Assembly: GCF_013364155.1 (NCBI RefSeq)
Contig: NZ_CP054916.1
Span: 682,001 to 746,000, forward strand
DNA from: Streptomyces sp. NA02950
GTDB lineage: Bacteria > Actinomycetota > Actinomycetes > Streptomycetales > Streptomycetaceae
Direction: 5' to 3'
DNA length: 64,000 nucleotides
Both the position numbers and the translations under genes were made by a program. Within the stretch, counting starts at the first letter, position 1. Every line of letters begins with the position of its first letter. Shown here one piece after another: positions 1-64,000 of the stretch. Under the pieces are notes generated by a model. The model was not told the DNA's origin. It saw only the letters and a program-made list of their open reading frames with translations, and did not search any database.

Positions 1-455
1 AGGGAGGGCGGGGATCGGGGGCTGGCGCTCGCTGCCGCGCCGTACGGCCGCCACGAACCGCCGCACCGGTACGGGCTCACCGCGCAGCGGTACCCGTACC
101 ACCCGGTCCCGGTGGCCGTCCGGTACCGGCGCCGGCCGCGGCAGCAGACAGATTCCGCAGCCGTGGGCGACCAGGGCCGCGATCGCGGACCCGTCGGCCG
201 CACTGTGCCTCGCCCGCGGGGGTGAACCCGGCGGCCGCAGGCGGCCAGCAGCAGTTGATGCTGATCGGCCGTCCCGTCCGGGTACCCGGCCAGATCCGCG
301 CGGGCCTCCTCCCAGCGCGCGAACAGCGCGTCGGCATGCCCGAGCAGCGCCAGTGCCGCGGGGGTGAGCCGTACCCGGCGGCCCGTCGGCTCCAACAGCT
401 CCAGGCCGATCCGCGCCGCGAGTTGGCGCAGCTGCGCTCGGGGTCGGGCACCGCC
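1..455 (-). pseudogene. LysR-family regulator, truncated and internally deleted
   Basis: Read leftwards from about 455, the minus strand encodes the end of a LysR winged helix (RAQLRQLAARIGLELLEPTG, then RRVRLTPAALALLGHADALF). It then jumps near 215-235 to the last part of an effector domain (SAIAALVAHGCGICLLPRP and VRRFVAAVRRGSERQPP). The first 30-40 residues including the recognition helix are missing, most of the effector domain is missing, and the two pieces lie in different frames. The 3' end lies outside the window. It directly abuts the LysE remnant on the other strand, so the pair was probably a divergent regulator/exporter unit. It is not expected to be functional. Recognition is by motif reading only. 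Confidence 0.6.
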
Positions 456-936
456 GACGGCTGCCGCGCCCTGGTCGCGGTGGTCGGGGGCGCCGCCGTC
501 TCGCGGACCGTCGCCCCGGTGGCGGGCCCGTTGCGCGCCATCGCCGCGGTCATGCTCGGCATGGCGTCGCGGGCCGCCGTACGGGCACCGCGCCACCGGC
601 AACGGGACGACGCGGCCGGCCCGGAGCGGAACCTGCTGGGCCGCCCCGTCCGGGCCTATCTCGCCTTCCTGGTCCTGAGGTTGGTGAACCCCTGGGCGGT
701 CATCTGCTTCTCAGCGCTGGTGCCCGCCGGAGGCGCGGGCACCGGAGCCGGCCCCTCCGTCCCAGCGGTCTTCGTGGCCGCCGTGATCACCGCCTCCGTG
801 AGCCGGCAGCTGTTGCTGGCCGCGGGTGGAGCGCACTGGGCAGGACGCTGACGGCCCACGGGGGCGGGGCGTTACCGCGCTGGTCTCCGCCGCGGTGGTG
901 GCAGCGCCGGCGGTCGGCCTGCTGCTGCCCGGCTGA
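456..936 (+). pseudogene. LysE/RhtB-family exporter, N-terminally truncated and frameshifted
   Basis: The plus strand encodes the C-terminal two thirds of a LysE-type amino-acid exporter: GCRALVAVVGGAAVSRTVAP, a transmembrane segment with LVNPWAVICFSALV (the family's conserved N-P in a helix), and QLLLAAGGA. Translation stops at 849-851. The family-typical ending GVTALVSAAVVAAPAVGLLL continues in another frame and stops at 934-936, so there is a frameshift around 850-868. The first 60 or so residues are absent. An open frame does run from 222 to 851, but its first 80 codons are antisense to the LysR remnant and do not resemble an exporter N-terminus. Inferred to be dead. Confidence 0.6.
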
Positions 937-1024
937 GCCGCCGTCCCGGCCGTCCCGGCCGGGACGTTTTACGAGCGCGCCGTCCGGTAACCCGGTGCCG
1001 TGACAACGAAGAAAGGAGTCACTG

Positions 1025-1483
1025 ATGAGCACCGTGCGGGAGTCCGTCGAGGTTGACGTTCCGCTGAGCACGGCCTACAACCAGTGGACGCAGTTCACCG
1101 AGTTCCCGCGGTTCATGGAAGGCGTGGATCGGGTGACCCAGGTGGACGACCGGCACAACCACTGGTCGACCTCCATCGCCGGTGTGCACCGTGAGTTCGA
1201 CACCGAGATCGTCGACCAGCTCCCCGACGAGCGCATCGCCTGGCGCACGACCTCGGGCGATGTGCGGCAGCAGGGCCTGGTGACATTCCGGCCCCTGGAC
1301 GCGAGCCATACCGAGGTCAATCTGGCCATCGTCTTCGAACCGACCGGGTTGGCGGAGAAGGCCGCGGACATGACCGGGACGCTCGACCGCCGGATCAAGG
1401 GAGATCTGCACCGGTTCAAGGACTTCATCGAACACCGGGGCCAGGAAGAGGGCGGCTGGCGGGGCCGTATCAACCCCGGCTGA
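1025..1483 (+). CDS. SRPBCC-superfamily (polyketide cyclase/START-like) protein
   Basis: 152 aa, preceded by a strong AAAGGAG at 1011-1017. The N-terminal strand 'VRESVEVDVPLSTAYNQWTQ' followed by FTEFPRFMEGV is the hallmark of the SRPBCC/polyketide-cyclase ligand-binding fold. The C-terminus is one long helix (TGTLDRRIKGDLHRFKDFIE) ending in a short Gly/Arg tail. Members bind small hydrophobic ligands in a helix-grip cavity; in actinomycetes this subtype (YNQWTQFTEFPRFMEGV) is common, usually monocistronic and often stress-linked. No signal peptide is visible, so it is cytosolic. The ligand is unknown. A perfect hairpin follows the stop, consistent with a single-gene transcript. Confidence 0.85.
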   Translation: MSTVRESVEVDVPLSTAYNQWTQFTEFPRFMEGVDRVTQVDDRHNHWSTSIAGVHREFDTEIVDQLPDERIAWRTTSGDVRQQGLVTFRPLDASHTEVNLAIVFEPTGLAEKAADMTGTLDRRIKGDLHRFKDFIEHRGQEEGGWRGRINPG

Positions 1484-1524
1484 CTCCCCGGCGTCCGTAC
1501 GGTGACGACGGCAGCCGGGCTGAC

Positions 1525-1556
1525 CGGGAGCCCGCGCGTCAACGCGCGGGCTCCCG
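1525..1556 (+). terminator. Hairpin terminator after the SRPBCC gene
   Basis: A perfect 14-bp GC stem (CGGGAGCCCGCGCG and its complement) encloses a TCAA loop, 42 bp after the SRPBCC stop. There is no U-tract, as is usual for actinomycete terminators. The stem overlaps the last codons of the small minus-strand reading frame and may serve both directions. Confidence 0.75.
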
Positions 1557-1715
1557 TGTGCCCGGACCGGCGGTCGTCGCACTGCTCCCCCGAACGGGGA
1601 TGGCGCGCAGCAAGCGCGGCAGATGCGTCGGCGCGATGTACAGGACCGTCGAGACGCACAACAACGTCCACCCGACGAACCGGACCCAGTGGGTGTGTTC
1701 GTCCTGCGAAGCCAT
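1539..1715 (-). CDS. Small single-pass membrane protein (hypothetical)
   Basis: 58 aa from ATG 1715. A charged start (MASQDEHTHW) leads into one hydrophobic segment (VRFVGWTLLCVSTVLYIAP), followed by a basic, Pro/Gly-rich tail. No convincing Shine-Dalgarno precedes this ATG. In-frame starts further upstream would run into the neighbouring gene. The hydrophobic segment and codon bias favour a real peptide, but the hairpin at its 3' end overlaps the last codons. No family recognised. It could be a chance frame. Confidence 0.35.
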   Translation of the reverse strand: MASQDEHTHWVRFVGWTLLCVSTVLYIAPTHLPRLLRAIPVRGSSATTAGPGTREPAR

Positions 1716-1725
1716 CGAGGAGGAC

Positions 1726-2472
1726 TCACTCGTGAGGGGCGAGTGCGGCAGCCACACGGGCGAGGAGCGCGGCGGGCAGGGCGAACCGGTTGGCGGGGTT
1801 GCGGAAGGAGTACTCACCGTCGTTGATACGGAGACCGGCTACAGGCGTGGTCCAGTGTGCGGGACCCCAGAGGCCCTGGTTTTCCAGGAGGGCACCGGCG
1901 AGCGGTTCGGGGGCTTCGACACCGGTGCGGGCGCGCAACGCGACTGCCAGACGGTCGGCTGCGTGGTCGGGCAGGGCGTCGTCACCGAGTGCGGGCAGCA
2001 GGAGCAGCAGGCGGGCGTGGGCATCGGTGGTGGAGCCACCGGGCAGTGCGTTGTCCGCGGCGGCGACCAGCTCCGGCCAGGACAGGCCGGGGCCCATGAA
2101 GCATCCCTCGTCCCGGGCGAGGAGCACGGCTTCCTCCCAGTCGGGGTGGTGCAGGAGGTAGTCGGTGCCTTCGTCGCCCTCGACGGTGCGGTAGACGACG
2201 TGGAGGCGGTGGCCGGCGGTGAGCGGGATGGTGAAAGCGGGCCAGTCGGCACGCTGGAACAGTCGGTGCTGGAAGTCCCCGGCCGCGTCGTAGTCCGCGC
2301 CGAACAGCAGTTCTTCGGCTTCCTCGCTTTCCGCGCCCTGGGCGCAGTGGGAGAGGTGCCCCAGCCAGAACACGTTCTCGTCCAGGAATTCGGTGCGGTG
2401 GGTGAAGGGACCACCCCCGTAGCCCGGTATCCGGACCGGGTGCAGCTCCGCGCTGGTCGTCATGGAGTTCAT
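1726..2472 (-). CDS. Unrecognised cytosolic protein (248 aa)
   Basis: ATG 2472 is chosen because CAGGAG lies 7 nt upstream; ATGs at 2475 and 2463 are alternatives. The N-terminus contains GYGGGPFTHRTEFLDENVFW and a run of acidic residues. The middle has aromatic-rich motifs (DYLLHHPDWEEAVLLARDEG). The C-terminal half is Leu/Ala-rich and helical (ARLLLLLPALGDDALPDHAA). There is no signal peptide or membrane segment. It lies 88 bp after a second unknown gene on the same strand, itself 36 bp downstream of the CHAT protein gene, so all three may be cotranscribed. Function unknown; a partner or immunity-like role for the CHAT module is only inference from position. Confidence 0.6.
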   Translation of the reverse strand: MNSMTTSAELHPVRIPGYGGGPFTHRTEFLDENVFWLGHLSHCAQGAESEEAEELLFGADYDAAGDFQHRLFQRADWPAFTIPLTAGHRLHVVYRTVEGDEGTDYLLHHPDWEEAVLLARDEGCFMGPGLSWPELVAAADNALPGGSTTDAHARLLLLLPALGDDALPDHAADRLAVALRARTGVEAPEPLAGALLENQGLWGPAHWTTPVAGLRINDGEYSFRNPANRFALPAALLARVAAALAPHE

Positions 2473-2560
2473 CATGCCGCTCCTGCCCCGCGGCCGCGGT
2501 GCGGACGTTCGGGAGCTTCCTCGCCGCGGCCGACCCGGCCCGTCGACCGGCCGCCCGCGT

Positions 2561-3205
2561 TCAGTCCTGGTCGGGACCGCCGAGTTCCGATGCGAGTGTC
2601 CCGGCCCTCTCCGGAGGGCACATCGCGCGCAGGTGGCCGAGCGCCTCGTGGACGCAGAGGGCGGCGTAGTCGGAGGGGAAGAACCCGCGGGAGAGCAGCA
2701 CGTTGAAGACCCGGTGCACTCCCTCGTCGCTGAGCCGCCACACCGCCTTGGCGGCTTCCTGTTTGACCTCCGGCGCACAGGTGTGGCCGAGGAGGTCGGC
2801 GACGCTGGTGAGGTTCCCGACGTTGTCCCCGGTGAAGGCGTCGCGCAGGCACTGGATGACGACGCTGTCGTCGGGGTGGTGGAGGAATACATCGGTCCAA
2901 CTGATGTGCAGCAGCTGCTCGGGGTGTTCCCCGCCGTCGACGTGCGCCCGGTACTCGGGGTCGTCCGGCCAGAGGTACGGCAGCGGGCGGCGGCTCAGGA
3001 ACTCGCTGACGTCGACCCGCCATGGAACCCGGACGGGCATCTCCCTCCACCACTCGCCCGTCCAGCCGGTACCGGGAAGGGTGATCATCCCTTCGCTGTC
3101 GGGCCCGTCCGGTTCCGGCATCCACCGCGCGTCCTCGTGCTCGGGTGCCGGGGGCGAGGTGAGCGGTTCTTCCGTCGGCTTCCTCCGGAAGCGCTTGAAC
3201 AGCAT
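2561..3205 (-). CDS. Unrecognised HEAT-like helical protein (214 aa)
   Basis: Start ATG 3205 has GGAG 5 nt upstream. The N-terminus is basic (MLFKRFRRKP), followed by a Pro/Glu linker and a Trp-rich stretch (GTGWTGEWWREMPVRVPW). The last 110 residues look like stacked amphipathic helices of an ARM/HEAT-like fold (NLTSVADLLGHTCAPEVKQE, AVWRLSDEGVHRVFNVLLSR). It is soluble, with no catalytic motif. The gene sits between the CHAT protease-like gene (36 bp upstream) and another unknown gene, all on the minus strand. A scaffold or adaptor role would suit the fold, but this is inference. Confidence 0.6.
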   Translation of the reverse strand: MLFKRFRRKPTEEPLTSPPAPEHEDARWMPEPDGPDSEGMITLPGTGWTGEWWREMPVRVPWRVDVSEFLSRRPLPYLWPDDPEYRAHVDGGEHPEQLLHISWTDVFLHHPDDSVVIQCLRDAFTGDNVGNLTSVADLLGHTCAPEVKQEAAKAVWRLSDEGVHRVFNVLLSRGFFPSDYAALCVHEALGHLRAMCPPERAGTLASELGGPDQD

Positions 3206-3240
3206 GGGGTCTCCGTAAGGTGTGGTGCGGCCCGGGGCCT

Positions 3241-6200
3241 TCAGGCTCCGACGTGGATATGCGCTGCCCACAGGAACGGGGTCGCCGCCCTGGTGAGGGG
3301 GCCCGGCAGGTCCTGCCCGTCGCGTACGGCGAGGAGTGCGCGATGCAGCGCGTACGCGGCGCGGCGGGTGTCCAGGCCGCCCTCCGCGGTGCGCAGATGG
3401 GCGTAGAAGCGGTCGGCGATGGCGACGCAGAGCCGGTCGTCGACCTCCCAGAGGGTGCCGACGACCCGCGGGAAGCCCGCGACCTGGAAGGCCGAGGCGA
3501 GATGGAGGGCCTCGTCGAGGAAGGCCCCGTGGGTGACGGTCGCGGTGCGGCAGGCCGACAGGTAGGCGAGCTGGGCACGGTCGAGGACGACGGGAGCGAG
3601 GGCGGCGACGGTGAGGGGGTCACGCTCGTGGTCCTGGAGCAGCAGACGGCTGAGGGAGGGGTCCGTGGCATCGCTGTGACCGTGGCAGGCGAAGTGGGCG
3701 ACGGGACAGTCCGGCAGCCGCTTCAGCACATCGGCCTTGACCGGCACGGCCGGATCGGCTCCGCCGTCGAGGGCCACCACATCGGGGAGATGCCGTCGGA
3801 GCACGGCGACTTCCTCGCTCACGTGGTGCAGGCGGCCTCCTCCCGGCATGCCGGGGGTGACGGGCATCGCGACGCCGAGGGCGCGGGGGATCCCGGCCGG
3901 GGAGATGTCCGTGGCGGGGGCGTGTGCGCGGGCGTGGTGGAGTGCGCGGACGCTGGGTGTGTAGGAGGACACCACGCGGTCCATGACCGTACGGGGTGCG
4001 GTGCCGTCCGTGGCCTCGGTGTGGTGGCCGGCGGCGTGCAGCGGTAACAGGCTCAGCAGGCCGCTCGGCACCCACCACAGCCGGGGCCAGGTGTCCGGCT
4101 CCCCCGTCGGCCGGTGCCGGAACTCCAGCCGCTCCAGGACGGGTCCGGCCGCGGCGTCCCACAGCCACTCCATGACCTCGCGCAAGCGGCCCTGGGCCGC
4201 GCGGCGCTCGGTGCTGTCGCTGCCCGCCACCGCTCCGTGCACGGCGCCGTGGAAGGCGTCCGTCCTGGCGATCACGCTCTCGAAATCGAGTGCGGGGAGC
4301 GGGACGGCCGACACACCGTCGCGGGTCAGCAGGAGGGCGTGGCTGCCGTACGTACTGACGTTGAGCACCACCAGCGGGCCGTGCTCCGCCGCGGTCATCA
4401 GGTCTTCCGGGGTGGGCGGCAGGGCGAAGGAGGCGAATCCGCGGCGGGCGCGGATCTCGGCGAGGGTGGCGGCGAACTCGGCGGCGAGAGCCGGTCGGTT
4501 CAGCGCGGCGGGCGGCTCCGTTGCCGGGGCACCGGAGTGGGCCGGGGAGCCGCCGTCGGCGGGCAGCTGGGGCACGAGGAGCGCGGGCGGCGGCTGGTCG
4601 AGGCGGTCTCGCAGGTCGAGGAATCGGGCGGCGAGCCCGGGGTGGCGCCTGCGGAGTTCCGACAGGTCGTCCCGGGCGTCGAGCGCCTGGCCGATGAGGA
4701 CGGTCCGTCCGGTCTCCAGAAGCCGCAGGGCGCGCAGGGCGGGGTCCTGGGTGCCGGACCGCCGCGGAGCGGAGAGGACGAGAGCCGCGGCATCACCGGC
4801 CAGTCGGCGGGCATCGCCGAGCGCGTGCTGCTGGTCGCCGCGTGCCAGGCGCCGGTGGCTGACCTCGGGGAGCAGCAGGACCGCCGCTTCCAGGACGTCG
4901 GCGGCGAGGGCGGGGTCCGTGGGGGCGATGAGTTCGGCCGCGCTCCGTGCGGCGCCGACGCGGTGGGAGGCCGGTGCGGACTCCGCTCCCGCCGCCTCGG
5001 TGAAGGCGGCGATGGCCGCCTCCAGGTCCGCCTCGGCCGCGAAGTGCTCGTACCGGGTCCTCAGCGCGCCTCCGAGGTTGCCGAGGAACTTCGCCCGTTC
5101 GGGATGGTGGGCGGGGATGAGTGCGACGCTGTCCCGGCCGACGGTGACGGCCTCGTCCACGTCCGGTCTCCCGCCGGTCCGTCGGAACCGCAGGGTCAGG
5201 GCGTAGGCGAGGTTCGAGAGGTAGCGCGGGAGCTCGGTGTCCCGCCGCGGGGTGAGCTGGACGGCGCGTTGGGCCGCGTCGATGGCGTCGTCGAGGTCGG
5301 ACGGCAGATCGGTCTGCTGAAAACGTGCCACCAGCGCCGCCGCGAGGTTGGCCAGACGTGACGTCAACTGGTCCTCGTGGACGGTCGCCGCCACCGCCTC
5401 GCGGCAGAACCGGACCGCTTCCTCCAGGTCGGCGTCGTGGTCCGTGCGCTCGTAACGGGTCCACAGCAGCATGCCGAGGAAGGCGAGCGGACTGGCACGG
5501 TCCACGGGGTCGCGGGACGCGGCTGCCAGGTCCGCGCGCGAGAGGGCGATCGCCTCGCCCAGGTCGTCCATGGATCCGGTGTGCCGGAACCGTACGTACA
5601 GCGTCTCGATCAGGACGACGGACTGACGGAGGGCGCCACGGGTTCCCGTGGGGAGGAGCGGGAGGGAGTCGCGGCCGACCGCGATCGCCTCGTCCAGGTC
5701 GGCGAGTTCTCCCACCTGTTCGAAGCGGCTGCGCAGGGCCTGGCAGAAGGTGGTGAGACAGGCGCCCCTGACCTCGGGCGGGGCGGACGAGGGCGTGGCC
5801 TCGGCGGCTTCGCGGGAGCGGGTGACCGCCTCGTCGAGGAAGGTCGTACGGCCGCTGTGCAGCGACCGCAGAGCGAGGGTGTTCACCAGGTGGGCCAGGT
5901 ATCCGGGGCGCTCGGGATGGTGAAGGGGGGCCAGGTCGATCGCCTCGCGGCCCAGCACGAGCGCCTCCTCGATGTCCGCGTCCGGGCCTCCCCGCTGGTA
6001 CCGGAGTGTCAGCCGGTTCATGAGATTGATGAGGAACGGTGGCCGCACGGTGGGGTGGGTCACGGTCAGTGCGACGGCCTCGCGCCCGAGGGCGATGGAT
6101 TCTTCCAGGTCCGCGTGCGCACCGTCGCGTTCGTACCGCAGCAGCAGGGCGTTGCCCGCGTCGGTCAGGCAGGCCAGCTGATGGACGCCGGTGGCCGGTT

Positions 6201-6882
6201 CGGCCCTGACGGCCCGTCGGGCGAAGGAGACGGCCTCGTCCAGGGCCTCCGGTCGCCCGGTTCTGAGGTGGAGCGAGGTCAGCCCGTCCGTGAGATTGGC
6301 CAGAGCTCCCTTGCGTCCGGAGGACCGGGGCTGGCTCAGTGCGAGCGCGGTACGTGCCAGGTCGACCGACTCTTCCAGGTCCGCCAGGGATCCCGTCCAC
6401 TGGTATCGCCGGTGCAGCGCGGAGCCCAGGTTGGTGAGCGAGGCCTCGACGTCGGAGGAGCCGGTGGGCGGGAGCGCGACGGCCTCGCGGCCCAGTGCGA
6501 TGGCCTGTTCGAGATCGGCGGTCCGCCCGCTCTGCTCGAAGCGCTCGGTGAGGACGGCGCCGAGGACCGAGAGATAGCCCGCGTTGGCGGGGGCGAGGGC
6601 GACGGCCTCCCGCCCGGCGGCCACGGCCTCGTCCAGATCCGCCAGGGCGCCGGTCCGCGCGTTGCGCGCATGCAGCATGACCTGAAGGTCGTACAGCAGA
6701 CTCGCACGGTCCGCATGGCGCCGCGGAGCCCGCGCCACCGCCGTGCGGTAGGCGGCAACAGCCTCGTCCAAGTCCGCCGTGGCGCCGGTCCGGTCGAATC
6801 GCTCCCATGCCTCGCTCCCGCGCCGAACCCAGTCCTCCGGCCCCTTGCGGCCGTGACCACCGCTGAACGACTTCCACCGCAT
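3241..6882 (-). CDS. TPR-repeat CHAT-domain (caspase-like protease) protein
   Basis: 1213 aa, ATG 6882 with GAGGTG just upstream. About 14 TPR-like repeats of the pattern 'DLDEAVAAGREAVAL' span roughly residues 20-640. After a helical linker comes a C-terminal CHAT domain (about 830-1213), a caspase/separase relative. The dyad is visible: His1067 in HFACHG and Cys1111 in YLSACRTA. The flanking strands TYGSHALLLTRDGV, WWVPSGLLSLLPLHAAG and FPRVVGTLWEVDD are also conserved. Full length, with no signal peptide, so cytosolic. In bacteria TPR-CHAT proteins act as regulated proteases in conflict systems, where the repeats sense a partner or signal. It is divergent by 77 bp from a three-gene operon. 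Substrate unknown. One of the most conserved calls here; the system assignment is inferred. Confidence 0.9.
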   Translation of the reverse strand: MRWKSFSGGHGRKGPEDWVRRGSEAWERFDRTGATADLDEAVAAYRTAVARAPRRHADRASLLYDLQVMLHARNARTGALADLDEAVAAGREAVALAPANAGYLSVLGAVLTERFEQSGRTADLEQAIALGREAVALPPTGSSDVEASLTNLGSALHRRYQWTGSLADLEESVDLARTALALSQPRSSGRKGALANLTDGLTSLHLRTGRPEALDEAVSFARRAVRAEPATGVHQLACLTDAGNALLLRYERDGAHADLEESIALGREAVALTVTHPTVRPPFLINLMNRLTLRYQRGGPDADIEEALVLGREAIDLAPLHHPERPGYLAHLVNTLALRSLHSGRTTFLDEAVTRSREAAEATPSSAPPEVRGACLTTFCQALRSRFEQVGELADLDEAIAVGRDSLPLLPTGTRGALRQSVVLIETLYVRFRHTGSMDDLGEAIALSRADLAAASRDPVDRASPLAFLGMLLWTRYERTDHDADLEEAVRFCREAVAATVHEDQLTSRLANLAAALVARFQQTDLPSDLDDAIDAAQRAVQLTPRRDTELPRYLSNLAYALTLRFRRTGGRPDVDEAVTVGRDSVALIPAHHPERAKFLGNLGGALRTRYEHFAAEADLEAAIAAFTEAAGAESAPASHRVGAARSAAELIAPTDPALAADVLEAAVLLLPEVSHRRLARGDQQHALGDARRLAGDAAALVLSAPRRSGTQDPALRALRLLETGRTVLIGQALDARDDLSELRRRHPGLAARFLDLRDRLDQPPPALLVPQLPADGGSPAHSGAPATEPPAALNRPALAAEFAATLAEIRARRGFASFALPPTPEDLMTAAEHGPLVVLNVSTYGSHALLLTRDGVSAVPLPALDFESVIARTDAFHGAVHGAVAGSDSTERRAAQGRLREVMEWLWDAAAGPVLERLEFRHRPTGEPDTWPRLWWVPSGLLSLLPLHAAGHHTEATDGTAPRTVMDRVVSSYTPSVRALHHARAHAPATDISPAGIPRALGVAMPVTPGMPGGGRLHHVSEEVAVLRRHLPDVVALDGGADPAVPVKADVLKRLPDCPVAHFACHGHSDATDPSLSRLLLQDHERDPLTVAALAPVVLDRAQLAYLSACRTATVTHGAFLDEALHLASAFQVAGFPRVVGTLWEVDDRLCVAIADRFYAHLRTAEGGLDTRRAAYALHRALLAVRDGQDLPGPLTRAATPFLWAAHIHVGA

Positions 6883-6959
6883 TCGGCACCTCGTCCCCTC
6901 GTACCCATGTCACACTGCATGTTGGAGCCTGGTGTGCGCTGCATCACTATAGGGAGGAC
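6883..6959. promoter_or_regulatory. Bidirectional promoter region between the CHAT gene and its divergent operon
   Basis: 77 bp separate the two start codons. On the plus strand TTGGAG (6922-6927) and CACTAT (6945-6950) are 17 bp apart and resemble a -35/-10 pair. AGGGAGG at 6951-6957 is the ribosome-binding site for the plus gene but sits very close to that -10, so transcription may start further upstream. No clear palindromic operator is seen. The shared region implies co-regulation of the two arms. Confidence 0.4.
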
Positions 6960-6962
6960 GTG

Positions 6963-7418
6963 TTGAGTGACGGCCCCGGCCGGCCGGCCGTTCGCACAGC
7001 CAACGCCGTGGCGTACGTCTGCCAGAACCTGGAACAGCTCCGATCACAGCTGCTCGAGGGGCAGTTGGGCGACGACGGACCGCTGGATCGGCTCCTCGCG
7101 GCGGTGCGTTCGGGCGGGGAGGTCGACGGGGCGCTGGAGCATCTGCATCTGCTGCTCCAGGCGGACGGCGACGCCCGCGGTGTGCACGCGCTCGACGGCG
7201 CGGAGGACGGCGCCCGCGGACTCGGGGACGGTGGGCTGCCCGGCGGCCCGGGTCTGCACCAGGTGACCGGGCTGACCCGCGGCGCGGCACCGGGCCCGGC
7301 CGACATCGTCTACTTGTGTCCGGCGCACCGGTGTGCGCGTTCCTGGGTTCCGCACCCGACCGTGCCTCTGCCGCGCTGTGCCATCACCGGCCAACCGCTG
7401 CGACGGGACCGTCTGTAG
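6963..7418 (+). CDS. Small Cys/His protein, first gene of the CHAT-divergent operon
   Basis: About 151 aa. TTG at 6963 is preferred because AGGGAGG ends 5 nt upstream; GTG 6960 is the alternative, with only 2 nt spacing. The N-terminal half is helical (VCQNLEQLRSQLLEGQLGDD, then GALEHLHLLLQADGD). The last 35 residues hold a potential metal site, YLCPAHRCARSW, plus a later His and Cys (C-x2-H-x-C...H...C), and end in a basic tail. No family recognised with certainty. Its stop is 2 bp from the next start, so translation is probably coupled. Position opposite a TPR-CHAT gene recalls the small associated proteins of computationally described CHAT/TPR conflict systems, but homology was not shown. 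Confidence 0.6.
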   Translation: MSDGPGRPAVRTANAVAYVCQNLEQLRSQLLEGQLGDDGPLDRLLAAVRSGGEVDGALEHLHLLLQADGDARGVHALDGAEDGARGLGDGGLPGGPGLHQVTGLTRGAAPGPADIVYLCPAHRCARSWVPHPTVPLPRCAITGQPLRRDRL

Positions 7419-7420
7419 CC

Positions 7421-8458
7421 ATGGGCGGTCTGCTCTCCGAACTCGGGAAGAAGCTCGCCGAACGCTGGCTGTCACTCCTCGTCCTGCCGGGCGCCCTCTA
7501 CCTCGCCGTCCTGGGCACGGCGGCGCTGCTCGGCCATGGCCACGCCGTCGACCCGCACCAGCTGACCGAGCGGATCTCGGCGGCGGCGGAGGCCCGGGCG
7601 GTCGGCACCTTCGGCGGGCAGGTCGTGGTCCTCGGCGCCGTGCTGGCCGGCTCCGCCGGGGCGGGGCTCGCCGCGCAGGCGCTGGGCTCACTCGTGGAGC
7701 GCATCTGCCTGGGCGCCGGCTGGCGCGCCTGGCCACGCCCGTTGCGCGCCCCGGCCCGGCTGCGCGTCGAGCGCCGTCGGCAACGCTGGACCACAGCCGC
7801 CCAGGGCTACCACCGGCTGCTGACGGAGGCTCGGCGCGCCCGCGGCCGGGGCGAGCGCGGCGACCCCACCGCGCGGTGGGCGGCCCACCTCGCCATGACC
7901 CGTGTCGCGGCGGAACTCCCCGACCGCCCCACCTGGAGCGGCGATCGCATCCACAGCGTGTCCGCCCGTCTGGAGCGGGTCCACCGGCTCGATCTGGCCA
8001 CGGTGTGGCCGTACTTGTGGCTCATCCTGCCCGAACCGACCCGTGCGGAGATCTCCGCGGCACGCCAGTCCCTGTACCGTGGCAGCACCCTCACCGCATG
8101 GGCCCTGCTGTACCTTCCGGTCGCCGGACGGTGGTGGCCCGCCGCTCTCATCAGCCTCACCCTGGCCCTCGCGGGCCGGTCCCGCACCCGTGCCGCCGCG
8201 GACAACTACGCCCTGCTGCTGGAGGCCGCGGCCCGGCTGCACGGCGGCGAGCTCGCCCTGCGCCTCGGCCTCACCTCCGCGCTCCCGGGGCCCGCCGCAC
8301 CCCCGGGGCCCGCCGTCCTGCCGGGTCCCGCATGCCCGCCCGACGACGCGGACGATGTCGACGGCACCGGGCCCACGCCCCTCACGCCGGACGTCGGCGA
8401 CGCTCTCACGCGCGCGTTGTACGTACCGCCTCCCGCACCACCGCCCGCTGCCGACTAG
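7421..8458 (+). CDS. Multi-pass membrane protein of the CHAT-divergent operon
   Basis: 345 aa from ATG 7421, two bases after the upstream stop. Hydrophobic segments appear near residues 15-36 (WLSLLVLPGALYLAVLGTAA), 62-85 (GQVVVLGAVLAGSAGAGLAA) and 225-255 (ALLYLPVAGRWWPAALISLT). Between them is a long basic, Arg-rich cytoplasmic-type region. The last 60 residues are a Pro/Ala/Asp-rich tail. No transporter or enzyme motif is visible. In a conflict-type operon a membrane component could be the effector or an anchor, but here that is only positional inference. The gene is followed after 31 bp by the zinc-finger gene on the same strand. Confidence 0.65.
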   Translation: MGGLLSELGKKLAERWLSLLVLPGALYLAVLGTAALLGHGHAVDPHQLTERISAAAEARAVGTFGGQVVVLGAVLAGSAGAGLAAQALGSLVERICLGAGWRAWPRPLRAPARLRVERRRQRWTTAAQGYHRLLTEARRARGRGERGDPTARWAAHLAMTRVAAELPDRPTWSGDRIHSVSARLERVHRLDLATVWPYLWLILPEPTRAEISAARQSLYRGSTLTAWALLYLPVAGRWWPAALISLTLALAGRSRTRAAADNYALLLEAAARLHGGELALRLGLTSALPGPAAPPGPAVLPGPACPPDDADDVDGTGPTPLTPDVGDALTRALYVPPPAPPPAAD

Positions 8459-8489
8459 CTCACCCCTGACCGAAGGACGAAGGATCCCC

Positions 8490-9314
8490 ATGGTGTCGCG
8501 ATGGACACAGCAGTTGCTGGACGAGGCGACCGCACTGATGTCGGCGCATCGCTACCGATCGGCCCTGGAACGGCTGCTGGTCGTCTTCGACGTCTACCCC
8601 GACCTGCCGGAGGCACGGCAACTGGCCAGCGCATTGATCTACGCCGGGGCCCGTACGACGAGTGAAGCCGCTCCCGACGAACAGCTCGGTACCAGGCAGC
8701 TGTTCGACACCCGCCTGAACGCGGTGTTCTGCGCCTGTGAAGCGCCGGGATGCGGGGTGTCCTGGGTGAGCGCCCACCACCTGCTGGACGGCCACAGGGG
8801 CGGCGCGATGATCAGCAATCCGATGGGCGGATGCTGCGAGGACTGCGGTGTCACCTTGTGCAAACGCCATGCGCGATCCGCCGGGCACGGCCTGGACTGT
8901 CCGCGCTGCGGCCGGCAGCTGGACCACGCTCCCGCGCCGAACGGACGGCGGCAGTCCGCCCAGACCGAGCGCCTCAACAAGCGGCTGGTCCATGTGATCG
9001 TGCTGGTCGAAGGGAAGAAGCCGCCGTCGGCGGAGTTCATGACAGGGCTCTGCGAGAGCGTGATGCCCGACGTGTTCGAGGGCAGTCCCCGGATCACCGG
9101 CAATCACTACCGGAAATTCACGGCGGACGAAGGCCGGACGGAGGCCGTGTTCCACGCCGGAGCGATGGAGTCGGCCTACCTCACGGACGACTACGACCTG
9201 CGGATCTACCCCGGCAAACAAGCCGGCCGACGCGGCCGGCGCTGGGTGATCGCCAAGGTCTTCGAGAACCGGCCCAAGCACATCGACCCCGAGCACCCGT
9301 CGGCGGGCCCATGA
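8490..9314 (+). CDS. TPR-like/zinc-finger protein, last gene of the CHAT-divergent operon
   Basis: 274 aa, ATG 8490 with GAAGGA 5-6 nt upstream. Residues 1-50 resemble a TPR pair (ALMSAHRYRSALERLLVVFD). Two Cys clusters follow: C81/C83/C88, then a C116-x2-C119-x4-C124-x2-H127-x5-H133-x3-C137-x2-C140 array (CCEDCGVTLCKRHARSAGHG). The array matches the spacing of cross-brace or B-box-like zinc fingers. The C-terminal 130 residues form an alpha/beta domain (LVHVIVLVEGKKPPSAEFMT; RRWVIAKVFENRP) with no recognised family. It is soluble. Zinc-finger proteins beside CHAT proteases may act as adaptors or substrates; the role is inferred. Confidence 0.65.
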   Translation: MVSRWTQQLLDEATALMSAHRYRSALERLLVVFDVYPDLPEARQLASALIYAGARTTSEAAPDEQLGTRQLFDTRLNAVFCACEAPGCGVSWVSAHHLLDGHRGGAMISNPMGGCCEDCGVTLCKRHARSAGHGLDCPRCGRQLDHAPAPNGRRQSAQTERLNKRLVHVIVLVEGKKPPSAEFMTGLCESVMPDVFEGSPRITGNHYRKFTADEGRTEAVFHAGAMESAYLTDDYDLRIYPGKQAGRRGRRWVIAKVFENRPKHIDPEHPSAGP

Positions 9315-9332
9315 CCGGCCGGTGCCCGCGTC

Positions 9333-10385
9333 TCACGCGGACCGGGCCGCGCTGCCGACCGTGTGCATATGCCGGAGCCCCTGCCGGTACGAGTCGAGCA
9401 GCCCGGTCTGGGCGTACGACAGCCCCAGGGTGCGGCAGTGCTGTTGGACCAGAGGCTGTGCGAGCTTCAGATGGGGCCGGGGCAGGTGGGGGAAGAGGTG
9501 GTGTTCGATCTGGTAGTTCAGCCCGCCGAGCAGCCAGTCCGTGAGCGGCCCGCCGCGGACGTTCCGCGAGGTCAGGACCTGGCGGCGCAGATGGCCCCAG
9601 CGCTCGCCCGCCGGATCGGGCATCTCCATGCCCTTGTGGTTGGGCGCGAAGGCCATTCCCAGGTGGAGCCCGAACAGCGCCTGGTGCAGCAGGGCGAATA
9701 CGACGGCCTTGCCCACCGGCAGGCAGGTCAGCAGCAGAGCGCCATAACCGATCGCGTGCAGCGCCAGCAGCACCCCTTCGACGGCCCGTTCACGCACCGG
9801 CTGCCGCCGCAGGTCCTGGACACTGCTCACCTTCAGCGCGAGCCCTTCGAGGAGCAGCATCGGGAAGAACAGCCGGGCCTGGTGGCGGGTCACCCAGCGG
9901 GCGAACCCCCGGCGTACGGCGGCCTGTTCCGCTGTCCACACCAGGGCGCCGACACCGACGTCGGGGTCCTTCTCGATGTGATTGGGGTTGGCGTGATGCC
10001 GGTTGTGCTTGTCGTTCCACCACGCGTAGCTCATACCCAGCAGCAGGTTGCCGTGGATGAGTCCGATGACCCGGTTCGCCCGGCGGCCGACGGTGATCTG
10101 GGCGTGCCCGGCGTCGTGGCCGACGAAGGCGGTGCGGGCGGACAGGACCGCGAGCGGCGGGGCGAGCAGCAGTGTCCACCAGGTGTCCCCGGCGAGGACG
10201 ATCGCTGTCACCACGGCGGCCAGGGCGAGGGCGTTCACGGTGATCATCCGTGTGTACCAGCCTCGGCGGCGCTCCAGCAGCCCCTGGGTCCTGACCGTCC
10301 GCAGCAGGGGAGCGAATTCACTCCCTGGCGGCGCGGTGCCGCCGACAGGTGCGGTGGGAACGGACGGCGCGGTGGCCTGGGACAT
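9333..10385 (-). CDS. Membrane fatty-acid (acyl-lipid/acyl-CoA) desaturase
   Basis: 350 aa from ATG 10385, with GGAG 7 nt upstream. All three histidine boxes of the diiron desaturase family are present: GHDAGH, DKHNRHHANPNH and NYQIEHHLFP. Two hydrophobic hairpins bracket box 1 and lie before box 3 (ITVNALALAAVVTAIVLAG; VEGVLLALHAIGYGALLLTC). These enzymes use O2 and electrons from ferredoxin or cytochrome b5-type donors to insert a cis double bond into membrane acyl chains. No dedicated electron-transfer partner lies beside it. It is convergent with the zinc-finger gene, only 18 bp apart. Regiospecificity cannot be read from sequence. Confidence 0.9.
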   Translation of the reverse strand: MSQATAPSVPTAPVGGTAPPGSEFAPLLRTVRTQGLLERRRGWYTRMITVNALALAAVVTAIVLAGDTWWTLLLAPPLAVLSARTAFVGHDAGHAQITVGRRANRVIGLIHGNLLLGMSYAWWNDKHNRHHANPNHIEKDPDVGVGALVWTAEQAAVRRGFARWVTRHQARLFFPMLLLEGLALKVSSVQDLRRQPVRERAVEGVLLALHAIGYGALLLTCLPVGKAVVFALLHQALFGLHLGMAFAPNHKGMEMPDPAGERWGHLRRQVLTSRNVRGGPLTDWLLGGLNYQIEHHLFPHLPRPHLKLAQPLVQQHCRTLGLSYAQTGLLDSYRQGLRHMHTVGSAARSA

Positions 10386-10486
10386 GGAGGGCTCCGGTAC
10401 TGATGCGGTCGTAACGCTCTGACCTGCCCAAACGTAGGGACTGGGGCCCCACGGCACCATGGCGGCAGCACCCCGGCCGCACGGGG

Positions 10487-10556
10487 GCCAGCCCCCGGGT
10501 TCCGCAGGGGGGCTGGCTACACCTGGCCGGTCCGGGCGCCCCGACCGGCCTGGTGT
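10487..10556 (-). terminator. Double hairpin after the LacI/sugar operon
   Basis: Two adjacent inverted repeats lie between the LacI stop (10579) and the desaturase start. The first is a perfect 10-bp stem, GCCAGCCCCC (10487-10496) with its complement at 10508-10517. The second has a 14-bp stem with one mismatch (10519-10532 with 10543-10556). They are best read as the terminator of the leftward sugar operon. Confidence 0.65.
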
Positions 10557-10578
10557 GTGTGGGCCCCGGCTCAGCCGT

Positions 10579-11574
10579 TCAGGAAGGAGCTGGGCCGGTA
10601 CTGGCGCGGATCACCAGCTCCGGGTCGAACAGCAGCTCACCGGTGGGGACATCGCGATTGCTGACCAGGGCCAGCACCGTGCGGCCGACTTCCAGCGACA
10701 GCCGGTCGGCGGGCTGACGCACCGTGGTGAGCGGGGGGTCCACAAACTCGGTGATCATCGACCCGTCGTATCCCACCACCGAGATGTCGCCGGGCACCGA
10801 GCGGCCCTGGCGTCGCACCCCGCGGATGGCGCCGAGCGCCATGTAGTCACTCGCCGCGACGATCGCGGTGGCACCGAGGCCGAGGAGGGTGGTGGCGGCC
10901 GACTGGCCGCCCTCGACGGTGTACGACTGCCGGATCACCCAGCGCTCGGGGTCCTCGATGCCGCGCTTCGCCATGGCCGTCAGGAAACCCTCGACCCGCT
11001 TGTCGGCCGGGTGGTTGCCCACCGGGCCGGAGGCCATGCCGATCCTGCGGTGTCCGAACCGGTGGAGGTGGTCGACGGCCAGTTCGGCGGCCAGGAGGTC
11101 ATCGGTGGAGAAGACCGGCGCGGGCACTCCGTCCGCGAACTCCCCGTTGATGGCCACGTATGGGATGCGACGCGTCCGCAGCATCCCGTAGGTCTCGAGG
11201 TCCGCTCCCTCGACGGTGTTCGACGCGGAGAGGAACACCACCGCCGCGATGCCCTTGTCCACCAGGGAGGCGATGAAGTCGCGCTCCTGGACACCGCCGG
11301 GGAACGCGGGACACACCACCGTCTTCAGGCCGTGGGGTGCGAGCGAGGACTCGATCCGCTCGGCCACGTCCGCGAAGAACGGATTGGAGACGTGCTCGGT
11401 GAGCAGCGCGACCAGCTGGCCTTGGGTCGGGCGTTCGTAGCCGAGCTCGGCCATGGCCTGCTCGACGGTGTCGCGGGTCTTCTTGGAGACGCCCGGCCGC
11501 CGGTTGATCACACGGCTGACGGTCGCCTCGCTGACCCCTGCCCGCGTGGCGACCTCGGTGATCCCCACCTTCAC
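10579..11574 (-). CDS. LacI-family transcriptional repressor of the sugar operon
   Basis: 331 aa, starting at GTG 11574, which overlaps the upstream gene's TGA in a GTGA. The N-terminal HTH (VATRAGVSEATVSRVINRRP, then GVSKKTRD) and hinge region are classical LacI. Residues 60-330 form the periplasmic-binding-protein-like effector domain, with LTEHVSNPFFADVAERIESS and DYMALGAIRGVRRQGRSVPG. It is the last gene of a five-gene operon (binding protein, two permeases, glycosidase, repressor), so it presumably senses a sugar derived from the glycosidase substrate and autoregulates the operon. A candidate operator lies at 16509-16528. Confidence 0.92.
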   Translation of the reverse strand: MKVGITEVATRAGVSEATVSRVINRRPGVSKKTRDTVEQAMAELGYERPTQGQLVALLTEHVSNPFFADVAERIESSLAPHGLKTVVCPAFPGGVQERDFIASLVDKGIAAVVFLSASNTVEGADLETYGMLRTRRIPYVAINGEFADGVPAPVFSTDDLLAAELAVDHLHRFGHRRIGMASGPVGNHPADKRVEGFLTAMAKRGIEDPERWVIRQSYTVEGGQSAATTLLGLGATAIVAASDYMALGAIRGVRRQGRSVPGDISVVGYDGSMITEFVDPPLTTVRQPADRLSLEVGRTVLALVSNRDVPTGELLFDPELVIRASTGPAPS

Positions 11575-13337
11575 TGTGTGCCGCCTTCCCTGATCCGGAG
11601 TGTGGCCAGTCCCATGCTCGGCACGGGGACCGTGTGCACGCCGGGCGTGAGCACACGACGGCACCGGTCGATGATACGGCCACGGGGGTCGTGCACCGTG
11701 ATGTCCGCGGCGCGGGAGTCCTCCCCCACCGCCACGGTGAGCCGGTCCGCCGGGGTTCCGTTGACCAGCACGATCTCGTGGTGCCCGGCGGGCCGCAGCG
11801 GCACGACGCGATCGCTGTGCACATCGATGACGCACACCCCGTCGGCGGTCGAACGGACCAGCGTGTAGAGCTCGTCGGGTCGCCCGGGTTCGACCGTACC
11901 GTCCAGCAGTTGCGGACGCAGACGGCTCCATTCGGCCAGCCAGAACGCGATCGCCTCACGGTGTCCCGCGGGAAGCCGGTCCAGCCGCACCGAGAGCTGC
12001 GGCACGGAGTGGAAGGTGCCGATGAGCTGGCGCACCGCGGCCTCGACCGGGGCGGCCGGATCCCACAGCAGCATGTCGGAGTGGACCGCGCCACCGACGG
12101 TGAGCAGTGAGGTGTCGATGGTGCGGACCCGGTTGGCGGTGGCGTCCGCCGGGCAGTCGAAGGAGCGCATCATATTGCCGTACGGGGCCATACCGGGACC
12201 GGTGTACGGCTGGCGCAGTTCCAGCAGCACGCCGGGGCGGACGGTCTGGAGCGCGCACCTCAGGTCGGCCAGGAGGAGGGCCATCGCCACGCCGACATCC
12301 CCGGCGCCGTCGCCCGCGTACACCATGGCCTGGTCGAGGAAGTCCACCTTCAGACCGTCGAGTCCGTGGTCGCGCACCAGGCGTACGCAACTCTCGACGA
12401 TCCGGGAGCGCACTTCCGGGTGGCGGGGGTCCAGGACGGCTGCGCCGGGGACCGTGGCGGGGCGCGTGGCATACGGTGCCCAGCGTGCGTGGCATGCGGC
12501 CCGTGGGCCCAGCAGGAGCGGGGCGATCCAGACCATGTAGCGCAGACCGTATCCGCGCACCCGGCCGACATGAGCCGTGAAATCGGGGAACTTGGCCTCG
12601 TCCGGCTCCCAGTCGCCGCAGCCCGCGTAGCCGCGACCGTGGCCGTGGCGTTGCCAGCCGTCGTCCAGGATCAGAACTCCGCAGCCGAGTTCGGCGGCCA
12701 GGCGGGCCTGGGTCTCCAGGGAAACCGCGTCCACCTGCTGGTTGAAGGCGTACCAGGTGGAGTAGACGGGTGTGCGTGCGCTGTCGGGCACCGGCAGCGC
12801 CGTCACCTCGGCCGTGAACCAGGCGCGCAGGACGCGCAGCGCCGCGGCGACCGACTCCGCGCGCGGTACGAGCAGCAACCGGTGCGGGCCGTCCGACGCG
12901 GGCAGATGGACATGGACGACATAGGTGTCGTTCTCCTCCGACACCCCGAACCGCAGGGTGGTCTCCGGGACCGGATCGACGGCCGCGAAGGTCAGCAGAG
13001 TGGCGCCGGAGTGGTCGTAGAGGCACCCCGCGGCGTGTCCGTCGACCAGGGAGGCCACCGATCGCCCCTCCCAGTCGGCGAGCAGGGTGCGATGCCATCC
13101 CACGCGCGGATGCCAGTATCCGGCGGCGTCCCCGAGCGGTACGGAGAACCGGACCTCGATGGGGGCGCCGTCGGCCCGCAGCCACAGGGTGCTGGGGCCC
13201 CCGGACTCCTCGACAAGGTCCCAGGTGACGTCGGCGCCGGGGGCCGGCACTGCGATGCTCACTCCGTCGAGCAGCGGCTCACGGGCCGCGGGAGCAAGCT
13301 CCGCGGTGGTGACGGCCTGGTGCGTCGCGTGGGACAT
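11571..13337 (-). CDS. GH36-like glycoside hydrolase (alpha-galactosidase type)
   Basis: 588 aa from ATG 13337 (GGAG 5 nt upstream, overlapping the end of the permease gene). The N-terminal 190 residues form a beta-sandwich. The TIM barrel carries clan-D motifs: CGVLILDDGWQ, YMVWIAPLLLGP, GLKVDFLDQ with the likely nucleophile Asp332, and DCPADATANR with an acid/base Asp near 394-398. The C-terminal beta domain starts near residue 480. No signal peptide, so it cleaves imported oligosaccharides in the cytosol, fed by the adjacent ABC importer. GH36 members are mostly alpha-galactosidases or alpha-N-acetylgalactosaminidases; the exact sugar cannot be fixed here. Confidence 0.8.
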   Translation of the reverse strand: MSHATHQAVTTAELAPAAREPLLDGVSIAVPAPGADVTWDLVEESGGPSTLWLRADGAPIEVRFSVPLGDAAGYWHPRVGWHRTLLADWEGRSVASLVDGHAAGCLYDHSGATLLTFAAVDPVPETTLRFGVSEENDTYVVHVHLPASDGPHRLLLVPRAESVAAALRVLRAWFTAEVTALPVPDSARTPVYSTWYAFNQQVDAVSLETQARLAAELGCGVLILDDGWQRHGHGRGYAGCGDWEPDEAKFPDFTAHVGRVRGYGLRYMVWIAPLLLGPRAACHARWAPYATRPATVPGAAVLDPRHPEVRSRIVESCVRLVRDHGLDGLKVDFLDQAMVYAGDGAGDVGVAMALLLADLRCALQTVRPGVLLELRQPYTGPGMAPYGNMMRSFDCPADATANRVRTIDTSLLTVGGAVHSDMLLWDPAAPVEAAVRQLIGTFHSVPQLSVRLDRLPAGHREAIAFWLAEWSRLRPQLLDGTVEPGRPDELYTLVRSTADGVCVIDVHSDRVVPLRPAGHHEIVLVNGTPADRLTVAVGEDSRAADITVHDPRGRIIDRCRRVLTPGVHTVPVPSMGLATLRIREGGTQ

Positions 13338-13339
13338 GG

Positions 13340-14167
13340 TCACTCCTTCACGGCACCGGCCAGCAGGCCGGAGACAAAGTGGCGTTGCAGCACGAGGAAG
13401 ACGACGGCCATCGGCACCGCGGCGACGGCGGTACCGGCGAGGATGGCCCCGTAGTCGGTGTTGTTCAGGCCCTGGAGAGCGGCGAGGGCCACGGGGATGG
13501 TGAACGACTGGCTGTCGCGCAGCACGATCAGCGGCCAGATGAAGTCGTTCCACTGGTAGAGGAAGAGGAAGATGGCGAGTGCCGCGAGGGCGGGTTTCAT
13601 CGGCGGGAGGACCACCTTCCAGAACAGCCGCAGCTCGCCGCAGCCGTCCATCCGGGCCGAGTCGAGCAGTTCGTCGGGGACGGCGGCCATCGACTGGCGC
13701 ATCAGGAAGATACCGAACGGCAGGGCCAGATTCGGCATCATCACGGCCTGGTAGGTGTTCAGCCACTCCAGCTCCGCCATCAGCTTGAACAGCGGGATCA
13801 AGGTCACCTGGACCGGGATCACCAGCCCCAGCATCAGCAGTCCGAACAGCGCTTCGCGGCCCTTGAAGCGGTACTTGGCGAAGCCGTATCCGGCGAGCGT
13901 GCACACCGCGCCGGCGCACAGCGTGTACATCGCCGCTATCAGCGTGGAGTTGAGCACCACGCGGCCGAAGGAGGCGGTCCGCTGGAGGGTGTCGAGGTTC
14001 TCCGGCAGGTGGCCGCCGGGCAGCAGGGGCGGAGGGCTGTTGAAGATCTCGCGGCTGCTGTGGGTACTGGCGACGATCAGCCAGTAGAGGGGGATGACCA
14101 CCGCGGCCAGGGTGATGGCGAGCGAGGAGGTCAGCAGGATGCCGTTGCGGCGCTGTGCGGGTCTCAC
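13340..14167 (-). CDS. Carbohydrate ABC transporter permease (MalG type)
   Basis: 275 aa, GTG 14167 overlapping the previous stop (GTGA). Six hydrophobic segments are visible, starting with SSLAITLAAVVIPLYWLIVA. The binding-protein-dependent permease EAA loop is recognisable (DELLDSARMDGCGELRLFWK, then VVLPPMKPALAALAIFLFLY). It pairs with the MalF-type protein upstream to form the membrane channel. No ATPase gene is in the operon, so a shared MsiK-type ATPase encoded elsewhere is expected, as is usual for sugar importers in Streptomyces. Confidence 0.93.
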   Translation of the reverse strand: MRPAQRRNGILLTSSLAITLAAVVIPLYWLIVASTHSSREIFNSPPPLLPGGHLPENLDTLQRTASFGRVVLNSTLIAAMYTLCAGAVCTLAGYGFAKYRFKGREALFGLLMLGLVIPVQVTLIPLFKLMAELEWLNTYQAVMMPNLALPFGIFLMRQSMAAVPDELLDSARMDGCGELRLFWKVVLPPMKPALAALAIFLFLYQWNDFIWPLIVLRDSQSFTIPVALAALQGLNNTDYGAILAGTAVAAVPMAVVFLVLQRHFVSGLLAGAVKE

Positions 14168-15081
14168 GACTTGTCTCCCAGCACCCGGAACTGGATCAGT
14201 CCCAGGATTCCGATCAGGACAGCGAGCACATAGGCGATGGCCGAGGCGTAGCCGAAGTCGAAGTACTTGAAGGCGGTCTGGTAGAGGTACACGCCGATGG
14301 TCAGGGTGGCGTTGTCCGGACCGCCTCCGGTGAGGATGTACGGCTCGTCGAAGAGTTGCAGGGTGCCGATGGTGGAGAGGACCGTGGTGAGCAGCAGTGC
14401 GGGGCGGAGCCCCGGCAGGGTCACATGCCGGAAGGAGTGCCAGGGCCCTGCTCCGTCCACCGCGGCCGCGTCGTAGAGCTCCTTCGGTACGGTTTGCAGC
14501 CGGGCCAGCAGGATCACCGCGTTGTAGCCGGTGTAGTGCCAGGTCAGCGCGAGGCCGATGGAGATCTTCGCCCAGAGGGGATCGGTCAGCCAGGGGATGC
14601 CGTCGATACCGAGGTGTTCCAGGGACCAGTTGACCAGGCCGTATTCCTTGTGGAGGAGGACGGAGAAGATGATGCCGTAGGCCACCAGACCGGTGATCAT
14701 CGGCAGGAAGAACCCCAGCCGGAAGACCGGACGCCCATGCAGCAGCGTTGAGTTGAGCGCGACGGCGAGTCCGGTGGCGAGGGCCAGCATCACCGGGACC
14801 TGGACGGCGAGCACCACGGCGGTGTTCTTCAGCGCGGTCCAGAAGAGCGGATCGTCGACCAGCCGCCGGTAGTTCTCGCTCCCCACGAAGGTGTCGGTGC
14901 CGCCCACCGACTTGTGGAGGCTGAGCACGAAGGACCAGCCGATGGGGTACAGCTTGAACGCCGCGAAGAGGGCGACGGCGGGCAGGATGAAGAGGTAGGG
15001 GGCGATGCGCCCGCGCGGTCGGCTTCTCCTCGCTCGGGCCGCTCCGGCGGGGGCGGTTGCCGTGTGGAGGACCGCGCTCAT
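14164..15081 (-). CDS. Carbohydrate ABC transporter permease (MalF type)
   Basis: 305 aa. ATG 15081 overlaps the binding-protein stop (ATGA), and its own stop overlaps the next start. After a basic N-terminus (RARRSRPRGRIAPYLFILPA) come six transmembrane segments. The EAA-type motif is PKELYDAAAVDGAGPWHSFR, followed by HVTLPGLRPALL. It forms the inner-membrane channel together with the MalG-type subunit. Strict overlap with both neighbours indicates tightly coupled stoichiometry. Confidence 0.93.
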   Translation of the reverse strand: MSAVLHTATAPAGAARARRSRPRGRIAPYLFILPAVALFAAFKLYPIGWSFVLSLHKSVGGTDTFVGSENYRRLVDDPLFWTALKNTAVVLAVQVPVMLALATGLAVALNSTLLHGRPVFRLGFFLPMITGLVAYGIIFSVLLHKEYGLVNWSLEHLGIDGIPWLTDPLWAKISIGLALTWHYTGYNAVILLARLQTVPKELYDAAAVDGAGPWHSFRHVTLPGLRPALLLTTVLSTIGTLQLFDEPYILTGGGPDNATLTIGVYLYQTAFKYFDFGYASAIAYVLAVLIGILGLIQFRVLGDKS

Positions 15082-16433
15082 CGGACGATCTTCCGTCCGG
15101 TCTGCTTGCCGAGCCGGTCGGCGGCATCGCCCAGCACCTCGGCCGCGTCGGCGCCCTTGAGCAGCACCTTGGTCTGGGCATCGGTGACCACCTTGAGCGC
15201 GCGGGCGTAGTCGGCGGAGTAGTTGAACGCCCGGGAGGGCGCCTGAAGCGCCCTGAGGAAGACCTCTCCTCGCTTCTGTCCGCCGAAGTAGGCGGAGGGC
15301 TCGTGGAAGGCGGCGTCGTCGTATGCCTTCATCAGGGCCGGGGCGATGGCCGCGCTCCGGTAGATCTTCGCCTGTGAGGCCGGACGGGTGAGGACGTACT
15401 CGACGAAGGACCAGGCGGCGGCCTGGTGGGGGCTGCTGCCCGCGACGGCGAGGTGGGTGGAGTTGACGGTGGCCGAACGGGAGCCGCCGGAGTGGACGGC
15501 CGGGGGCAGCTGGACGCGCCATTTACCCTTCTGCTGGGGGACCTCGCGCTCGATGACACCGCCGAACCAGGTGGGCATGGGCTGTACGGCGACGGTGCTC
15601 TTCTTCAGCGAGCTCACCATCGTGCTCCAGCCGCCGGAGTAGTCGTCGACCAGCCCGGCGTCGTTCAGCCGCTTGATGATCTTCATGGCACGCACCGCCT
15701 CCGGGGAGTCGAGCGTGATGTCGCCGTCGGCGTTGAAGTAGAAGGTGCCCTGGAGCTGGAGGAGCATCTGGAAGAAGTTGGCGGCGTCGGCCTGGGAAGC
15801 GGGCTTGTCCATGCCGATCAGGCGGGTGCCGGTCTTCGCCTTGATCTTCTTTCCTGCCTCGATGGCGTCGTCCCAGGTGGCCAGGGAGCCCGCTTCGACA
15901 CCTGCCCTCCGGAAGAGGTCCTCGCGGTACCAGAAGCCCGCCGAATTGGCCTCCCAAGGAAGGGCGTTGACCCTGCTGCCGTCCGGGGAGACGGTGCGCC
16001 ACAGGCCGGAGGCGAAGGCCCGGCGGTACTTGTTCGCGCCCAGCTCGCCCAGGTCGGCGAGTCCGTCCGGGAACTTCTCGGTGTAGCCGGGGAGGTAGTC
16101 GACGCCGATGTGCAGCACATCGGCGAGCCCCTCGCCTCGGGCCGCCATCGCGGTGGTGATCTTGTCCCAGATGGCCGGGTTCCCGATGTCCTCGACGGTC
16201 ACCTTGATACCCGGGTGCTTCCTGCGGAACTCCGGCACCAGTGCCTTCAGCGCCTTGGCCGGTTCCTGCCAGCTCCAGACCGTGAGGGAGGCCTTGTTCT
16301 TGTCGCCCGCGCCACCGGTCCCGCCGGAGCCGGAGCACGCGGAGAGCGAGGCGGCGGCGGCGAGCGCGCCGCCGAGCCGGAGGAGTCTTCGGCGGTCGAT
16401 GCCGAGAGGAGTGTTCACGGGCGAAACGTTCAT
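15078..16433 (-). CDS. Sugar ABC transporter substrate-binding lipoprotein
   Basis: 451 aa from ATG 16433 (AGGGA 8 nt upstream). The N-terminus has a twin-arginine stretch, RRRLLRLGGALAAAASLSAC, ending in a lipobox (LSAC), so it is an exported lipoprotein and possibly a Tat substrate. The mature part is an extracellular-solute-binding family 1 protein: TVWSWQEPAKALKALVPEF, then EDIGNPAIWDKITTAMAARG. It would capture the oligosaccharide and deliver it to the two permeases encoded just downstream. It is the first gene of the operon, with the regulatory region shared with a divergent secreted protein gene. Confidence 0.93.
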   Translation of the reverse strand: MNVSPVNTPLGIDRRRLLRLGGALAAAASLSACSGSGGTGGAGDKNKASLTVWSWQEPAKALKALVPEFRRKHPGIKVTVEDIGNPAIWDKITTAMAARGEGLADVLHIGVDYLPGYTEKFPDGLADLGELGANKYRRAFASGLWRTVSPDGSRVNALPWEANSAGFWYREDLFRRAGVEAGSLATWDDAIEAGKKIKAKTGTRLIGMDKPASQADAANFFQMLLQLQGTFYFNADGDITLDSPEAVRAMKIIKRLNDAGLVDDYSGGWSTMVSSLKKSTVAVQPMPTWFGGVIEREVPQQKGKWRVQLPPAVHSGGSRSATVNSTHLAVAGSSPHQAAAWSFVEYVLTRPASQAKIYRSAAIAPALMKAYDDAAFHEPSAYFGGQKRGEVFLRALQAPSRAFNYSADYARALKVVTDAQTKVLLKGADAAEVLGDAADRLGKQTGRKIVR

Positions 16434-16669
16434 GACTGATCCCTGTCTGCGGCTGCGCGCACAGCTGCGCCGTGGCACGAGAGGTGGTGACAGGAACGTA
16501 GTGCTTGCAAAGATTCACTGCAATCTTTCCGCACACTTTATTTTGTTCATTGACGTCGCTAAAGAAAGCATGCTCACACTCATTGCAAGCCAGATGGCCG
16601 ATTGCTAACGTCGCCGCCCCAAGGGCCGCCCCGGCTCCCGTCCACGCCAATGACGACCGGGAGAAAGAG
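16434..16669. promoter_or_regulatory. Divergent regulatory region with candidate LacI-type operator
   Basis: 236 bp, clearly more AT-rich than its surroundings, separate the sugar operon from the secreted-protein gene. An inverted repeat AAAGATT-CACTGC-AATCTTT lies at 16509-16528. TTGCAA cores occur at 16505-16510 and 16583-16588 (CTTGCAAAG, ATTGCAAGC), resembling actinomycete LacI-family half-sites. GGGAG at 16659-16663 is the ribosome-binding site of the rightward gene. The operator call is by pattern only. Confidence 0.5.
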
Positions 16670-18637
16670 ATGAGACCTTCCCGCTTGTACGTGCTGTCCG
16701 CGCTGGCCGCGCTCAGCGCGCTCGCCGTAACGCTTCTACCGACGGATGGGGCGCCCGCCGCGGCCGCCGCGGAAGCCCCACTGACCGTTACCGACCCCGG
16801 CTTCGAGCAGGAGGGCGCGGGCTGGACCCTCACCTCCGGTGCGGGGACCGCCACCAACATGCCCCATGGCGGCACCCGGCTGCTCTACCTCGACGAGGGT
16901 CCGGACAACAAGGCGTCGCAGACCATCACGGCCCGCCAGTCCGGCACCTATGACTTCTCCGCGTGGATCGCCACCGGAGGGCCCGGCGCCCACTTCACGG
17001 CGCGGGTGAACAAAAAGGTCATGGACTCCGTCGCGCTGCCCAGTCGCCCGACGTACGCCCGCTACACCATCAGCCGGGTCGCCCTGAAGCCCGACGACCA
17101 GTTGGAGATCGCCTTCGAGTCCGGCGACAGCTGGGTCAACGCCGACGACGTCATGGTGTCGCCGTCGTCCCCGGTGGACCCCACGCTCAGCTCCTCGGAC
17201 CCGAGGATCGTGGAAATGTTCAACTGGTCGAAGCGGAAGGCCAACAGCTGGGTGCACCTCCCCGGCACCACCGGCCCGTTGAACGTCGACGAGAACCACC
17301 GCTCGGGAACCGGCACCGGTACCTACGGCTCGGCCTACTGGGCCGGCTATGCCCACCGCAGCGCGTACTACGCGCGCGACTTCGCCCACCAACTCGGCGG
17401 AGCCGCCATCCTCGGGCTGGGCGACGAGAACAAGGCGATGCTCCGCTCCTACGCCGCTTCCTCCACCGCCGAGCACCGCTACTACCCGGTCTGGTCGCTC
17501 AACTTCGACACCACCACCGCGCACGCGATCGACTACCACGGCCCCGACGACTTCGTCCGCGAAGTGCCCGCCACCTTCGAACTGGTGGAGAAGGCCAACG
17601 AGGCCTACCGCTGGAGCGGCGACCGCGCCTACCTCGACGACACCGCCTTCTGGGACTACTACCGCCACGCGACCAAGGAGTTCGTCGACCTGCACGACGG
17701 CACCAAGGACAACGGGAAGGTCCAGGTGGCCGAGGGCACCGGGGAGGGCATCTTCGCCGGGGCCGCCAGCTACAACGAGGAGGGCAACGATCACCTCGCC
17801 GAGGGCGGCGACGGCATCGCGGCGCAGTACCAGGCGTACCGCGCGCTGGCGGAGCTCGCCCGCGACAAGGGCGACCGCTCCCTCGCGAAAGCGTCCGCCG
17901 CACGGGCCAAGCAGCTCAAGGAGTACTTCAACACCACCTGGAGCGGCGATGGCTCGGGCGCGTCCATGGTGCGCGCCTACCGCACCGATGGCACGGCGGT
18001 CACCGGCTGGGGCAAGGAGAACAGCTGGTTCATGCCGATGAAGGGCATCATCGACCCCGGCCCCCGCAACAACGCCTACCTCGACTACATCGACGAGCAG
18101 GCGAGCGGCTCGGGCAGGCCCGTGAACATCGAGGCCCTCACCTACCTCCCCGACACCTTCTTCCGGCACAACCGCGCGGACACGGCCTGGAAGTGGATGC
18201 GCCACATCTACGACCGGCGGAACACCCAGCACACCGTCAGCCGCCAGGGCCCCAACGGGGATTACCCCGAGGTGTCCTTCACCCTCCTGAGCCAGACGGT
18301 CCAGGGGCTGATGGGCGTCGCGCCCGACGCGCCCCGCCATTCCCTGACCACCCAGTCACGGCTGCCCAGCGGGATGGACTGGCTGAAGCTGGACCATCTG
18401 CGCATCGGCAAGAGCACCTTCACCCTGCGTCACGACGGCGCGACCTCCTCCACCCTCGCCCACACCTCCGGAGGCGCCACCTACACCTGGGAGGCACGGT
18501 TCCCCGGCAAGCACAGCCGGATCACGGTCGACGGGAAGAAGCGTCCCGTGCGCACCAAGAAGGTGGACGGCGCGATCTACACCTATGCCGTTGTCTCCGT
18601 GGCCCCCGGAGCGTCCAGCACCGTCCGGGTCGGCTGA
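16670..18637 (+). CDS. Secreted (alpha/alpha)6-barrel glycosidase-like protein
   Basis: 655 aa from ATG 16670. A Sec signal peptide (SRLYVLSALAALSALAVTLL, then an Ala-rich cleavage region) is followed by a CBM-like beta-sandwich (about 40-170; TVTDPGFEQEGAGWTLTSGA). Next is a helical domain of six-hairpin glycosidase character (about 185-560), with Trp/Tyr/Asp-rich motifs such as GYAHRSAYYARDFAHQLGG and GWGKENSWFMPMKGI. A small beta domain (about 575-655, TFTLRHDGATSSTLAHTSGG) resembles those capping GH65/GH78/GH95 enzymes. No exact family assigned. Divergent placement from a sugar ABC/GH36 operon suggests it releases the oligosaccharide that the importer takes up. Confidence 0.7.
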   Translation: MRPSRLYVLSALAALSALAVTLLPTDGAPAAAAAEAPLTVTDPGFEQEGAGWTLTSGAGTATNMPHGGTRLLYLDEGPDNKASQTITARQSGTYDFSAWIATGGPGAHFTARVNKKVMDSVALPSRPTYARYTISRVALKPDDQLEIAFESGDSWVNADDVMVSPSSPVDPTLSSSDPRIVEMFNWSKRKANSWVHLPGTTGPLNVDENHRSGTGTGTYGSAYWAGYAHRSAYYARDFAHQLGGAAILGLGDENKAMLRSYAASSTAEHRYYPVWSLNFDTTTAHAIDYHGPDDFVREVPATFELVEKANEAYRWSGDRAYLDDTAFWDYYRHATKEFVDLHDGTKDNGKVQVAEGTGEGIFAGAASYNEEGNDHLAEGGDGIAAQYQAYRALAELARDKGDRSLAKASAARAKQLKEYFNTTWSGDGSGASMVRAYRTDGTAVTGWGKENSWFMPMKGIIDPGPRNNAYLDYIDEQASGSGRPVNIEALTYLPDTFFRHNRADTAWKWMRHIYDRRNTQHTVSRQGPNGDYPEVSFTLLSQTVQGLMGVAPDAPRHSLTTQSRLPSGMDWLKLDHLRIGKSTFTLRHDGATSSTLAHTSGGATYTWEARFPGKHSRITVDGKKRPVRTKKVDGAIYTYAVVSVAPGASSTVRVG

Positions 18638-18722
18638 CCCTCCCCTCCCCCGAACCGCCGCCGCACCGGGTGCCGCTCTCCGGCGCGGCGGCCCGTTCCG
18701 CCGGCAGGGGTGCGGCCGCGGG

Positions 18723-19096
18723 TCAGATCTCGGGGAAGTCCGGCGGCAGGCCGAGTTCCTCGGCGACCGGCCGCCAGATGGCGGCCAGCACGTCGTCCAC
18801 GTCGACCGTGGGATCCCCCAGCATCAGCCGGATCCCGTATCCGTCGCTCAGCGCCAGTACGGGGGTGCCCAGACGGTCCACGTCGGCCGGGCGGAACTCA
18901 CCGGATGCCACACCCTGCTCGATCGCTCCGCCGACCCAAGCGTGGAGCTGGGCGTACAGGTCGACGGCGAACACCCGCGTCGTCTCGTCGCGCAGCGACC
19001 GTACCCACAGCTCCTGCCACAGGCGCCAGTCCTGGCGGAGTTCGGGGTCGGTGGGCAGCAGGCTGTGGACGATCCTGGCCAGGACGACGGCGGCGG
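18723..19096 (-). pseudogene. TetR-family regulator, C-terminal remnant
   Basis: The minus strand reads from about 19096 as AVVLARIVHSLLPTDPELRQ, then DWRLWQELWVRSL, VFAVDLYAQLHAWVGGAIEQ and GVASGEFRPADVDRLGTPVL. This is a BetI/TetR_C-type ligand domain, stopping at 18723. The whole DNA-binding N-terminus is absent: upstream of 19096 the sequence switches abruptly to an aldehyde dehydrogenase on the other strand. A GTG at 18974 could start an 83-aa fragment, but without an HTH it would not be a repressor. Interpreted as a deletion remnant. Confidence 0.65.
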
Positions 19097-20108
19097 GCGC
19101 CGTCGCCCGTCGGGGTGTGCGCCCAGATCACCCCGTGGAACTACCCGCTGATGATGGCGGTGTGGAAGATCGCCCCGGTGCTGGCGGCGGGCAACACCGT
19201 GGTGCTCAAGCCCTCCGACACCACACCGCGGTCCACGGTGGCGCTCGCCCGGCTCGCCGCGGAGCATCTGCCACCGGGTGTGCTGAACGTGGTGTGCGGC
19301 GACCGCGACGCCGGACGGGCCCTGGTCTCGCACCCGGACGTACGGCTGGTCGCCCTCACCGGCAGCGCACGGGCCGGGCGGGAGATCGCCGCCGCCGCGG
19401 CCGCCGACCTCAAACGGCTCCATCTGGAACTCGGCGGCAACGCACCGGTTCTGATACACGAGGACGCCGATCTCGACCACGCGGTCCAGCAGTTGTCGTC
19501 GCTGTCCTTCTACAACGCCGGACAGGACTGCACGGCGGCCACCAGGATCCTGGTCCACGAGCGCGTCCACGACGCTTTCGTGGACGCCTTCGCGGGCGCG
19601 GTGTCACGGCTCCGCCCCGGCGACCCCGATGACAAGGGCGCCGACTTCGGTCCGCTCAACAGCGCGGAGCATCTGCGCACGGTCCGCGGCGCGCTGGACC
19701 GGCTGCCGGTCCATGCCCAGGTGGTGGCGGGCGGTTCCGCCCTGGACCGCCCCGGTTTCTTCCACGAGGCGACCGTGGTGACGGGAGTGCGCCAGAGCGA
19801 CGAGCTCGTGCAGGGCGAGGTGTTCGGCCCGGTGGTGACCGTCCCGCCGTTCGCCGACGAGGCGCAGGCGCTGCGCCTGGCCAACGCCGTGCCGCAGGGG
19901 CTCCCGCCCGTGTGTGGACCCGGGACCACGACCGCGCCATGCGGCGGGCCGGGCCCTGCGCACCGGCATCGTCTGGGTCAACACCCATGGCACCACGGTC
20001 GCCGAACTGCCGCACGGCGGTGTCGGACACTCCGGCTACGGGAGCGATCTGTCCATGGGCGGGCTGCTCGACTACACCCAGCCCAAGCATCTGACTGCTG
20101 TGAGCCAC
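19097..20108 (+). pseudogene. Aldehyde dehydrogenase, N-terminally truncated with two frameshifts
   Basis: Starting abruptly at about 19097, the plus strand encodes an NAD-dependent aldehyde dehydrogenase from the motif QITPWNYPL onward. KIAPVLAAGNTVVLKPSDTT, the LELGGN catalytic-Glu motif and the catalytic Cys in GQDCTAATRILV are all intact. The first 130-140 residues are missing. The frame then shifts near 19905 (into VWTRDHDRAMR) and again near 19945 (into ALRTGIVWVNTHGTTVAELP). The family-like C-terminus DYTQPKHLTAV ends near 20108, without a stop at the usual place. Closest in style to gamma-aminobutyraldehyde/betaine-aldehyde dehydrogenases. Not functional. Confidence 0.7.
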
Positions 20109-20131
20109 CGTCGTCCGCGGCCCTGCCCCGC

Positions 20132-20169
20132 CCCCTCCCCTCGGTACGGCCGCTCACCGAGGGGAGGGG
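20132..20169. terminator. Hairpin terminator at the 3' end of the XRE regulator
   Basis: A perfect 14-bp stem (CCCCTCCCCTCGGT, 20132-20145, with its complement at 20156-20169) encloses a 10-nt loop and overlaps the stop codon of the leftward regulator gene. It could also stop transcripts from the aldehyde dehydrogenase remnant. Confidence 0.7.
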
Positions 20170-21014
20170 TGGGCCGCGGGGTCGAGGCGGAGCATGGCCT
20201 CCTCGTCGGGGGAGCCCGCCGGAGCCTGGTAGACGACCATGCGCTGCCCGCCACTGCGGGCGAGCGTCATCACCTCGAACGACAGCGTCATCCCACCCAC
20301 CTTCGGGTGCTCGAACGTCTTCATGCCGCCGCCGCGCTCCCGTACCTCGTACCGGTTCCACAGCTCGGCGAACTCCGGTGACTTCAAAAGCAGTTCCCCG
20401 ACCAGCCGGGCCAGGCGCGGCACATCGGGATCGACACCCCCGACCGCCCGCAGATGGGCCACCGACTGGGCGACCGTCTGCTTCCAGGGGGCGTAGAGGG
20501 CACGGCCGACGGGGTGCAGAAAGAGGTACCGGGTGACGTTGCGCTCCTCCGGCGGCCAGTCCCACAGGCCCGGCAGGAGCCGTCGCCCGGGCGGGTTCGC
20601 GGCCAGGCAGTAGTTGTAGCTGTCGACGACGTAGGCGGGCATGGGGCGCAGCCGCTCCAGCATCTGGTGGACCGAGTCGCGCACCGTGTCATCGGGGACG
20701 GGCCGGGGCTCGGTGAACCGTCCGGAGGCCAGCTCCGCGAGGTCGTGCAGCCGCTCGTGCGCGTCACCGCACAGCCGGAGGGCCCGGCTGATGGCGTCGA
20801 TGACGGCGGTGGAGGGGTTGGTCTCGCGCCCGCGCTCCAGACGCGTGTAGTAGTCGACGCTCACACCGGCGAGCGTGGCCAGTTCCTCGCGACGGAGGCC
20901 GGGCGTGCGGCGGATGCCCGCGCCGGGCGGCAGCCCCGCATCCTCGGGGCTCACCAGGGCGCGCCGCGCCCTGAGGTATCTGCCCAGTTCCGTACCACCG
21001 TTGTCATCGCTCAT
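20154..21014 (-). CDS. XRE-family regulator with MmyB-like ligand-binding domain
   Basis: 286 aa from ATG 21014. Residues about 10-85 form the HTH (TPGLRREELATLAGVSVDYY, then TRLERGRETNPS). The C-terminal 180 residues are an MmyB-like PAS-type domain (MPAYVVDSYNYCLAANPPGR; NVTRYLFLHPVGRALYAPWK; FEHPKVGGMTLSFEVMTLAR), proposed to bind fatty-acid-like ligands. It is transcribed away from an MFS exporter gene 302 bp distant, the usual regulator/exporter layout for this family. No Shine-Dalgarno is evident before the ATG. Confidence 0.88.
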   Translation of the reverse strand: MSDDNGGTELGRYLRARRALVSPEDAGLPPGAGIRRTPGLRREELATLAGVSVDYYTRLERGRETNPSTAVIDAISRALRLCGDAHERLHDLAELASGRFTEPRPVPDDTVRDSVHQMLERLRPMPAYVVDSYNYCLAANPPGRRLLPGLWDWPPEERNVTRYLFLHPVGRALYAPWKQTVAQSVAHLRAVGGVDPDVPRLARLVGELLLKSPEFAELWNRYEVRERGGGMKTFEHPKVGGMTLSFEVMTLARSGGQRMVVYQAPAGSPDEEAMLRLDPAAHPSPR

Positions 21015-21316
21015 CCGTTCATTGTCTCAGCAGCGCAAGCCCGCTGGGGGGGCGTGGCAGGGCCTGGAACGGGGCTCCCCGGCGAACGGCGGCCTGCCGC
21101 GCCACCGGCCCGGCCGACAGAGTAGGCGGTGTCGCGGGACGGCCCCGTCCCCGCGGTCCCAGGGGGTGCACGGCACCGGACCGCGGACGTGGGGGCGGTG
21201 TCCGCCCCGCGCGCGCCGTTTCCGCGAAGGGTCTTCCGGGTCGGTCCGGTTCCCGGTCGGGGCGGGCCTCTTCGAAGCCGTCTTCGCTCCCGCCCTTCTC
21301 GACGGAGGAGTCATCT
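21015..21316. promoter_or_regulatory. Divergent intergenic region, XRE regulator/MFS exporter
   Basis: 302 bp between the two start codons should contain both promoters. The only clear site is GGAGGAG (21304-21310), 6 nt before the exporter GTG. The rest is GC-rich, and no convincing palindrome or -35/-10 pair was found by eye. Confidence 0.3.
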
Positions 21317-22780
21317 GTGAGCGTCACCGCCGGGCACGACCGCGTGCCGTCCCCCGCACCGGGCCCGTTGCCGGCGCCTCCCTCGCGGCGCCGCGCCGTA
21401 AACGCCGCCACGGCGGGTACCGGGCACGACGCCGCCGACGGCCGCCCCGGGGCCGCGCTGGTCACCGCTCTCCTCGGCTTCGCCGTCATCGCCGTCGACG
21501 TGTCCGCCGTGAACCTCGCCCTGCCCGCCATCCGCGACCGCCTCCACGCCGGGATGTCCGGTCTCCAGTGGGTGGTGGACGCCTACACCCTGATGTTCGC
21601 CGCCCTGATGCTCTCCGCGGGCGCCCTCGCCGACCGGGCCGGAGCGCGGCGCGCGTACGGCTGGGGGGTGTCGCTGTTCACACTGGCCTCGCTGGGCTGC
21701 GCGCTCGCCCCGGGCATCGGCACTCTGGTGGCGGCCCGGGTCCTCCAGGGCGGCGCGGCGGCCATCGTCATGCCCGCCTCGCTCGCCCTGATCCGGCAGG
21801 CCTACCAGGACGCCCGGCACCGGGCCCGCGCCATCGCCCTGTGGACGGTCGGCGGCTCGGTGGCGATGGCGGCCGGTCCCGTACTGGGCGGGGTCCTCAC
21901 CCAGACGGTCGGCTGGCGTTCGGTGTTCCTGCTGAACCTGCCGGTGGGCGCGGTGATCCTGCTGCTGCTCACTCGGGTGGCCCGCTCACCGCGCAGGCCC
22001 GCGCCGCTGGACCTGCCGGGTCAGCTCACCGCTGTGGTGGCGCTCACCGGTCTCGCCCTCGGCGTGATCGAGGGCGGACACGAGGGGTGGACCAGCGCCG
22101 TGGCCCTGGGCGGGTTCGCCACCGCGGCCGCCGCGGGTGTGGCCTTCCAGTGGGTGGAGCGACGCCACCGGGCGCCGATGGTGCCACCGGCCATGCTCCG
22201 GCGCCCGGAGGTGTCCGTGTCGCTCGCCGTGGGCTTCGCCATCAACGCCGGTTTCTACGGGGTGGTCTTCCTGCTGGGCCTCTACTGCCAGGAGTTGCGG
22301 GGCATGTCCGGGGTCGCGACGGGACTGATGTTCGTCCCGCTGTCCGCGCTCATCACCACCACGAACCTCGTCTCCCCTCGGCTGGCCGAACGCATCGGGC
22401 GCCGGTCGGTGATCGTCACGGGGCAGGTGATCCTGGCCGTGGCGATGTTCGCCCTGCTGCCGCTCACCGCGGACACACCGCTGTGGCTGGTCCTGCTGCT
22501 GCTCGCGCCGACCGGCGTCGGTGGGGCGCTCGCGGTGCCCGCGCTGACCGCCCTGCTGATGGACAGTGTGCCGGGTGAGCGGGCGGGGACGGCGTCGGGC
22601 CTGCTCAACGCCCTGCGGCAGACCGGCGGCGCGCTCGTCGTCGCCCTCTTCGGGTCGTTGCTCGCCGCCTCCGGGGACGAGGCGTTCTCGCTCCCGGGAA
22701 TGCGGGTGGGTCTGGTGGCGGTGGGGGTGCTGCTCTGCGTCACCTCAGTGGTGGCCCGGACTCTGCTGCCGCGCGAGTGA
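21317..22780 (+). CDS. MFS multidrug-type exporter (DHA2, 14 TMS)
   Basis: 487 aa from GTG 21317. An N-terminal hydrophilic stretch of about 35 residues precedes the first membrane segment (TALLGFAVIAVDVSAVNLAL). Family motifs are visible: GLQWVVDAYTLMFAALMLSA, GALADRAGARRAYGWGV (motif A), RVLQGGAAAIVMPASLALI and GPVLGGVLTQTVGWRSVFLL (motif C region). The length and about 14 hydrophobic segments fit the DHA2 drug:H+ antiporters (EmrB/QacA type). It is divergent from the MmyB-like regulator, which is the likely controller. Substrate unknown. Confidence 0.9.
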   Translation: MSVTAGHDRVPSPAPGPLPAPPSRRRAVNAATAGTGHDAADGRPGAALVTALLGFAVIAVDVSAVNLALPAIRDRLHAGMSGLQWVVDAYTLMFAALMLSAGALADRAGARRAYGWGVSLFTLASLGCALAPGIGTLVAARVLQGGAAAIVMPASLALIRQAYQDARHRARAIALWTVGGSVAMAAGPVLGGVLTQTVGWRSVFLLNLPVGAVILLLLTRVARSPRRPAPLDLPGQLTAVVALTGLALGVIEGGHEGWTSAVALGGFATAAAAGVAFQWVERRHRAPMVPPAMLRRPEVSVSLAVGFAINAGFYGVVFLLGLYCQELRGMSGVATGLMFVPLSALITTTNLVSPRLAERIGRRSVIVTGQVILAVAMFALLPLTADTPLWLVLLLLAPTGVGGALAVPALTALLMDSVPGERAGTASGLLNALRQTGGALVVALFGSLLAASGDEAFSLPGMRVGLVAVGVLLCVTSVVARTLLPRE

Positions 22781-23002
22781 GATGCACGAGGGCCGGATCG
22801 TGGTCTGCGGTCCGCCGCGGCACACCATCAGCACCTCCCTCTCGCGGGAGCCGTACGGCATCGAACACCGAGATCCTCGCCGCATCCTCCGACGGCTCAC
22901 CGGCTATCGTGCCGATGGCGCCCGGCGTCACCCGTCACCTCAGCGTCGGCCGAGGGAACGTGGGGGCTTTCCGTTGGACCCCACCGCATCGAGGATCCGC
23001 CC
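22781..23002. other. Intergenic stretch without recognisable gene
   Basis: 222 bp between the MFS stop and the short remnant at 23003. Frames on both strands lack a credible start or family motif. No strong hairpin seen. Confidence 0.4.
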
Positions 23003-23200
23003 TTGACCCCGTACTCCCTGGCGTTCTACGTGGACGTCGTCACCACCGGCACATTGCTCGGCGTCCGTCCCACCGACTCCCCCGACGGCGTCACCGAGGT
23101 CCTCGGGGCGGACTTCGGTGAGAACACCTTCGGCGTCCACGGCATGTGCCGGGACTACGGCCTGGCCCAGTTCTTCTGGGGCCGCGCTTCCGGCGGCTCC
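23003..23200 (+). pseudogene. 5' remnant of an unrecognised small protein gene
   Basis: A TTG at 23003 with GAGG upstream opens a frame reading MTPYSLAFYVDVVTTGTLLG, then VRPTDSPDGVTEVLGADFGE and MCRDYGLAQFFWGRAS. The composition and aromatic pattern look like a real folded protein. After about residue 65 the frame turns into Arg/Gly/Ser-rich sequence typical of out-of-frame translation, suggesting a truncation or frameshift near 23190. The remaining 130 bp up to 23334 show no clear continuation. Function unknown; the style recalls small immunity-type proteins but no family could be assigned. Confidence 0.45.
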
Positions 23201-23334
23201 ACCGGACGCCGCCACGGCCGTGCGGATCGGCACGCTCGCTGCGGTGGATCGTCCGCAGGCCGCAGGTATCACCCAACTCGGCTGTCTCAGCGACGGACAC
23301 GTCGTACATGTGGCGGCGGCCGGTGGCGGCCGAT

Positions 23335-25074
23335 TCAGCGGCGGGCAGCGGATTCGGGCGTTCCGCACGGTCGGCCGCCGTGGTCGCCCTGCCCTCGGGT
23401 ACCGAAGTCACCCCCGCCACCGCGGTGTTCCCGGTCGGTGTCACCGTCACCGCCGTCCCACCTCTCGTCACGGCATTCGCCGTCGTCCATCGCCAGCGGC
23501 CCGGCAACGGTCTCGTCGCCGCCGGTCTGAAGCGACTGACCGCGCAGCAGGAACCACGCCCCGACCGCCGTCGCGAGCAGCACCACCGCACCCACCCCGC
23601 AGGCGATCCGCAGGCCGTCCACGAACGACTCCTGCGCCGAGGCGAGGAGTTCGGAGGCGAGGCCGCGCGGCAGGTGGACGGCCGATTCGGCCGCGCCGCC
23701 CAGTGACTCGTGGGCGGCGTCGGCCACGTCCGCCGGTACGCCCGCGGGCGTGGCGAAACCGCGGTAGACACCGGTGACCATAGAGCCGAGGAGGGCGATA
23801 CCGAGTGCCGCGCCCAGTTCGTAGGCCGTCTCTGAGACGGCGGACGCCGCCCCCGCCTGCTCCTTGGGGACGCTGGAGAGGATCACGTCCGCGGTGACCG
23901 TGAAGGAGAAGCCCGCGCCGGCCCCGACGACCAGCAGCACGGCGCCGAGTACCGGAAAGCCGGTGTGTGCGCTCAGGAGGACCAGGGCGGCGAGTGCGAC
24001 GCCGATGGCCGCGAGGCCACCGGCCACGATCGCGCGGACGGAGTAGCGCCGGGCCGCGGCACCGGCGACAAGCCCGGCCGCCACGGCGCCGAGGGCCGCG
24101 GGCAGCTCGGCGAGTCCCGCCTGAAGCGGTGTCCGCCCCTGGACCAGTTGCAGGAACTGCGACAGGAAGAAGACCAGGCCTGAGAGACCCAGAATGGTGA
24201 GCAGATCGGCCAGGACGGCGCCGGAGAAGCCACGGTTCTTGAACAGCCGCATGTCCAACAGCGGTGTTCGGAGGGTGAGTTGACGCCTGACGAAGGCCAG
24301 CAGCGAAAGCGCGCCGGCGACACCGGCCACGATCGCCACCGCGTCCATGGCGTGTGAGGCCAGCTCCTTGACGCAGTAGACGACGCCGATCATTCCGACG
24401 AGGGAGAAGCCGACACTGGGCAGATCCCAGGGCCCGGGGTCGGGGTTCTTCGACTCCGGCAGCAGTCTGACGCCGACGAGGACGAGGACGGCCATCACGG
24501 GCAGGTTGATGAGGAACACCGAGCCCCACCAGAAGTGCTCCAGCAGGAATCCGCCGACGACCGGTCCGACCGCCGCGCCCGCCGACGCCGCCGCGCCCCA
24601 GATGCCGATGGCGACACTGCGCTCCTTCGGATCGGGGAAGAGGTTGCGGATGAGGGCGAGCGTGGACGGCATCAGTGTCGCGCCCGCGACACCGAGCAGA
24701 GCCCGGGTCGCGATCATCATCTCCGGCGAGGTGGCGTACGCGGCCAGCAGTGACAGTCCGCCGAAGGCGGTGGCACCGCCGAGGAGCAGTTTCTTGCGGC
24801 CGATGCGGTCACCGAGACCGCCCATGGACACCAACAGGCCGGCGATGACGAACGAGTAGACGTCACCTATCCACAGCAGTTGGTTGCCGGTCGGCTCGAG
24901 GTCCTCGCTGAGGTACGGCGTGGCCAGGCCGAGGACGGTCGCGTCGACGGCCACGAGCAATACGGCGAGGATGAGCACCGACAGGGCGAGCCAGCGGCCC
25001 GGAGCCCCCTTGGCCGCGCCGGGCCGCGGGGTACGATCCTGACCAGTCTGGCGCTCAGGGGTCTTGCCACTCAC
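23335..25074 (-). CDS. MFS multidrug-type exporter (SmvA/QacA-like, 14 TMS)
   Basis: 579 aa from GTG 25074, overlapping the TetR stop (GTGA). Motifs: VDATVLGLATPYLSEDLEPT, NQLLWIGDVYSFVIAGLLVS, GGLGDRIGRKKLLLGG (motif A) and GPVVGGFLLEHFWWGSVFLI. Fourteen hydrophobic segments end near residue 525. The last 55 or so residues are hydrophilic and Asp/Gly/Arg-rich, unusual for the family (normally about 510-530 aa), so the original stop may have been lost. Operon with a TetR repressor indicates inducible efflux of cationic or other drugs; substrate not inferable. Confidence 0.88.
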   Translation of the reverse strand: MSGKTPERQTGQDRTPRPGAAKGAPGRWLALSVLILAVLLVAVDATVLGLATPYLSEDLEPTGNQLLWIGDVYSFVIAGLLVSMGGLGDRIGRKKLLLGGATAFGGLSLLAAYATSPEMMIATRALLGVAGATLMPSTLALIRNLFPDPKERSVAIGIWGAAASAGAAVGPVVGGFLLEHFWWGSVFLINLPVMAVLVLVGVRLLPESKNPDPGPWDLPSVGFSLVGMIGVVYCVKELASHAMDAVAIVAGVAGALSLLAFVRRQLTLRTPLLDMRLFKNRGFSGAVLADLLTILGLSGLVFFLSQFLQLVQGRTPLQAGLAELPAALGAVAAGLVAGAAARRYSVRAIVAGGLAAIGVALAALVLLSAHTGFPVLGAVLLVVGAGAGFSFTVTADVILSSVPKEQAGAASAVSETAYELGAALGIALLGSMVTGVYRGFATPAGVPADVADAAHESLGGAAESAVHLPRGLASELLASAQESFVDGLRIACGVGAVVLLATAVGAWFLLRGQSLQTGGDETVAGPLAMDDGECRDERWDGGDGDTDREHRGGGGDFGTRGQGDHGGRPCGTPESAARR

Positions 25075-25622
25075 TTCTCCACACTCCGAATCATCCCTCC
25101 GAGCAGCAGCTCGGAGACCATGTGACCCGCGTCCTTGGACGCGATCCTGCCCTCCTGGACACTCCAGCCAGAGGCGGCGATGAGCGCGTACAGCGCCTCG
25201 GTCAGCCAGGCCGGAGTCAGGTCGAACCGGAACAGCCCTTGCTCCTGGCCTCGCCGGAACAGCGCACCCACCTGCTCGTCGATGCGCGCCCAGCCCTCGT
25301 CCATGGCGTCGGACTCGTAGAGCTGGTTCTCGCCGTAGAGGAAGGCGAGGAAGCCGGACACCGGCAGCGCCTCGGCGACCAGACGTCGAACCGCGTCGAC
25401 GGGGTCCCCCTCGTCGATCCGGGCGGCCGTGAGCCGTTCCTCGACGAGCTGGATGCCGAGCACGCCGAGCGCCTGGACGAGTGCGTCGCGTCCGGCGAAG
25501 TGCCGGTGCAGGGTGGCACGGCTGATCCCGGCGGACTTGGCGATCTCATCCATGGAGGCCGTGGCCTTGCGGGCGAGCAGCTCGGCGGCGGCACGCAGGA
25601 CGTGTTCACGATCGACAGACAT
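25071..25622 (-). CDS. TetR-family repressor of the adjacent MFS exporter
   Basis: 183 aa from ATG 25622. The HTH is SMDEIAKSAGISRATLHRHF. The C-terminal ligand domain (FLAFLYGENQLYESDAMDEG; LTEALYALIAASGWSVQEGR) is TetR-like. No Shine-Dalgarno precedes the ATG, and earlier in-frame ATGs at 25640 and 25649 exist. A perfect palindrome 20 bp upstream is the likely operator, suggesting autorepression and control of the coupled exporter gene. The half-site TGAGACA recurs overlapping the start codon, so the transcript could be leaderless. Confidence 0.88.
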   Translation of the reverse strand: MSVDREHVLRAAAELLARKATASMDEIAKSAGISRATLHRHFAGRDALVQALGVLGIQLVEERLTAARIDEGDPVDAVRRLVAEALPVSGFLAFLYGENQLYESDAMDEGWARIDEQVGALFRRGQEQGLFRFDLTPAWLTEALYALIAASGWSVQEGRIASKDAGHMVSELLLGGMIRSVEK

Positions 25623-25641
25623 GAGACAAGAGTAGCCCATG

Positions 25642-25659
25642 TGAGACATCAATGTCTCA
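25642..25659. promoter_or_regulatory. Perfect palindromic operator for the TetR repressor
   Basis: TGAGACAT-CA-ATGTCTCA: 8-bp arms with a 2-bp centre, located 20 bp before the TetR start. A further TGAGACA half-site lies at 25622-25628. The length and symmetry are typical of TetR operators; assignment rests on position. Confidence 0.75.
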
Positions 25660-25766
25660 TGCGGTACATGCATGGGTCATCACGGAGAGTGAGGACAGTG
25701 GGTCGCTGGCCGCCCGGGTGCTACGGACGGTGGAACCTCACCTCGGGGTACGGCGTGGACGGGGTT

Positions 25767-25945
25767 CGCCGAGCGCCGCCCGTCACCCGACGACCGGGGC
25801 AGCCGCATCGTCGTCCTGTCCCAGCGGGGGCGGGAGTTCCCGCGCTCCACCGACAAGACCAGCCGGGGCGTGGATGACGAACTGCCGCACGCGCTCACTC
25901 CCGAGGAGTGCGGGGAACTGCACCGCCTCCTGCTGCGGGGTGGCC
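25767..25945 (+). pseudogene. MarR-family regulator, C-terminal remnant
   Basis: A plus-strand frame without start or HTH reads GFAERRPSPDDRGSRIVVLS, then QRGREF, DDELPHALTPEECGELHRLL and LRGG. The R-x-x-D/PDDRRS wing and following helix are diagnostic of MarR proteins. The first two thirds of the gene are absent, and downstream sequence (to 26070) degenerates. It is flanked by the TetR unit and a small ABM-like gene; the 25660-25766 and 25946-26218 stretches hold nothing else recognisable. Confidence 0.5.
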
Positions 25946-26218
25946 GAGTCCGAACGCGGCTGTCACCGAGGACGTGGCCGCAGGGCGACCGGCTGACGCC
26001 ACGGCGGGATCGGCGCGAGCGGCGGCTCGTCCCCGCCTACCGGCGCGGTCGGCTGCACCTCGAGGGCTGACCTCACCACGCCCCAGCCACCAGGGCCCGC
26101 CATTCGGACCACCGGCCGGCTCCTTCCGGTGATTGCCGGACGATTCGCGAGCGGAGGGCACGTCGCGGGGGTACGGCGCCTCCGCAGCAGATGCCCCGCA
26201 CTCGTGAGGAGATCAGCC

Positions 26219-26503
26219 GTGTACGCAGCCGTCAGACAGTACTCAGGGGTGACCGATCCGGCCGAGGCAGGGCGCCGGGTGAACGAGGGGTTCGTACCGC
26301 TCATGCGGGGGATCCCCGGCCTCCTGGCCTACTACTGGGTCGACGCCGGGAACGGTGTCATGGTCTCGACCAGTGTCTTCGAGAGCGAGGCGGGGGCCGA
26401 GGAGTCGGTCCAGCAGGCGGCGGCCTTCGTACGGGACAACCTCACGTCACTGCTCCCCAACCCGCCCCAGGTCTTCGCCGGCCAGGTCGTGGCGTCCGCA
26501 TAG
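26219..26503 (+). CDS. Small ABM-like (dimeric alpha/beta barrel) protein
   Basis: 94 aa from GTG 26219 with GAGGAG 7-8 nt upstream. The order strand-helix-strand-strand-helix (YAAVRQYSGVTDPAEAGRRV; GIPGLLAYYWVDAGNGVMVS; ESVQQAAAFVRDNLTSLLPN) and the ending QVFAGQVVASA match stand-alone antibiotic-biosynthesis-monooxygenase-like ferredoxin folds common in Streptomyces. Such proteins are cytosolic dimers; many have no known substrate and lack obvious catalytic residues, as here. It is not in an operon with neighbours. Confidence 0.75.
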   Translation: MYAAVRQYSGVTDPAEAGRRVNEGFVPLMRGIPGLLAYYWVDAGNGVMVSTSVFESEAGAEESVQQAAAFVRDNLTSLLPNPPQVFAGQVVASA

Positions 26504-26662
26504 CGGAACCACTCAAGCCGCCGCGCGACGGAAGGCCCCACAGCGATTCATCAAGTGTTGAGGTGCCGTCAACTGCTCCCTCTGTCCGACCTCCTCTACT
26601 GTCCTGCGCGGACCCCGTCGTCCGCCCCGGGGCGGCGGGACATCGTCACCCGTGGAGTCAGT

Positions 26663-27823
26663 GTGAAACGTCGCAATTTCCTGCGCGGAGCAGCAATCGG
26701 CACCTCGGCCGCCGCCTTCGGCGGCACCCTCATGAAGGGGGCGGCCTACGCCGCCCCGGCCCAGCCCGGTCCCGGCCCGTACGGCGCGCTGGGCTCCGCC
26801 GACGCCAACGGCATCCAGCTGCCCAGCGGCTTCACCAGCCGCGTCATAGCCCGGTCCGGGCAGACGGTCACGGGCAGCTCGTACACCTGGCACAACGCCC
26901 CCGACGGCGGGGCCTGCTTCGCTGACGGCAGTGGATGGATCTACGTCTCCAACTCCGAGATCAACCCCGGCGGCGGTGTCGGCGCCGTGAAGTTCAATTC
27001 CTCGGGCACCATCACCGGCGCCCACCGTGTCCTGTCCAACACCCGGCAGAACTGTGCCGGCGGCAAAACGCCCTGGAACACCTGGCTGTCCTGCGAGGAG
27101 GTCAGCCTCGGCTACGTCTATGAGACCGACCCGTGGGGCGTGAACGCCGCCACCCGCCGCGACGCCATGGGCAGATTCAAGCACGAGGCGGCCGCGGCCG
27201 ACCCGGTCCGCCATGCCATCTACCTGACCGAGGACGAGACCGACGGCTGCTTCTACCGCTTCATCCCCACCACCTGGGGCGATCTGTCCTCCGGCACACT
27301 TCAGGTCCTCAAGGCCGGTACGGGCACCTCCGGATCGTTCACCTGGGGGAACGTCCCCGACCCCGACGGCTCCCCGACCACCACCCGCAACCAGGTCTCC
27401 GGCGCCAAACGGTTCAACGGCGGCGAAGGCTGCCACTACGCGAACGACACCGTCTGGTTCACCACCAAGGGCGACAACCGCGTGTGGCAGCTGAACCTCG
27501 CCAACAGCACCTACGAGCTGGCCTACGACGACTCCCTCGTCATCGGTGGCAACGCTCCGCTCACCGGTGTGGACAACGTCACCGGCTCCTCCTCCGGCGA
27601 CCTCTTCGTCGCCGAGGACGGAGGAAACATGGAGATCTGCATCATCACCCCGGATGACATCGTCGCGCCGTTCCTCCGCATCACCGGCCAGTCGAGCTCC
27701 GAGATCACCGGGCCCGCCTTCTCACCCAACGGCAACCGGCTGTACTTCTCCTCGCAGCGCGGGACCACGGGCAGTTCCTCGGGCGGCATCACCTACGAAG
27801 TGACCGGACCCTTCCGCAGCTGA
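26663..27823 (+). CDS. Tat-exported PhoX-like (DUF839) protein
   Basis: 386 aa from GTG 26663, with GGAG 6 nt upstream. The signal begins VKRRNFLRGAAIGTSAAAFG, a twin-arginine (RRNFLRG) Tat signal ending near AYA-AP. The mature part is a PhoX-type beta-propeller: GGVGAVKFNSSGTITGAHRV, NTWLSCEEV, FKHEAAAADPVRHAIYLTED, GGEGCHYANDTVWFTTKGDN, VDNVTGSSSGDLFVAEDG. Calcium/iron-dependent PhoX phosphatases are exported folded via Tat. This is the shorter actinomycete type, so phosphatase activity is plausible rather than certain. No Pho box was identified. A perfect hairpin follows. Confidence 0.85.
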   Translation: MKRRNFLRGAAIGTSAAAFGGTLMKGAAYAAPAQPGPGPYGALGSADANGIQLPSGFTSRVIARSGQTVTGSSYTWHNAPDGGACFADGSGWIYVSNSEINPGGGVGAVKFNSSGTITGAHRVLSNTRQNCAGGKTPWNTWLSCEEVSLGYVYETDPWGVNAATRRDAMGRFKHEAAAADPVRHAIYLTEDETDGCFYRFIPTTWGDLSSGTLQVLKAGTGTSGSFTWGNVPDPDGSPTTTRNQVSGAKRFNGGEGCHYANDTVWFTTKGDNRVWQLNLANSTYELAYDDSLVIGGNAPLTGVDNVTGSSSGDLFVAEDGGNMEICIITPDDIVAPFLRITGQSSSEITGPAFSPNGNRLYFSSQRGTTGSSSGGITYEVTGPFRS

Positions 27824-27832
27824 CGGTGGGCC

Positions 27833-27869
27833 GGGTCTCGGACCAGGCCGAGTGCCTGGTCCGAGACCC
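27833..27869 (+). terminator. Strong hairpin terminator after the PhoX-like gene
   Basis: A perfect 16-bp stem (GGGTCTCGGACCAGGC, 27833-27848, with its complement at 27854-27869) around a 5-nt loop, 10 bp after the stop. It insulates the Tc toxin locus from upstream transcription. Confidence 0.85.
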
Positions 27870-27934
27870 CGGACTCCTCGGCCCTCGTGCTCCCTCGTCA
27901 CCTCGCCGCCATCCCACATCACCCGAACAGGCTA

Positions 27935-27963
27935 TTGGTTCGCATTTATCGCAAAGCTACAGT
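27935..27963 (+). promoter_or_regulatory. Candidate promoter of the Tc toxin operon
   Basis: TTGGTT (27935-27940) and TACAGT (27958-27963) are exactly 17 bp apart, within the most AT-rich part of the 200-bp gap before the toxin gene. This places the start of transcription about 55 bp before ATG 28024. No activator site was recognised. Confidence 0.45.
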
Positions 27964-28023
27964 CATCTTTGTCACGGGCTGTACTGGCCTATGCGACATG
28001 CGCAAGGCTCCGGGGGGATCGCC

Positions 28024-31000
28024 ATGTGGGACGCCGTTGCTTCGTCACGCCCAACTCCAGTCGACAGCGTCACCGCCGCGCCTGATCCGGCAGCGGGGCC
28101 GGGGGCGGGGGCATTCCAGCCGCCGACCGTGTCACTGCCCAAGGGGGGCGGGGCGGTTCGTGGGATCGGCGAGAAGTTCGAGAGCAACGCGGTCAACGGC
28201 ACCGGCACACTCACCGTGCCCCTGGCCACCAGTCCCGGGCGAAGCGGTTTCGGGCCGTCGCTCACCCTGCGGTACGACTCCGGGGCGGGCAACGGCCCGT
28301 TCGGATTCGGCTGGCGATTATCCCTGCCGGCGATCACACGCAAGACGGACAAGGGCCTGCCGCGCTACACCTCCGAGGACGTGTTCACATTGTCCGGCGC
28401 GGAGGACCTCGTCCCCGAGCCCGAGCCGCTGTCCCGCGTGGACGCCGGGCGCGCATACGACGTGCGGCGGTATCGCCCGCGCATCGAGGGTCTGTTCGCC
28501 AGGATCGAGAGATGGACGGACACGGTCTCGGGTGAGACCCACTGGAGGTCGGTCTCACCCAGCAACGTCACCACCGTCTACGGCCGGACACCCAGCAGCC
28601 GGATCGCCGACCCGGCGGACAGCGGCCGTGTCTTCAGCTGGCTGATCTGCCAGAGCTACGACGACACCGGCAACGCCGTGGTCTACGAGTACAAGGCGGA
28701 GGACTCCGAGGGGATCGACCCCTGTCTGCCGCACGAGCGGCACCGCTCGCCGATGGACCGTTCGGCCAACCGGTATCTGAAGCGGGTGAAGTACGGCAAT
28801 CGCCCGTCACGGCTGGCCGACCCGCAACTGTCCCAAGCCAGTTGGATGTTCGAGCTCGTCCTCGACTACGGCGAGCATGACATGGCCGATCCACGCCCGG
28901 ACGGGACCGCCCCCTGGGGTTGTCGTGAGGACGCGTTCTCCACCCACCGCGCGGGCTTCGAGATCCGTAACTACCGGCTGTGCCGACGGGTGCTGATGTT
29001 CCATCACTTCCCCGGCGAGCCGGGGGTCGGCCAGGACTGTCTGACCCGCTCCACCGACTTCTCCTACCGTGAGGACCCGGCGGCCTCGTTCCTCGCCTCG
29101 GTGACCCAGGCCGGGTACCGGCGCCGGGACGAAGGCGGCTATCTGCGGAAGCCGATGCCCCCGCTGGACCTGCGCTACAGCGAGGCGGTCATCGACCCAC
29201 AGCTGCATGAACTGCCACCGGAGAGTCTGGAGCACCTTCCGGCCGGGCCGGACGCGCCGGGATACCAGTGGGTCGATCTCGACGGCGAAGGCATCGCGGG
29301 CGTCCTCACCGAGCAGGGCGGGGGCTGGTTCTACGCACCGGCCCTCGGCGCCGGCCGCTACGGCCCTCTGAAGGAGGTCGCCACCCGCCCGTCCACCGGC
29401 GTGCTCGGCGGTGGTCGCCCACAGCTCATCGACCTCGCCGGGGACGGACGCCTGGACCTCGTCGACTTCGGCGGCACCGCGCCCGGCTTCCACGAGCGCA
29501 CGGAGCGGCGGGACTGGTCGCGCTTCCGCCCGTTCTCCTCGCTGCCCACCGTGGACTGGCACGATCCCCAGCTGCGCCTGGTGGACCTGACGGGCGACGG
29601 CCATGCCGATGTGCTGATCACCGAGGAGGACGTGCTCAGCTGGCACTCCTCGCTGGCCGAGGAGGGATTCGGGCCCGCACAGCGCACCCATCCGCCGCTG
29701 GGCGAGGAGCACGGCCCCCGCGTGGTGCTCGCCGATGCCGAACAGTCGCTCCACCTGGCGGACATGTCCGGCGACGGCCTGTCCGACCTGGTCCGGATCC
29801 GCAACGGAGAGGTGTGCTACTGGCCCAGCCTCGGCTACGGCCGGTTCGGAGCCAAGGTCGACATGGACGGCGCGCCGTGGTTCGACGAGCCGGATCACTT
29901 CGACCCGCGGCGGATCAGACTGGCCGATACCGACGGCTCCGGCACCACCGACCTCATCTACCTCCACCGCTCATCGGTCCGCCTCTACGCCAACCACTCG
30001 GGAAACGCCTGGGCCCCGCCCCATGAGCTGCCGGTCTCCTTCCCGCGGGCGGACAGCGTCTCCCAGGTCTCGGTGGTGGACCTGCTCGGCAGCGGCACCG
30101 CCTGTCTGGTGTGGTCCTCTCCCCTGCCGGGCGACAGTGGACGTCAGGTGCGCTATGTCGATCTGATGGGCGGCCGCAAACCGCACCTCCTGGTGGAGGT
30201 GCGCAACAACCTGGGCGCCGAGACCCACGTCGCCTATGCGCCGTCGACCCGGTTCCATCTGGAGGACAAGGCCGCGGGCAGGCCGTGGCTCACCCGGCTG
30301 CCGTTCCCGGTGCAGGTGGTCGAGCGGGTCGAGACCCTGGACCGGATCAGCGGAAACCGCTTGGTCACCAGGTACGCGTACCACCACGGCCATTTCGACG
30401 GTACCGAGCGCGAGTTCCGGGGCTTCGGGATGGTGGAGCAGTGGGACACCGAGAGCTTCGCCGCACTGGACGCGTCCGGCGCCACGAACGCCGATGAGGC
30501 ACACCACGTCCCGCCCGTTCTGACCCGGACGTGGTTCCACACCGGTGCGGTCGGTCAAAACCGCCTTCGCGCAGAGCAGTTGGAGCGCGCGTACGGGGGG
30601 CGGTCGCTGCTTCCCGGCACCGTCCTGCCCCCGGTGTCGCTCACCCCCGATGAGGAGCGGCAGGCGTGCCGCGCGCTCAAGGGCTCGATGCTGCGCCAGG
30701 AGGTGTACGCGCTCGACGCCACGGAAGCCGAGCCGCGGCCGTACACCGTGGTCGAGCGCAATTACACGGTCAGGCTGATACGCCACGCCCACGGCGAGCA
30801 ACCGCCCGGGGGCGAACCGCCCTACGCGGTCTTCTTCGTCCACCCGCGCGAGACCCTCACCGCACACCATGAGCGCATGCTGTACGACGTCGAGGGACAA
30901 CCGAGCGCCGACCCCCGGGTCAGCCATGAACTGGTCCTGGCCGTGGACGACTTCGGCAATGTGCTGCGGTCGGCGTCGGTCGGGTACGGCCGCCGCCATC

Positions 31001-34000
31001 CCGATCCCGACCCGGCGCTCACCCCCGAGGACCGGGCACGGCAACACCGGCGCCATGTCGTGCACACCGAGCACCGTTACACCCACGCGGTGGACGAGCC
31101 GGACGCCTACCGCACGCCGGTGCGCTGCGAGAGCCGGGCGTGGGAGCTGCTGGCCCTGAGTCCTGACGGCCCGCTGTTCGGCCTGGAGGAGCTGGACCGG
31201 GCGCTCACCGCGACCACCCGGGAGCTGCCGTACGAGGAGTGGGACGCCGATCCGCCGGAGCCCGCTCGGCGGCTGATCGAGCACACCCGCACGCTGTTCC
31301 GGCGTGATGACCTCACCGGGCCGCTGCCACTCGGCGCCCTGGAGCCGAAGGCACTGCCGTACGCCGGGTACCGGCTGGCCTTCACCCCCAGTCTGCTGAC
31401 CGAGCTCTACGGCGACCGGGTGGACGAGACCTTGGTCTCCGGCCCCGGGGGCTATGTCCGGCTGGCGGGCCACGACGGCTGGTGGATCCCGTCCGGCCGG
31501 GTCTTCTACTCCCCGGCGGAGGTCGACGAACTCGGCCACGCCCGGCGGCACTTCTTCCTCCCCCACCGTGCCCAGGATCCGTTCGGCGCGATCACCGAGG
31601 TGGCCTACGACCCGTACGACCTGCTGGTCCAGCAGGTGCGGGACGCGGTGGGCAATGTGGTCACGGCGGGTGAGCGTGACCCCGAGGGCCGTCTCTCCCG
31701 CAATGGAAACGACTACCGCGTACTGCTGCCGGGCACGGTCATGGACCCCAACCGCAACCGCTCGGAAGCCGCCTTCGACGCACTCGGGATGGTGGTCGGC
31801 ACCGCGGTACGGGGCAAACCGGAGGAGTTGCTCGGCGACACGCTCGACGCCTTCGACCCCGACCCGGACGAGGAGACGGTCGGCGCCTACTTCGATGACC
31901 CGCTGAGCGACCCGCATCCGCTGCTCGGCGGCGCCGGCACCCGCCTGCTCTATGACCTGTTCGCCTACGTCCGCACCCATGACCAGGAGCGCCCCGCCTG
32001 CCCGGCGGTGGCCACCCTGGCCCGCGAGACCCACGTTTCCGACCTCGGCGACGGTGAGCGGACCCGGATCCAGCACAGCGTGTCCTACTCCGACGGGTTC
32101 GGCCGGGAGGTCCAGCAGAAGGTGCGGGCCGAGCCCGGCCCGCTGACCGACGGCGGCCCGGACATCACACCCCGCTGGGTCGGCACCGGCTGGACGGTCT
32201 TCAACAACAAGGGAAAACCGGTCCGTCAGTACGAGCCGTTCTTCTCCGCCACGCACCACTTCGAGTTCGCGGTGACGGTCGGTGTCAGCCCCGTGCTGTT
32301 CTACGATCCGCTGGAGCGGGTGGTCGCCACGCTGCGCCCTGACGACACATGGGAGAAGGTGGTCTTCGACCCGTGGCGCCGGACGAGTTGGGACGTCAAC
32401 GACACGGTGCTGCTCGACCCCCGCCGGGACCCGGACGTCGGCGGCTATGTGCGCCGCCATCTGTCCCGCGGCGATGGCTGGCGCAGCTGGTACGACCGGC
32501 GCATCGGCGGCGACCTCGGCCCCGCCCAGCGGGCGGCGGCCGAGAAGGCGGCCGGTCACGCGGCGACCCCCTCCCGCGCCTGGTTCGACAGTCTCGGCCG
32601 CACGTTCCTCGCCCTGGCCGACAATGGCTCCGCGTCGTATCCGACCCGTACTCGGCTCGACATCGAGGGCAAGGAGCGCGAGGTGATCGACGCGCTCGGA
32701 CGGGTCGTGATGCGGTACGCCTACGCGATTCCGGGCGGGCGGGTGCGCCAGGCGGGCATGGAGGCCGGCGAGCGCCTCGTGCTCAACGATGTCACCGGTA
32801 AGCCGGTGTCTTCCTGGAACGGCAGGGGTTTCCGGTTCCGCACGGAGTACGACGCGCTGCGCCGCCCGGTCCGCACCTTTGTGCGCGGCGGCGACCAGCC
32901 CGGCGAGATCCTGTACGAGAGCACCGAGTACGGCGAGGGCCGACCGGATGCTCAGCGGCTCAACCTGCTCGGCCACACCTTCCGGTCACGGGACGGCGCC
33001 GGTGTCGCCACGAGCGCCGCCTATGACTTCAAGGGCAATCTGCTCCACGCTCGGCGCCGATTGGCGGTGGAATACCGCCGGTCCCCCGACTGGGCGGGCG
33101 ATGTGGAGCTGGAGGACCACGACTACACCAGCTCCACGCGCTACGACGCCCTCAACCGTCCGACGCGGCTGACCGCCCCGGACGGCAGTGTGACCCGCCC
33201 CGTGTACAACGAGGCCAACCTCCTCGAACGCCTCAGCTCCCAGCTGCGGAGCGCGACACAGCCGACAGCCTTCGTCGCGGGCATCGACTACAACGCACGC
33301 GGTCAGCGAACATCCATCGCGTACGACAACGGTGTGCGCACCGTCTACTCCTACGACCCATTGACCTTCCGTCTGACGGGGCTCCGCACGATGCGCGGCC
33401 AGACGGCGCTCCAGGACCTGGCCTACACCTATGACCCGGCCGGAAACATCACCCGCGTCGAGGACGGCGCCCAGCAGACGGTCTTCTTCCGCAACCGCCG
33501 CGTGGAGCCGAGTGCCGACTTCACCTACGACGCGCTGTACCGCCTGGTCGAAGCCACCGGGCGCGAGCACCTCGGCCAAGCCGGTGGCGTTTCGGTCCCC
33601 ACCAGCCAGGACGACGCTCCTCGGGTGCGCCTGGCCCACCCGGGCGACGGTGACGCGCTCGGCCGTTACGTGCAGCGATATGTCTACGATGCCGTCGGCA
33701 ACATCCTCTCGATGGCCCACCGGGGCGATGACCCGTCCCGGCCCGGCTGGACCCGCGACTACCGCTACGCCGAACCCAGCCTCCTGGAGCCGGAACGGGC
33801 CGGGAACCGCCTGACGGGCACTACGGCGAGCGAGAGCGAGACGCTCCAGCCCTTCGGCTACGACGAGCACGGCAACATCACCTCCATGCCCGAGCTGCCG
33901 GTCATGCGCTGGGATGTGAAGGACCAATTGCGGGCTTGCGCACGGCAGGCCGTCACCGCCGGGTCACCTGAAACCACGTATTACACCTACGATTCCGGCG

Positions 34001-35544
34001 GTCTGCGCATCCGTAAGGTGACCGACCACCGGAAGGGGAGGCGGAAAGCCGAGAGGATCTCCTTCGGAGCCTTCGAGATCTACCGGGAGTTCGCGGGCGA
34101 TGGCACCGTGGCGCTGGCTCGCGAAACGTTGCACATCCTCGATGACAAGCGGCTCATCGCGCTGGTGGAGACCCGCACCGAGGGCATGGACGCCGGTCCG
34201 CAGCAGCTCGTGCGGTATCAGCTCGCCAATCATCTCGGCTCGGCCGCTCTGGAATTGGACGCGGACGCGGACATCATCTCGTACGAGGAGTACTACCCCT
34301 ACGGCAGCACCTCGTACCAGGCCGTCCGCAGCCGGACGGAGACTCCGAAGCGCTACCGCTGGACCGGGAGGGAACGCGACGAGGAATCCGGCCTGAACTA
34401 TCACGGGGCCCGGTTCTACATCCCCTGGCTCGGCCGCTGGACGAGCTGCGATCCGGCAGGGCTGGCGGACGGACCGAATGTCTATTGCTATGTGCGTAAC
34501 CGCCCGCTGGTAGCGGTCGATCCACAGGGCCGACAGAGCGCGGACTCGCAGGAAATGATGATGGGCATGATGTGGGACCGCATGGGCCAGGAATTCAGTG
34601 CCATGATCGAGTCGATTTTCGGTGGCAAGGCCTATGTGAACCCCAGGGCCAACAGGGTCGAGTACTCGCCCCCGGAGGGCGGGGTCGGCGGCATGGTCGG
34701 CGGAGTGGTGCGGGCCGGGACCCTGCGGCTCGTACCGATCGAAAACAACCCGACACCCGCCAGTGTGGTCGGTCTGGAAGTCGGGGCGGGGTTCGTTCCG
34801 GTCCTGGATCCGGGGGCACGGCTCGTCACCGGGACGACGGTCACGGGCCAGGACACCAGCCGTCTGTGGGCCGGTGTCCAATTCGGCCTCGATGTACTGC
34901 CGTTCGCCATGGAACTGCATGCGGCGAGCGCGGAGAGCCGGGCCGTGAGCGCCGCCTCACGGGCCGAGACCACCACCGTGCGTGCGGCCTCCGAGGCATC
35001 GACGGTGGAGCGGCAGGCGAACAATGCGACGCGGGTGGTGTCGGCACCGCCCCCGGAGCCGGTACCGGCTTCCTTCGACACCGCGTTCGACCTGAACGCC
35101 AGAGGTGCGATGACCGGTGGAGGTTACATCTCCACCGGACCGGTATCGGCCGGTTCGACCGAGCGGCTCACCAGAGCCATCGAGAACAGGATGCGAGCCC
35201 TGGGGATTCCGCAGACGAATATCGGAATCCCATGGGAAGGGGGCCGGGGGTACAACCCGGCCGGCGGGACGGTCGGCGGAAATGTCGCCGGTGTCGGTAT
35301 CAACGTGGACCCGGGCGTCCTGGAGCCGGTGGTGGGCTGGGCCGAGTGGAACAACGCTTCGCTCTCCACCCGTGTTGACACGGTGATCGCTCACGAGTGG
35401 TTCGAGTTCCACGGCGTCTCACATGCCGAAGCGGTCCGGCTTGGACGTACCGCGGGGTCCCCGCTCCCGATCAGCGCCGAAGCGCAACAGCTTCTCAAGA
35501 CCTTCCCATCCCCTCCTCCGGCACCACCTCCATCGACGCCCTGA
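28024..35544 (+). CDS. Fused TcB-TcC Tc-toxin component with C-terminal toxin cargo
   Basis: 2506 aa; ATG 28024 follows a GGGGGGA 6 nt upstream. Order: SpvB domain (about 38-330; LPKGGGAVRGIGEKFESNAV, FGPSLTLRYDSGAGNGPFGF); FG-GAP-like repeats (about 470-650; DLTGDGHADVLITEEDV, DMSGDGLSDLVRIRNGE); TcdB middle domains (about 670-1000); YD/RHS repeats (about 1250-2130). The RHS core ends RYRWTGRERDEESGLNYHGA, then DPAG (Asp2143) and DPQG (Asp2166), the aspartate pair that self-cleaves TcC. TcB and TcC form a hollow cocoon enclosing the cargo, which is injected through the TcA pore. The 340-residue cargo has a pretoxin-like segment (about 2249-2310; GAGFVPVLDPGARLVTGTTV) and an uncharacterised end with AHEWFEFHGVSHAE (His2457). 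No signal peptide; the target is unknown. Confidence 0.9.
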   Translation: MWDAVASSRPTPVDSVTAAPDPAAGPGAGAFQPPTVSLPKGGGAVRGIGEKFESNAVNGTGTLTVPLATSPGRSGFGPSLTLRYDSGAGNGPFGFGWRLSLPAITRKTDKGLPRYTSEDVFTLSGAEDLVPEPEPLSRVDAGRAYDVRRYRPRIEGLFARIERWTDTVSGETHWRSVSPSNVTTVYGRTPSSRIADPADSGRVFSWLICQSYDDTGNAVVYEYKAEDSEGIDPCLPHERHRSPMDRSANRYLKRVKYGNRPSRLADPQLSQASWMFELVLDYGEHDMADPRPDGTAPWGCREDAFSTHRAGFEIRNYRLCRRVLMFHHFPGEPGVGQDCLTRSTDFSYREDPAASFLASVTQAGYRRRDEGGYLRKPMPPLDLRYSEAVIDPQLHELPPESLEHLPAGPDAPGYQWVDLDGEGIAGVLTEQGGGWFYAPALGAGRYGPLKEVATRPSTGVLGGGRPQLIDLAGDGRLDLVDFGGTAPGFHERTERRDWSRFRPFSSLPTVDWHDPQLRLVDLTGDGHADVLITEEDVLSWHSSLAEEGFGPAQRTHPPLGEEHGPRVVLADAEQSLHLADMSGDGLSDLVRIRNGEVCYWPSLGYGRFGAKVDMDGAPWFDEPDHFDPRRIRLADTDGSGTTDLIYLHRSSVRLYANHSGNAWAPPHELPVSFPRADSVSQVSVVDLLGSGTACLVWSSPLPGDSGRQVRYVDLMGGRKPHLLVEVRNNLGAETHVAYAPSTRFHLEDKAAGRPWLTRLPFPVQVVERVETLDRISGNRLVTRYAYHHGHFDGTEREFRGFGMVEQWDTESFAALDASGATNADEAHHVPPVLTRTWFHTGAVGQNRLRAEQLERAYGGRSLLPGTVLPPVSLTPDEERQACRALKGSMLRQEVYALDATEAEPRPYTVVERNYTVRLIRHAHGEQPPGGEPPYAVFFVHPRETLTAHHERMLYDVEGQPSADPRVSHELVLAVDDFGNVLRSASVGYGRRHPDPDPALTPEDRARQHRRHVVHTEHRYTHAVDEPDAYRTPVRCESRAWELLALSPDGPLFGLEELDRALTATTRELPYEEWDADPPEPARRLIEHTRTLFRRDDLTGPLPLGALEPKALPYAGYRLAFTPSLLTELYGDRVDETLVSGPGGYVRLAGHDGWWIPSGRVFYSPAEVDELGHARRHFFLPHRAQDPFGAITEVAYDPYDLLVQQVRDAVGNVVTAGERDPEGRLSRNGNDYRVLLPGTVMDPNRNRSEAAFDALGMVVGTAVRGKPEELLGDTLDAFDPDPDEETVGAYFDDPLSDPHPLLGGAGTRLLYDLFAYVRTHDQERPACPAVATLARETHVSDLGDGERTRIQHSVSYSDGFGREVQQKVRAEPGPLTDGGPDITPRWVGTGWTVFNNKGKPVRQYEPFFSATHHFEFAVTVGVSPVLFYDPLERVVATLRPDDTWEKVVFDPWRRTSWDVNDTVLLDPRRDPDVGGYVRRHLSRGDGWRSWYDRRIGGDLGPAQRAAAEKAAGHAATPSRAWFDSLGRTFLALADNGSASYPTRTRLDIEGKEREVIDALGRVVMRYAYAIPGGRVRQAGMEAGERLVLNDVTGKPVSSWNGRGFRFRTEYDALRRPVRTFVRGGDQPGEILYESTEYGEGRPDAQRLNLLGHTFRSRDGAGVATSAAYDFKGNLLHARRRLAVEYRRSPDWAGDVELEDHDYTSSTRYDALNRPTRLTAPDGSVTRPVYNEANLLERLSSQLRSATQPTAFVAGIDYNARGQRTSIAYDNGVRTVYSYDPLTFRLTGLRTMRGQTALQDLAYTYDPAGNITRVEDGAQQTVFFRNRRVEPSADFTYDALYRLVEATGREHLGQAGGVSVPTSQDDAPRVRLAHPGDGDALGRYVQRYVYDAVGNILSMAHRGDDPSRPGWTRDYRYAEPSLLEPERAGNRLTGTTASESETLQPFGYDEHGNITSMPELPVMRWDVKDQLRACARQAVTAGSPETTYYTYDSGGLRIRKVTDHRKGRRKAERISFGAFEIYREFAGDGTVALARETLHILDDKRLIALVETRTEGMDAGPQQLVRYQLANHLGSAALELDADADIISYEEYYPYGSTSYQAVRSRTETPKRYRWTGRERDEESGLNYHGARFYIPWLGRWTSCDPAGLADGPNVYCYVRNRPLVAVDPQGRQSADSQEMMMGMMWDRMGQEFSAMIESIFGGKAYVNPRANRVEYSPPEGGVGGMVGGVVRAGTLRLVPIENNPTPASVVGLEVGAGFVPVLDPGARLVTGTTVTGQDTSRLWAGVQFGLDVLPFAMELHAASAESRAVSAASRAETTTVRAASEASTVERQANNATRVVSAPPPEPVPASFDTAFDLNARGAMTGGGYISTGPVSAGSTERLTRAIENRMRALGIPQTNIGIPWEGGRGYNPAGGTVGGNVAGVGINVDPGVLEPVVGWAEWNNASLSTRVDTVIAHEWFEFHGVSHAEAVRLGRTAGSPLPISAEAQQLLKTFPSPPPAPPPSTP

Positions 35545-35604
35545 TGGATCCGACGCACCAACCGATGGTCAAGAATTCGCCGCGAAGACGAGGGGTGCCT
35601 CCCC

Positions 35605-38600
35605 ATGGCCAGCATCATCACCATCCGTCTCCACCCCGTCGAACCGGTCGCGGGAGAGGACTTCACCGGCTATCTGACCGGGCTCAGCATCACGGCATGG
35701 GATCTGACCTTCAGCACACCGCTGGACGGGATCCTCATCGGCACCGCCACCTACAAGTCCCCACCGGACGCGAGCACCACGATCGTGCAGCACTACAGCC
35801 CGCCCGGGCTGCCGCCCGTCCCGGTGAAACCACTGGCCGTGGCCACCGCGGTGATCAGGGTTCCCGACCCGCCCGACCACCCGGAGCACCGGACGCGCGA
35901 TCTGCGGCTGGAGATCACCCGGGCCGGCCAGCAGATCGTGCACCGCCAGGTGTACTTCAACGTGCCGGAGCAGCAGCACGACGGGCCGCTGAGCCCGGCC
36001 GTGTATCCCCTCCTGGCCCCGAGCCTGTTCCTGCCGCTGCCCGCTGCCGCTCTCGACAGCCAGAACCCCCTGGAGCTGCCCGCCGACGGCACCCCGCCGC
36101 GCTTCGCGGACCTGCGCAGGGCCGTCGCCGATGTGCTCGGGCACGACCCGGGGGACACCTCGGTCCTCCCGACCCTCACCCCGCAGCAGGCCAAACATGT
36201 CGCCTACGAGATCGTCTGGAACAGCGCGCTGCGCCCGCTGCCCGTGCCCGATCCGTACAACCCGACCACCTCGAACCAGTCCACGCGCTCGCTCGAAGCG
36301 ATGTACACCGGCAAGAAGGGCGACGACGACCCGAGCGAACAGGCCCGCCGCCGCTTCGAGGGCGAGCGGCAGGCGTACTACGCCAGGGGGAACGCGGAGG
36401 CCGAGCGGCTGGCCGGGTTCGTGTACGCGCTGAGCGGCGCGATCGCGGCCGAGGCGCGCAGCCGGCAAGCCGTCCGGGCCGGGTTGGACTTCCCGGTCCA
36501 GCTCACCCCTCCGCCGGCCGGTACCGGGGCCCGGTACCGGGAGGCCAAGGTCATCCTCGAGGGTCTCGGAGCGCTGGCCGAGCCCCGGTTCGGCGTTCCG
36601 GCCGCGTATTTCTACGTACTGTCCGCGACCATGCCCACCTCCGTGACCGCCGACCGGCGGTACGAACTGGCCGTCCTCGCGGAGGAGAGGCACACCCGCG
36701 ACACCTTACGGACCGCCATCACACTCGGTGTGCTCGATGAGGCCGCCGACCAGGCGGGGGTCGGGTTCGAGCCGCCGCTCGCCACCACGCACGCGAACAT
36801 CAACCAGGCAGCGCGGCGACTGCGCGCGCTGGGCGCGGCCACGGGCCCGGCGACGGCGCTCGCGGCCGAGCGGGTGCGGGCGCTGGTGCAGAACCAGCTG
36901 ACGTTCACGGGCGAGAACATCACCGTCTTCTGGGCCGCGCTGACCTCCCCGGCGGATCTGGCCGCCCATCTGGAGCTGGTGCTGTGCGCCCTCACCGGCG
37001 GCCGTGACGCGCTGATGGCCAGGATCAGGACCTCGTTCGCCGTCGGCTCGGCGGCGGAGCTGGCCCAGAGGAAGGCGGACGACTGGCGCGGCCTGTTCCG
37101 CACACCGGACGGTGGTGTCGACGACACGCTGCTGCCGCCGTTCATCGTCGCGGGGAGCCCACAGGACCGGGTGAACGCGTTCATCCGGCACGTCGCCAAG
37201 TTCTTCGCGCTCACCACCGAGGCCGGTGACCGGGAGGCCCCCGAGCCGGGGCGGCCGCCACGGTTCCGGGAGCTCCACCGGGATCCGCTGACCGCCTTCA
37301 CCGGCTTCTACGGCCCGGACTTCGTCTTCGGCGAGCCCTGGGACGAGGACCGGATGCGCGGCGCCGTCGGCGATGTGTTCCCCGACGACCACGACGCACG
37401 CGCCTGGCTGGAGCAGCTGATCCGGGCCGTGGACGAACTCGCCCTGCTCGCCCGGGCGATCCCGGCGGCGGACCGGCGGTTCTCCGCGATGGAAGCGCTC
37501 TACGCCCGCGGTTTCACCAGCCGTGTCCAGGTGCGGGAGCTGTCCCTCGAGGAGTTCACCCGCGCGCTCACCGGCACCGTTGTCCACCAGGATGCCGCGC
37601 TCCTCCACACGGCGGCGACCGCGACCGGGGAGGGGGGAGACGGCGACGAGGGAAACGGATCCGGCTGCTTCGTGCCCGTCAACCCGGACGGACGGCTGGT
37701 CGACTGTCTGCCGCCGGACCATCTGTCGCCGCTGGGACCGGTGGCCTACCTACAGCAGCTGCTCCGGCTCAGCGCCCGCTCCACCTGCGAAAACCCCACA
37801 CCGAGCGGTGACTTCAGCCAGCTGGGCGACATACTCGCCGCCCGCCGGGGACCGGTGGGCGACCTCCTGGCGTCCGAGGCCAATCTGTCCACCCCCCTGC
37901 CGGTGATCGACCTCGTCAACGAGTGCCTGGAGGCCGTCGCCACCCATCCGGACGATCCGGTGGGCGCGGTGCGCAACACCAGTGACACCGAGCTGGGCGG
38001 CCACCCCCTGGGATCGCCCCACGACCCGGCCACCCTGTTCGCCGCGCTGCCCGAGCACTCCACGCCCGCGGCCCCGGTCGCCGAGCCCGGCGCGTACGAG
38101 ATCCTGCGCAAGGACTTCTCCGCCCCCGCGCTGCCCTACGCCCAGGCCCTCGACATCGGCCGCGGCTATCTCGGGCACCTGCGCACCAGCCGTTACGCCA
38201 CGATGCGCCGCTTCCGCGAGGACATCACCGAGCTGGTGCTCGACCCGGCCGCCGAGCCGGCGGACTTCCAGCGCCATCTGTGGCGCTACCCGGTGCGCAC
38301 CGAACTCGCCCACGAGTACCTCGGGGTCACTCCCGAGGAGGCCGAGCTGCTGTACGGCACGGGTGAGCTCCCGCCGTGGGAGCTGTACGGCTTCCCGGCG
38401 GAGTCGGTCAGCGACACCTCCTGGACCCGGATCGTCGTACGGCTGCCGGAGTTCCTGGTGCGCACCGGGCTGACCTACTGCGAGTTCCTGGAGCTGTGGC
38501 GGTCCGAGTACGTGCGGTTCCGCGCCCACCTGCCGAGCGACACGCGGGGCGACGCCGATGGGCGCGACGTGGCCGATGCGCGCGAGGACACCGACGACTG

Positions 38601-41600
38601 CCTGCCGTTCCCCGACTGCGAGCCCTGCGATCTCGCCGCCTACCGCATCCGGTTCACCGATCCGCAGGACCCTGAGCAGGCGCTCCGCCGACTGGCGGTG
38701 TTCATCCGGCTCTGGCGCACCCTGCGCGCCCTGCCCGGCGGTGGGTACGGATTCGCCGAACTCCGCGACATCTGCGAGGTGCTGGGGCTGTTCGGAGCCG
38801 AGGGGACCGTCGGCCCGGGTTTCCTCCGGCAGCTCGCCGCCTTCCAGCTCCTGCGCGACGACTTCCTGCTCGCGCTCACCGACGGCAGCCCGCCCGTGCC
38901 CGGTGAGACCGGTGAGCGGCGGACGCATCTGCTGGCGCTGTGGGTGGGGCCGGACGCCTCCCACTGGGACTGGGCGGTCGACGAGCTGCTGGACCAGATC
39001 CAGTGGCATGCCCTGGCCCGGCACGGCTGCGGCTGCCGCCCGCCGGAGTTCCGCAAGCTGCTCGCCGAGAATCTGGGCCCGCTCTCCCGGCTGGCCGGTT
39101 TCGACCCCGGGTCCGCGGCCGACACATGGTCCGCGCGTCCGACGCACACGCTGCGGTTCGCCGAGGTCCTGGGCAAGGTCTACGCCTCCGACTTCGGCAT
39201 CGGGGAGATCCTGTTCCTGTTCACCACCGATGACCACCTCGACGGCGACGACCCGTTCCCGCTGCAACCGGGGAACGAGGCACTGGACTCACCCCTCGGC
39301 CTGCCCGATGACGAGACGCACTTCTCGCTGTGGGACCTGCGCCGTGCGCTGCTGGCCGTGGAGGTGTCCGACGAGGACGCCGCGGCCTGGTCCTGGGACC
39401 GCGTCTCCACCACCCTGCGCGGGGAGTTCGGCTTCGCACCGCCGGCCGGGTCCCCGGATCCGCTGCTCTCGCTGGGAACACATTTCTTCCCCTCGGTGCT
39501 GGAGACCTGCGGCCTCCCGGTGCCGATCGCCGACCGGCAGTACCGGACCGGGCTGCCGCAGGCGGACACCGCTCCGCTGATGTGGAACACCCCGCCCGAC
39601 GGCCCCTTCCGCTACGACAGCGCGGCCGGGCAGCTGTGGACCCAGGTGCCGCTGACCGACGCCTCGGTGATCGCGAAACTGCGCCGTGTCCGCCGGCTGA
39701 AGCCCTCGGAGCAGACCGCGGTCCGGGAGCTGTACTTCCGGCCGCGCGCCGATCTCGCGCCGTTCGCCTTCCTCTTCGGCAGTCTCGAGGAGGCCGAGGA
39801 ACGGCTCGTCGAGGAGCCCGACGAAGGCCGCCGCTGGGCGTACTTCCAGCGTGCCTTCGCCCGTGCGCACGCCCGTTGCCGGATCATCGCCGCGCATCTG
39901 GCCGGCCATGTGGCCGAGTGGACCGGGCATCCCGGGGACGACACGGGCGACGGTTGCGGCGGGGCGGACCTGGCGTGGGCGCTGCTGGGCCATCTGTACG
40001 CCGACGAGAACCGCGCCCTCGGCCCGTGGGAGTCCGACTCCGGTGAGCGGCCCGCCGTCACCTGGCCGGACCAGCCGTCCGGCGGCGCGTTCGCGGCCCT
40101 GCTCGGCCTCACCGGTACGGGGCTGCTGGGCGAGCTCGCCCCGGAGGGCGGGCCGACGGCCTGGCGCGAGCTCCGCGGGCCGATGTCCGCCTTCGGCCCC
40201 GAGAGGGACGCCGCGGGGGTGCAGATCCCGACCGTGCTGCCCGCGCTCGACCTGACGCCGAGCGAGGCGCAGGAGCGCTTCGTCAGCGTCCGCAACGGCT
40301 TCGCGCTCGCCAACCCCGACGGCCGTCCGCTGGGCAGTGCGCACGGCTGGACCGCGCGCTGGACCGGCGCGCTGCTGGTCGAGGAGGAGGGCGGGTACAC
40401 CTTCCGGGCGGGCGCCCCGGCCCCCGAGGGAGAGCCGCCCGACACCGCGGCCGCGCACCGCAAGCGCTGGCGGGTGTCGCTGCGGCGCGGGCAGCGCAGC
40501 TGGGTGCTGCTCAGCCACGACTGGCCGGACGAGACCGCGCCGCCGGACTGCTCCGCGCCGTTGACGCTGCGCCGTGGCGTCTACCAGCTGACCGTCGAAC
40601 TGGCCCAGCCGAGCCCCGCGTTCGCGCGCCCGGAGGACCTCTGCCCGGCCACCGGCGGGTTCGAGGTCAGCTACGCGGGCCCCGACAGCGGCGGCGAGCT
40701 GGTCGTGATCCCCCGCGAGCGGCTGTTCCATGACCGCAAGGACCAGCCGCTCGACGAAGGACTGTGCGTGGAGGGCGCCGCCCGGACCTTTCTGCACGGG
40801 CATTTCACCAGCACGCTGCGCGATATCCGGCGCACCTATCAGCGGGCCTTCAAGGCCCTGCTGTTCACCAGCCGCTTCGCGCTGTCCGCGCGTCCCGCCG
40901 CCGACGACGGACAGTCCGAGCTGGGCTATCTGCTCGCCCACTCCGGCGACTTCACCGGCACCTCGTACTACCGCCACGGCGGCGGCTTCCGGGTGCACCA
41001 CGCCTTCCTGGACTTCAACTTCCTCCCCCTGAAGGACAATTACCACTCTCCCGCCGCCGCCCAGGACCGCCGGGTGAACCCGACGCCCCGCCGTCGGCAG
41101 GCACTGTTCGACTGGTGGGAGCGGATCTTCGACTACACCGTCGTACGCCGTGACGCGGCCGGAGCACCCGAGCGCCCGCTGTGGCTGCTGTTCCACGAGG
41201 CCGCCGAGAACCACCCGGACGACCCGGCCCATCTGCTCCGGCACATGGGCGTTGACCTGCTGCACACCCCCCTGGTGCTCCGCTACTTCCCCGGTCACCA
41301 GGTGTCCAGCGCCGACCTGGAGGACGAGCGCTGGGCGATCCGCGTCTGGCACGCCGACGCCTGGATCCGCGCACTGCGCCGGAACTTCCTGGTCAAGGAC
41401 CTCCGAGCGGCCCGACCCGACCTATGGGCCTCGGACGACCCGGGGGTGCCCCCGACCGGTGAAACGGTGACCGGCAATCAGAACCTCACCCGGTTCGTGC
41501 GCGATGGCTGCTTCGAGAACGGCCAACCCCACCGCTACGAGGATGTCAAGCGGCTCAACGACGGTCTGCGGGAGCGGGCCAGAGCCGCGTTGGGCGCGTA

Positions 41601-44600
41601 TCTGTGCGCGATGGACCGGGTGCCGTTGCCCGACGGCGGAGCCGTCAGCGAGCCCGGCCGCCTCAGTGAGGTGCTGCTGCTCGATGTCGAGGCCGGGCTG
41701 TGCGAGCGGACGAGCCGGATCGAGGAGGCGATCGGGGCCGTCCAGCTGTTCATCCGGCGCGCTCAGCTCGGCCTGGAGCCGCGGTTCACCGTGACACCCG
41801 CCTTCTCCCTGCTGTGGGAGCGGCGTTTCGCCGACTACCGGCTGTGGGAGAGCTGCACCCGGCGGGAGCTCTACCGGGAGAACTGGATCGACTGGGAGGA
41901 GCTGGACCGGGCCAGGCGCGGCGAAGGGTTCCGCCTGCTCGAGGCCGAACTGCGCAGCGCCACGCTCACCGTTCCGCTGCCCGGCGGCCTGGAGTACTGG
42001 AGCGGGGGGCGGCCACCGGTCCACCCGGGTCTGACACCGCTCCAGGCGGACCGGCCCGCCGGCATCCAGGGACTCGCCCCGGCCAGGGAGGGCCTCGATG
42101 TGCTGGGCACACCGGAGTGGTCCGCCACACCGTCCTGGCCGGCCGCCGTAGGGCTCTCCGCCGGCGACGGAAACGGCCAGGGGAACAACGACCACGACGG
42201 CGGCCAGGACGGCGACGGCGACAGGCCACGGCTGACAGCGTACGGGGAGGACGACGGGGCCGGTGCTGACGTACCGCTGTGGATCCAGGCCGCCGTGCGC
42301 CTGGGCACCCGGTTCATCCGGGTGGCCGCGGCCTGCGAGCCGCCCGCGGCCACGGGCTTCGCCCCCCGCCCTACGGACGGTGCGGAGGTCTGCTGCACCG
42401 ACTGCGACGCCCCCGCGTCGGCGGTGGTCGACGAGTACTACTTCTGGACGGTCGACGTCCGGCGGTACGAGGAGCAGGAACAGCAGGCGGAATGGCCCTG
42501 GCACCAGCCGGACGAGCTGCCCCGGCTGCTGCACTGGGACAGCGGGCGCGCCGTGCGTCTGGCCTGGTGCCGGGTCCACAACGGCCGGTTCCTGCAACCA
42601 CGGAGGTCGGCGGAGGCCGTGCGGGTCGGCGACGGGGAGGGAAGCGGCGATCTGGAGTTCGTGGGCCGCACCGCGGACTCGCTGACGTTCCGGGTAACCG
42701 GTGGTGTCGCGCCGCCACCCCACCAGGGCGCCCCGGCCGGTTTCCGCTACGACCTCGCGGCCGACGCCGCCGTTCCGCTGCCGCTGGTGGTGGAGCCGGA
42801 TCCGTCGGACGGCGCCCCCGTTTACCCGGGCGCGCTGCCCGCGTACCCGTACTTCGCCTACCACGCGCCGGGCGCGCGGCTGGTGCCCGAGTCGCCCTTC
42901 GCCCCCGCCGTGACGGTCGCCGGGGCGCTGCGGGCCCGCTGTCGGTTCGAGGCCGCCCTCAAGTGGTACGAACTGGCCTTCGCCCCGCTGTCCTCCGACT
43001 CCGGCTGGCTGCACCGGACCGGGGACGACGCCAAACGGCGGTCGATCGTCCTGCACTACACGGAGACACTGCTCCAGTGGGGCGACGCCGCGCTCCAGCG
43101 CGGTACTCCCGAATCGTTCGGCCATGCCCGGCTGCTGTTCGACACCGCGGCCAGGCTGCTGGGTGCCCGGCCCCGTACGATCACGGCGGAACCGGACCGC
43201 GAACCGGACACCGTGGCGGAGTCCGTGCCGCTCGCCCCGCCGCTCAATCCCCGGCTGATCGCTCTCTACGACCGCACCTCCGACCGGCAGGGCCTGATCC
43301 GGGCCTGCCTCGACGCGCACCGGCTGCGCCGCCCGGCCCTGCCGTACCCGGGGGCGCGGCCGGACGCGGGGAGTGTGTCCGGGCGGCCCTGCCCGGACGA
43401 CGTGGACTGGTGTGCGCCGCCCAGCCCGTACCGCTTTGTCTTCCTGGTGCAGAAGGCCGTGGAGCTGACCGGTGAGGTGCGCGCTCTCGGCACGGCGCTG
43501 CTCGCCGCGTACGAGAAGGGCGACGCCGAGTGCCTCGCCTCGCTGCGCGCCACCCAGGAGAGCCAGTTGCTGGCGCTCGCCTCGCAGGTCCGGCAGCAGC
43601 AGTGGCGGGAGGCCGACTGGCAGCTCCAGGCGCTGCACAAGACGAAGGAGATGACACAGACCCGCCGCAACTACTACGCCGCGCTGGTCGAGCACGGTCT
43701 GATCAGCAAGGAGATCGAGTACGAGAACCTCACCGGTACGGGTCTCGCGCTGCGCACCGCGAGCAATGTCACCGAGGGCATCGCGCAGATCATGGGACTG
43801 ATCCCGGACATGTTCGTGGGGTTCCCCTGCAACCAGATCCAGCCGCCGGTCGGCTCCAAGCTGGGCGGTGTGTTCTCGGCGGCCGCAAGGATCACCAACG
43901 GGCTCGCCGAGATCGCCAACACCATGGCGGGGCTGCGGCTGACCCAGGCGGGCTGGGTGCGCCGGGAGGAGGAGTGGCGCCACCAGGTGGAGGTGCTGGA
44001 CATCGAGCTGGAACAGGTGGAGCGGCAGATCCTCGCGGCCGGGCGCCGCCGGGGCATCGCCCTGCGCGAGCTGGAGAGCCATCAGCGGCAGCTGGAACAC
44101 TCCGTCGACGTCCAGGACTTCCTGCGCTCCAAGTTCACCAGCCACGACCTCTACCTCCATCTCCAGCAGGAGACGGCGGCCCTGTACCACCAGCTGTACG
44201 AACTGGCCGTGCACACCGCCCGGCAGGCGCAGCGGGCCTTCAACATCGAGCGGGGACACACCGCGCGTGACTTCCTGCCGGTGGAGGACGGCCGCGACCT
44301 GCGCGAGAGGCTCCTCGCAGGAGAGCGGCTCCAGCTCGCGCTGCGGCAGATGGAACACGCCTACCTCGACGAGAACCTCCGCGAGTACGAACTGACCAAG
44401 CACTTCTCGCTGCGCCGCGACTTCCCCCTCCAGTTCCTGCTGCTCCAGGCCACCGGTGTGTGCGAGATCGAGCTCCCGGAGTGGATGTTCGACCAGGACT
44501 ACGGCCACTACCTGAGGCGGATCAGGAACGTCGGCCTCACCATCCCGTGCGTGGTAGGCCCGTACGCGGGGGTGCACTGCCGGCTGACACTGCTCAGCAG

Positions 44601-45423
44601 CACCACCCGGATCAGCCCCGAGCTGACCGCGCCACCGGCCGTGTGCTGCGGGGAGGGCGAGCCGGGCAACGGCTACCCGGCCCTGCCCGACGATCCGCGG
44701 ATCGTCAGCGAATATCTCGCCACCGAGGCGATCGCCACCTCCACCGGGCAGAATGACACGGGGATGTTCGAGCTCAACTTCCGGGACGAGCGCAAGCTGC
44801 CCTTCGAATTCCGCGGTGCGGTGAGCAGGTGGCGGATCGAGATGCGCCCCCGGAACAACCAGTTCGACCTCGACACGGTGGCGGACGTCCTGCTCCACCT
44901 CAACTACACGGCCCGCGAGGGCGGGGATGCCCTGCGACATGCGGCCGAGGAGATCGCGGACCGCCATCTGCCCGGTTCCGGCCTGCGGTACTTCGACGTC
45001 CGGCACGATATGACATCGGCCTGGCACGCCTTCCGGCGCCCGCACGGCGAGGACCGCCATCACGAACTGACGCTGCGGCTCGGCCGGGGTATGTTCCCCT
45101 TCCTGCCGGGCCGGAAGGATGTACGGGTCAGCCGTGTGGAGCTGTTCTTCGAGACCGCACACCCGGTGCCCAGCGAGCACCACCTGCTGCACTTCACCCC
45201 CGCCCGCCCCCACTGGCAGCACACCGACGACCCGTGCCCCGCCACCGAGATGCGCTGTGTGGCGGGCGCCGACTGGCCGGGGCTCTTCCACGGTGTGCTC
45301 GAGGACCTCGGCTCCGGTCCGCTGGTCCGCACCGGAGAGGCCGAGCTCGGCACCTTCTCCTTCCCCGCCCGACTGCCGGAGGTGACACGCATCCTGCTGC
45401 TCTGCGCGTACGAGGTGTGCTGA
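35605..45423 (+). CDS. TcA-type pore-forming subunit of a Tc toxin
   Basis: 3272 aa from ATG 35605, 60 bp after the TcB-TcC stop. The VRP1-type region is clear (about 695-785; HLSPLGPVAYLQQLLRLS, GDILAARRGPVGDLLASEAN, then STPLPVIDLVNECLEAV). A PA14-like beta domain sits near 1580-1690 (GWTARWTGALLVEEEGGYTF). Long helices at about 2610-2960 (EEEWRHQVEVLDIELEQVER; RSKFTSHDLYLHLQQETAAL) form the shaft and channel. The C-terminal TcB-binding domain includes RRIRNVGLTIPCVVGPYAGV and FELNFRDERKLPFEFRGAVS. TcA pentamers bind the target cell and inject the TcC cargo. It is longer than typical TcAs (about 2500 aa), with Gly/Asp-rich linkers near 675 and 2187-2205. An extra N-terminal beta domain is possible. 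Release mechanism not seen. Confidence 0.92.
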   Translation: MASIITIRLHPVEPVAGEDFTGYLTGLSITAWDLTFSTPLDGILIGTATYKSPPDASTTIVQHYSPPGLPPVPVKPLAVATAVIRVPDPPDHPEHRTRDLRLEITRAGQQIVHRQVYFNVPEQQHDGPLSPAVYPLLAPSLFLPLPAAALDSQNPLELPADGTPPRFADLRRAVADVLGHDPGDTSVLPTLTPQQAKHVAYEIVWNSALRPLPVPDPYNPTTSNQSTRSLEAMYTGKKGDDDPSEQARRRFEGERQAYYARGNAEAERLAGFVYALSGAIAAEARSRQAVRAGLDFPVQLTPPPAGTGARYREAKVILEGLGALAEPRFGVPAAYFYVLSATMPTSVTADRRYELAVLAEERHTRDTLRTAITLGVLDEAADQAGVGFEPPLATTHANINQAARRLRALGAATGPATALAAERVRALVQNQLTFTGENITVFWAALTSPADLAAHLELVLCALTGGRDALMARIRTSFAVGSAAELAQRKADDWRGLFRTPDGGVDDTLLPPFIVAGSPQDRVNAFIRHVAKFFALTTEAGDREAPEPGRPPRFRELHRDPLTAFTGFYGPDFVFGEPWDEDRMRGAVGDVFPDDHDARAWLEQLIRAVDELALLARAIPAADRRFSAMEALYARGFTSRVQVRELSLEEFTRALTGTVVHQDAALLHTAATATGEGGDGDEGNGSGCFVPVNPDGRLVDCLPPDHLSPLGPVAYLQQLLRLSARSTCENPTPSGDFSQLGDILAARRGPVGDLLASEANLSTPLPVIDLVNECLEAVATHPDDPVGAVRNTSDTELGGHPLGSPHDPATLFAALPEHSTPAAPVAEPGAYEILRKDFSAPALPYAQALDIGRGYLGHLRTSRYATMRRFREDITELVLDPAAEPADFQRHLWRYPVRTELAHEYLGVTPEEAELLYGTGELPPWELYGFPAESVSDTSWTRIVVRLPEFLVRTGLTYCEFLELWRSEYVRFRAHLPSDTRGDADGRDVADAREDTDDCLPFPDCEPCDLAAYRIRFTDPQDPEQALRRLAVFIRLWRTLRALPGGGYGFAELRDICEVLGLFGAEGTVGPGFLRQLAAFQLLRDDFLLALTDGSPPVPGETGERRTHLLALWVGPDASHWDWAVDELLDQIQWHALARHGCGCRPPEFRKLLAENLGPLSRLAGFDPGSAADTWSARPTHTLRFAEVLGKVYASDFGIGEILFLFTTDDHLDGDDPFPLQPGNEALDSPLGLPDDETHFSLWDLRRALLAVEVSDEDAAAWSWDRVSTTLRGEFGFAPPAGSPDPLLSLGTHFFPSVLETCGLPVPIADRQYRTGLPQADTAPLMWNTPPDGPFRYDSAAGQLWTQVPLTDASVIAKLRRVRRLKPSEQTAVRELYFRPRADLAPFAFLFGSLEEAEERLVEEPDEGRRWAYFQRAFARAHARCRIIAAHLAGHVAEWTGHPGDDTGDGCGGADLAWALLGHLYADENRALGPWESDSGERPAVTWPDQPSGGAFAALLGLTGTGLLGELAPEGGPTAWRELRGPMSAFGPERDAAGVQIPTVLPALDLTPSEAQERFVSVRNGFALANPDGRPLGSAHGWTARWTGALLVEEEGGYTFRAGAPAPEGEPPDTAAAHRKRWRVSLRRGQRSWVLLSHDWPDETAPPDCSAPLTLRRGVYQLTVELAQPSPAFARPEDLCPATGGFEVSYAGPDSGGELVVIPRERLFHDRKDQPLDEGLCVEGAARTFLHGHFTSTLRDIRRTYQRAFKALLFTSRFALSARPAADDGQSELGYLLAHSGDFTGTSYYRHGGGFRVHHAFLDFNFLPLKDNYHSPAAAQDRRVNPTPRRRQALFDWWERIFDYTVVRRDAAGAPERPLWLLFHEAAENHPDDPAHLLRHMGVDLLHTPLVLRYFPGHQVSSADLEDERWAIRVWHADAWIRALRRNFLVKDLRAARPDLWASDDPGVPPTGETVTGNQNLTRFVRDGCFENGQPHRYEDVKRLNDGLRERARAALGAYLCAMDRVPLPDGGAVSEPGRLSEVLLLDVEAGLCERTSRIEEAIGAVQLFIRRAQLGLEPRFTVTPAFSLLWERRFADYRLWESCTRRELYRENWIDWEELDRARRGEGFRLLEAELRSATLTVPLPGGLEYWSGGRPPVHPGLTPLQADRPAGIQGLAPAREGLDVLGTPEWSATPSWPAAVGLSAGDGNGQGNNDHDGGQDGDGDRPRLTAYGEDDGAGADVPLWIQAAVRLGTRFIRVAAACEPPAATGFAPRPTDGAEVCCTDCDAPASAVVDEYYFWTVDVRRYEEQEQQAEWPWHQPDELPRLLHWDSGRAVRLAWCRVHNGRFLQPRRSAEAVRVGDGEGSGDLEFVGRTADSLTFRVTGGVAPPPHQGAPAGFRYDLAADAAVPLPLVVEPDPSDGAPVYPGALPAYPYFAYHAPGARLVPESPFAPAVTVAGALRARCRFEAALKWYELAFAPLSSDSGWLHRTGDDAKRRSIVLHYTETLLQWGDAALQRGTPESFGHARLLFDTAARLLGARPRTITAEPDREPDTVAESVPLAPPLNPRLIALYDRTSDRQGLIRACLDAHRLRRPALPYPGARPDAGSVSGRPCPDDVDWCAPPSPYRFVFLVQKAVELTGEVRALGTALLAAYEKGDAECLASLRATQESQLLALASQVRQQQWREADWQLQALHKTKEMTQTRRNYYAALVEHGLISKEIEYENLTGTGLALRTASNVTEGIAQIMGLIPDMFVGFPCNQIQPPVGSKLGGVFSAAARITNGLAEIANTMAGLRLTQAGWVRREEEWRHQVEVLDIELEQVERQILAAGRRRGIALRELESHQRQLEHSVDVQDFLRSKFTSHDLYLHLQQETAALYHQLYELAVHTARQAQRAFNIERGHTARDFLPVEDGRDLRERLLAGERLQLALRQMEHAYLDENLREYELTKHFSLRRDFPLQFLLLQATGVCEIELPEWMFDQDYGHYLRRIRNVGLTIPCVVGPYAGVHCRLTLLSSTTRISPELTAPPAVCCGEGEPGNGYPALPDDPRIVSEYLATEAIATSTGQNDTGMFELNFRDERKLPFEFRGAVSRWRIEMRPRNNQFDLDTVADVLLHLNYTAREGGDALRHAAEEIADRHLPGSGLRYFDVRHDMTSAWHAFRRPHGEDRHHELTLRLGRGMFPFLPGRKDVRVSRVELFFETAHPVPSEHHLLHFTPARPHWQHTDDPCPATEMRCVAGADWPGLFHGVLEDLGSGPLVRTGEAELGTFSFPARLPEVTRILLLCAYEVC

Positions 45424-45490
45424 CCGGGCGGGTCCCCCGCTCATTCACGGCCGTGGCCGCGGAGGTGTACCGGCCGGGCTGTGGCTCCCG

Positions 45491-45523
45491 CACCCGGTGT
45501 GCGCAGCAGACGCACACCGGGTG
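45491..45523. terminator. Bidirectional hairpin between TcA and the sulfur operon
   Basis: A perfect 13-bp stem (CACCCGGTGTGCG, 45491-45503, with its complement at 45511-45523) and a 7-nt loop, between the convergent TcA and dioxygenase genes. It should terminate transcription from both sides. Confidence 0.8.
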
Positions 45524-45556
45524 GGCACTGTCATGGTGCAGGAGACCGGTGGGCCG

Positions 45557-46456
45557 TCAGGCGGCGGCCGGGGTGTAGTGGCCGGCCTCGTCGCCTTCGA
45601 GGACGTAAGAGCGCTCGCCGTCCACGCCGACCGGGGCATCACCCGCGACGGTCACCCGGTGCAGCAGGCGCGGCAGGTCGCCGTAGTCGTCGGGGGCGTA
45701 GTGCTGGGTGATGCGGTTGTCGAAGACCACCACATCCCCCGGGGACCAGGCGATCCGCACGATGTTCTCCGGGCGGATGACATAGGACTGGAAGATCCGC
45801 AGCAGATCACGGGACTCGGATGGGCCGAGGCCGAGGAAGCTCTGCGCGAAGCCGCCGATGAACAGTCCGCGCTCGCCGCTCTCGGGGTGGACACGGACCA
45901 CGGGGTGGGCGGTCCGGTACTTCCGGGAGACGAACCGCTTGCGGTGCTCGGCCGCCTTCTCGTTCCGGGGCGCGGCGTAGTCGTAGTCGTTGGTGTGCAC
46001 GGCCCACAGCTTGTCGGCCAGCTCGCGCAGCGGCTGGGGCAGGTCCTGGTAAGCGGCGCCCGCGTTGGCGATGAGCGTGGTGCCGCCGTAGGGCGGGACC
46101 ACGATGCCGCGCAGGGTGGACACCTTCGGGGGCGTACGGACGAAGGTGACGTCCGTGTGCCAGTGGTTGGCGCGGATGCCCTCCTCGGCGTCGACCGGCA
46201 GGATGCTGGGCTGCCCCTCGACGGACGGCACCGTGGGGTGCGCGGTGGTCAGCTCGCCGAAGAGGGAGGCGAAGCGGAGCTGGGCGGCGTCGTCCAGGTG
46301 CTGGTCACGGAAGATGAGCGCCTTGTGTTCCAGGAGCGAGGAGTTGATGTCCGAGACGAGCGCGGGGTCGAGGTCGTCGGAGAGTGTGACGCCGAGGACT
46401 TCGGCGCCGATCCGGCCGCCGATCTTTCGGACGTCGAATCCGGTGCTGGTCGTCAT
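45557..46456 (-). CDS. TauD/TfdA-family Fe(II)/2-oxoglutarate dioxygenase
   Basis: 299 aa, ATG 46456. The iron-binding facial triad is visible: HWHTDVTF (HxD) and a distal His in NRITQHYAPDDYG, followed by the 2-oxoglutarate-binding Arg in RLLHRVTVAG. The N-terminus FDVRKIGGRIGAEVLGVTLS is typical of taurine/alkylsulfatase-type dioxygenases. These hydroxylate the carbon bearing the sulfonate or sulfate ester, releasing sulfite or sulfate. It is the last gene of an organosulfur operon, 27 bp after the ferredoxin. Substrate (taurine, alkylsulfonate or alkyl sulfate) is not decidable from sequence. Confidence 0.9.
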   Translation of the reverse strand: MTTSTGFDVRKIGGRIGAEVLGVTLSDDLDPALVSDINSSLLEHKALIFRDQHLDDAAQLRFASLFGELTTAHPTVPSVEGQPSILPVDAEEGIRANHWHTDVTFVRTPPKVSTLRGIVVPPYGGTTLIANAGAAYQDLPQPLRELADKLWAVHTNDYDYAAPRNEKAAEHRKRFVSRKYRTAHPVVRVHPESGERGLFIGGFAQSFLGLGPSESRDLLRIFQSYVIRPENIVRIAWSPGDVVVFDNRITQHYAPDDYGDLPRLLHRVTVAGDAPVGVDGERSYVLEGDEAGHYTPAAA

Positions 46457-46483
46457 GGGGCTCTGTCCCTTCGGTGGTGAGGT

Positions 46484-46852
46484 TCAGGAGGTGATGGGCG
46501 GTGAGGGGCGGGCGGCACCCGGCGCGGGGAGCGGCGGACCGACGGCCCGCAGGGGCGCGGGGGTCCGGCCGCGGCCCCAGCCGATGTGGCGGCGGTAGCT
46601 GCCGAGCAGACCGGTGCGGCGCAGATGGCCCTCGTCGCGCACCGCTTGGTCGTCGGGCAACGGGTGGGTGACGGGGGCGACGAACAGCGCGTCCACGGGG
46701 CAGTTCGCCTCGCACTGGAAGCAGGTCTGGCAGTCCTCCTGCCGGCTGAGCAGGGGGATGCCGTCCGGGCCCCGGTCGAAGACGTTCGTCGGGCACACCG
46801 CGACGCACTTGTCACAGGCGATACAGCGCTCTGCCGAGACCAGTTCGATCAC
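46484..46852 (-). CDS. 2x[4Fe-4S] ferredoxin-type protein (AprB-like partner)
   Basis: 122 aa, GTG 46852 overlapping the flavoprotein stop (GTGA). Two clusters are clear: CIACDKCVAVCP and CQTCFQCEANCP, each C-x2-C-x2-C-x3-CP. The C-terminal 60 residues are Pro/Arg-rich and probably disordered. The arrangement flavoprotein plus ferredoxin resembles the adenylylsulfate reductase A/B pair and related electron-transfer complexes. It likely passes electrons to or from the FAD subunit, or to the oxygenases encoded in the same operon. The exact reaction is inferred. Confidence 0.85.
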   Translation of the reverse strand: MIELVSAERCIACDKCVAVCPTNVFDRGPDGIPLLSRQEDCQTCFQCEANCPVDALFVAPVTHPLPDDQAVRDEGHLRRTGLLGSYRRHIGWGRGRTPAPLRAVGPPLPAPGAARPSPPITS

Positions 46853-48444
46853 GAGGCCACCTCCAGCGGTGTGGTCGTCAGGGGCTCAGGACGGGTCCAT
46901 ACGCGGTCGAGACCGCCCGTCACGATGCGGTGGTGCAGACCCGGGTCCCGGGCGGGGAAGTCGAGCCGCTTGGCCATGCCCCGGGTCTCGGTGCGGGTGA
47001 GCGCCGCGGTGTACATCCAGCGGGCGTGCGCCGCCATCGCCGCGGCCTGCCGGGCCCGTACGACGTCCCCGTCCTCGGCGTGCAGGGTCGCGCGCAGCCG
47101 CTGCCAGATGTCGTCCAGCGTCCGCAGGGAGGCCCTCAGCCCGTCTCCGTGGCGCAGATAGTTCTTCTCGTACGGCAGGACCTCGCCCTGGACGGCGGCG
47201 ACGGCCTCGCGGAAGCCGTCGGCGGGGCCCGGTGTTCCGGTGGGACGCAGTCCCGCGCCGCCCACCGGTGCGGTACGCCGGGCGCGGGCGCCGCCGGAGA
47301 GCGAGCGCGCGTGACGTGCCGCCGCCTGGCCCGCCCAGCTGCCGGAGGAGATGGCCCAGGCCGCGTTGTGGCTGCCGCCGCCGGTGAAGCCGCCGCAGAT
47401 CAGCTCGCGGGTGGCGGCGTCGCCCGCCGCGTAGAGTCCGGGCACGGTGGTGGCGCAGTCGTCTCCGGTGATGCGGATTCCGCCGGTGCCGCGCACGGTG
47501 CCCTCGGCGATCAGTGTGATGGGGAAGCGCTGGGTGAAGGGGTCGATGCCCAGCCGGTCGAAGGTGAGGAAGAAGTTGGGCTGGGTGAGGCGCATGGCCG
47601 CCTGGGCGTCCGCGTCGGCGCGGTCGAGGCGGCAGTACACCTTCTCCTGGAGCAGCGCCCGGGCGATGACCGAGCGGCCGCCCTGGCTGGCCGCGCCCTC
47701 CAGCACCGTGCCGTCCTCGTGGAAGAAGGTGGCGAAGGAGTAGAAGGCGGACTTGGTGACCGAGGTGTGCTCGGGTGCGATGCCGTACGCGTTGGAGAAC
47801 TCCATGCCGGACAGGTCGGCTCCGGCCTCGGCGGCGAACAGGGCGCCGTCGCCGGTGTTGACGTTGCAGCCGAGGGCGCCACTGAGGAACGCGCAGCCGC
47901 CGGTGGCCAGGACCACCGCACCCGCGCGTACCCGGTACGGCTCCCGGGTCTGGCGGCGGTACCCGCCGGCGCCCGCCACCGCACCCGAGGTGTCGGTGAG
48001 CAGTTCGTACACCGGGCTGTGGTCCAGGACGCGCACCCCGGCGCGTTTCACACGGACACGCATTCGCCGCATGTACTCGGGACCGTGCAGACCGTTTCTG
48101 AGCGGCTGTCCGTCCGGCCCCGTCGGAAAGGGGTAACGGGCCTCGTCGGCAAGCTCGTTGACGCCCTCGTACGTCTGGTCCAGGACACGTGCCATCCAGC
48201 GGCGGTCGGCGAGGTAGCCGCCGAGTGCCTCCCTGCTCGCCATGGCCGCCTCGCGAGCGGCGGGCTCCGGCGGCACGTACCACACGCCGGTGCCCGCGGA
48301 GGCGGTGGCGCCACTGGTACCGCAGTATCCCTTGTCGGCGAGGACGACGGCGGCGCCCGCCCGGGCCGCTTTGAGGGCTGCCCAGGTGGCGGCCGGGCCG
48401 CCGCCGACGACGAGGACGTCGGTGGTCAGCTCGAGCGTGGTCAC
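46849..48444 (-). CDS. FAD-dependent oxidoreductase, AprA/fumarate-reductase flavoprotein family
   Basis: 531 aa, GTG 48444 overlapping the monooxygenase stop (GTGA). The N-terminal Rossmann motif is TDVLVVGGGPAATWAALKAA. FAD-binding motifs follow: GCAFLSGALGCNVNTGDGA and the late VPGLYAAGDAATRELICGGF. The overall layout matches succinate dehydrogenase/fumarate reductase or adenylylsulfate reductase alpha subunits. The fumarate-reductase His/Arg pattern is not obvious, so a sulfur-compound redox role, with the adjacent ferredoxin as partner, is more likely. Tight coupling to sulfonate uptake and oxygenase genes supports that. Substrate unknown. Confidence 0.85.
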   Translation of the reverse strand: MTTLELTTDVLVVGGGPAATWAALKAARAGAAVVLADKGYCGTSGATASAGTGVWYVPPEPAAREAAMASREALGGYLADRRWMARVLDQTYEGVNELADEARYPFPTGPDGQPLRNGLHGPEYMRRMRVRVKRAGVRVLDHSPVYELLTDTSGAVAGAGGYRRQTREPYRVRAGAVVLATGGCAFLSGALGCNVNTGDGALFAAEAGADLSGMEFSNAYGIAPEHTSVTKSAFYSFATFFHEDGTVLEGAASQGGRSVIARALLQEKVYCRLDRADADAQAAMRLTQPNFFLTFDRLGIDPFTQRFPITLIAEGTVRGTGGIRITGDDCATTVPGLYAAGDAATRELICGGFTGGGSHNAAWAISSGSWAGQAAARHARSLSGGARARRTAPVGGAGLRPTGTPGPADGFREAVAAVQGEVLPYEKNYLRHGDGLRASLRTLDDIWQRLRATLHAEDGDVVRARQAAAMAAHARWMYTAALTRTETRGMAKRLDFPARDPGLHHRIVTGGLDRVWTRPEPLTTTPLEVAS

Positions 48445-49793
48445 GCGATGCCCCTCTCCCTTCCGGCGGCGGCCACCGGTGCCACGGCGGGCCGGGACAG
48501 GCCGTAGTGGTCACGCAGGGTGCCGCCGGTGTACTCGGTACGGAACAGACCGCGCCGCTGGAGGACCGGGACGACGTGGTCCACGAAGTCCTCGAGACCA
48601 CCCGGCAGATGGGGCGGCATGATGTTGAATCCGTCGGCGGCGCCTTCGGTGAACCACTCCTCGAGCTCGTCGGCGATCTGTTCCGGGGTTCCGGCGAAGA
48701 CGCGGTGGCCTCGGCCACCGCCGAGCCGGGCGATCAGCTCGCGCAGGGTGAGGCCGTCGCGGCGGGCGAGTTCGGCGACGAGGGTGAAACGGCTCTTGTT
48801 GCCGTTGATGTCCCGCTCTTCCGGGAGCTCGGGCAGCGGGCCGTCCAGCGGGAGGCCGGTCAGGTCGGTGCCCAGCATTCCGGAGAGCTGCTGCAACCCG
48901 TACTCGGGCACCTGGAGCGCGGTCAGTTCCTCCTCGAGCGCGCGGGCCTCGGCCTCGGTCGAGCCGATGACGGGGCAGATGCCGGGGAGGATCTTCAGCT
49001 GGTCCCGGGTGCGGCCGTGTCGTGCCAGCCGGGAGGTCAGGTCCTTGGCGAAGGTCTGCGCGTCGGCCAGGGTCTGCTGGGCGGTGAAGACCGCCTCCGC
49101 GTACCGGGCGGCGAACTCCTTGCCGTCCTCCGAGGATCCGGCCTGGACGAGCAGCGGGTGGCCCTGCGGCGAGCGCCGCACATTGAGCGGGCCGTCCACC
49201 CGGAAGTGGGCTCCGCGGTGGCCGATGGCGCGTACCTTGTCGCCGTCCGCGTAGACGCCGCGCTCCCGGTCGAGCACCACCGCGTCGTCTTCCCAGCTGT
49301 CCCACAGCCGGGTGGCCACATCGAGGAATTCGGCGGCGCGCTCGTAGCGCAGCCGGTGTTCGAGGTGTTCCTCGCGTCCGAAGTTCCGGGCCTCGGCGAC
49401 ATTGCCGGAGGTCACGATGTTCCACCCGGCCCGGCCACCGCTGAGGTGGTCGAGCGAGGCGAACCGGCGGGCTACGTGGAAGGGTTCGTCGAAGGTGGTG
49501 GAGACGGTTGCGATCAGCCCGATGTGCTCGGTGGTGACCGCGAGCGCGGACAGCAGGGTGAGCGGTTCGAAGCCGCCCACCGCGTTGTGGCGGGCGTTTC
49601 CCCACAAGGTGAGACCGTCGGCGAGGAAGAGCGAGTCGAGCTTGCCGCGCTCGGCGGTCCGTGCGAGCTCCTGGAAGTAGCTCAGGTCGGTGATGCGCTC
49701 GGGCTGTGTACGGGGGTGCCGCCACGCGGCGTCGTGGTGGCCCGCGTTCATCAGGAAGGCGTTGAGATGGAACGGGCGTCGTCTGCTGGCCAT
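48441..49793 (-). CDS. LLM-class FMN-dependent monooxygenase (NtaA/SnaA/DszA family)
   Basis: 450 aa. ATG 49793 (MASRRRPFHLNAFLM) has AAAGG 8 nt upstream. Family motifs: GKLDSLFLADGLTLWGNA, HIGLIATVSTTFDEPFHVAR, RFASLDHLSGGRAGWNIVTS and QAGSSEDGKEFAARYAEAVF. The length is standard. Such enzymes use FMNH2 supplied by a separate reductase to cleave C-S or C-N bonds; DszA/SsuD relatives desulfonate organosulfur compounds. In an operon with an SsuABC-type importer, desulfurisation is the likely role. No dedicated flavin reductase gene is seen in the window. Confidence 0.9.
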   Translation of the reverse strand: MASRRRPFHLNAFLMNAGHHDAAWRHPRTQPERITDLSYFQELARTAERGKLDSLFLADGLTLWGNARHNAVGGFEPLTLLSALAVTTEHIGLIATVSTTFDEPFHVARRFASLDHLSGGRAGWNIVTSGNVAEARNFGREEHLEHRLRYERAAEFLDVATRLWDSWEDDAVVLDRERGVYADGDKVRAIGHRGAHFRVDGPLNVRRSPQGHPLLVQAGSSEDGKEFAARYAEAVFTAQQTLADAQTFAKDLTSRLARHGRTRDQLKILPGICPVIGSTEAEARALEEELTALQVPEYGLQQLSGMLGTDLTGLPLDGPLPELPEERDINGNKSRFTLVAELARRDGLTLRELIARLGGGRGHRVFAGTPEQIADELEEWFTEGAADGFNIMPPHLPGGLEDFVDHVVPVLQRRGLFRTEYTGGTLRDHYGLSRPAVAPVAAAGRERGIA

Positions 49794-49856
49794 GGGGGAC
49801 CTTTCTGCTGACGTCATGTCAGGTGATGCCATACGTCCGCGGTTGCGGGGCGCGGG

Positions 49857-50813
49857 TCAGGTCTGTGCGGGGACGCGCCAGGAGCTGAGCCTGCGTTCCA
49901 CGGTCACGAGCAACTGGTTGAAGACGACGCCGATGACGGAGATGGTGAGGATCCCGGCGTACATCTGCGGGATCGCGAAGTTGTACTGCGAGGTGTTGAT
50001 CAGATAGCCGAGCCCTTCCTTGGCGCCGACCATCTCCGCGGCCACCAGCACCAGGATGGAATAGGCTCCGGCCAGCCGTATGCCCGTGAAGATCTGCGGT
50101 ATGGAGGCGGGCAGGATCACCTTCTGGAACAGCCGGGGCGCGGACAGATCCATGGACTTCGCCAATTTGATCAGTGTGGGATCCACCTGGCGTACGGCGC
50201 TGATGGTGTTGAGGAGGATCGGCCAGGTGCAGGCGTAGAGCACGATGGAGATCTTCGATGTCTCGCCGATGCCCAGCAGCAGGACGAACACCGGGAGCAG
50301 CGCGAGGGCGGCGGTGTTGCGGAACAGTTCGAGCAGCGGTCCCAGCAGATCGGCGATCAGCCGATACCGGCCGATCAGCAGCCCCAGCGGGACGCTGATG
50401 GCGACGGCCAGACCGAATCCGGTGAACGAACGCGACAGGCTGGCCTTGGCGTTGTCGGTGAGATCCCCGTCGGCCAGCAACTCCCACCAGGCGCGGGCGA
50501 CCTCGCTGAAGGGCGGCAGGAAGGTGCCGTCCACCAGACCGACGCGGGGCGCGATCTCCCATACGGCCAGCAGGGCGGCGACCGCGGCCACCTTGGTGAG
50601 GCCGCGCAGCAGCAGGCCGGGCAGTCGGCGGGCGACGGCGCGGGCCCTGGCCGTCAGGGGTGCGGGTGGTTGCCGTTTATCCGGCTCCGATGTCGCTGTG
50701 CCCGCGGGATCCGGTGTGTGTGGCCCGGCAGTGGTCCCGGAAGCCGGGGCGGGCTCCGTCACGGGGGTGGTGGGGTCCTTGGTCGCGGTCGTTGTCCCGG
50801 TGGCGGGGCTCAT
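49857..50813 (-). CDS. Sulfonate-type ABC transporter permease (SsuC/TauC family)
   Basis: 318 aa, ATG 50813 overlapping the ATPase stop (ATGA). The first 65 residues are a Thr/Pro-rich cytoplasmic extension (TTTATKDPTTPVTEPAPASG). Six transmembrane segments follow (VAAVAALLAVWEIAPRVGLV onward). The binding-protein-dependent loop is KSMDLSAPRLFQKVILPASI. It belongs to the nitrate/sulfonate/taurine permease group. It forms the channel with the ATPase and periplasmic-type binding protein encoded just upstream. A 63-bp gap follows before the monooxygenase gene. Confidence 0.92.
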   Translation of the reverse strand: MSPATGTTTATKDPTTPVTEPAPASGTTAGPHTPDPAGTATSEPDKRQPPAPLTARARAVARRLPGLLLRGLTKVAAVAALLAVWEIAPRVGLVDGTFLPPFSEVARAWWELLADGDLTDNAKASLSRSFTGFGLAVAISVPLGLLIGRYRLIADLLGPLLELFRNTAALALLPVFVLLLGIGETSKISIVLYACTWPILLNTISAVRQVDPTLIKLAKSMDLSAPRLFQKVILPASIPQIFTGIRLAGAYSILVLVAAEMVGAKEGLGYLINTSQYNFAIPQMYAGILTISVIGVVFNQLLVTVERRLSSWRVPAQT

Positions 50814-51634
50814 GCGGGAACACTCTCCTTCTCCAACTGCTGGGCTCGGGCCACTTCGTCGTGCAGCAGGCTCCAGATCTCGTGTCGGTAGCGCGCGAAC
50901 TCCGGGCTGGAGCGCACGTCGTCCGCCGTGGTGCGGGCGTCGAGCGCGATCGGTACGACCTCTTTGACGGTCCCCGGCCGGGAGGTGAGGACGGCCACCC
51001 GCTGCCCGAGGTAGACCGCTTCCTCGATGCCATGGGTGATGAAGACCACCGTCTTGCCGGTCCGTTCCCAGATCCGCAGCAGCTCGTTCTGCAACAGCTC
51101 GCGTGTCTGCGCGTCCAGGGCGGCGAACGGCTCGTCCATGAGCAGCACATCGGGGTCGTAGGCGAGGCTGCGCGCGATCGCCACGCGCTGGCGCATTCCG
51201 CCGGAGAGTTCGTGCGGGTGGCGGTCCTCGAATCCGGTCAGACCCACCAGGTCCAGGTATTCCCGGGCGCGTTCGGCGCGCCGGCGCCGCGGCACTCCGG
51301 TGGCCTCGAGGCCGAACTCGACATTGCCCAGGGCCGTGCGCCAGGGCAGCAGGGCGTACTGCTGGAAGACGATGCCGCGGTCGAGACCGGGACCGGTGAC
51401 CGGCTCTCCGTCCAGGAGGATCCGCCCGCACGTGGGCTGGGTGAGGCCGCCGAGCAGGTCCAGCAGGGTGGACTTGCCGCAGCCGCTGGGTCCGACGACC
51501 ACCACGAACTCACCCGCCGAGATCTCCAGGTCGATTCCGTCCAGGGCGGTGAACTCGGTGCCCTGGCGGCGGCCTGCCGAACCCTGCACCGGGAACGCCT
51601 TGCGGACCTGCTCAAAAGCGATTTTGACGGTCAT
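50810..51634 (-). CDS. Sulfonate-type ABC transporter ATPase (SsuB/TauB family)
   Basis: 274 aa from ATG 51634, 3 bp after the binding-protein stop. All nucleotide-binding motifs are present: Walker A VVGPSGCGKSTLLDLL, Q-loop VFQQYALLPW, signature LSGGMRQRVAIARSLAYDPD, Walker B VLLMDEPFAALD and H-loop FITHGIEEAV. PFAALDAQTRE is characteristic of the sulfonate/nitrate/taurine subfamily. It energises uptake through the downstream permease. Confidence 0.95.
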   Translation of the reverse strand: MTVKIAFEQVRKAFPVQGSAGRRQGTEFTALDGIDLEISAGEFVVVVGPSGCGKSTLLDLLGGLTQPTCGRILLDGEPVTGPGLDRGIVFQQYALLPWRTALGNVEFGLEATGVPRRRRAERAREYLDLVGLTGFEDRHPHELSGGMRQRVAIARSLAYDPDVLLMDEPFAALDAQTRELLQNELLRIWERTGKTVVFITHGIEEAVYLGQRVAVLTSRPGTVKEVVPIALDARTTADDVRSSPEFARYRHEIWSLLHDEVARAQQLEKESVPA

Positions 51635-51637
51635 GGA

Positions 51638-52699
51638 TCAGCTCCGGGTCTTCGTCGCGGAGGGAGCCGGGGAGCTGGACGAGGCGCTCGCCGGGCGATA
51701 GTGGTTGTACTTGTTGGTGTAGAGGTCGGACGCCTTGACCTTCCCCGGCTTGATGTCACCGCGCTCCTCCAGCCAGTCGATCCACAACTGGAGTTGCTTG
51801 TCGGCGATCCGGCCGCCGGTCTCGGCGACCCCGAAGGACTTCCAGTACTTCAGGGGCGTGGCGTCCTCCTTGCGCTTGCGCTTCCTCACCACCTCGGTCA
51901 TCCGCGCGATCACTTCCTCGCGCGGTGTTCTGCGGGCCCACTCGATGGCCCGGGCCACGCCGGTGACAAAGGTCTTGACCGTGTCCGGGTTCTGCCGCAG
52001 AAAGCGATCGGTCATGACATACGTTCCGGCGCTGAAATTCCCGAGCAGCTGGACGTCGGTGAACAGCGGCCGGATCCCGCCCTTGGCCAGGGCCTTCTCC
52101 CGCAGGATGTCGCCCAGCACACCCACCTGGATCTGGCGTTGCCGCAGCGACTGTTCGGTATTGACCGGCGGCACCACCAGCGGCTGTACCTTGCCGATCT
52201 CCCCTTGGGACAGTCCATGACGCTGGAGATAGATATCGAGCATCGCCTCGGAGTGGGCGCCGAGGGTGTTCATCCCGACCTTCTTCCCGATGAGGTCGCG
52301 AGCCGATCGGATCGGACTGTCCTCCAGCACGTAAAAGCCGTTGTACGCGGCCTTGTCGGATCCGTAGTAAGCGATGACGGAGGTGATCGGGGCACCGTTC
52401 GCGGCCAGTTTGACCACCGCGCCGTTGAAGGCTCCGCCGAAGTCGACCTGTCCGGTGGCCGCGGACTGGATGTCCTGGGGACCGCTGATGGTGTTGCCGA
52501 CCCAGTCCAGCTGCACATCGCCCAGATACCCCAGGTCCTCGGCGAGCTCTGGCAGGGTGACCTGGCCCGACCATCCCTGGTACCGGAGTTTCTTGGTCTG
52601 CTTCCCGGAGGCGTTGCCCGTGGCCGTACCGCAGCTCACCGCCGCGGCCGAGACACCGAGCAGGGTCATGAATTGTCGCCTGGAAGTAGCTGTGCGCAT
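51638..52699 (-). CDS. Sulfonate-type ABC substrate-binding protein (SsuA/TauA family)
   Basis: 353 aa from ATG 52699 with AAGGA 8 nt upstream. The N-terminus is SRRQFMTLLGVSAAAVSCGT: a twin-Arg start and a Cys after VS (VSCG), compatible with a lipoprotein. The mature protein has the sulfonate-binding pattern LDWVGNTISGPQDIQSAATG, DFGGAFNGAVVKLAANGAPI, IGKKVGMNTLGAHSEAML. The C-terminal 20 residues are Ser/Pro-rich. It is the first structural gene of the operon, 245 bp downstream of a leader peptide. Confidence 0.92.
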   Translation of the reverse strand: MRTATSRRQFMTLLGVSAAAVSCGTATGNASGKQTKKLRYQGWSGQVTLPELAEDLGYLGDVQLDWVGNTISGPQDIQSAATGQVDFGGAFNGAVVKLAANGAPITSVIAYYGSDKAAYNGFYVLEDSPIRSARDLIGKKVGMNTLGAHSEAMLDIYLQRHGLSQGEIGKVQPLVVPPVNTEQSLRQRQIQVGVLGDILREKALAKGGIRPLFTDVQLLGNFSAGTYVMTDRFLRQNPDTVKTFVTGVARAIEWARRTPREEVIARMTEVVRKRKRKEDATPLKYWKSFGVAETGGRIADKQLQLWIDWLEERGDIKPGKVKASDLYTNKYNHYRPASASSSSPAPSATKTRS

Positions 52700-52943
52700 G
52701 AAAGGGGTCCTTGCGAAGGGGGATGTGAAAGGCAGGCCGAATAGCCGCACGGCGCTATCCGAAAAACCGCACGCGCATGAGTCCTGGCAGCACCATGAAG
52801 CCATTCCTCGTCATGTCGTGCAGGAAAGGCCGAGGAAGGTGGGGGGAGCGGACCGGGAAGGCAGGACTCACCGTGCCCAGAGGGCAGCGGATACCGTCAG
52901 ATGCCGAGCGGGAAGAAAAGTGAGGGAGTCGAGCGCGAACGAC
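52700..52943 (-). promoter_or_regulatory. Long 5' leader between leader peptide and sulfonate-binding gene
   Basis: 244 nt of untranslated leader. On the minus strand an inverted repeat around 52761-52777 (TAGCCG-CA-CGGC with a bulge, then CTA on the plus strand) could form a hairpin before the ribosome-binding site. The region's length and position after a Cys-codon leader peptide fit an attenuator. No known riboswitch consensus was recognised. Confidence 0.35.
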
Positions 52944-53087
52944 TCAGCGGCCGGCGGCACAGATGGCGCTGGCCTGGCGTCGCAGATCGACGTGCAGACG
53001 CACGGCGAAATTCTCGGATTGGCTCACGTCAAGCAGGATGGCAGTGGCGGAGTCCCTCGTCAACGACTTCCGGATGCCGTCTCGCAT
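52944..53087 (-). CDS. Cys-containing leader peptide of the sulfur operon
   Basis: 47 aa from ATG 53087, which has AAGGA 8 nt upstream. A shorter version from an internal GTG (VRLHVDLRRQASAICAAGR) is also possible. The ending LHVDLRRQASAICAAGR matches the recurrent actinobacterial leader-peptide pattern (xxHVDLxRxASAxC) found before cysteine, sulfate and sulfonate genes, with a Cys codon near the end. In mycobacteria such upstream frames sense cysteine through ribosome stalling at Cys codons. Translation, not the peptide product, is likely what matters. It is one of the smallest supported reading frames here. Confidence 0.75.
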   Translation of the reverse strand: MRDGIRKSLTRDSATAILLDVSQSENFAVRLHVDLRRQASAICAAGR

Positions 53088-53314
53088 GGCGGATTCCTTA
53101 CCCTCGGCGGGCCGGTTTCGCATCACCCTCTTCGGGCCGCCTCGCAAGGACTTCCGGTAGGCGGGGGCGGAGAGAGCGATGTCGAGGTCGGTCACCTCCA
53201 GCAGGTGACGGGCGTCCAGCAAGTGCGGGCGTGCTCCAGGTCGACGCTCCGGGACGAGCGGACCCGTGCTGCAACGCGCGGGCTGTCAGACCGGGTTCAT
53301 GGAAAAGTGCCTGA

Positions 53315-53533
53315 ATGAGTATCAGCCAGCCGACAGGAACGGTACGTCCGGGCCCTCTCGCGGGGGTGAAGCCACCGTCGACCGTGGACGGACGCAGCCT
53401 CGCCGGGCTGGTGCACGGCCGGTCGGAGAACGACTGGCACCAGGCCGCACGCGTCGAGTACCGCACCCTCACAGCACTCCAGCGCCGCAAAGGCACGGCG
53501 AGCTGCCGGACGACGTCCGGCAGCCACACGTAG
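53315..53533 (+). pseudogene. Sulfatase C-terminal remnant
   Basis: A 72-codon frame contains LAGVKPPSTVDGRSLAGLVH, followed by GRSENDWHQAARVEYRT. The GVxxPxxVDGRSLxPL motif and the later W-x-x-A-x-V-E-Y are hallmarks of the region near the end of arylsulfatases. The catalytic Cys/Ser-x-Pro-x-Arg part and the metal-binding core are absent, and no ribosome-binding site fits. It lies directly upstream of the organosulfur operon and may be a relic of it. Sequence from 53100 to 53314 has no other recognisable gene and probably carries the operon promoter. Confidence 0.45.
53502..53524. terminator. Small hairpin at the 3' end of the membrane-protein gene
   Basis: GCTGCCGGACG (53502-53512) is followed almost immediately by its complement at 53514-53524. 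A practical stem of 8-9 bp with a 5-7-nt loop forms, 15 bp past the stop of the leftward membrane-protein gene. Confidence 0.55.
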
Positions 53534-53539
53534 CGACGT

Positions 53540-54106
53540 TCAGACCCGCGGTGCGGTCTGCTCGAGGGCGCGGGCTCGGGCGCGCTCGGGGTAGCGGGCG
53601 GTGAACATGGCGGGCAGCACGAACCCGGCCACCTGGACCGCCGTCGAGGCCGTATCACCCAGATCCGCGGCGTGGACCGCGGCCAGGGCGGCGGCGGAGA
53701 GGGTGAAGGCGGTGGCCCAGACGGCGGTGATCACCACATTGATCCGGCGGAACAGCGGGGTGCCCCACACCTCGCGCGGCGCCTGGCGGCGGGCTATGCC
53801 GGTGGTGAAGGGCCGCCGCACGGCGACCGTCACCCAGGCGGTGACGGCCAGCCAGCCCAGCGCCAGCGCGCCGCCGTAGGACTCAAGGGCGCTGTGCGGG
53901 CGGGCGAAGGAGAGCGCGGTGAGACCCGCGAAGAAGACCACCGTGCTGCCCTCCAGCACCAGGGCGTCCGCGTCCACACCCGACTTCCGCTGCTGCACCA
54001 GCAGCCCGGCCCCGATCACCAGGCCCGCCAGCGCGCCCCACTGCCAGCCCAGTGAGGAGACCACCGCGAAGGCGATCCACGGGATGAAGCCGCGCAGGTA
54101 GTTCAT
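53540..54106 (-). CDS. Multi-pass membrane protein, unknown function
   Basis: 188 aa from ATG 54106 with AAAGGAG 6 nt upstream. About five or six hydrophobic segments: LRGFIPWIAFAVVSSLGWQW, GALAGLVIGAGLLVQ, STVVFFAGLTALSF, GGALALGWLAVTAWVTVAVR and INVVITAVWATAFTLSAAAL. The C-terminus is short and basic. The pattern resembles VC0807-type or intracellular-septation-like integral membrane proteins of actinomycetes. Divergent from a PadR regulator with 121 bp between, which is the usual arrangement for a PadR-controlled membrane protein. No enzymatic motif. Confidence 0.75.
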   Translation of the reverse strand: MNYLRGFIPWIAFAVVSSLGWQWGALAGLVIGAGLLVQQRKSGVDADALVLEGSTVVFFAGLTALSFARPHSALESYGGALALGWLAVTAWVTVAVRRPFTTGIARRQAPREVWGTPLFRRINVVITAVWATAFTLSAAALAAVHAADLGDTASTAVQVAGFVLPAMFTARYPERARARALEQTAPRV

Positions 54107-54166
54107 GTCCGCTCCTTTGTGGGCGTTCCGGCCCTCTCGTCCCCTTGCGGCGACATTCTCACTCCG

Positions 54167-54215
54167 ACATGTCAAAAATAGAAGGTCCAACGTTGACGTG
54201 TCAATATTGGAAGGT
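54167..54215. promoter_or_regulatory. Direct-repeat operator in the PadR/membrane-protein intergenic region
   Basis: Two 20-bp direct repeats (54167-54186 and 54196-54215) match at 16 of 20 positions and start 29 bp apart, about three helical turns. The shared pattern is ACRTGTCAAWAWTRGAAGGT. TTGACG at 54194-54199 could be a -35, and GGAAGG of the second repeat may serve as ribosome-binding site for a GTG start at 54219. Likely PadR binding sites controlling both genes. Confidence 0.55.
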
Positions 54216-54227
54216 AAAGTGGAGGTC

Positions 54228-54809
54228 ATGAGCCTTCGCCATGCCGTACTGGGGCTGCTGGCCGACCACCCGGCCAGCGGCTATGACCTGATGAAGCTGT
54301 TCGAGACCTCGTTGGCGAACGTGTGGGCGGCCACCCAGAGCCAGGTCTACGGGGAGCTGGGCAAGCTGTCCGACGGGGGCCTGGTGGCGGTCACGGCCGA
54401 GGGTCCGCGCGGCCGCAAGGAGTACGCCATCACCGAGGACGGCAAGGCCGAGCTGCGGCACTGGCTGACCGGCACCCCACCCACCACCACCCGCCGCAGC
54501 GACATGCTGCTGCGCGTGTTCTTCCTCGGTCGGCTCACCCGGTTGGAGGCGGTCACCCACCTCGAGGCCGAGGCCGCCCGCGCCGCCACGCGCCGCACCG
54601 CCCTGAAGGAGCTGGAGAAGTCCATCGACTGGGACGAGGGCCCGCTGTCGGTCTACGGCCGGATCGTCCTGGAGTACGGCGTCCGGCAGTCCGTCATGCA
54701 GGAGGAGTGGGCCCGCTGGGCCGCCGAGCGCGTCGGCGCCCTCGACGAGAGCGCGGATGCCCCGACCGTGGCTGCCCCGCCGCCCGGCCCCGAGGCACCG
54801 GCGCCCTAG
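54228..54809 (+). CDS. PadR-family transcriptional regulator
   Basis: 193 aa from ATG 54228, with GGAGG only 2 nt upstream. GTG 54219, giving three extra residues, is better spaced from GGAAGG. The winged helix is diagnostic: SLRHAVLGLLADHPASGYDL, ATQSQVYGELGKLSDGGLVA, then GPRGRKEYAITEDGKAELRH. The C-terminal half is a helical dimerisation domain (AC-type PadR), ending in a Pro/Ala-rich tail. It probably represses itself and the divergent membrane-protein gene through the repeats between them. Confidence 0.93.
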   Translation: MSLRHAVLGLLADHPASGYDLMKLFETSLANVWAATQSQVYGELGKLSDGGLVAVTAEGPRGRKEYAITEDGKAELRHWLTGTPPTTTRRSDMLLRVFFLGRLTRLEAVTHLEAEAARAATRRTALKELEKSIDWDEGPLSVYGRIVLEYGVRQSVMQEEWARWAAERVGALDESADAPTVAAPPPGPEAPAP

Positions 54810-54888
54810 ACGAAGGAGCCCGGTGTGCTCCCCAGCCCGCACTGAGCGTCTCATCCGGCCGCGCCGGACCCCGGTGTGGAGCGGACCC

Positions 54889-54926
54889 ACCTGGGCACGC
54901 CGCCGTTCGGCGTGGCGTGCCCAGGT
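54889..54926. terminator. Bidirectional hairpin between PadR and the NHL-repeat gene
   Basis: A perfect 13-bp stem (ACCTGGGCACGCC, 54889-54901, with its complement at 54914-54926). The 12-nt loop itself contains a GCCG/CGGC mini-hairpin. It lies between convergent genes and ends 12 bp before the NHL-protein stop. Confidence 0.8.
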
Positions 54927-54938
54927 CGCCGCGGGCGC

Positions 54939-56165
54939 TCAGTGCCGGTGCGCGGAGCGTACGGGGGCGGTGTCGGTGCTGGGCTTGTACGGGGTGATGC
55001 CGGCGTAGGTGGCGCGGTAGCCGTGGCGGCGTAGTTCGTCGTAGCGAGCGCGGTTGCCGCTGTGGAGGGTGGCATCGCACTCGGCCCTGCCCTGGGCGCC
55101 GGTCACCGCTGTGCACAGCTTCCGGGTACCGGACGCGTCGGTGAACCGGATGGTCTGACCGCGCAGCGGGGTGCCCTGGGCGTTGGTCAGGGTGGCGGAC
55201 AGCCCCTTGACCTTCAGATACGGAGGTGTCAGGTGCCGTTGCACGGTGGCCGGGGACGCTGTGAGACGGGTGGACTCGTGGTGGGTTGCGGTCGGAATGG
55301 CCAGTCCGACGGGAGTGTGCAGCCCGGCGATGGGGACGGTGGTCTGGGTGCCACCGCGCGCGGGGACCTCCACCACCCGGTCGTTGCCGAAGTCGGCGAT
55401 GAACAGGTCGCCCTGCGCGTCGAGGGCCAGCCCCTGCGGGCTGTTCAGCCCGGTCGTCGGGACGGTCCACTGAGAGCCGCCGCGGGCGGGCAGTTTGATC
55501 ACCCGGTTGTTGCCCGAGTCGGACACATACAGGTTCCCGGCCCGGTCGAACGCCAGCCCGGTGGGCTGGGAGAGGCCAATGAGGGGGACGGTGGTCTGCG
55601 GACCGCCGTCGGCGGGCACCTTCACGACGCGGTCGTTGATGAAGTCGGCGATGAACAGATCGCCGTCGGCATCGAGGGCCAGGCCGTCCGGGTGGAGCAG
55701 ACCAGTGGTCGGAACGGTGGTCTGACCACCGCCGTTCGGAGGGACCCGCACCACCCGGTCATTGAAACTGTCCGAGATGAAGAGGTCGCCGTCGCGGTTG
55801 AGGCCCAGTCCGATCGGGCGGTTGAGGCCGGTGGTGGGGACGGTGGTCTGACCGCCGCCGTTGGCCGGGACCTCCACCACACGGTTGTTTCCCGTGTCGG
55901 AGACGAAGAGGTTGTTGGCGGCGTCGAGCGCGAGACCGGTCGGGCGGGTGAGCCCGGTGGTCGGGACTGTGGTCTGGCCGCTGCCGTCGGTGGCGACCTT
56001 CAGCACCGTGTTGTCGGTGTACTCCGAGACGTACAGGGGCACGGTGCGCCGCGCGCGGTCGGGAGGCGCGGCCGTGGCCGTGGTTGCCGGTGCGATGCCA
56101 GCCGTACACAGCGTCAGAATTCCTGACAGCGCGGTCAGTCGCTGTCGTGTGGAAAAACGGATCAT
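54939..56165 (-). CDS. Secreted NHL-repeat beta-propeller protein with C-terminal Ig-like domain
   Basis: 408 aa from ATG 56165; no clear Shine-Dalgarno. The signal peptide is TRQRLTALSGILTLCTAGIA, with cleavage near ATA-AP. About six 42-residue NHL repeats follow (GLALDAQGDLFIADFGNDRV, VEVPARGGTQTTVPIAGL), forming a propeller of the Vgb/NHL type. Residues about 305-400 look like a bacterial Ig-like domain with two Cys (KLCTAVTGAQGRAECDATLH), probably a disulfide. It is extracellular, with a binding role plausible. The catalytic residues of streptogramin lyase were not identified, so resistance is not claimed. The DNA repeats themselves are nearly identical at 126-bp spacing. Confidence 0.85.
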   Translation of the reverse strand: MIRFSTRQRLTALSGILTLCTAGIAPATTATAAPPDRARRTVPLYVSEYTDNTVLKVATDGSGQTTVPTTGLTRPTGLALDAANNLFVSDTGNNRVVEVPANGGGQTTVPTTGLNRPIGLGLNRDGDLFISDSFNDRVVRVPPNGGGQTTVPTTGLLHPDGLALDADGDLFIADFINDRVVKVPADGGPQTTVPLIGLSQPTGLAFDRAGNLYVSDSGNNRVIKLPARGGSQWTVPTTGLNSPQGLALDAQGDLFIADFGNDRVVEVPARGGTQTTVPIAGLHTPVGLAIPTATHHESTRLTASPATVQRHLTPPYLKVKGLSATLTNAQGTPLRGQTIRFTDASGTRKLCTAVTGAQGRAECDATLHSGNRARYDELRRHGYRATYAGITPYKPSTDTAPVRSAHRH

Positions 56166-56310
56166 GACACACCCATCTGTTCTGGACGGACGCCCGACCC
56201 TAGGAACCCATGGCCCGCCCTCGTCCGCACCACGCCACCGGCCCGCCCGGCATCCACCCCAACGGCAGGCGCGGGGCGGTGGCGGGTAGATGGGTGAGTG
56301 GCCGAGTGGT

Positions 56311-57210
56311 TCAGGGCCCGCCGGTGATGCCGACGATGGCCGCGCGGAGATGTTCGATGACCGCGGCGTTGGGACAGACGTGGCCGTAGCCCTCGATGAA
56401 CAGCCCTCTGGCTCCGGGAACGGTCTCGGCCAGGGCCCGCCCGTGCTCGACGGGGATGATCGGGTCATCCGTGCCGTGGATGACCAGGGTGGGCACGTCC
56501 AGCGCGCGCAGCCTGGGCGCGAGGTCGCCGACGGATGCGATGGCGTCGATGGCGAGCTGGCTGGCGTCCGGGTGCCAGGGGTTGGTCGCGCGGTCGTACT
56601 CGTGGGTGAGGACTGCCCGGCACCCCTCCATGTCGTACTCCGTGCTTCCAGCCAGCGGCGCGTAAGCGCTGAAGCGGGCCTCGATGAACTCCTCCCGGGT
56701 GGCGGGCGGGCTGGCGGCCAGCTCGGCCGCCATCTGCGCCACGTGTGCCAGGTAGTCGGCGTGCGGGGGCGGAGAGAAGAACGACGCCTCGCCTCTGAGG
56801 GTGGGCACCACGCCCGCCAGGCGAGAACTGGTCGAACACAGCGTCAGTGAGCGTACGCGGCCCGGGTGGTCGAGCCCGAGGAGCTGGGCGACGAGTCCGC
56901 CCATGGACCCGCCGACGATGTGCGCGGCGTCGACGCCGTAGCCGTCCAGGACCGCCACGGCGTCGCGGGCCAGGTCATGGCAGTCGTAGGGGTTCTTGTC
57001 GTAGTCGATCAGGGTGGACTTGCCGGTGTTGCGCTGGTCGTAGCGGATGACGTGCCGCCCACTCGCCGCCAGGCCGTGGCACAGGCTGTCGGGCCACCCC
57101 ACGGCCTGGGCGTCCGCTCCGACGATCAGCAGCACATCCGGGTCGGCGGGATCGCCGAAGTCCTCGGTCCACAGCTGGAGTTCACCGGCAAGGACGATCT
57201 TCTCAGGCAT
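56311..57210 (-). CDS. Alpha/beta-fold hydrolase (RdmC-like)
   Basis: 299 aa from ATG 57210, overlapping the upstream stop by 8 bp. The nucleophile elbow is IVGGSMGGLVAQLL (Ser). The acid Asp is probably in LVIHGTDDPIIP and the His in EGYGHVCPNA. RYDQRNTGKSTLIDYDKNPY is typical of the group that includes aclacinomycin methylesterase RdmC and haloalkane-dehalogenase relatives. Cytosolic. Operon with an acyl-CoA synthetase suggests hydrolysis of an ester or thioester in acyl metabolism; the substrate is unknown. Confidence 0.9.
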   Translation of the reverse strand: MPEKIVLAGELQLWTEDFGDPADPDVLLIVGADAQAVGWPDSLCHGLAASGRHVIRYDQRNTGKSTLIDYDKNPYDCHDLARDAVAVLDGYGVDAAHIVGGSMGGLVAQLLGLDHPGRVRSLTLCSTSSRLAGVVPTLRGEASFFSPPPHADYLAHVAQMAAELAASPPATREEFIEARFSAYAPLAGSTEYDMEGCRAVLTHEYDRATNPWHPDASQLAIDAIASVGDLAPRLRALDVPTLVIHGTDDPIIPVEHGRALAETVPGARGLFIEGYGHVCPNAAVIEHLRAAIVGITGGP

Positions 57211-58708
57211 GTGACGGTCCCTTCATGTCCCGTCCGGAAACGCGTTCTGTCCCTCGCAGGGACTCGATGGCGGCGTCGCGGATCGCTCCACGGCGGGTCT
57301 TGCCCGCGTCGTCGCGCAGCGGCTCGTCGGTGAGCTCGATGGAGCGGGGGATCTTGTAGCGGTCCAGCCGGTCGGCCAGGTGGTCGAGAAGCGCCTCGAC
57401 GGTGGTGCCGGGGGCTGCCTGGACGACGGCGTGGACCCGCTGGCCGAGGTCGTCGTCCGGAAGTCCGACGACCACACTGGTCAGCACCGCGGGATGCTCG
57501 CTGAGAGCCGACTCGACCTGTGCCGGGTAGATGTTGGCGCCACCGGAGACGATGAGGTCGGTGCGGCGGTCGCTGAGGTAGAGGTAGCCGTCCTCGTCCA
57601 TCCAGCCGAGGTCGCCCAGGGACTCCCAGTCGCCGTGGCTGCGGGCCTCGGCCCCGATGTACCGGTAGCCGGGATCGCCCTCGGGCGCGCGCATGAAGAT
57701 CTCGCCGATCACCCCGGGCGGGGCCGGTGTGCCGTCGGGGTTCAGCACGGTCATCTCGCCGCTCATCGGACGGCCCACCGAGCCCCGGTGCGCGAGCCAT
57801 TCGGTGCCGTTGAGTGCGGCGATCGCCTGGGCTTCCGTACCGGAGTACATCTCCCACAGCCGCTCGGGACCGACCAGGTCGATCCACGCCTCCTTCACCC
57901 ATGGCGGACAGGCCGCCGAGGAGTGCAGCACCACCCTCAGCGAGGAGGCGTCGAAGCGTCCCGGTTCCTCCTGCGCCGTGCGCCAGATGCGCTGCATCAT
58001 GGTCGGCACCAGCACCATCCACGACACGGCGTGGGTGCGGATCGCGTCGATGGCCGCGGTGGCGTCGAAGCGGGGCAGCACCACCAGGTGGTGGCCCAGG
58101 AACAGGCCCAGGCTGGAGAAGGTGAAGGGCGCGTTGTGATGGAGCGGGCCCGCGACCAGCTGGCAGTCGTCGGGTTCCATCAGCATCGCGCGAGCTTGGG
58201 CCAGGTCGATGTCACCGTCGTGGCCGTCGACGATGACTTTGGGGCGTCCGGTGCTACCGCCTGAGGTCGGAGCCTTCCAGGAGGGGGAGATCCGTTCGGG
58301 CAGCGGCCCGTCACCCAGGCCCGTGGGAGGCCGGAAACCAGCTGGAACATGAGCGACGCCGGGGTGGTCGGCGGGATCCAGATCCCCGACCACCAGCGTG
58401 GAGCCCGCCAGTTCCACGATCTCCCGCCGCTCACGGGCCGGCAGCCGCCAGGAGACCGGCTGCGGCACGGCACCGAGCTTCCAGACGGCGACGGCGGCGA
58501 GGTGGAACTCGGTGGAGTTCGGCAGCGCGATGGTGACGAAGTTACCGTGTCGCACCCCGAGTTCCGCGTAGGCGCGCGCGAGCCGGTTGCTCCCGCGGTC
58601 GAGCTCCTCCCGGGTCAGGGTCCGCGCGCCACAGGTGATGGCGGGGCGCTGCGGATCCCGCTTGGCCAGTTCCCTGATGATGCGGCCGATCGGTTGCGTC
58701 GTGGACAT
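57203..58708 (-). CDS. AMP-forming acyl-CoA synthetase/ligase
   Basis: 501 aa from ATG 58708 (AAGGAAG upstream). ANL-superfamily motifs: the P-loop TSGGSTGRPKVI, MYSGTEA, GDLGWMDEDGYLYLSDRRTD, then LIVSGGANIYPAQVESAL and the C-terminal catalytic Lys in RDDAGKTRRG. The length is typical of medium- or aryl-acid CoA ligases. It activates a carboxylic acid to acyl-AMP and then acyl-CoA. Coupled to the hydrolase downstream by overlapping ends. No regulator is adjacent. Confidence 0.92.
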   Translation of the reverse strand: MSTTQPIGRIIRELAKRDPQRPAITCGARTLTREELDRGSNRLARAYAELGVRHGNFVTIALPNSTEFHLAAVAVWKLGAVPQPVSWRLPARERREIVELAGSTLVVGDLDPADHPGVAHVPAGFRPPTGLGDGPLPERISPSWKAPTSGGSTGRPKVIVDGHDGDIDLAQARAMLMEPDDCQLVAGPLHHNAPFTFSSLGLFLGHHLVVLPRFDATAAIDAIRTHAVSWMVLVPTMMQRIWRTAQEEPGRFDASSLRVVLHSSAACPPWVKEAWIDLVGPERLWEMYSGTEAQAIAALNGTEWLAHRGSVGRPMSGEMTVLNPDGTPAPPGVIGEIFMRAPEGDPGYRYIGAEARSHGDWESLGDLGWMDEDGYLYLSDRRTDLIVSGGANIYPAQVESALSEHPAVLTSVVVGLPDDDLGQRVHAVVQAAPGTTVEALLDHLADRLDRYKIPRSIELTDEPLRDDAGKTRRGAIRDAAIESLRGTERVSGRDMKGPSHA

Positions 58709-59249
58709 CGGTCTTCCTTCTCACGGCTGGACCGGACGGCGGCCGGGACGTCCTCCTCCGGTGCGGGACGGGCAGGCGGAATGAAGAGTGGCGCGTACGT
58801 TCCCTCGGGCCGGCCGCGCTGCCGTCACCCCGGGCAGCACTGCCAGTCCGCACGCCATCAAAGGCCGGGGTCGGGCATGGCCGCATCCGTAGAACCACTG
58901 GTGCCCTCGCATGCGCCCCCGCCCCCGCGACACCGCCTCCGGGCCGGAAAGGTCCGGGGCATGATGTGACCGCCGCCACTGTTTCCGCAACCTGGACACA
59001 AACGTTCATGGCCGGTAACACTTTGCGCAGCGGGGGCCTGCCGAGCAGGCCGTCACCCACCGCGGATGCGCTCATGGCGCACCCACCCCCGCGCACTCGC
59101 CCCCTCACGGGCTACGAGGCGCGTTGTGTCTCAGCGTTCGACATTTCTTCTTCCTCCTCGCCTCCGCGGCCGCTTGGGGAGCACACCCGCGTGGTGGTGG
59201 TCCTCCCCCATGGCTCGTTGAGTCCACCGCCCTGACAGGGAGTCGCTCC
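58709..59249. other. 541-bp intergenic region, no gene recognised
   Basis: It lies between the divergent acyl-CoA synthetase and MFS genes. Frames on both strands have no plausible motif or ribosome-binding site. The stretch 58970-59030 is locally more AT-rich and is the best place for promoters. AGGGAG at 59237-59242 serves the MFS start. Confidence 0.4.
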
Positions 59250-60503
59250 ATGAACGTCACGGTCGTCCCACCGGACACGGGGAAACCGCCGAAAGCCCGG
59301 TACGGCGCGCTCATGACGTCAGTCGTCAGCGTCACCCTCATGTACAACATCTGCCTGGGGGGCGCGCTGGGGATCCTGATACCGAAACAGATCGCCGAGA
59401 TCACCCCCGATGGCAAGGTCGGGGCGCTGGCCATGGTGACCGCGGTCGGCGCGGCCGTCACCGTCCTCGCCAACCCCCTCGCCGGTGCGCTGTCGGACCG
59501 CACCCGCGGCCGCTGGGGACGGCGTACGCCCTGGGTGGTCGCCGGTGGTCTGGGCAGCGCGGTGTCCCTGCTGGCGCTCGGCGCCCTGGGGGCACTGATG
59601 TGGATCGCGGTGTTCTGGGCACTCACGAAGATGTTCCTCAATGTGCTGATCGCGCCGGTCAACGCGCTGGTGCCGGACCGGACTCCCCCGGAGAAGCGCG
59701 GCTTCGTCTCCGCCCTGATGGGACTGGCGGGGTTCGCGGGCGCGGTGGGGGGCACGCTGGTGGCCGCGGCGTTCGTGTCCCGGATCCCGCTCGGCTACAT
59801 GGTGATCGCGGTGGGTCTGGTGGCCGCGGCCGGGTTGTTCACGCTGCTGTCCGGCGACCGCTCCAGCGCGGGTGAACCGCGGCCCCCCTTCCACCTGGGA
59901 CGCTTCCTCCGCGGTTTCTGGGTGAGCCCCCGCCGGTACCCGGACTTCGCCTGGGCGTTCGTCGCCCGCACGGCGATGGTCCTCGGATTCAACGCGATCC
60001 TCACCTACCAGCTGTACATCCTCCAGGACTACGTGGGCATGTCCCTGGACGACGCCGCGGAGCTCAGCCCCGCCCTGAACCTGGTGCTGGTGGCGGGCGT
60101 CATCATCGGCACACTCCCCGCCGGTGCCCTGTCCGACCGACTCGGCCGCCGCAAGGTGTTCGTGTTCATCTCCTCGCTGGCCATCGCCATCGCCGGTCTC
60201 TTTCCGCTGATCTGGCCCACCGTCACCGCGATGTACGCCTTCTATGCGATCGCCGGCCTGGGCTTCGGCTGCTACGCGGCGGTGGACCAGGCCCTGATGA
60301 CACTGGTGCTGCCCAACGCCGAGGACAGCGGCAAGGACATGGGCATCCTCAGCATCGCGAACAACGGGGCCACGGCCGTGGCCCCCGTCGTCGCCGCGGG
60401 TCTGATCAGCGCGCTGGGCGGCTACCGGTCGCTCTTCGGTGCCGGTGTCGCGCTCGCGGTCATCGGCGCGGTGGCCGTCCTGCCGATCAAGAGCGTCCGC
60501 TGA
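59250..60503 (+). CDS. MFS transporter (12 TMS)
   Basis: 417 aa from ATG 59250 (AGGGAG 7-8 nt upstream). Motif A is NPLAGALSDRTRGRWGRRTP, with a second copy ALSDRLGRRKVFVF halfway. Twelve hydrophobic segments start at SVVSVTLMYNICLGGALGIL. The half-way loop contains GDRSSAGEPRPPFHLGRFLR. The pattern resembles sugar/glycoside-type or SLC45-like MFS proteins rather than DHA2 drug exporters. No regulator is adjacent and the substrate is unknown. Convergent with nuoB. Confidence 0.88.
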   Translation: MNVTVVPPDTGKPPKARYGALMTSVVSVTLMYNICLGGALGILIPKQIAEITPDGKVGALAMVTAVGAAVTVLANPLAGALSDRTRGRWGRRTPWVVAGGLGSAVSLLALGALGALMWIAVFWALTKMFLNVLIAPVNALVPDRTPPEKRGFVSALMGLAGFAGAVGGTLVAAAFVSRIPLGYMVIAVGLVAAAGLFTLLSGDRSSAGEPRPPFHLGRFLRGFWVSPRRYPDFAWAFVARTAMVLGFNAILTYQLYILQDYVGMSLDDAAELSPALNLVLVAGVIIGTLPAGALSDRLGRRKVFVFISSLAIAIAGLFPLIWPTVTAMYAFYAIAGLGFGCYAAVDQALMTLVLPNAEDSGKDMGILSIANNGATAVAPVVAAGLISALGGYRSLFGAGVALAVIGAVAVLPIKSVR

Positions 60504-60533
60504 CCCGGCGCACGCCGACCCGCGGAGGAGCCC

Positions 60534-61121
60534 CTACGCCGGCCCCCGGGCGTGCCCCGGCGTCCGGGGGCCGGTCGGCAGGAGCGGCACGTCGATGACG
60601 GGACGGGCGCGGAGCGCCACCTCCTCCGCCGCGCGTGCGGCCTCCTCACGGTTCACCCCGAGGGGTGCGCACCTGACCTGTTCGTGCAGCTTGACGACGG
60701 CGTCCATCAGCATCTGCGGGCGGGGCGGGCACCCCGGCAGATAGATGTCCACGGGGACGATGTGATCGACCCCCTGGACCACGGCGTAGTTGTTGAACAT
60801 CCCGCCCGAGGACGCGCACACGCCCATGGCGATGACCCACTTGGGGTTCGGCATCTGGTCGTACACACGGCGCAGCACGGGAGCCATCTTCTGGCTGACC
60901 CGTCCGGACACGATCATGAGATCCGCCTGTCTCGGCCCGCGCCAGTACTCCATCCCCCACCGCGACAGATCGTGCTTCGCACCTCCCGTCGCCATCACTT
61001 CCATCGCGCAGCACGCCAGTCCGAAGACCGCGGGGAACATCGACGACTTGCGCGCGGCTCCCGCGAGGACTTCCACGGTCGTGAGGGCGAAACCGCTCGG
61101 GAGACTCTCTTCGATACCCAC
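60534..61121 (-). CDS. nuoB: NADH-quinone oxidoreductase subunit B (solitary NuoB)
   Basis: 195 aa. GTG 61121 ([17 protein letters not shown]) matches the usual NuoB start. The four cluster-N2 cysteines are in place: the CC pair in [12 protein letters not shown], Cys in [18 protein letters not shown] and Cys in [11 protein letters not shown]. The subunit normally sits at the quinone junction of complex I. Here no other nuo gene is nearby, unlike the 14-gene operon. The Arg/Pro tail is short. It may be a second copy used by an alternative complex or simply a displaced paralogue. Divergent from a nitroreductase. Confidence 0.93.
60539..60574. terminator. Bidirectional hairpin between the MFS gene and nuoB
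   Basis: A perfect 11-bp stem CCGGCCCCCGG (60539-60549) with its complement at 60564-60574 and a 14-nt loop. It overlaps the last codons of nuoB and lies 36 bp after the MFS stop, serving both convergent genes. Confidence 0.65.
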
Positions 61122-61245
61122 ACCAGCACCTCTGTTCCAAAGGGTCCGGGGACGGCAGTCCTGGCTGATCGGAGCGTTCTGCTCCTCACACAACGTAGCC
61201 GGACGGCACCGGACCGGAACCAGGGGTGAGGACGACCCACCGGAA

Positions 61246-61368
61246 GATGAGTAACAACTACTCACCGCTGAGGTGTGTGCGCGGTTCTCCTCCTCCGGTA
61301 CGGTGCGGGGCGCCCAGCAGGCGAGCGGGGCCGCCTCCGCCCCCGGGATGAGCAGGAATTACTCACCG
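61246..61368. promoter_or_regulatory. Paired direct repeats in the nuoB/nitroreductase divergent region
   Basis: Two 22-bp related sites lie at 61246-61267 and 61347-61368, sharing GATGAG at the left end, TACTCACCG at the right end and AA in the middle. The first contains the palindrome GAGTA-ACAAC-TACTC. They sit in the 388-bp gap and look like binding sites of one regulator. Confidence 0.5.
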
Positions 61369-61515
61369 GCCCGGCAGGGAGCGCGGCGAGAGTTGCTGCG
61401 GGCAGGCAGCACGGCGGAGTGCCGTCCGGTGGACATCCGGGGCACCCGTCGGCACCACCCCATGCCGCCCGGTCTCTCCACCGACTTTCGTCATGCCCCC
61501 TGGGAAGTGATGTGC

Positions 61516-62199
61516 ATGTCCTCCACCCCCCTGATGCCCGCATACGCCGAGCGGCTGATCCGCGGCCGACGTGCCACCCGGGCCTTCCTCCCCGCCCCCG
61601 TCCCCGAAAGGACACTGCATGACATCTTCACGCTGGCCGGTGCGGCGCCCTCCTCGTCCAACACCCAGCCCTGGCTTGTCGAGGTGGTCAGCGGAGAAAC
61701 CCGTGACCGGCTGAGCAAGGCCCTGCTCGCCGCGAAGGAGGAGAACGCCTTCACGTTCGACTATCCCTACGACGACACCATGTACTCCGGCAACAGCGTC
61801 CGGTGGCGTCAGGACATGGGAGCGCGGATGTACAGCTCCCTGGGCATCGCACGGGACGACCACGAGGGGCGGCATGTCATCCTCCGGGACAATCTGCGGT
61901 TCTTCGGCGCCCCGCACGTGGCGCTGATGTTCATGCCGCCCAACGCGGAGGAACGGATGGCCAATGACACCGGGCTGTACGCACAGACCCTGATGCTCGC
62001 CATGACCGCCCACGGGGTGGCCAGCTGTCCGCAGGCGTCCCTGGGCTTCTTCTGCGACACCATCCGCGAAACGCTCGGCATCAGCGACAACAAGCTCATC
62101 TTCGGGATCTCGTTCGGCTACGCCGACGAGTCCTCCCCCAGGAACCAGGTCCGCATGCCCCGCGCGGAACTGGCGGAGACGACCCGCTTCCACCGCTAG
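61516..62199 (+). CDS. Nitroreductase-family FMN oxidoreductase
   Basis: 227 aa from ATG 61516 (GGGAAG 8 nt upstream; ATG 61510 is an alternative). The N-terminal RGRRATRAFLPAPVPERTLH, APSSSNTQPWLVEVVSG (FMN-phosphate contacts) and the C-terminal GISFGYADESSPRNQVRM are diagnostic. The length is normal. The family reduces nitro or quinone compounds with NAD(P)H and acts as a cytosolic dimer. The stop codon TAG (62197-62199) touches the left inverted repeat of a MITE-like element, so the original 3' end may have been altered. Confidence 0.92.
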   Translation: MSSTPLMPAYAERLIRGRRATRAFLPAPVPERTLHDIFTLAGAAPSSSNTQPWLVEVVSGETRDRLSKALLAAKEENAFTFDYPYDDTMYSGNSVRWRQDMGARMYSSLGIARDDHEGRHVILRDNLRFFGAPHVALMFMPPNAEERMANDTGLYAQTLMLAMTAHGVASCPQASLGFFCDTIRETLGISDNKLIFGISFGYADESSPRNQVRMPRAELAETTRFHR

Positions 62200-62360
62200 T
62201 GCCGCGTCAGCCAAGGTTCGCCCGGTAGCGAGGCGTCCTGGTGCGTGCGATCGCAAGGCGGCCGCAAGCCGTCGTAGTGGGTCTGCTCGGGCTTTCGGCC
62301 AACGCAGCGAGTGTGCGTGCCAGGGCGGCGAGCGGGGGCGAACCTTGGCTGACGCGGCAC
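62199..62360. mobile_element. 162-bp MITE-like element with 25-bp perfect terminal inverted repeats
   Basis: Positions 62199-62223 are the exact reverse complement of 62336-62360 (outer end GTGCCGCGTCAGCC, inner end GGTTCGCCC). The interior also pairs imperfectly: GCGAGGCGTCCTGGTGCGTG after the left repeat is matched by a degenerate complement before the right repeat. The whole element can therefore fold as one long hairpin. It has no coding capacity and no clear target duplication. This is the structure of a non-autonomous transposable element moved by a related transposase elsewhere. Confidence 0.75.
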
Positions 62361-62477
62361 GAGCGGCGCCCCGCGGCTGGGCCCCCGCAGCCGGCGCCCC
62401 GCGGTGAGATCTCCGAAACGAGCACTTCACGGGAGCGGGAACGTCCGGGAAACGAACCCTCCCTAGCGTTTCCGCCC

Positions 62478-63212
62478 ATGGATGCAGAGCTGTATACACA
62501 GCTGGACACAGCCTCCGTACCGGAGGCCCGGCCCGCGTGCTCGCTCGGTGGGACGGTCTACGCGAGGTTGCGGGACGCTCTCCTGAACGGCGAGTTCGGG
62601 GCGCGTGAATCGCTGGCCGAACTGCGGCTGGCCGCGCGGTTCGGGGTGTCGCGGACGCCGGTGCGCGAAGCGCTGGCCCGGCTGCACACCGACGGGCTGA
62701 TCGAGCGGGAGGACGGTGGCTTCTTCGCCACCGTCCCCAACCTCGCCCAGCTGAAGGACTTCTACGAGCTCCGGGTCACCCTGGAGTTGCGGGGGGTCGC
62801 CCGCGCCATCGAGGACTCCTCCGTACGGCACGATCCGGCAGTCCTCACCGCCGAGTTGGAGCGCTGGTACGCGATGCGCGAGCGTCCTCCCGCGCCGGAC
62901 CCGCGCTTCGTCGTACAGGACGAGCGGTTCCACGCCGAGCTGTCCCGCGCCTCCGGCAACCCTGCCCTGACCGAGGCACTCGTGACGGTCAGCGAGCGGA
63001 TCCGTCGGGTGCGGATGTACGACTTCCTCACCCGGGACCGGGTGCAGACGACCATCACCGAGCATATCGAGATCATGGAACTCGTCCGCGACGGCCGCCT
63101 CGACGAGGGCTACCGGGCCCTGCACGCCCATGTCGGCGACTCGATGGCCGTGGTCATGGAGCGCGCCCAGCGGGCCATGACGCAGATGGCCCTGCACGCC
63201 GGCCGGATCTGA
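62478..63212 (+). CDS. GntR-family (FadR/FCD subgroup) transcriptional regulator
   Basis: 244 aa from ATG 62478; no Shine-Dalgarno, so possibly leaderless. The winged helix GTVYARLRDALLNGEFGARE, RFGVSRTPVREALARLHTDG, then LIEREDGGFFATV is followed by an FCD all-helical ligand domain (DFYELRVTLELRGVARAIED; DERFHAELSRASGNPALTEA; TITEHIEIMELVRDGRLDEG) with metal-binding Asp/His. It precedes an NCS1 permease gene by 132 bp in the same direction, so a role in nucleobase or related nitrogen-compound catabolism is likely. Confidence 0.92.
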   Translation: MDAELYTQLDTASVPEARPACSLGGTVYARLRDALLNGEFGARESLAELRLAARFGVSRTPVREALARLHTDGLIEREDGGFFATVPNLAQLKDFYELRVTLELRGVARAIEDSSVRHDPAVLTAELERWYAMRERPPAPDPRFVVQDERFHAELSRASGNPALTEALVTVSERIRRVRMYDFLTRDRVQTTITEHIEIMELVRDGRLDEGYRALHAHVGDSMAVVMERAQRAMTQMALHAGRI

Positions 63213-63344
63213 CCTCCGCTGTTTTCCCGCACGGGGTCCGCACCCCGTGCCCGCACTCCCCCGTCCTGCCGACGACGCCACACGGGGTCCGGCCGCCCGC
63301 ACGGCACATCCGGTACCACCCAACGCACTCCCAGGAGGCGTGGC

Positions 63345-64000
63345 ATGAGCGCCATCGAGTCACGGTCGGCAGCGCCGGACCGTTCCGCATCGGCAGACCC
63401 GTCCGGCAACCGGCAGACCGACCAGGCGGTGAAGGAGACCCTGGAGGACTACACCCTCCGCTTCGCACCGCGCAGTTACCGCCGCTGGACACCGGCGGTC
63501 GTGGCGACCACCGCGCTCGGCGGCATCGCCTACATGGCCGACTTCTCCATCGGCGCCGGAATCGGCCTGGCACACGGCACCGGTAACGCCCTCGTGGCGA
63601 TCGCCGTCGCCGCCGTTGTCATCTTCGTCACCGGTTTCCCCCTCGCGTACTACGCCGCCCGCTACAACATCGACCTCGACCTGATCACCCGCGGCTCCGG
63701 CTTCGGCTACTACGGCTCGGTGCTCACCAGCGTCATCTTCGCCAGCTTCACCTTCGTCTTCTTCGCCCTCGAAGGGTCGATCATGGCGCAGGGGCTCGAA
63801 CTCGGCCTCGGACTGCCGTTGTGGCTGGGCTATCTGGTCTCCACGCTGATGGTGATCCCGCTGGTGATCTACGGTATGAAGGCGCTCAGCACGCTCCAGG
63901 TGTGGACCACCCCCGTCTGGCTGCTGCTGATGGTCGCCCCGCTGGTGTACCTGATCGCCACCGACCCCGGCAGTGTCGACCGCTTCCTCTCCTACGCGGG
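63345..64000 (+). CDS. NCS1-family nucleobase/hydantoin permease (partial)
   Basis: At least 218 aa, running off the window end. ATG 63345 has AGGAGG 6 nt upstream. After a hydrophilic start, ETLEDYTLRFAPRSYRRW and TALGGIAYMADFSIGAGIGL are the signature of NCS1 cytosine/purine/hydantoin/allantoin:cation symporters. Membrane segments include VAIAVAAVVIFVTGFPLAYY and SVIFASFTFVFFALEGSIMA, with RGSGFGYYGSV. About 6 of the expected 12 segments are present. Likely controlled by the GntR regulator upstream; the substrate cannot be fixed from this half. Confidence 0.9.
   Translation, partial: MSAIESRSAAPDRSASADPSGNRQTDQAVKETLEDYTLRFAPRSYRRWTPAVVATTALGGIAYMADFSIGAGIGLAHGTGNALVAIAVAAVVIFVTGFPLAYYAARYNIDLDLITRGSGFGYYGSVLTSVIFASFTFVFFALEGSIMAQGLELGLGLPLWLGYLVSTLMVIPLVIYGMKALSTLQVWTTPVWLLLMVAPLVYLIATDPGSVDRFLSYA

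Follow-up and report, generated by a model that had tools for sequence, protein, structure and literature searches.

A TPR-CHAT protease gene of Streptomyces is linked to genes for a small cysteine protein and a predicted four-TM membrane protein

The window, the whole stretch of 64,000 nucleotides that was analysed, occupies positions 682001-746000 on a contig of 9.6 Mb (genome size 9.77 Mb), and the closest relatives of its proteins are found in Streptomyces according to protein comparison. The locus described here comprises the gene of a TPR-CHAT protein (P0001), two genes that follow it on its strand (P0005 and P0006), and an operon in divergent orientation that encodes a small cysteine protein (P0002), a predicted membrane protein (P0003) and a zinc-finger protein (P0004). 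The features are listed in Table 1. Genes were called with a purpose-made codon-bias caller, which missed P0002, a gene that is backed by its relatives and by a dN/dS of 0.26 relative to its counterpart in S. radiopugnans. In the same comparison, dN/dS lies between 0.26 and 0.43 for the CHAT gene, P0002, P0003, P0004 and P0005, which are therefore regarded as constrained genes. The gap of 77 bp originally given between the CHAT gene and the divergent three-gene operon is right if P0002 starts at the GTG at 6960, and becomes 80 bp with the TTG at 6963, a start that agrees with that of the aligned S. radiopugnans gene.

Table 1. Genes and features of the locus, with positions in the window.
Feature	Position	Strand	Basis or remark
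TPR-CHAT protein P0001, 1213 aa	3241-6882	-	caspase-like protease, predicted from domains
P0001 TPR array, residues 33-653	4924-6786	-	13 clear 45-aa units and one degenerate
P0001 CHAT domain, residues 902-1212	3247-4179	-	PF12770, E 3.8e-41
Catalytic His1067 codon of P0001	3682-3684	-	conservation among aligned CHAT domains
Catalytic Cys1111 codon of P0001	3550-3552	-	conservation among aligned CHAT domains
Intergenic gap separating CHAT gene and divergent operon	6883-6959	.	sequence
P0002, small Cys protein	6963-7418	+	relatives and dN/dS; no Pfam family
P0003, predicted four-TM membrane protein with large basic loop	7421-8458	+	no Pfam family
P0003 loop motif, residues 166-210 (RPTWSGDR ... 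WPYLW)	7916-8050	+	conserved across family
P0004, zinc-finger protein, accessory to this subtype	8490-9314	+	alignment of relatives and loci
P0004 Cys/His region, residues 81-140	8730-8909	+	alignment, 21 sequences
P0005, protein encoded after CHAT gene	2561-3205	-	kept with CHAT in S. radiopugnans
P0006, second gene after CHAT gene	1726-2475	-	common Streptomyces gene

P0001 proved to be the TPR-CHAT protein first described, with about 14 repeats, one of them degenerate, and with His1067 and Cys1111 in a CHAT domain that scores 141.9 bits against the curated cut-off of 24 for PF12770. Both residues are invariant across 31 aligned proteins, and all 45 partnered CHAT domains retain them; caspase-like proteolysis by P0001 is predicted from the CHAT profile together with this His/Cys dyad. 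The TPR-S sensor domain PF20308 stayed below its curated cut-off in P0001 (22.4 vs 27.6 bits). Mean pairwise identity is lowest in the TPR part (0.26), as opposed to 0.43 in the CHAT domain, and the combination of a most variable TPR part with a least variable catalytic domain would be expected if the TPRs meet changing ligands. The only solved chain matched by P0001 is 7zoq, the TPR-CHAT chain of Craspase (E 1.1e-5). Csx29 of this Type III-E CRISPR system resembles P0001 in that TPRs are followed by a C-terminal CHAT domain with a His/Cys dyad. However, the NCBIfam Csx29 model gives P0001 50 bits against a cut-off of 300, and the partners of P0001 are a small cysteine protein and a membrane protein. 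The Cas7-11 effector is a very large protein, and a gene of that size is absent beside P0001, the largest other open reading frame within positions 1-14000 of the window encoding 782 amino acids.

P0002 consists of a first half of low similarity, which appears helical on inspection of the sequence, followed by C-P-x3-C ... P-x-C. In this zinc-ribbon-like C-terminal stretch (Cys119, Pro120, Cys124 and Cys139), all 31 members share Cys119, Pro120 and Cys139, while a fourth metal ligand lacks conservation, which leaves zinc binding uncertain. P0003 begins with an N-terminal stretch carrying the conserved motif LGxKLAERW, continues with TM1, a short loop, TM2 and the long basic loop, and closes with another pair of hydrophobic segments before a variable tail. 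Of six P0003-family proteins examined, three have TM segments 3 and 4 above the hydropathy threshold, and P0003 itself is not among these three; the family shows two or more clear hydrophobic segments, and four TM helices are predicted. The sub-threshold segments 3 and 4, like the poorly kept fourth ligand of P0002, count against the explanation favoured below. The long loop, with a mean of 22 Lys/Arg, should face the cytosol according to the positive-inside rule, and its motif (mean pairwise identity 0.56) is, together with the N-terminus and TM1 (0.58), the best-conserved part of the protein.

The operon proteins could originally not be matched to the described partners of TPR-CHAT proteins, and in the family searches P0002, P0003 and their relatives have no convincing Pfam match. 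No Pfam or NCBIfam family matched P0002, P0003 or P0004 below E 0.1, and PDB profile searches with the three proteins returned nothing below E 0.04. When 31 P0002-like and 82 P0003-like proteins were compared with Pfam, two families (best E 0.016) and five families (best E 0.012) were obtained, respectively, each with one member only, and these matches are held to be due to chance. Profile-profile comparison related P0003 over 275 columns, with a probability of 99.5%, to a wider unnamed actinobacterial family of four-TM proteins with the motif PTRLGN ... RYGxDAV ... WPRL. Among the best 120 of 287, the named relatives are called "hypothetical protein", "uncharacterized protein" or "integral membrane protein". 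A SLATT-type effector, considered as a candidate identity for P0003, was not adopted.

Of 150 Streptomyces genomes, 35 gave a P0003 match, and several copies occur in some of the genomes examined. After merging split matches, 42 Streptomyces loci besides the window were available, namely 36 longer stretches and six partial matches. A CHAT profile that was built from the same Streptomyces loci, leaving out the contig-cut gene of L051 (no CHAT domain in the stretch), matched at 32 of the 36 loci, and the CHAT model of Pfam, as an independent check, recovers the gene at 12 of the loci besides the window. At L051 and L054, the TPR part of a CHAT relative is present and runs off the contig, so that a TPR-CHAT gene lies near P0003 at 34 of 36 loci. 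The other two loci (L060 and L083) have a P0003 relative without any CHAT in the stretch, which counts against the explanation favoured below. A P0002-like gene is located immediately upstream of P0003 in 35 of 36 cases, counted with a P0002 profile built from 29 of these same loci. Around the six partial matches, CHAT is found 8.4 kb away in one and is absent from five stretches, two of which lie at contig ends; these five likewise count against the favoured explanation. The original prediction tied the CHAT gene to the operon, and across Streptomyces it does co-occur with the first two operon genes. For these two genes, neither of the outcomes originally named as refuting the proposal, unrelated contexts and well-studied unrelated families, was obtained.

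The linkage extends beyond the genus. In a sample of the class, P0003 matches were obtained in 22 of 246 genomes and 9 of 103 genera, with 27 loci not counted before, of which 17 are strong (E below 1e-20) and 10 weak. CHAT is present at 16 of the 17 strong loci, where it is fragmented at L152 and where L156 is situated at the end of a contig. P0002 is present at 11 of them; at a twelfth, L145, P0003 is broken in two and its second part lies next to P0002. The weak loci have CHAT in 6 of 10 cases and a P0002-like gene upstream in none, which again counts against the favoured explanation; the wider PTRLGN family likewise differs from P0003 in being more divergent and in having no upstream P0002-like gene (0/10). 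Starting from CHAT, 6 of 20 further stretches hold a P0003 relative, all of them weak. P0003 relatives also occur on 10 plasmid records, and in the two that were opened a CHAT domain-containing protein adjoins hypothetical proteins. By comparison, none of 14 control stretches of 20 kb, hand-placed and non-random at round coordinates in 14 genomes, contains CHAT, and from the 50 CHAT matches held by 12 genomes we calculate a chance adjacency below one percent. Orientation is variable: among 49 loci with a measurable CHAT gene, 29 are divergent, 18 have both genes on the same strand and 2 are convergent.

Pairwise distances of CHAT and P0003 are correlated (r 0.53 over 44 loci, with 0 of 2000 shuffles as high), and in a quick tree of 73 CHAT domains the strong P0003 partner requires 10 changes, compared with a mean of 19.3 after shuffling (none of 500 shuffles gave so few), near-copies not being corrected for in these shuffles. 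In the same tree, 14 of the 73 CHAT domains have no P0003 relative within 6.5 kb, which counts against the favoured explanation as well. The correlated distances and the clustering on the tree indicate that the pairing is old and mostly co-inherited, if imperfectly. A conserved core in the form of a three-gene module of TPR-CHAT protein, small protein and predicted four-TM protein is thus well supported. No description of it was found in the open-licence PMC literature, where a mention in supplementary tables is possible.

The fixed position of a TPR-CHAT protease gene next to genes for a membrane protein and a small protein suggests a switch at the membrane that works by proteolysis. We tentatively favour the explanation that the locus is a membrane-tethered caspase-like switch, in which the TPRs would sense, CHAT would cut and the partners would be anchors or substrates. 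We infer complex formation, trigger, cutting and outcome as follows. The TPR-CHAT protein would be a cytosolic caspase-like protease with the variable TPR superhelix as sensor or substrate receptor, P0002 would be an adaptor, and P0003 would anchor the complex at the membrane through the conserved motif in its predicted cytosolic loop. Upon contact of the TPR part with the trigger, the CHAT site would become active at the membrane and cut a nearby protein, most likely P0002 or P0003, by which the membrane would be changed or a signal released.

A related arrangement is the EACC1-caspase system, which Kaur et al. (2020; PMC7159879) present as a two-gene system that is common in actinobacteria and occurs with several domain types, with a membrane component of one TM helix and a protein in which the caspase is N-terminal and the C-terminus variable. 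As in the module, a caspase-superfamily peptidase is linked to a membrane component. However, the module differs in the four predicted TM segments of P0003 and in the position of CHAT, which is C-terminal behind the TPRs (PMC7159879).

As to defence, none of the six proteins of the locus matched PADLOC-DB 2.0.0 at E up to 1. A defence island was not recognisable either, as a scan of 108 from a total of 178 neighbour proteins, encoded by the nearest genes outside the core with at least 90 amino acids, gave 8 PADLOC families, compared with 11 in 108 of 176 control proteins. The chromosomal neighbours of the module loci look ordinary in the Pfam list, and a flank search for comparing insertion sites gave scattered desaturase and regulator matches. 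The phage collection contained no P0003 copy, and none of 34 pattern matches for P0003 in viral contigs was confirmed. The lack of a defence-gene excess and of a phage or viral copy counts mildly against defence, and the conflict system originally proposed thus found no backing in PADLOC, in the neighbouring genes or in phages.

These observations, together with the wider actinobacterial family of P0003 that is also found away from CHAT, would suit a role in envelope or developmental signalling, likened to the regulated proteolysis in hyphal growth, in which P0003 would sense the membrane state, P0002 would relay it and CHAT would cut a regulator encoded elsewhere, with no part in conflict. 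The patchy presence within Streptomyces and the fast divergence of the TPRs fit a housekeeping function poorly, and we consider this role possible, if rather unlikely. The locus could instead belong to an undescribed, widespread actinobacterial cell-death or immune module, in which the small adaptor and a new four-TM family would keep a caspase-like TPR-CHAT sensor protease at the membrane, and this protease would sense an invader, cut the membrane partner and disable the hyphal compartment. This seems unlikely to us; if true, bacteria would possess an equivalent of inflammasome-to-membrane signalling, and the several copies in some genomes would differ in specificity.

A lethal form of the membrane-tethered switch would be a gasdermin-like executioner, in which the CHAT cut turns P0003 from a latent into an active pore or membrane disruptor and kills the hyphal compartment, P0002 having silenced it beforehand. 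Bacterial gasdermins are reportedly paired with caspase-like proteases and offer a precedent for a protease linked to a membrane-acting partner; the fixed position of the protease gene beside the membrane-protein gene matches it, and patchy presence (35/150), multiple copies and plasmid records are usual for conflict systems. However, gasdermin is soluble, whereas P0003 is a predicted multi-pass integral protein with a well-kept cytosolic motif and no Pfam match, its variable C-terminal tail has no obvious cutting site, PADLOC families are not in excess among the neighbours, and some P0003 relatives have no nearby CHAT. Taken together, this lethal variant appears unlikely. Very unlikely is a toxin-immunity pair, in which free CHAT would be harmful and P0002 and P0003 would be the antidote holding it at the membrane: the separately transcribed, mostly divergent genes (29/49) speak for it, but the same genomes also carry CHAT genes without P0002 and P0003, so that free CHAT is tolerated, and a four-TM protein would be an unusual antidote. 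That the three genes merely travel together by inherited gene order without joint function is highly improbable, for although related genomes share gene order by descent, orientation and flanking genes vary between loci and the linkage persists at 25-60% pair identity and in other families of the class.

Streptomyces genomes contain several TPR-CHAT proteases each, and the only solved match of P0001 belongs to a CRISPR system. For the branch described here, the fixed membrane and small partners of the favoured membrane-tethered switch are concrete candidates for anchor or substrate, and the role of caspase-like proteins in multicellular bacteria thereby becomes directly testable.

The remaining genes of the locus are less closely connected to the core. 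The two genes after CHAT lie on its strand, as noted originally, and only P0005 appears to belong to it. P0005 is 75% identical in S. radiopugnans, where it is kept with CHAT, and a search of the remaining 149 Streptomyces genomes gave a single, marginal match (E 6.9e-4); it probably belongs to this CHAT subtype. P0006 is unlinked and was ruled out as part of the module, being present in 49 of 150 genomes and having a relative only at L080 among L045-L089.

The array C-x2-C-x4-C-x2-H-x5-H-x3-C-x2-C of P0004 is present as originally written, from Cys116 to Cys140. Among 21 family members, Cys116, Cys119, Cys124, Cys137, Cys140 and His127 are invariant, but the second histidine, His133, is not conserved, and an AN1- or RING-like array, considered as a candidate, was not adopted. 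Matches to P0004 came from 4 of 150 Streptomyces genomes, with only about 30% identity in three of them, and from 4 of 298 genomes of the family of Actinomadura darangshiensis, one of these matches being a 53-residue piece in whose 18.6 kb the CHAT profile had no match. CHAT lies beside a P0004 relative at two of six fetched loci from other species (L045 and L048); judged by eye, the other relatives have ftsEX/M23 genes on one side and smpB on the other (L049), lie close to transposase or integrase genes on short contigs (L046 and L047), or are found near FHA-like and kinase genes (L050). Because of its rarity and erratic context, the zinc-finger gene was ruled out as a core part, so that from the unit originally proposed CHAT, P0002 and P0003 co-occur far beyond chance, while P0004 is only an occasional extra. 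In S. radiopugnans, P0004 accompanies the module in the same gene order as in the window; in Actinomadura darangshiensis the order differs, and P0004 converges on a CHAT gene whose product shares 35% identity with P0001. The two arrangements suggest repeated recruitment, and P0004 may be an extra regulator or client acquired by few lineages. Remote relatives of P0004 adjoin a trypsin-like protease (PF13365) and a protein kinase, the latter recognised by motif.

Two P0003-like proteins, relatives of the predicted four-TM membrane partner of the window's TPR-CHAT protein, carry a long additional C-terminal part that by eye looks SAF-like, and their genes in L160 and L161, stretches fetched from other genomes, lie close to CHAT profile matches. 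In two further P0003 relatives, P0092 and P0100 (530-532 aa), the extra C-terminal part appears on inspection to contain further hydrophobic stretches.

The four-gene operon of L085 and L086 encodes a small membrane-like protein, a trypsin-like protease (PF13365), a protein kinase recognised by motif and a remote relative (398-402 aa) of the window zinc-finger protein P0004, and it possibly represents a separate protease signalling system.

Three CHAT genes stand in tandem in a single Streptomyces genome (L125), a locus at which no P0003 relative was found by profile; the 216-aa gene between two of them had no Pfam match. Within the window, two very large genes look, from their Pfam matches, like Tc toxin complex genes, and a gene run resembles, judged by eye from the first residues, sulfonate/taurine-type uptake and oxidation genes.

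Positions of the features, counted within each stretch
Stretch	Position	Strand	Feature
L160	5657-7108		P0003-like, long additional C-terminal part
L161	9421-11013		P0003-like, long additional C-terminal part
L085	8397-12080		Four-gene operon
L086	8422-12223		Four-gene operon
L125	8050-19357		Tandem CHAT genes
Window	within 28129-45423	+	SpvB/TcdB-type gene with RHS repeats, 2471 aa (Pfam)
Window	within 28129-45423	+	TcA-type gene with TcB-binding domain, 3272 aa (Pfam)
Window	45557-51638	-	Sulfonate/taurine-type-like gene run
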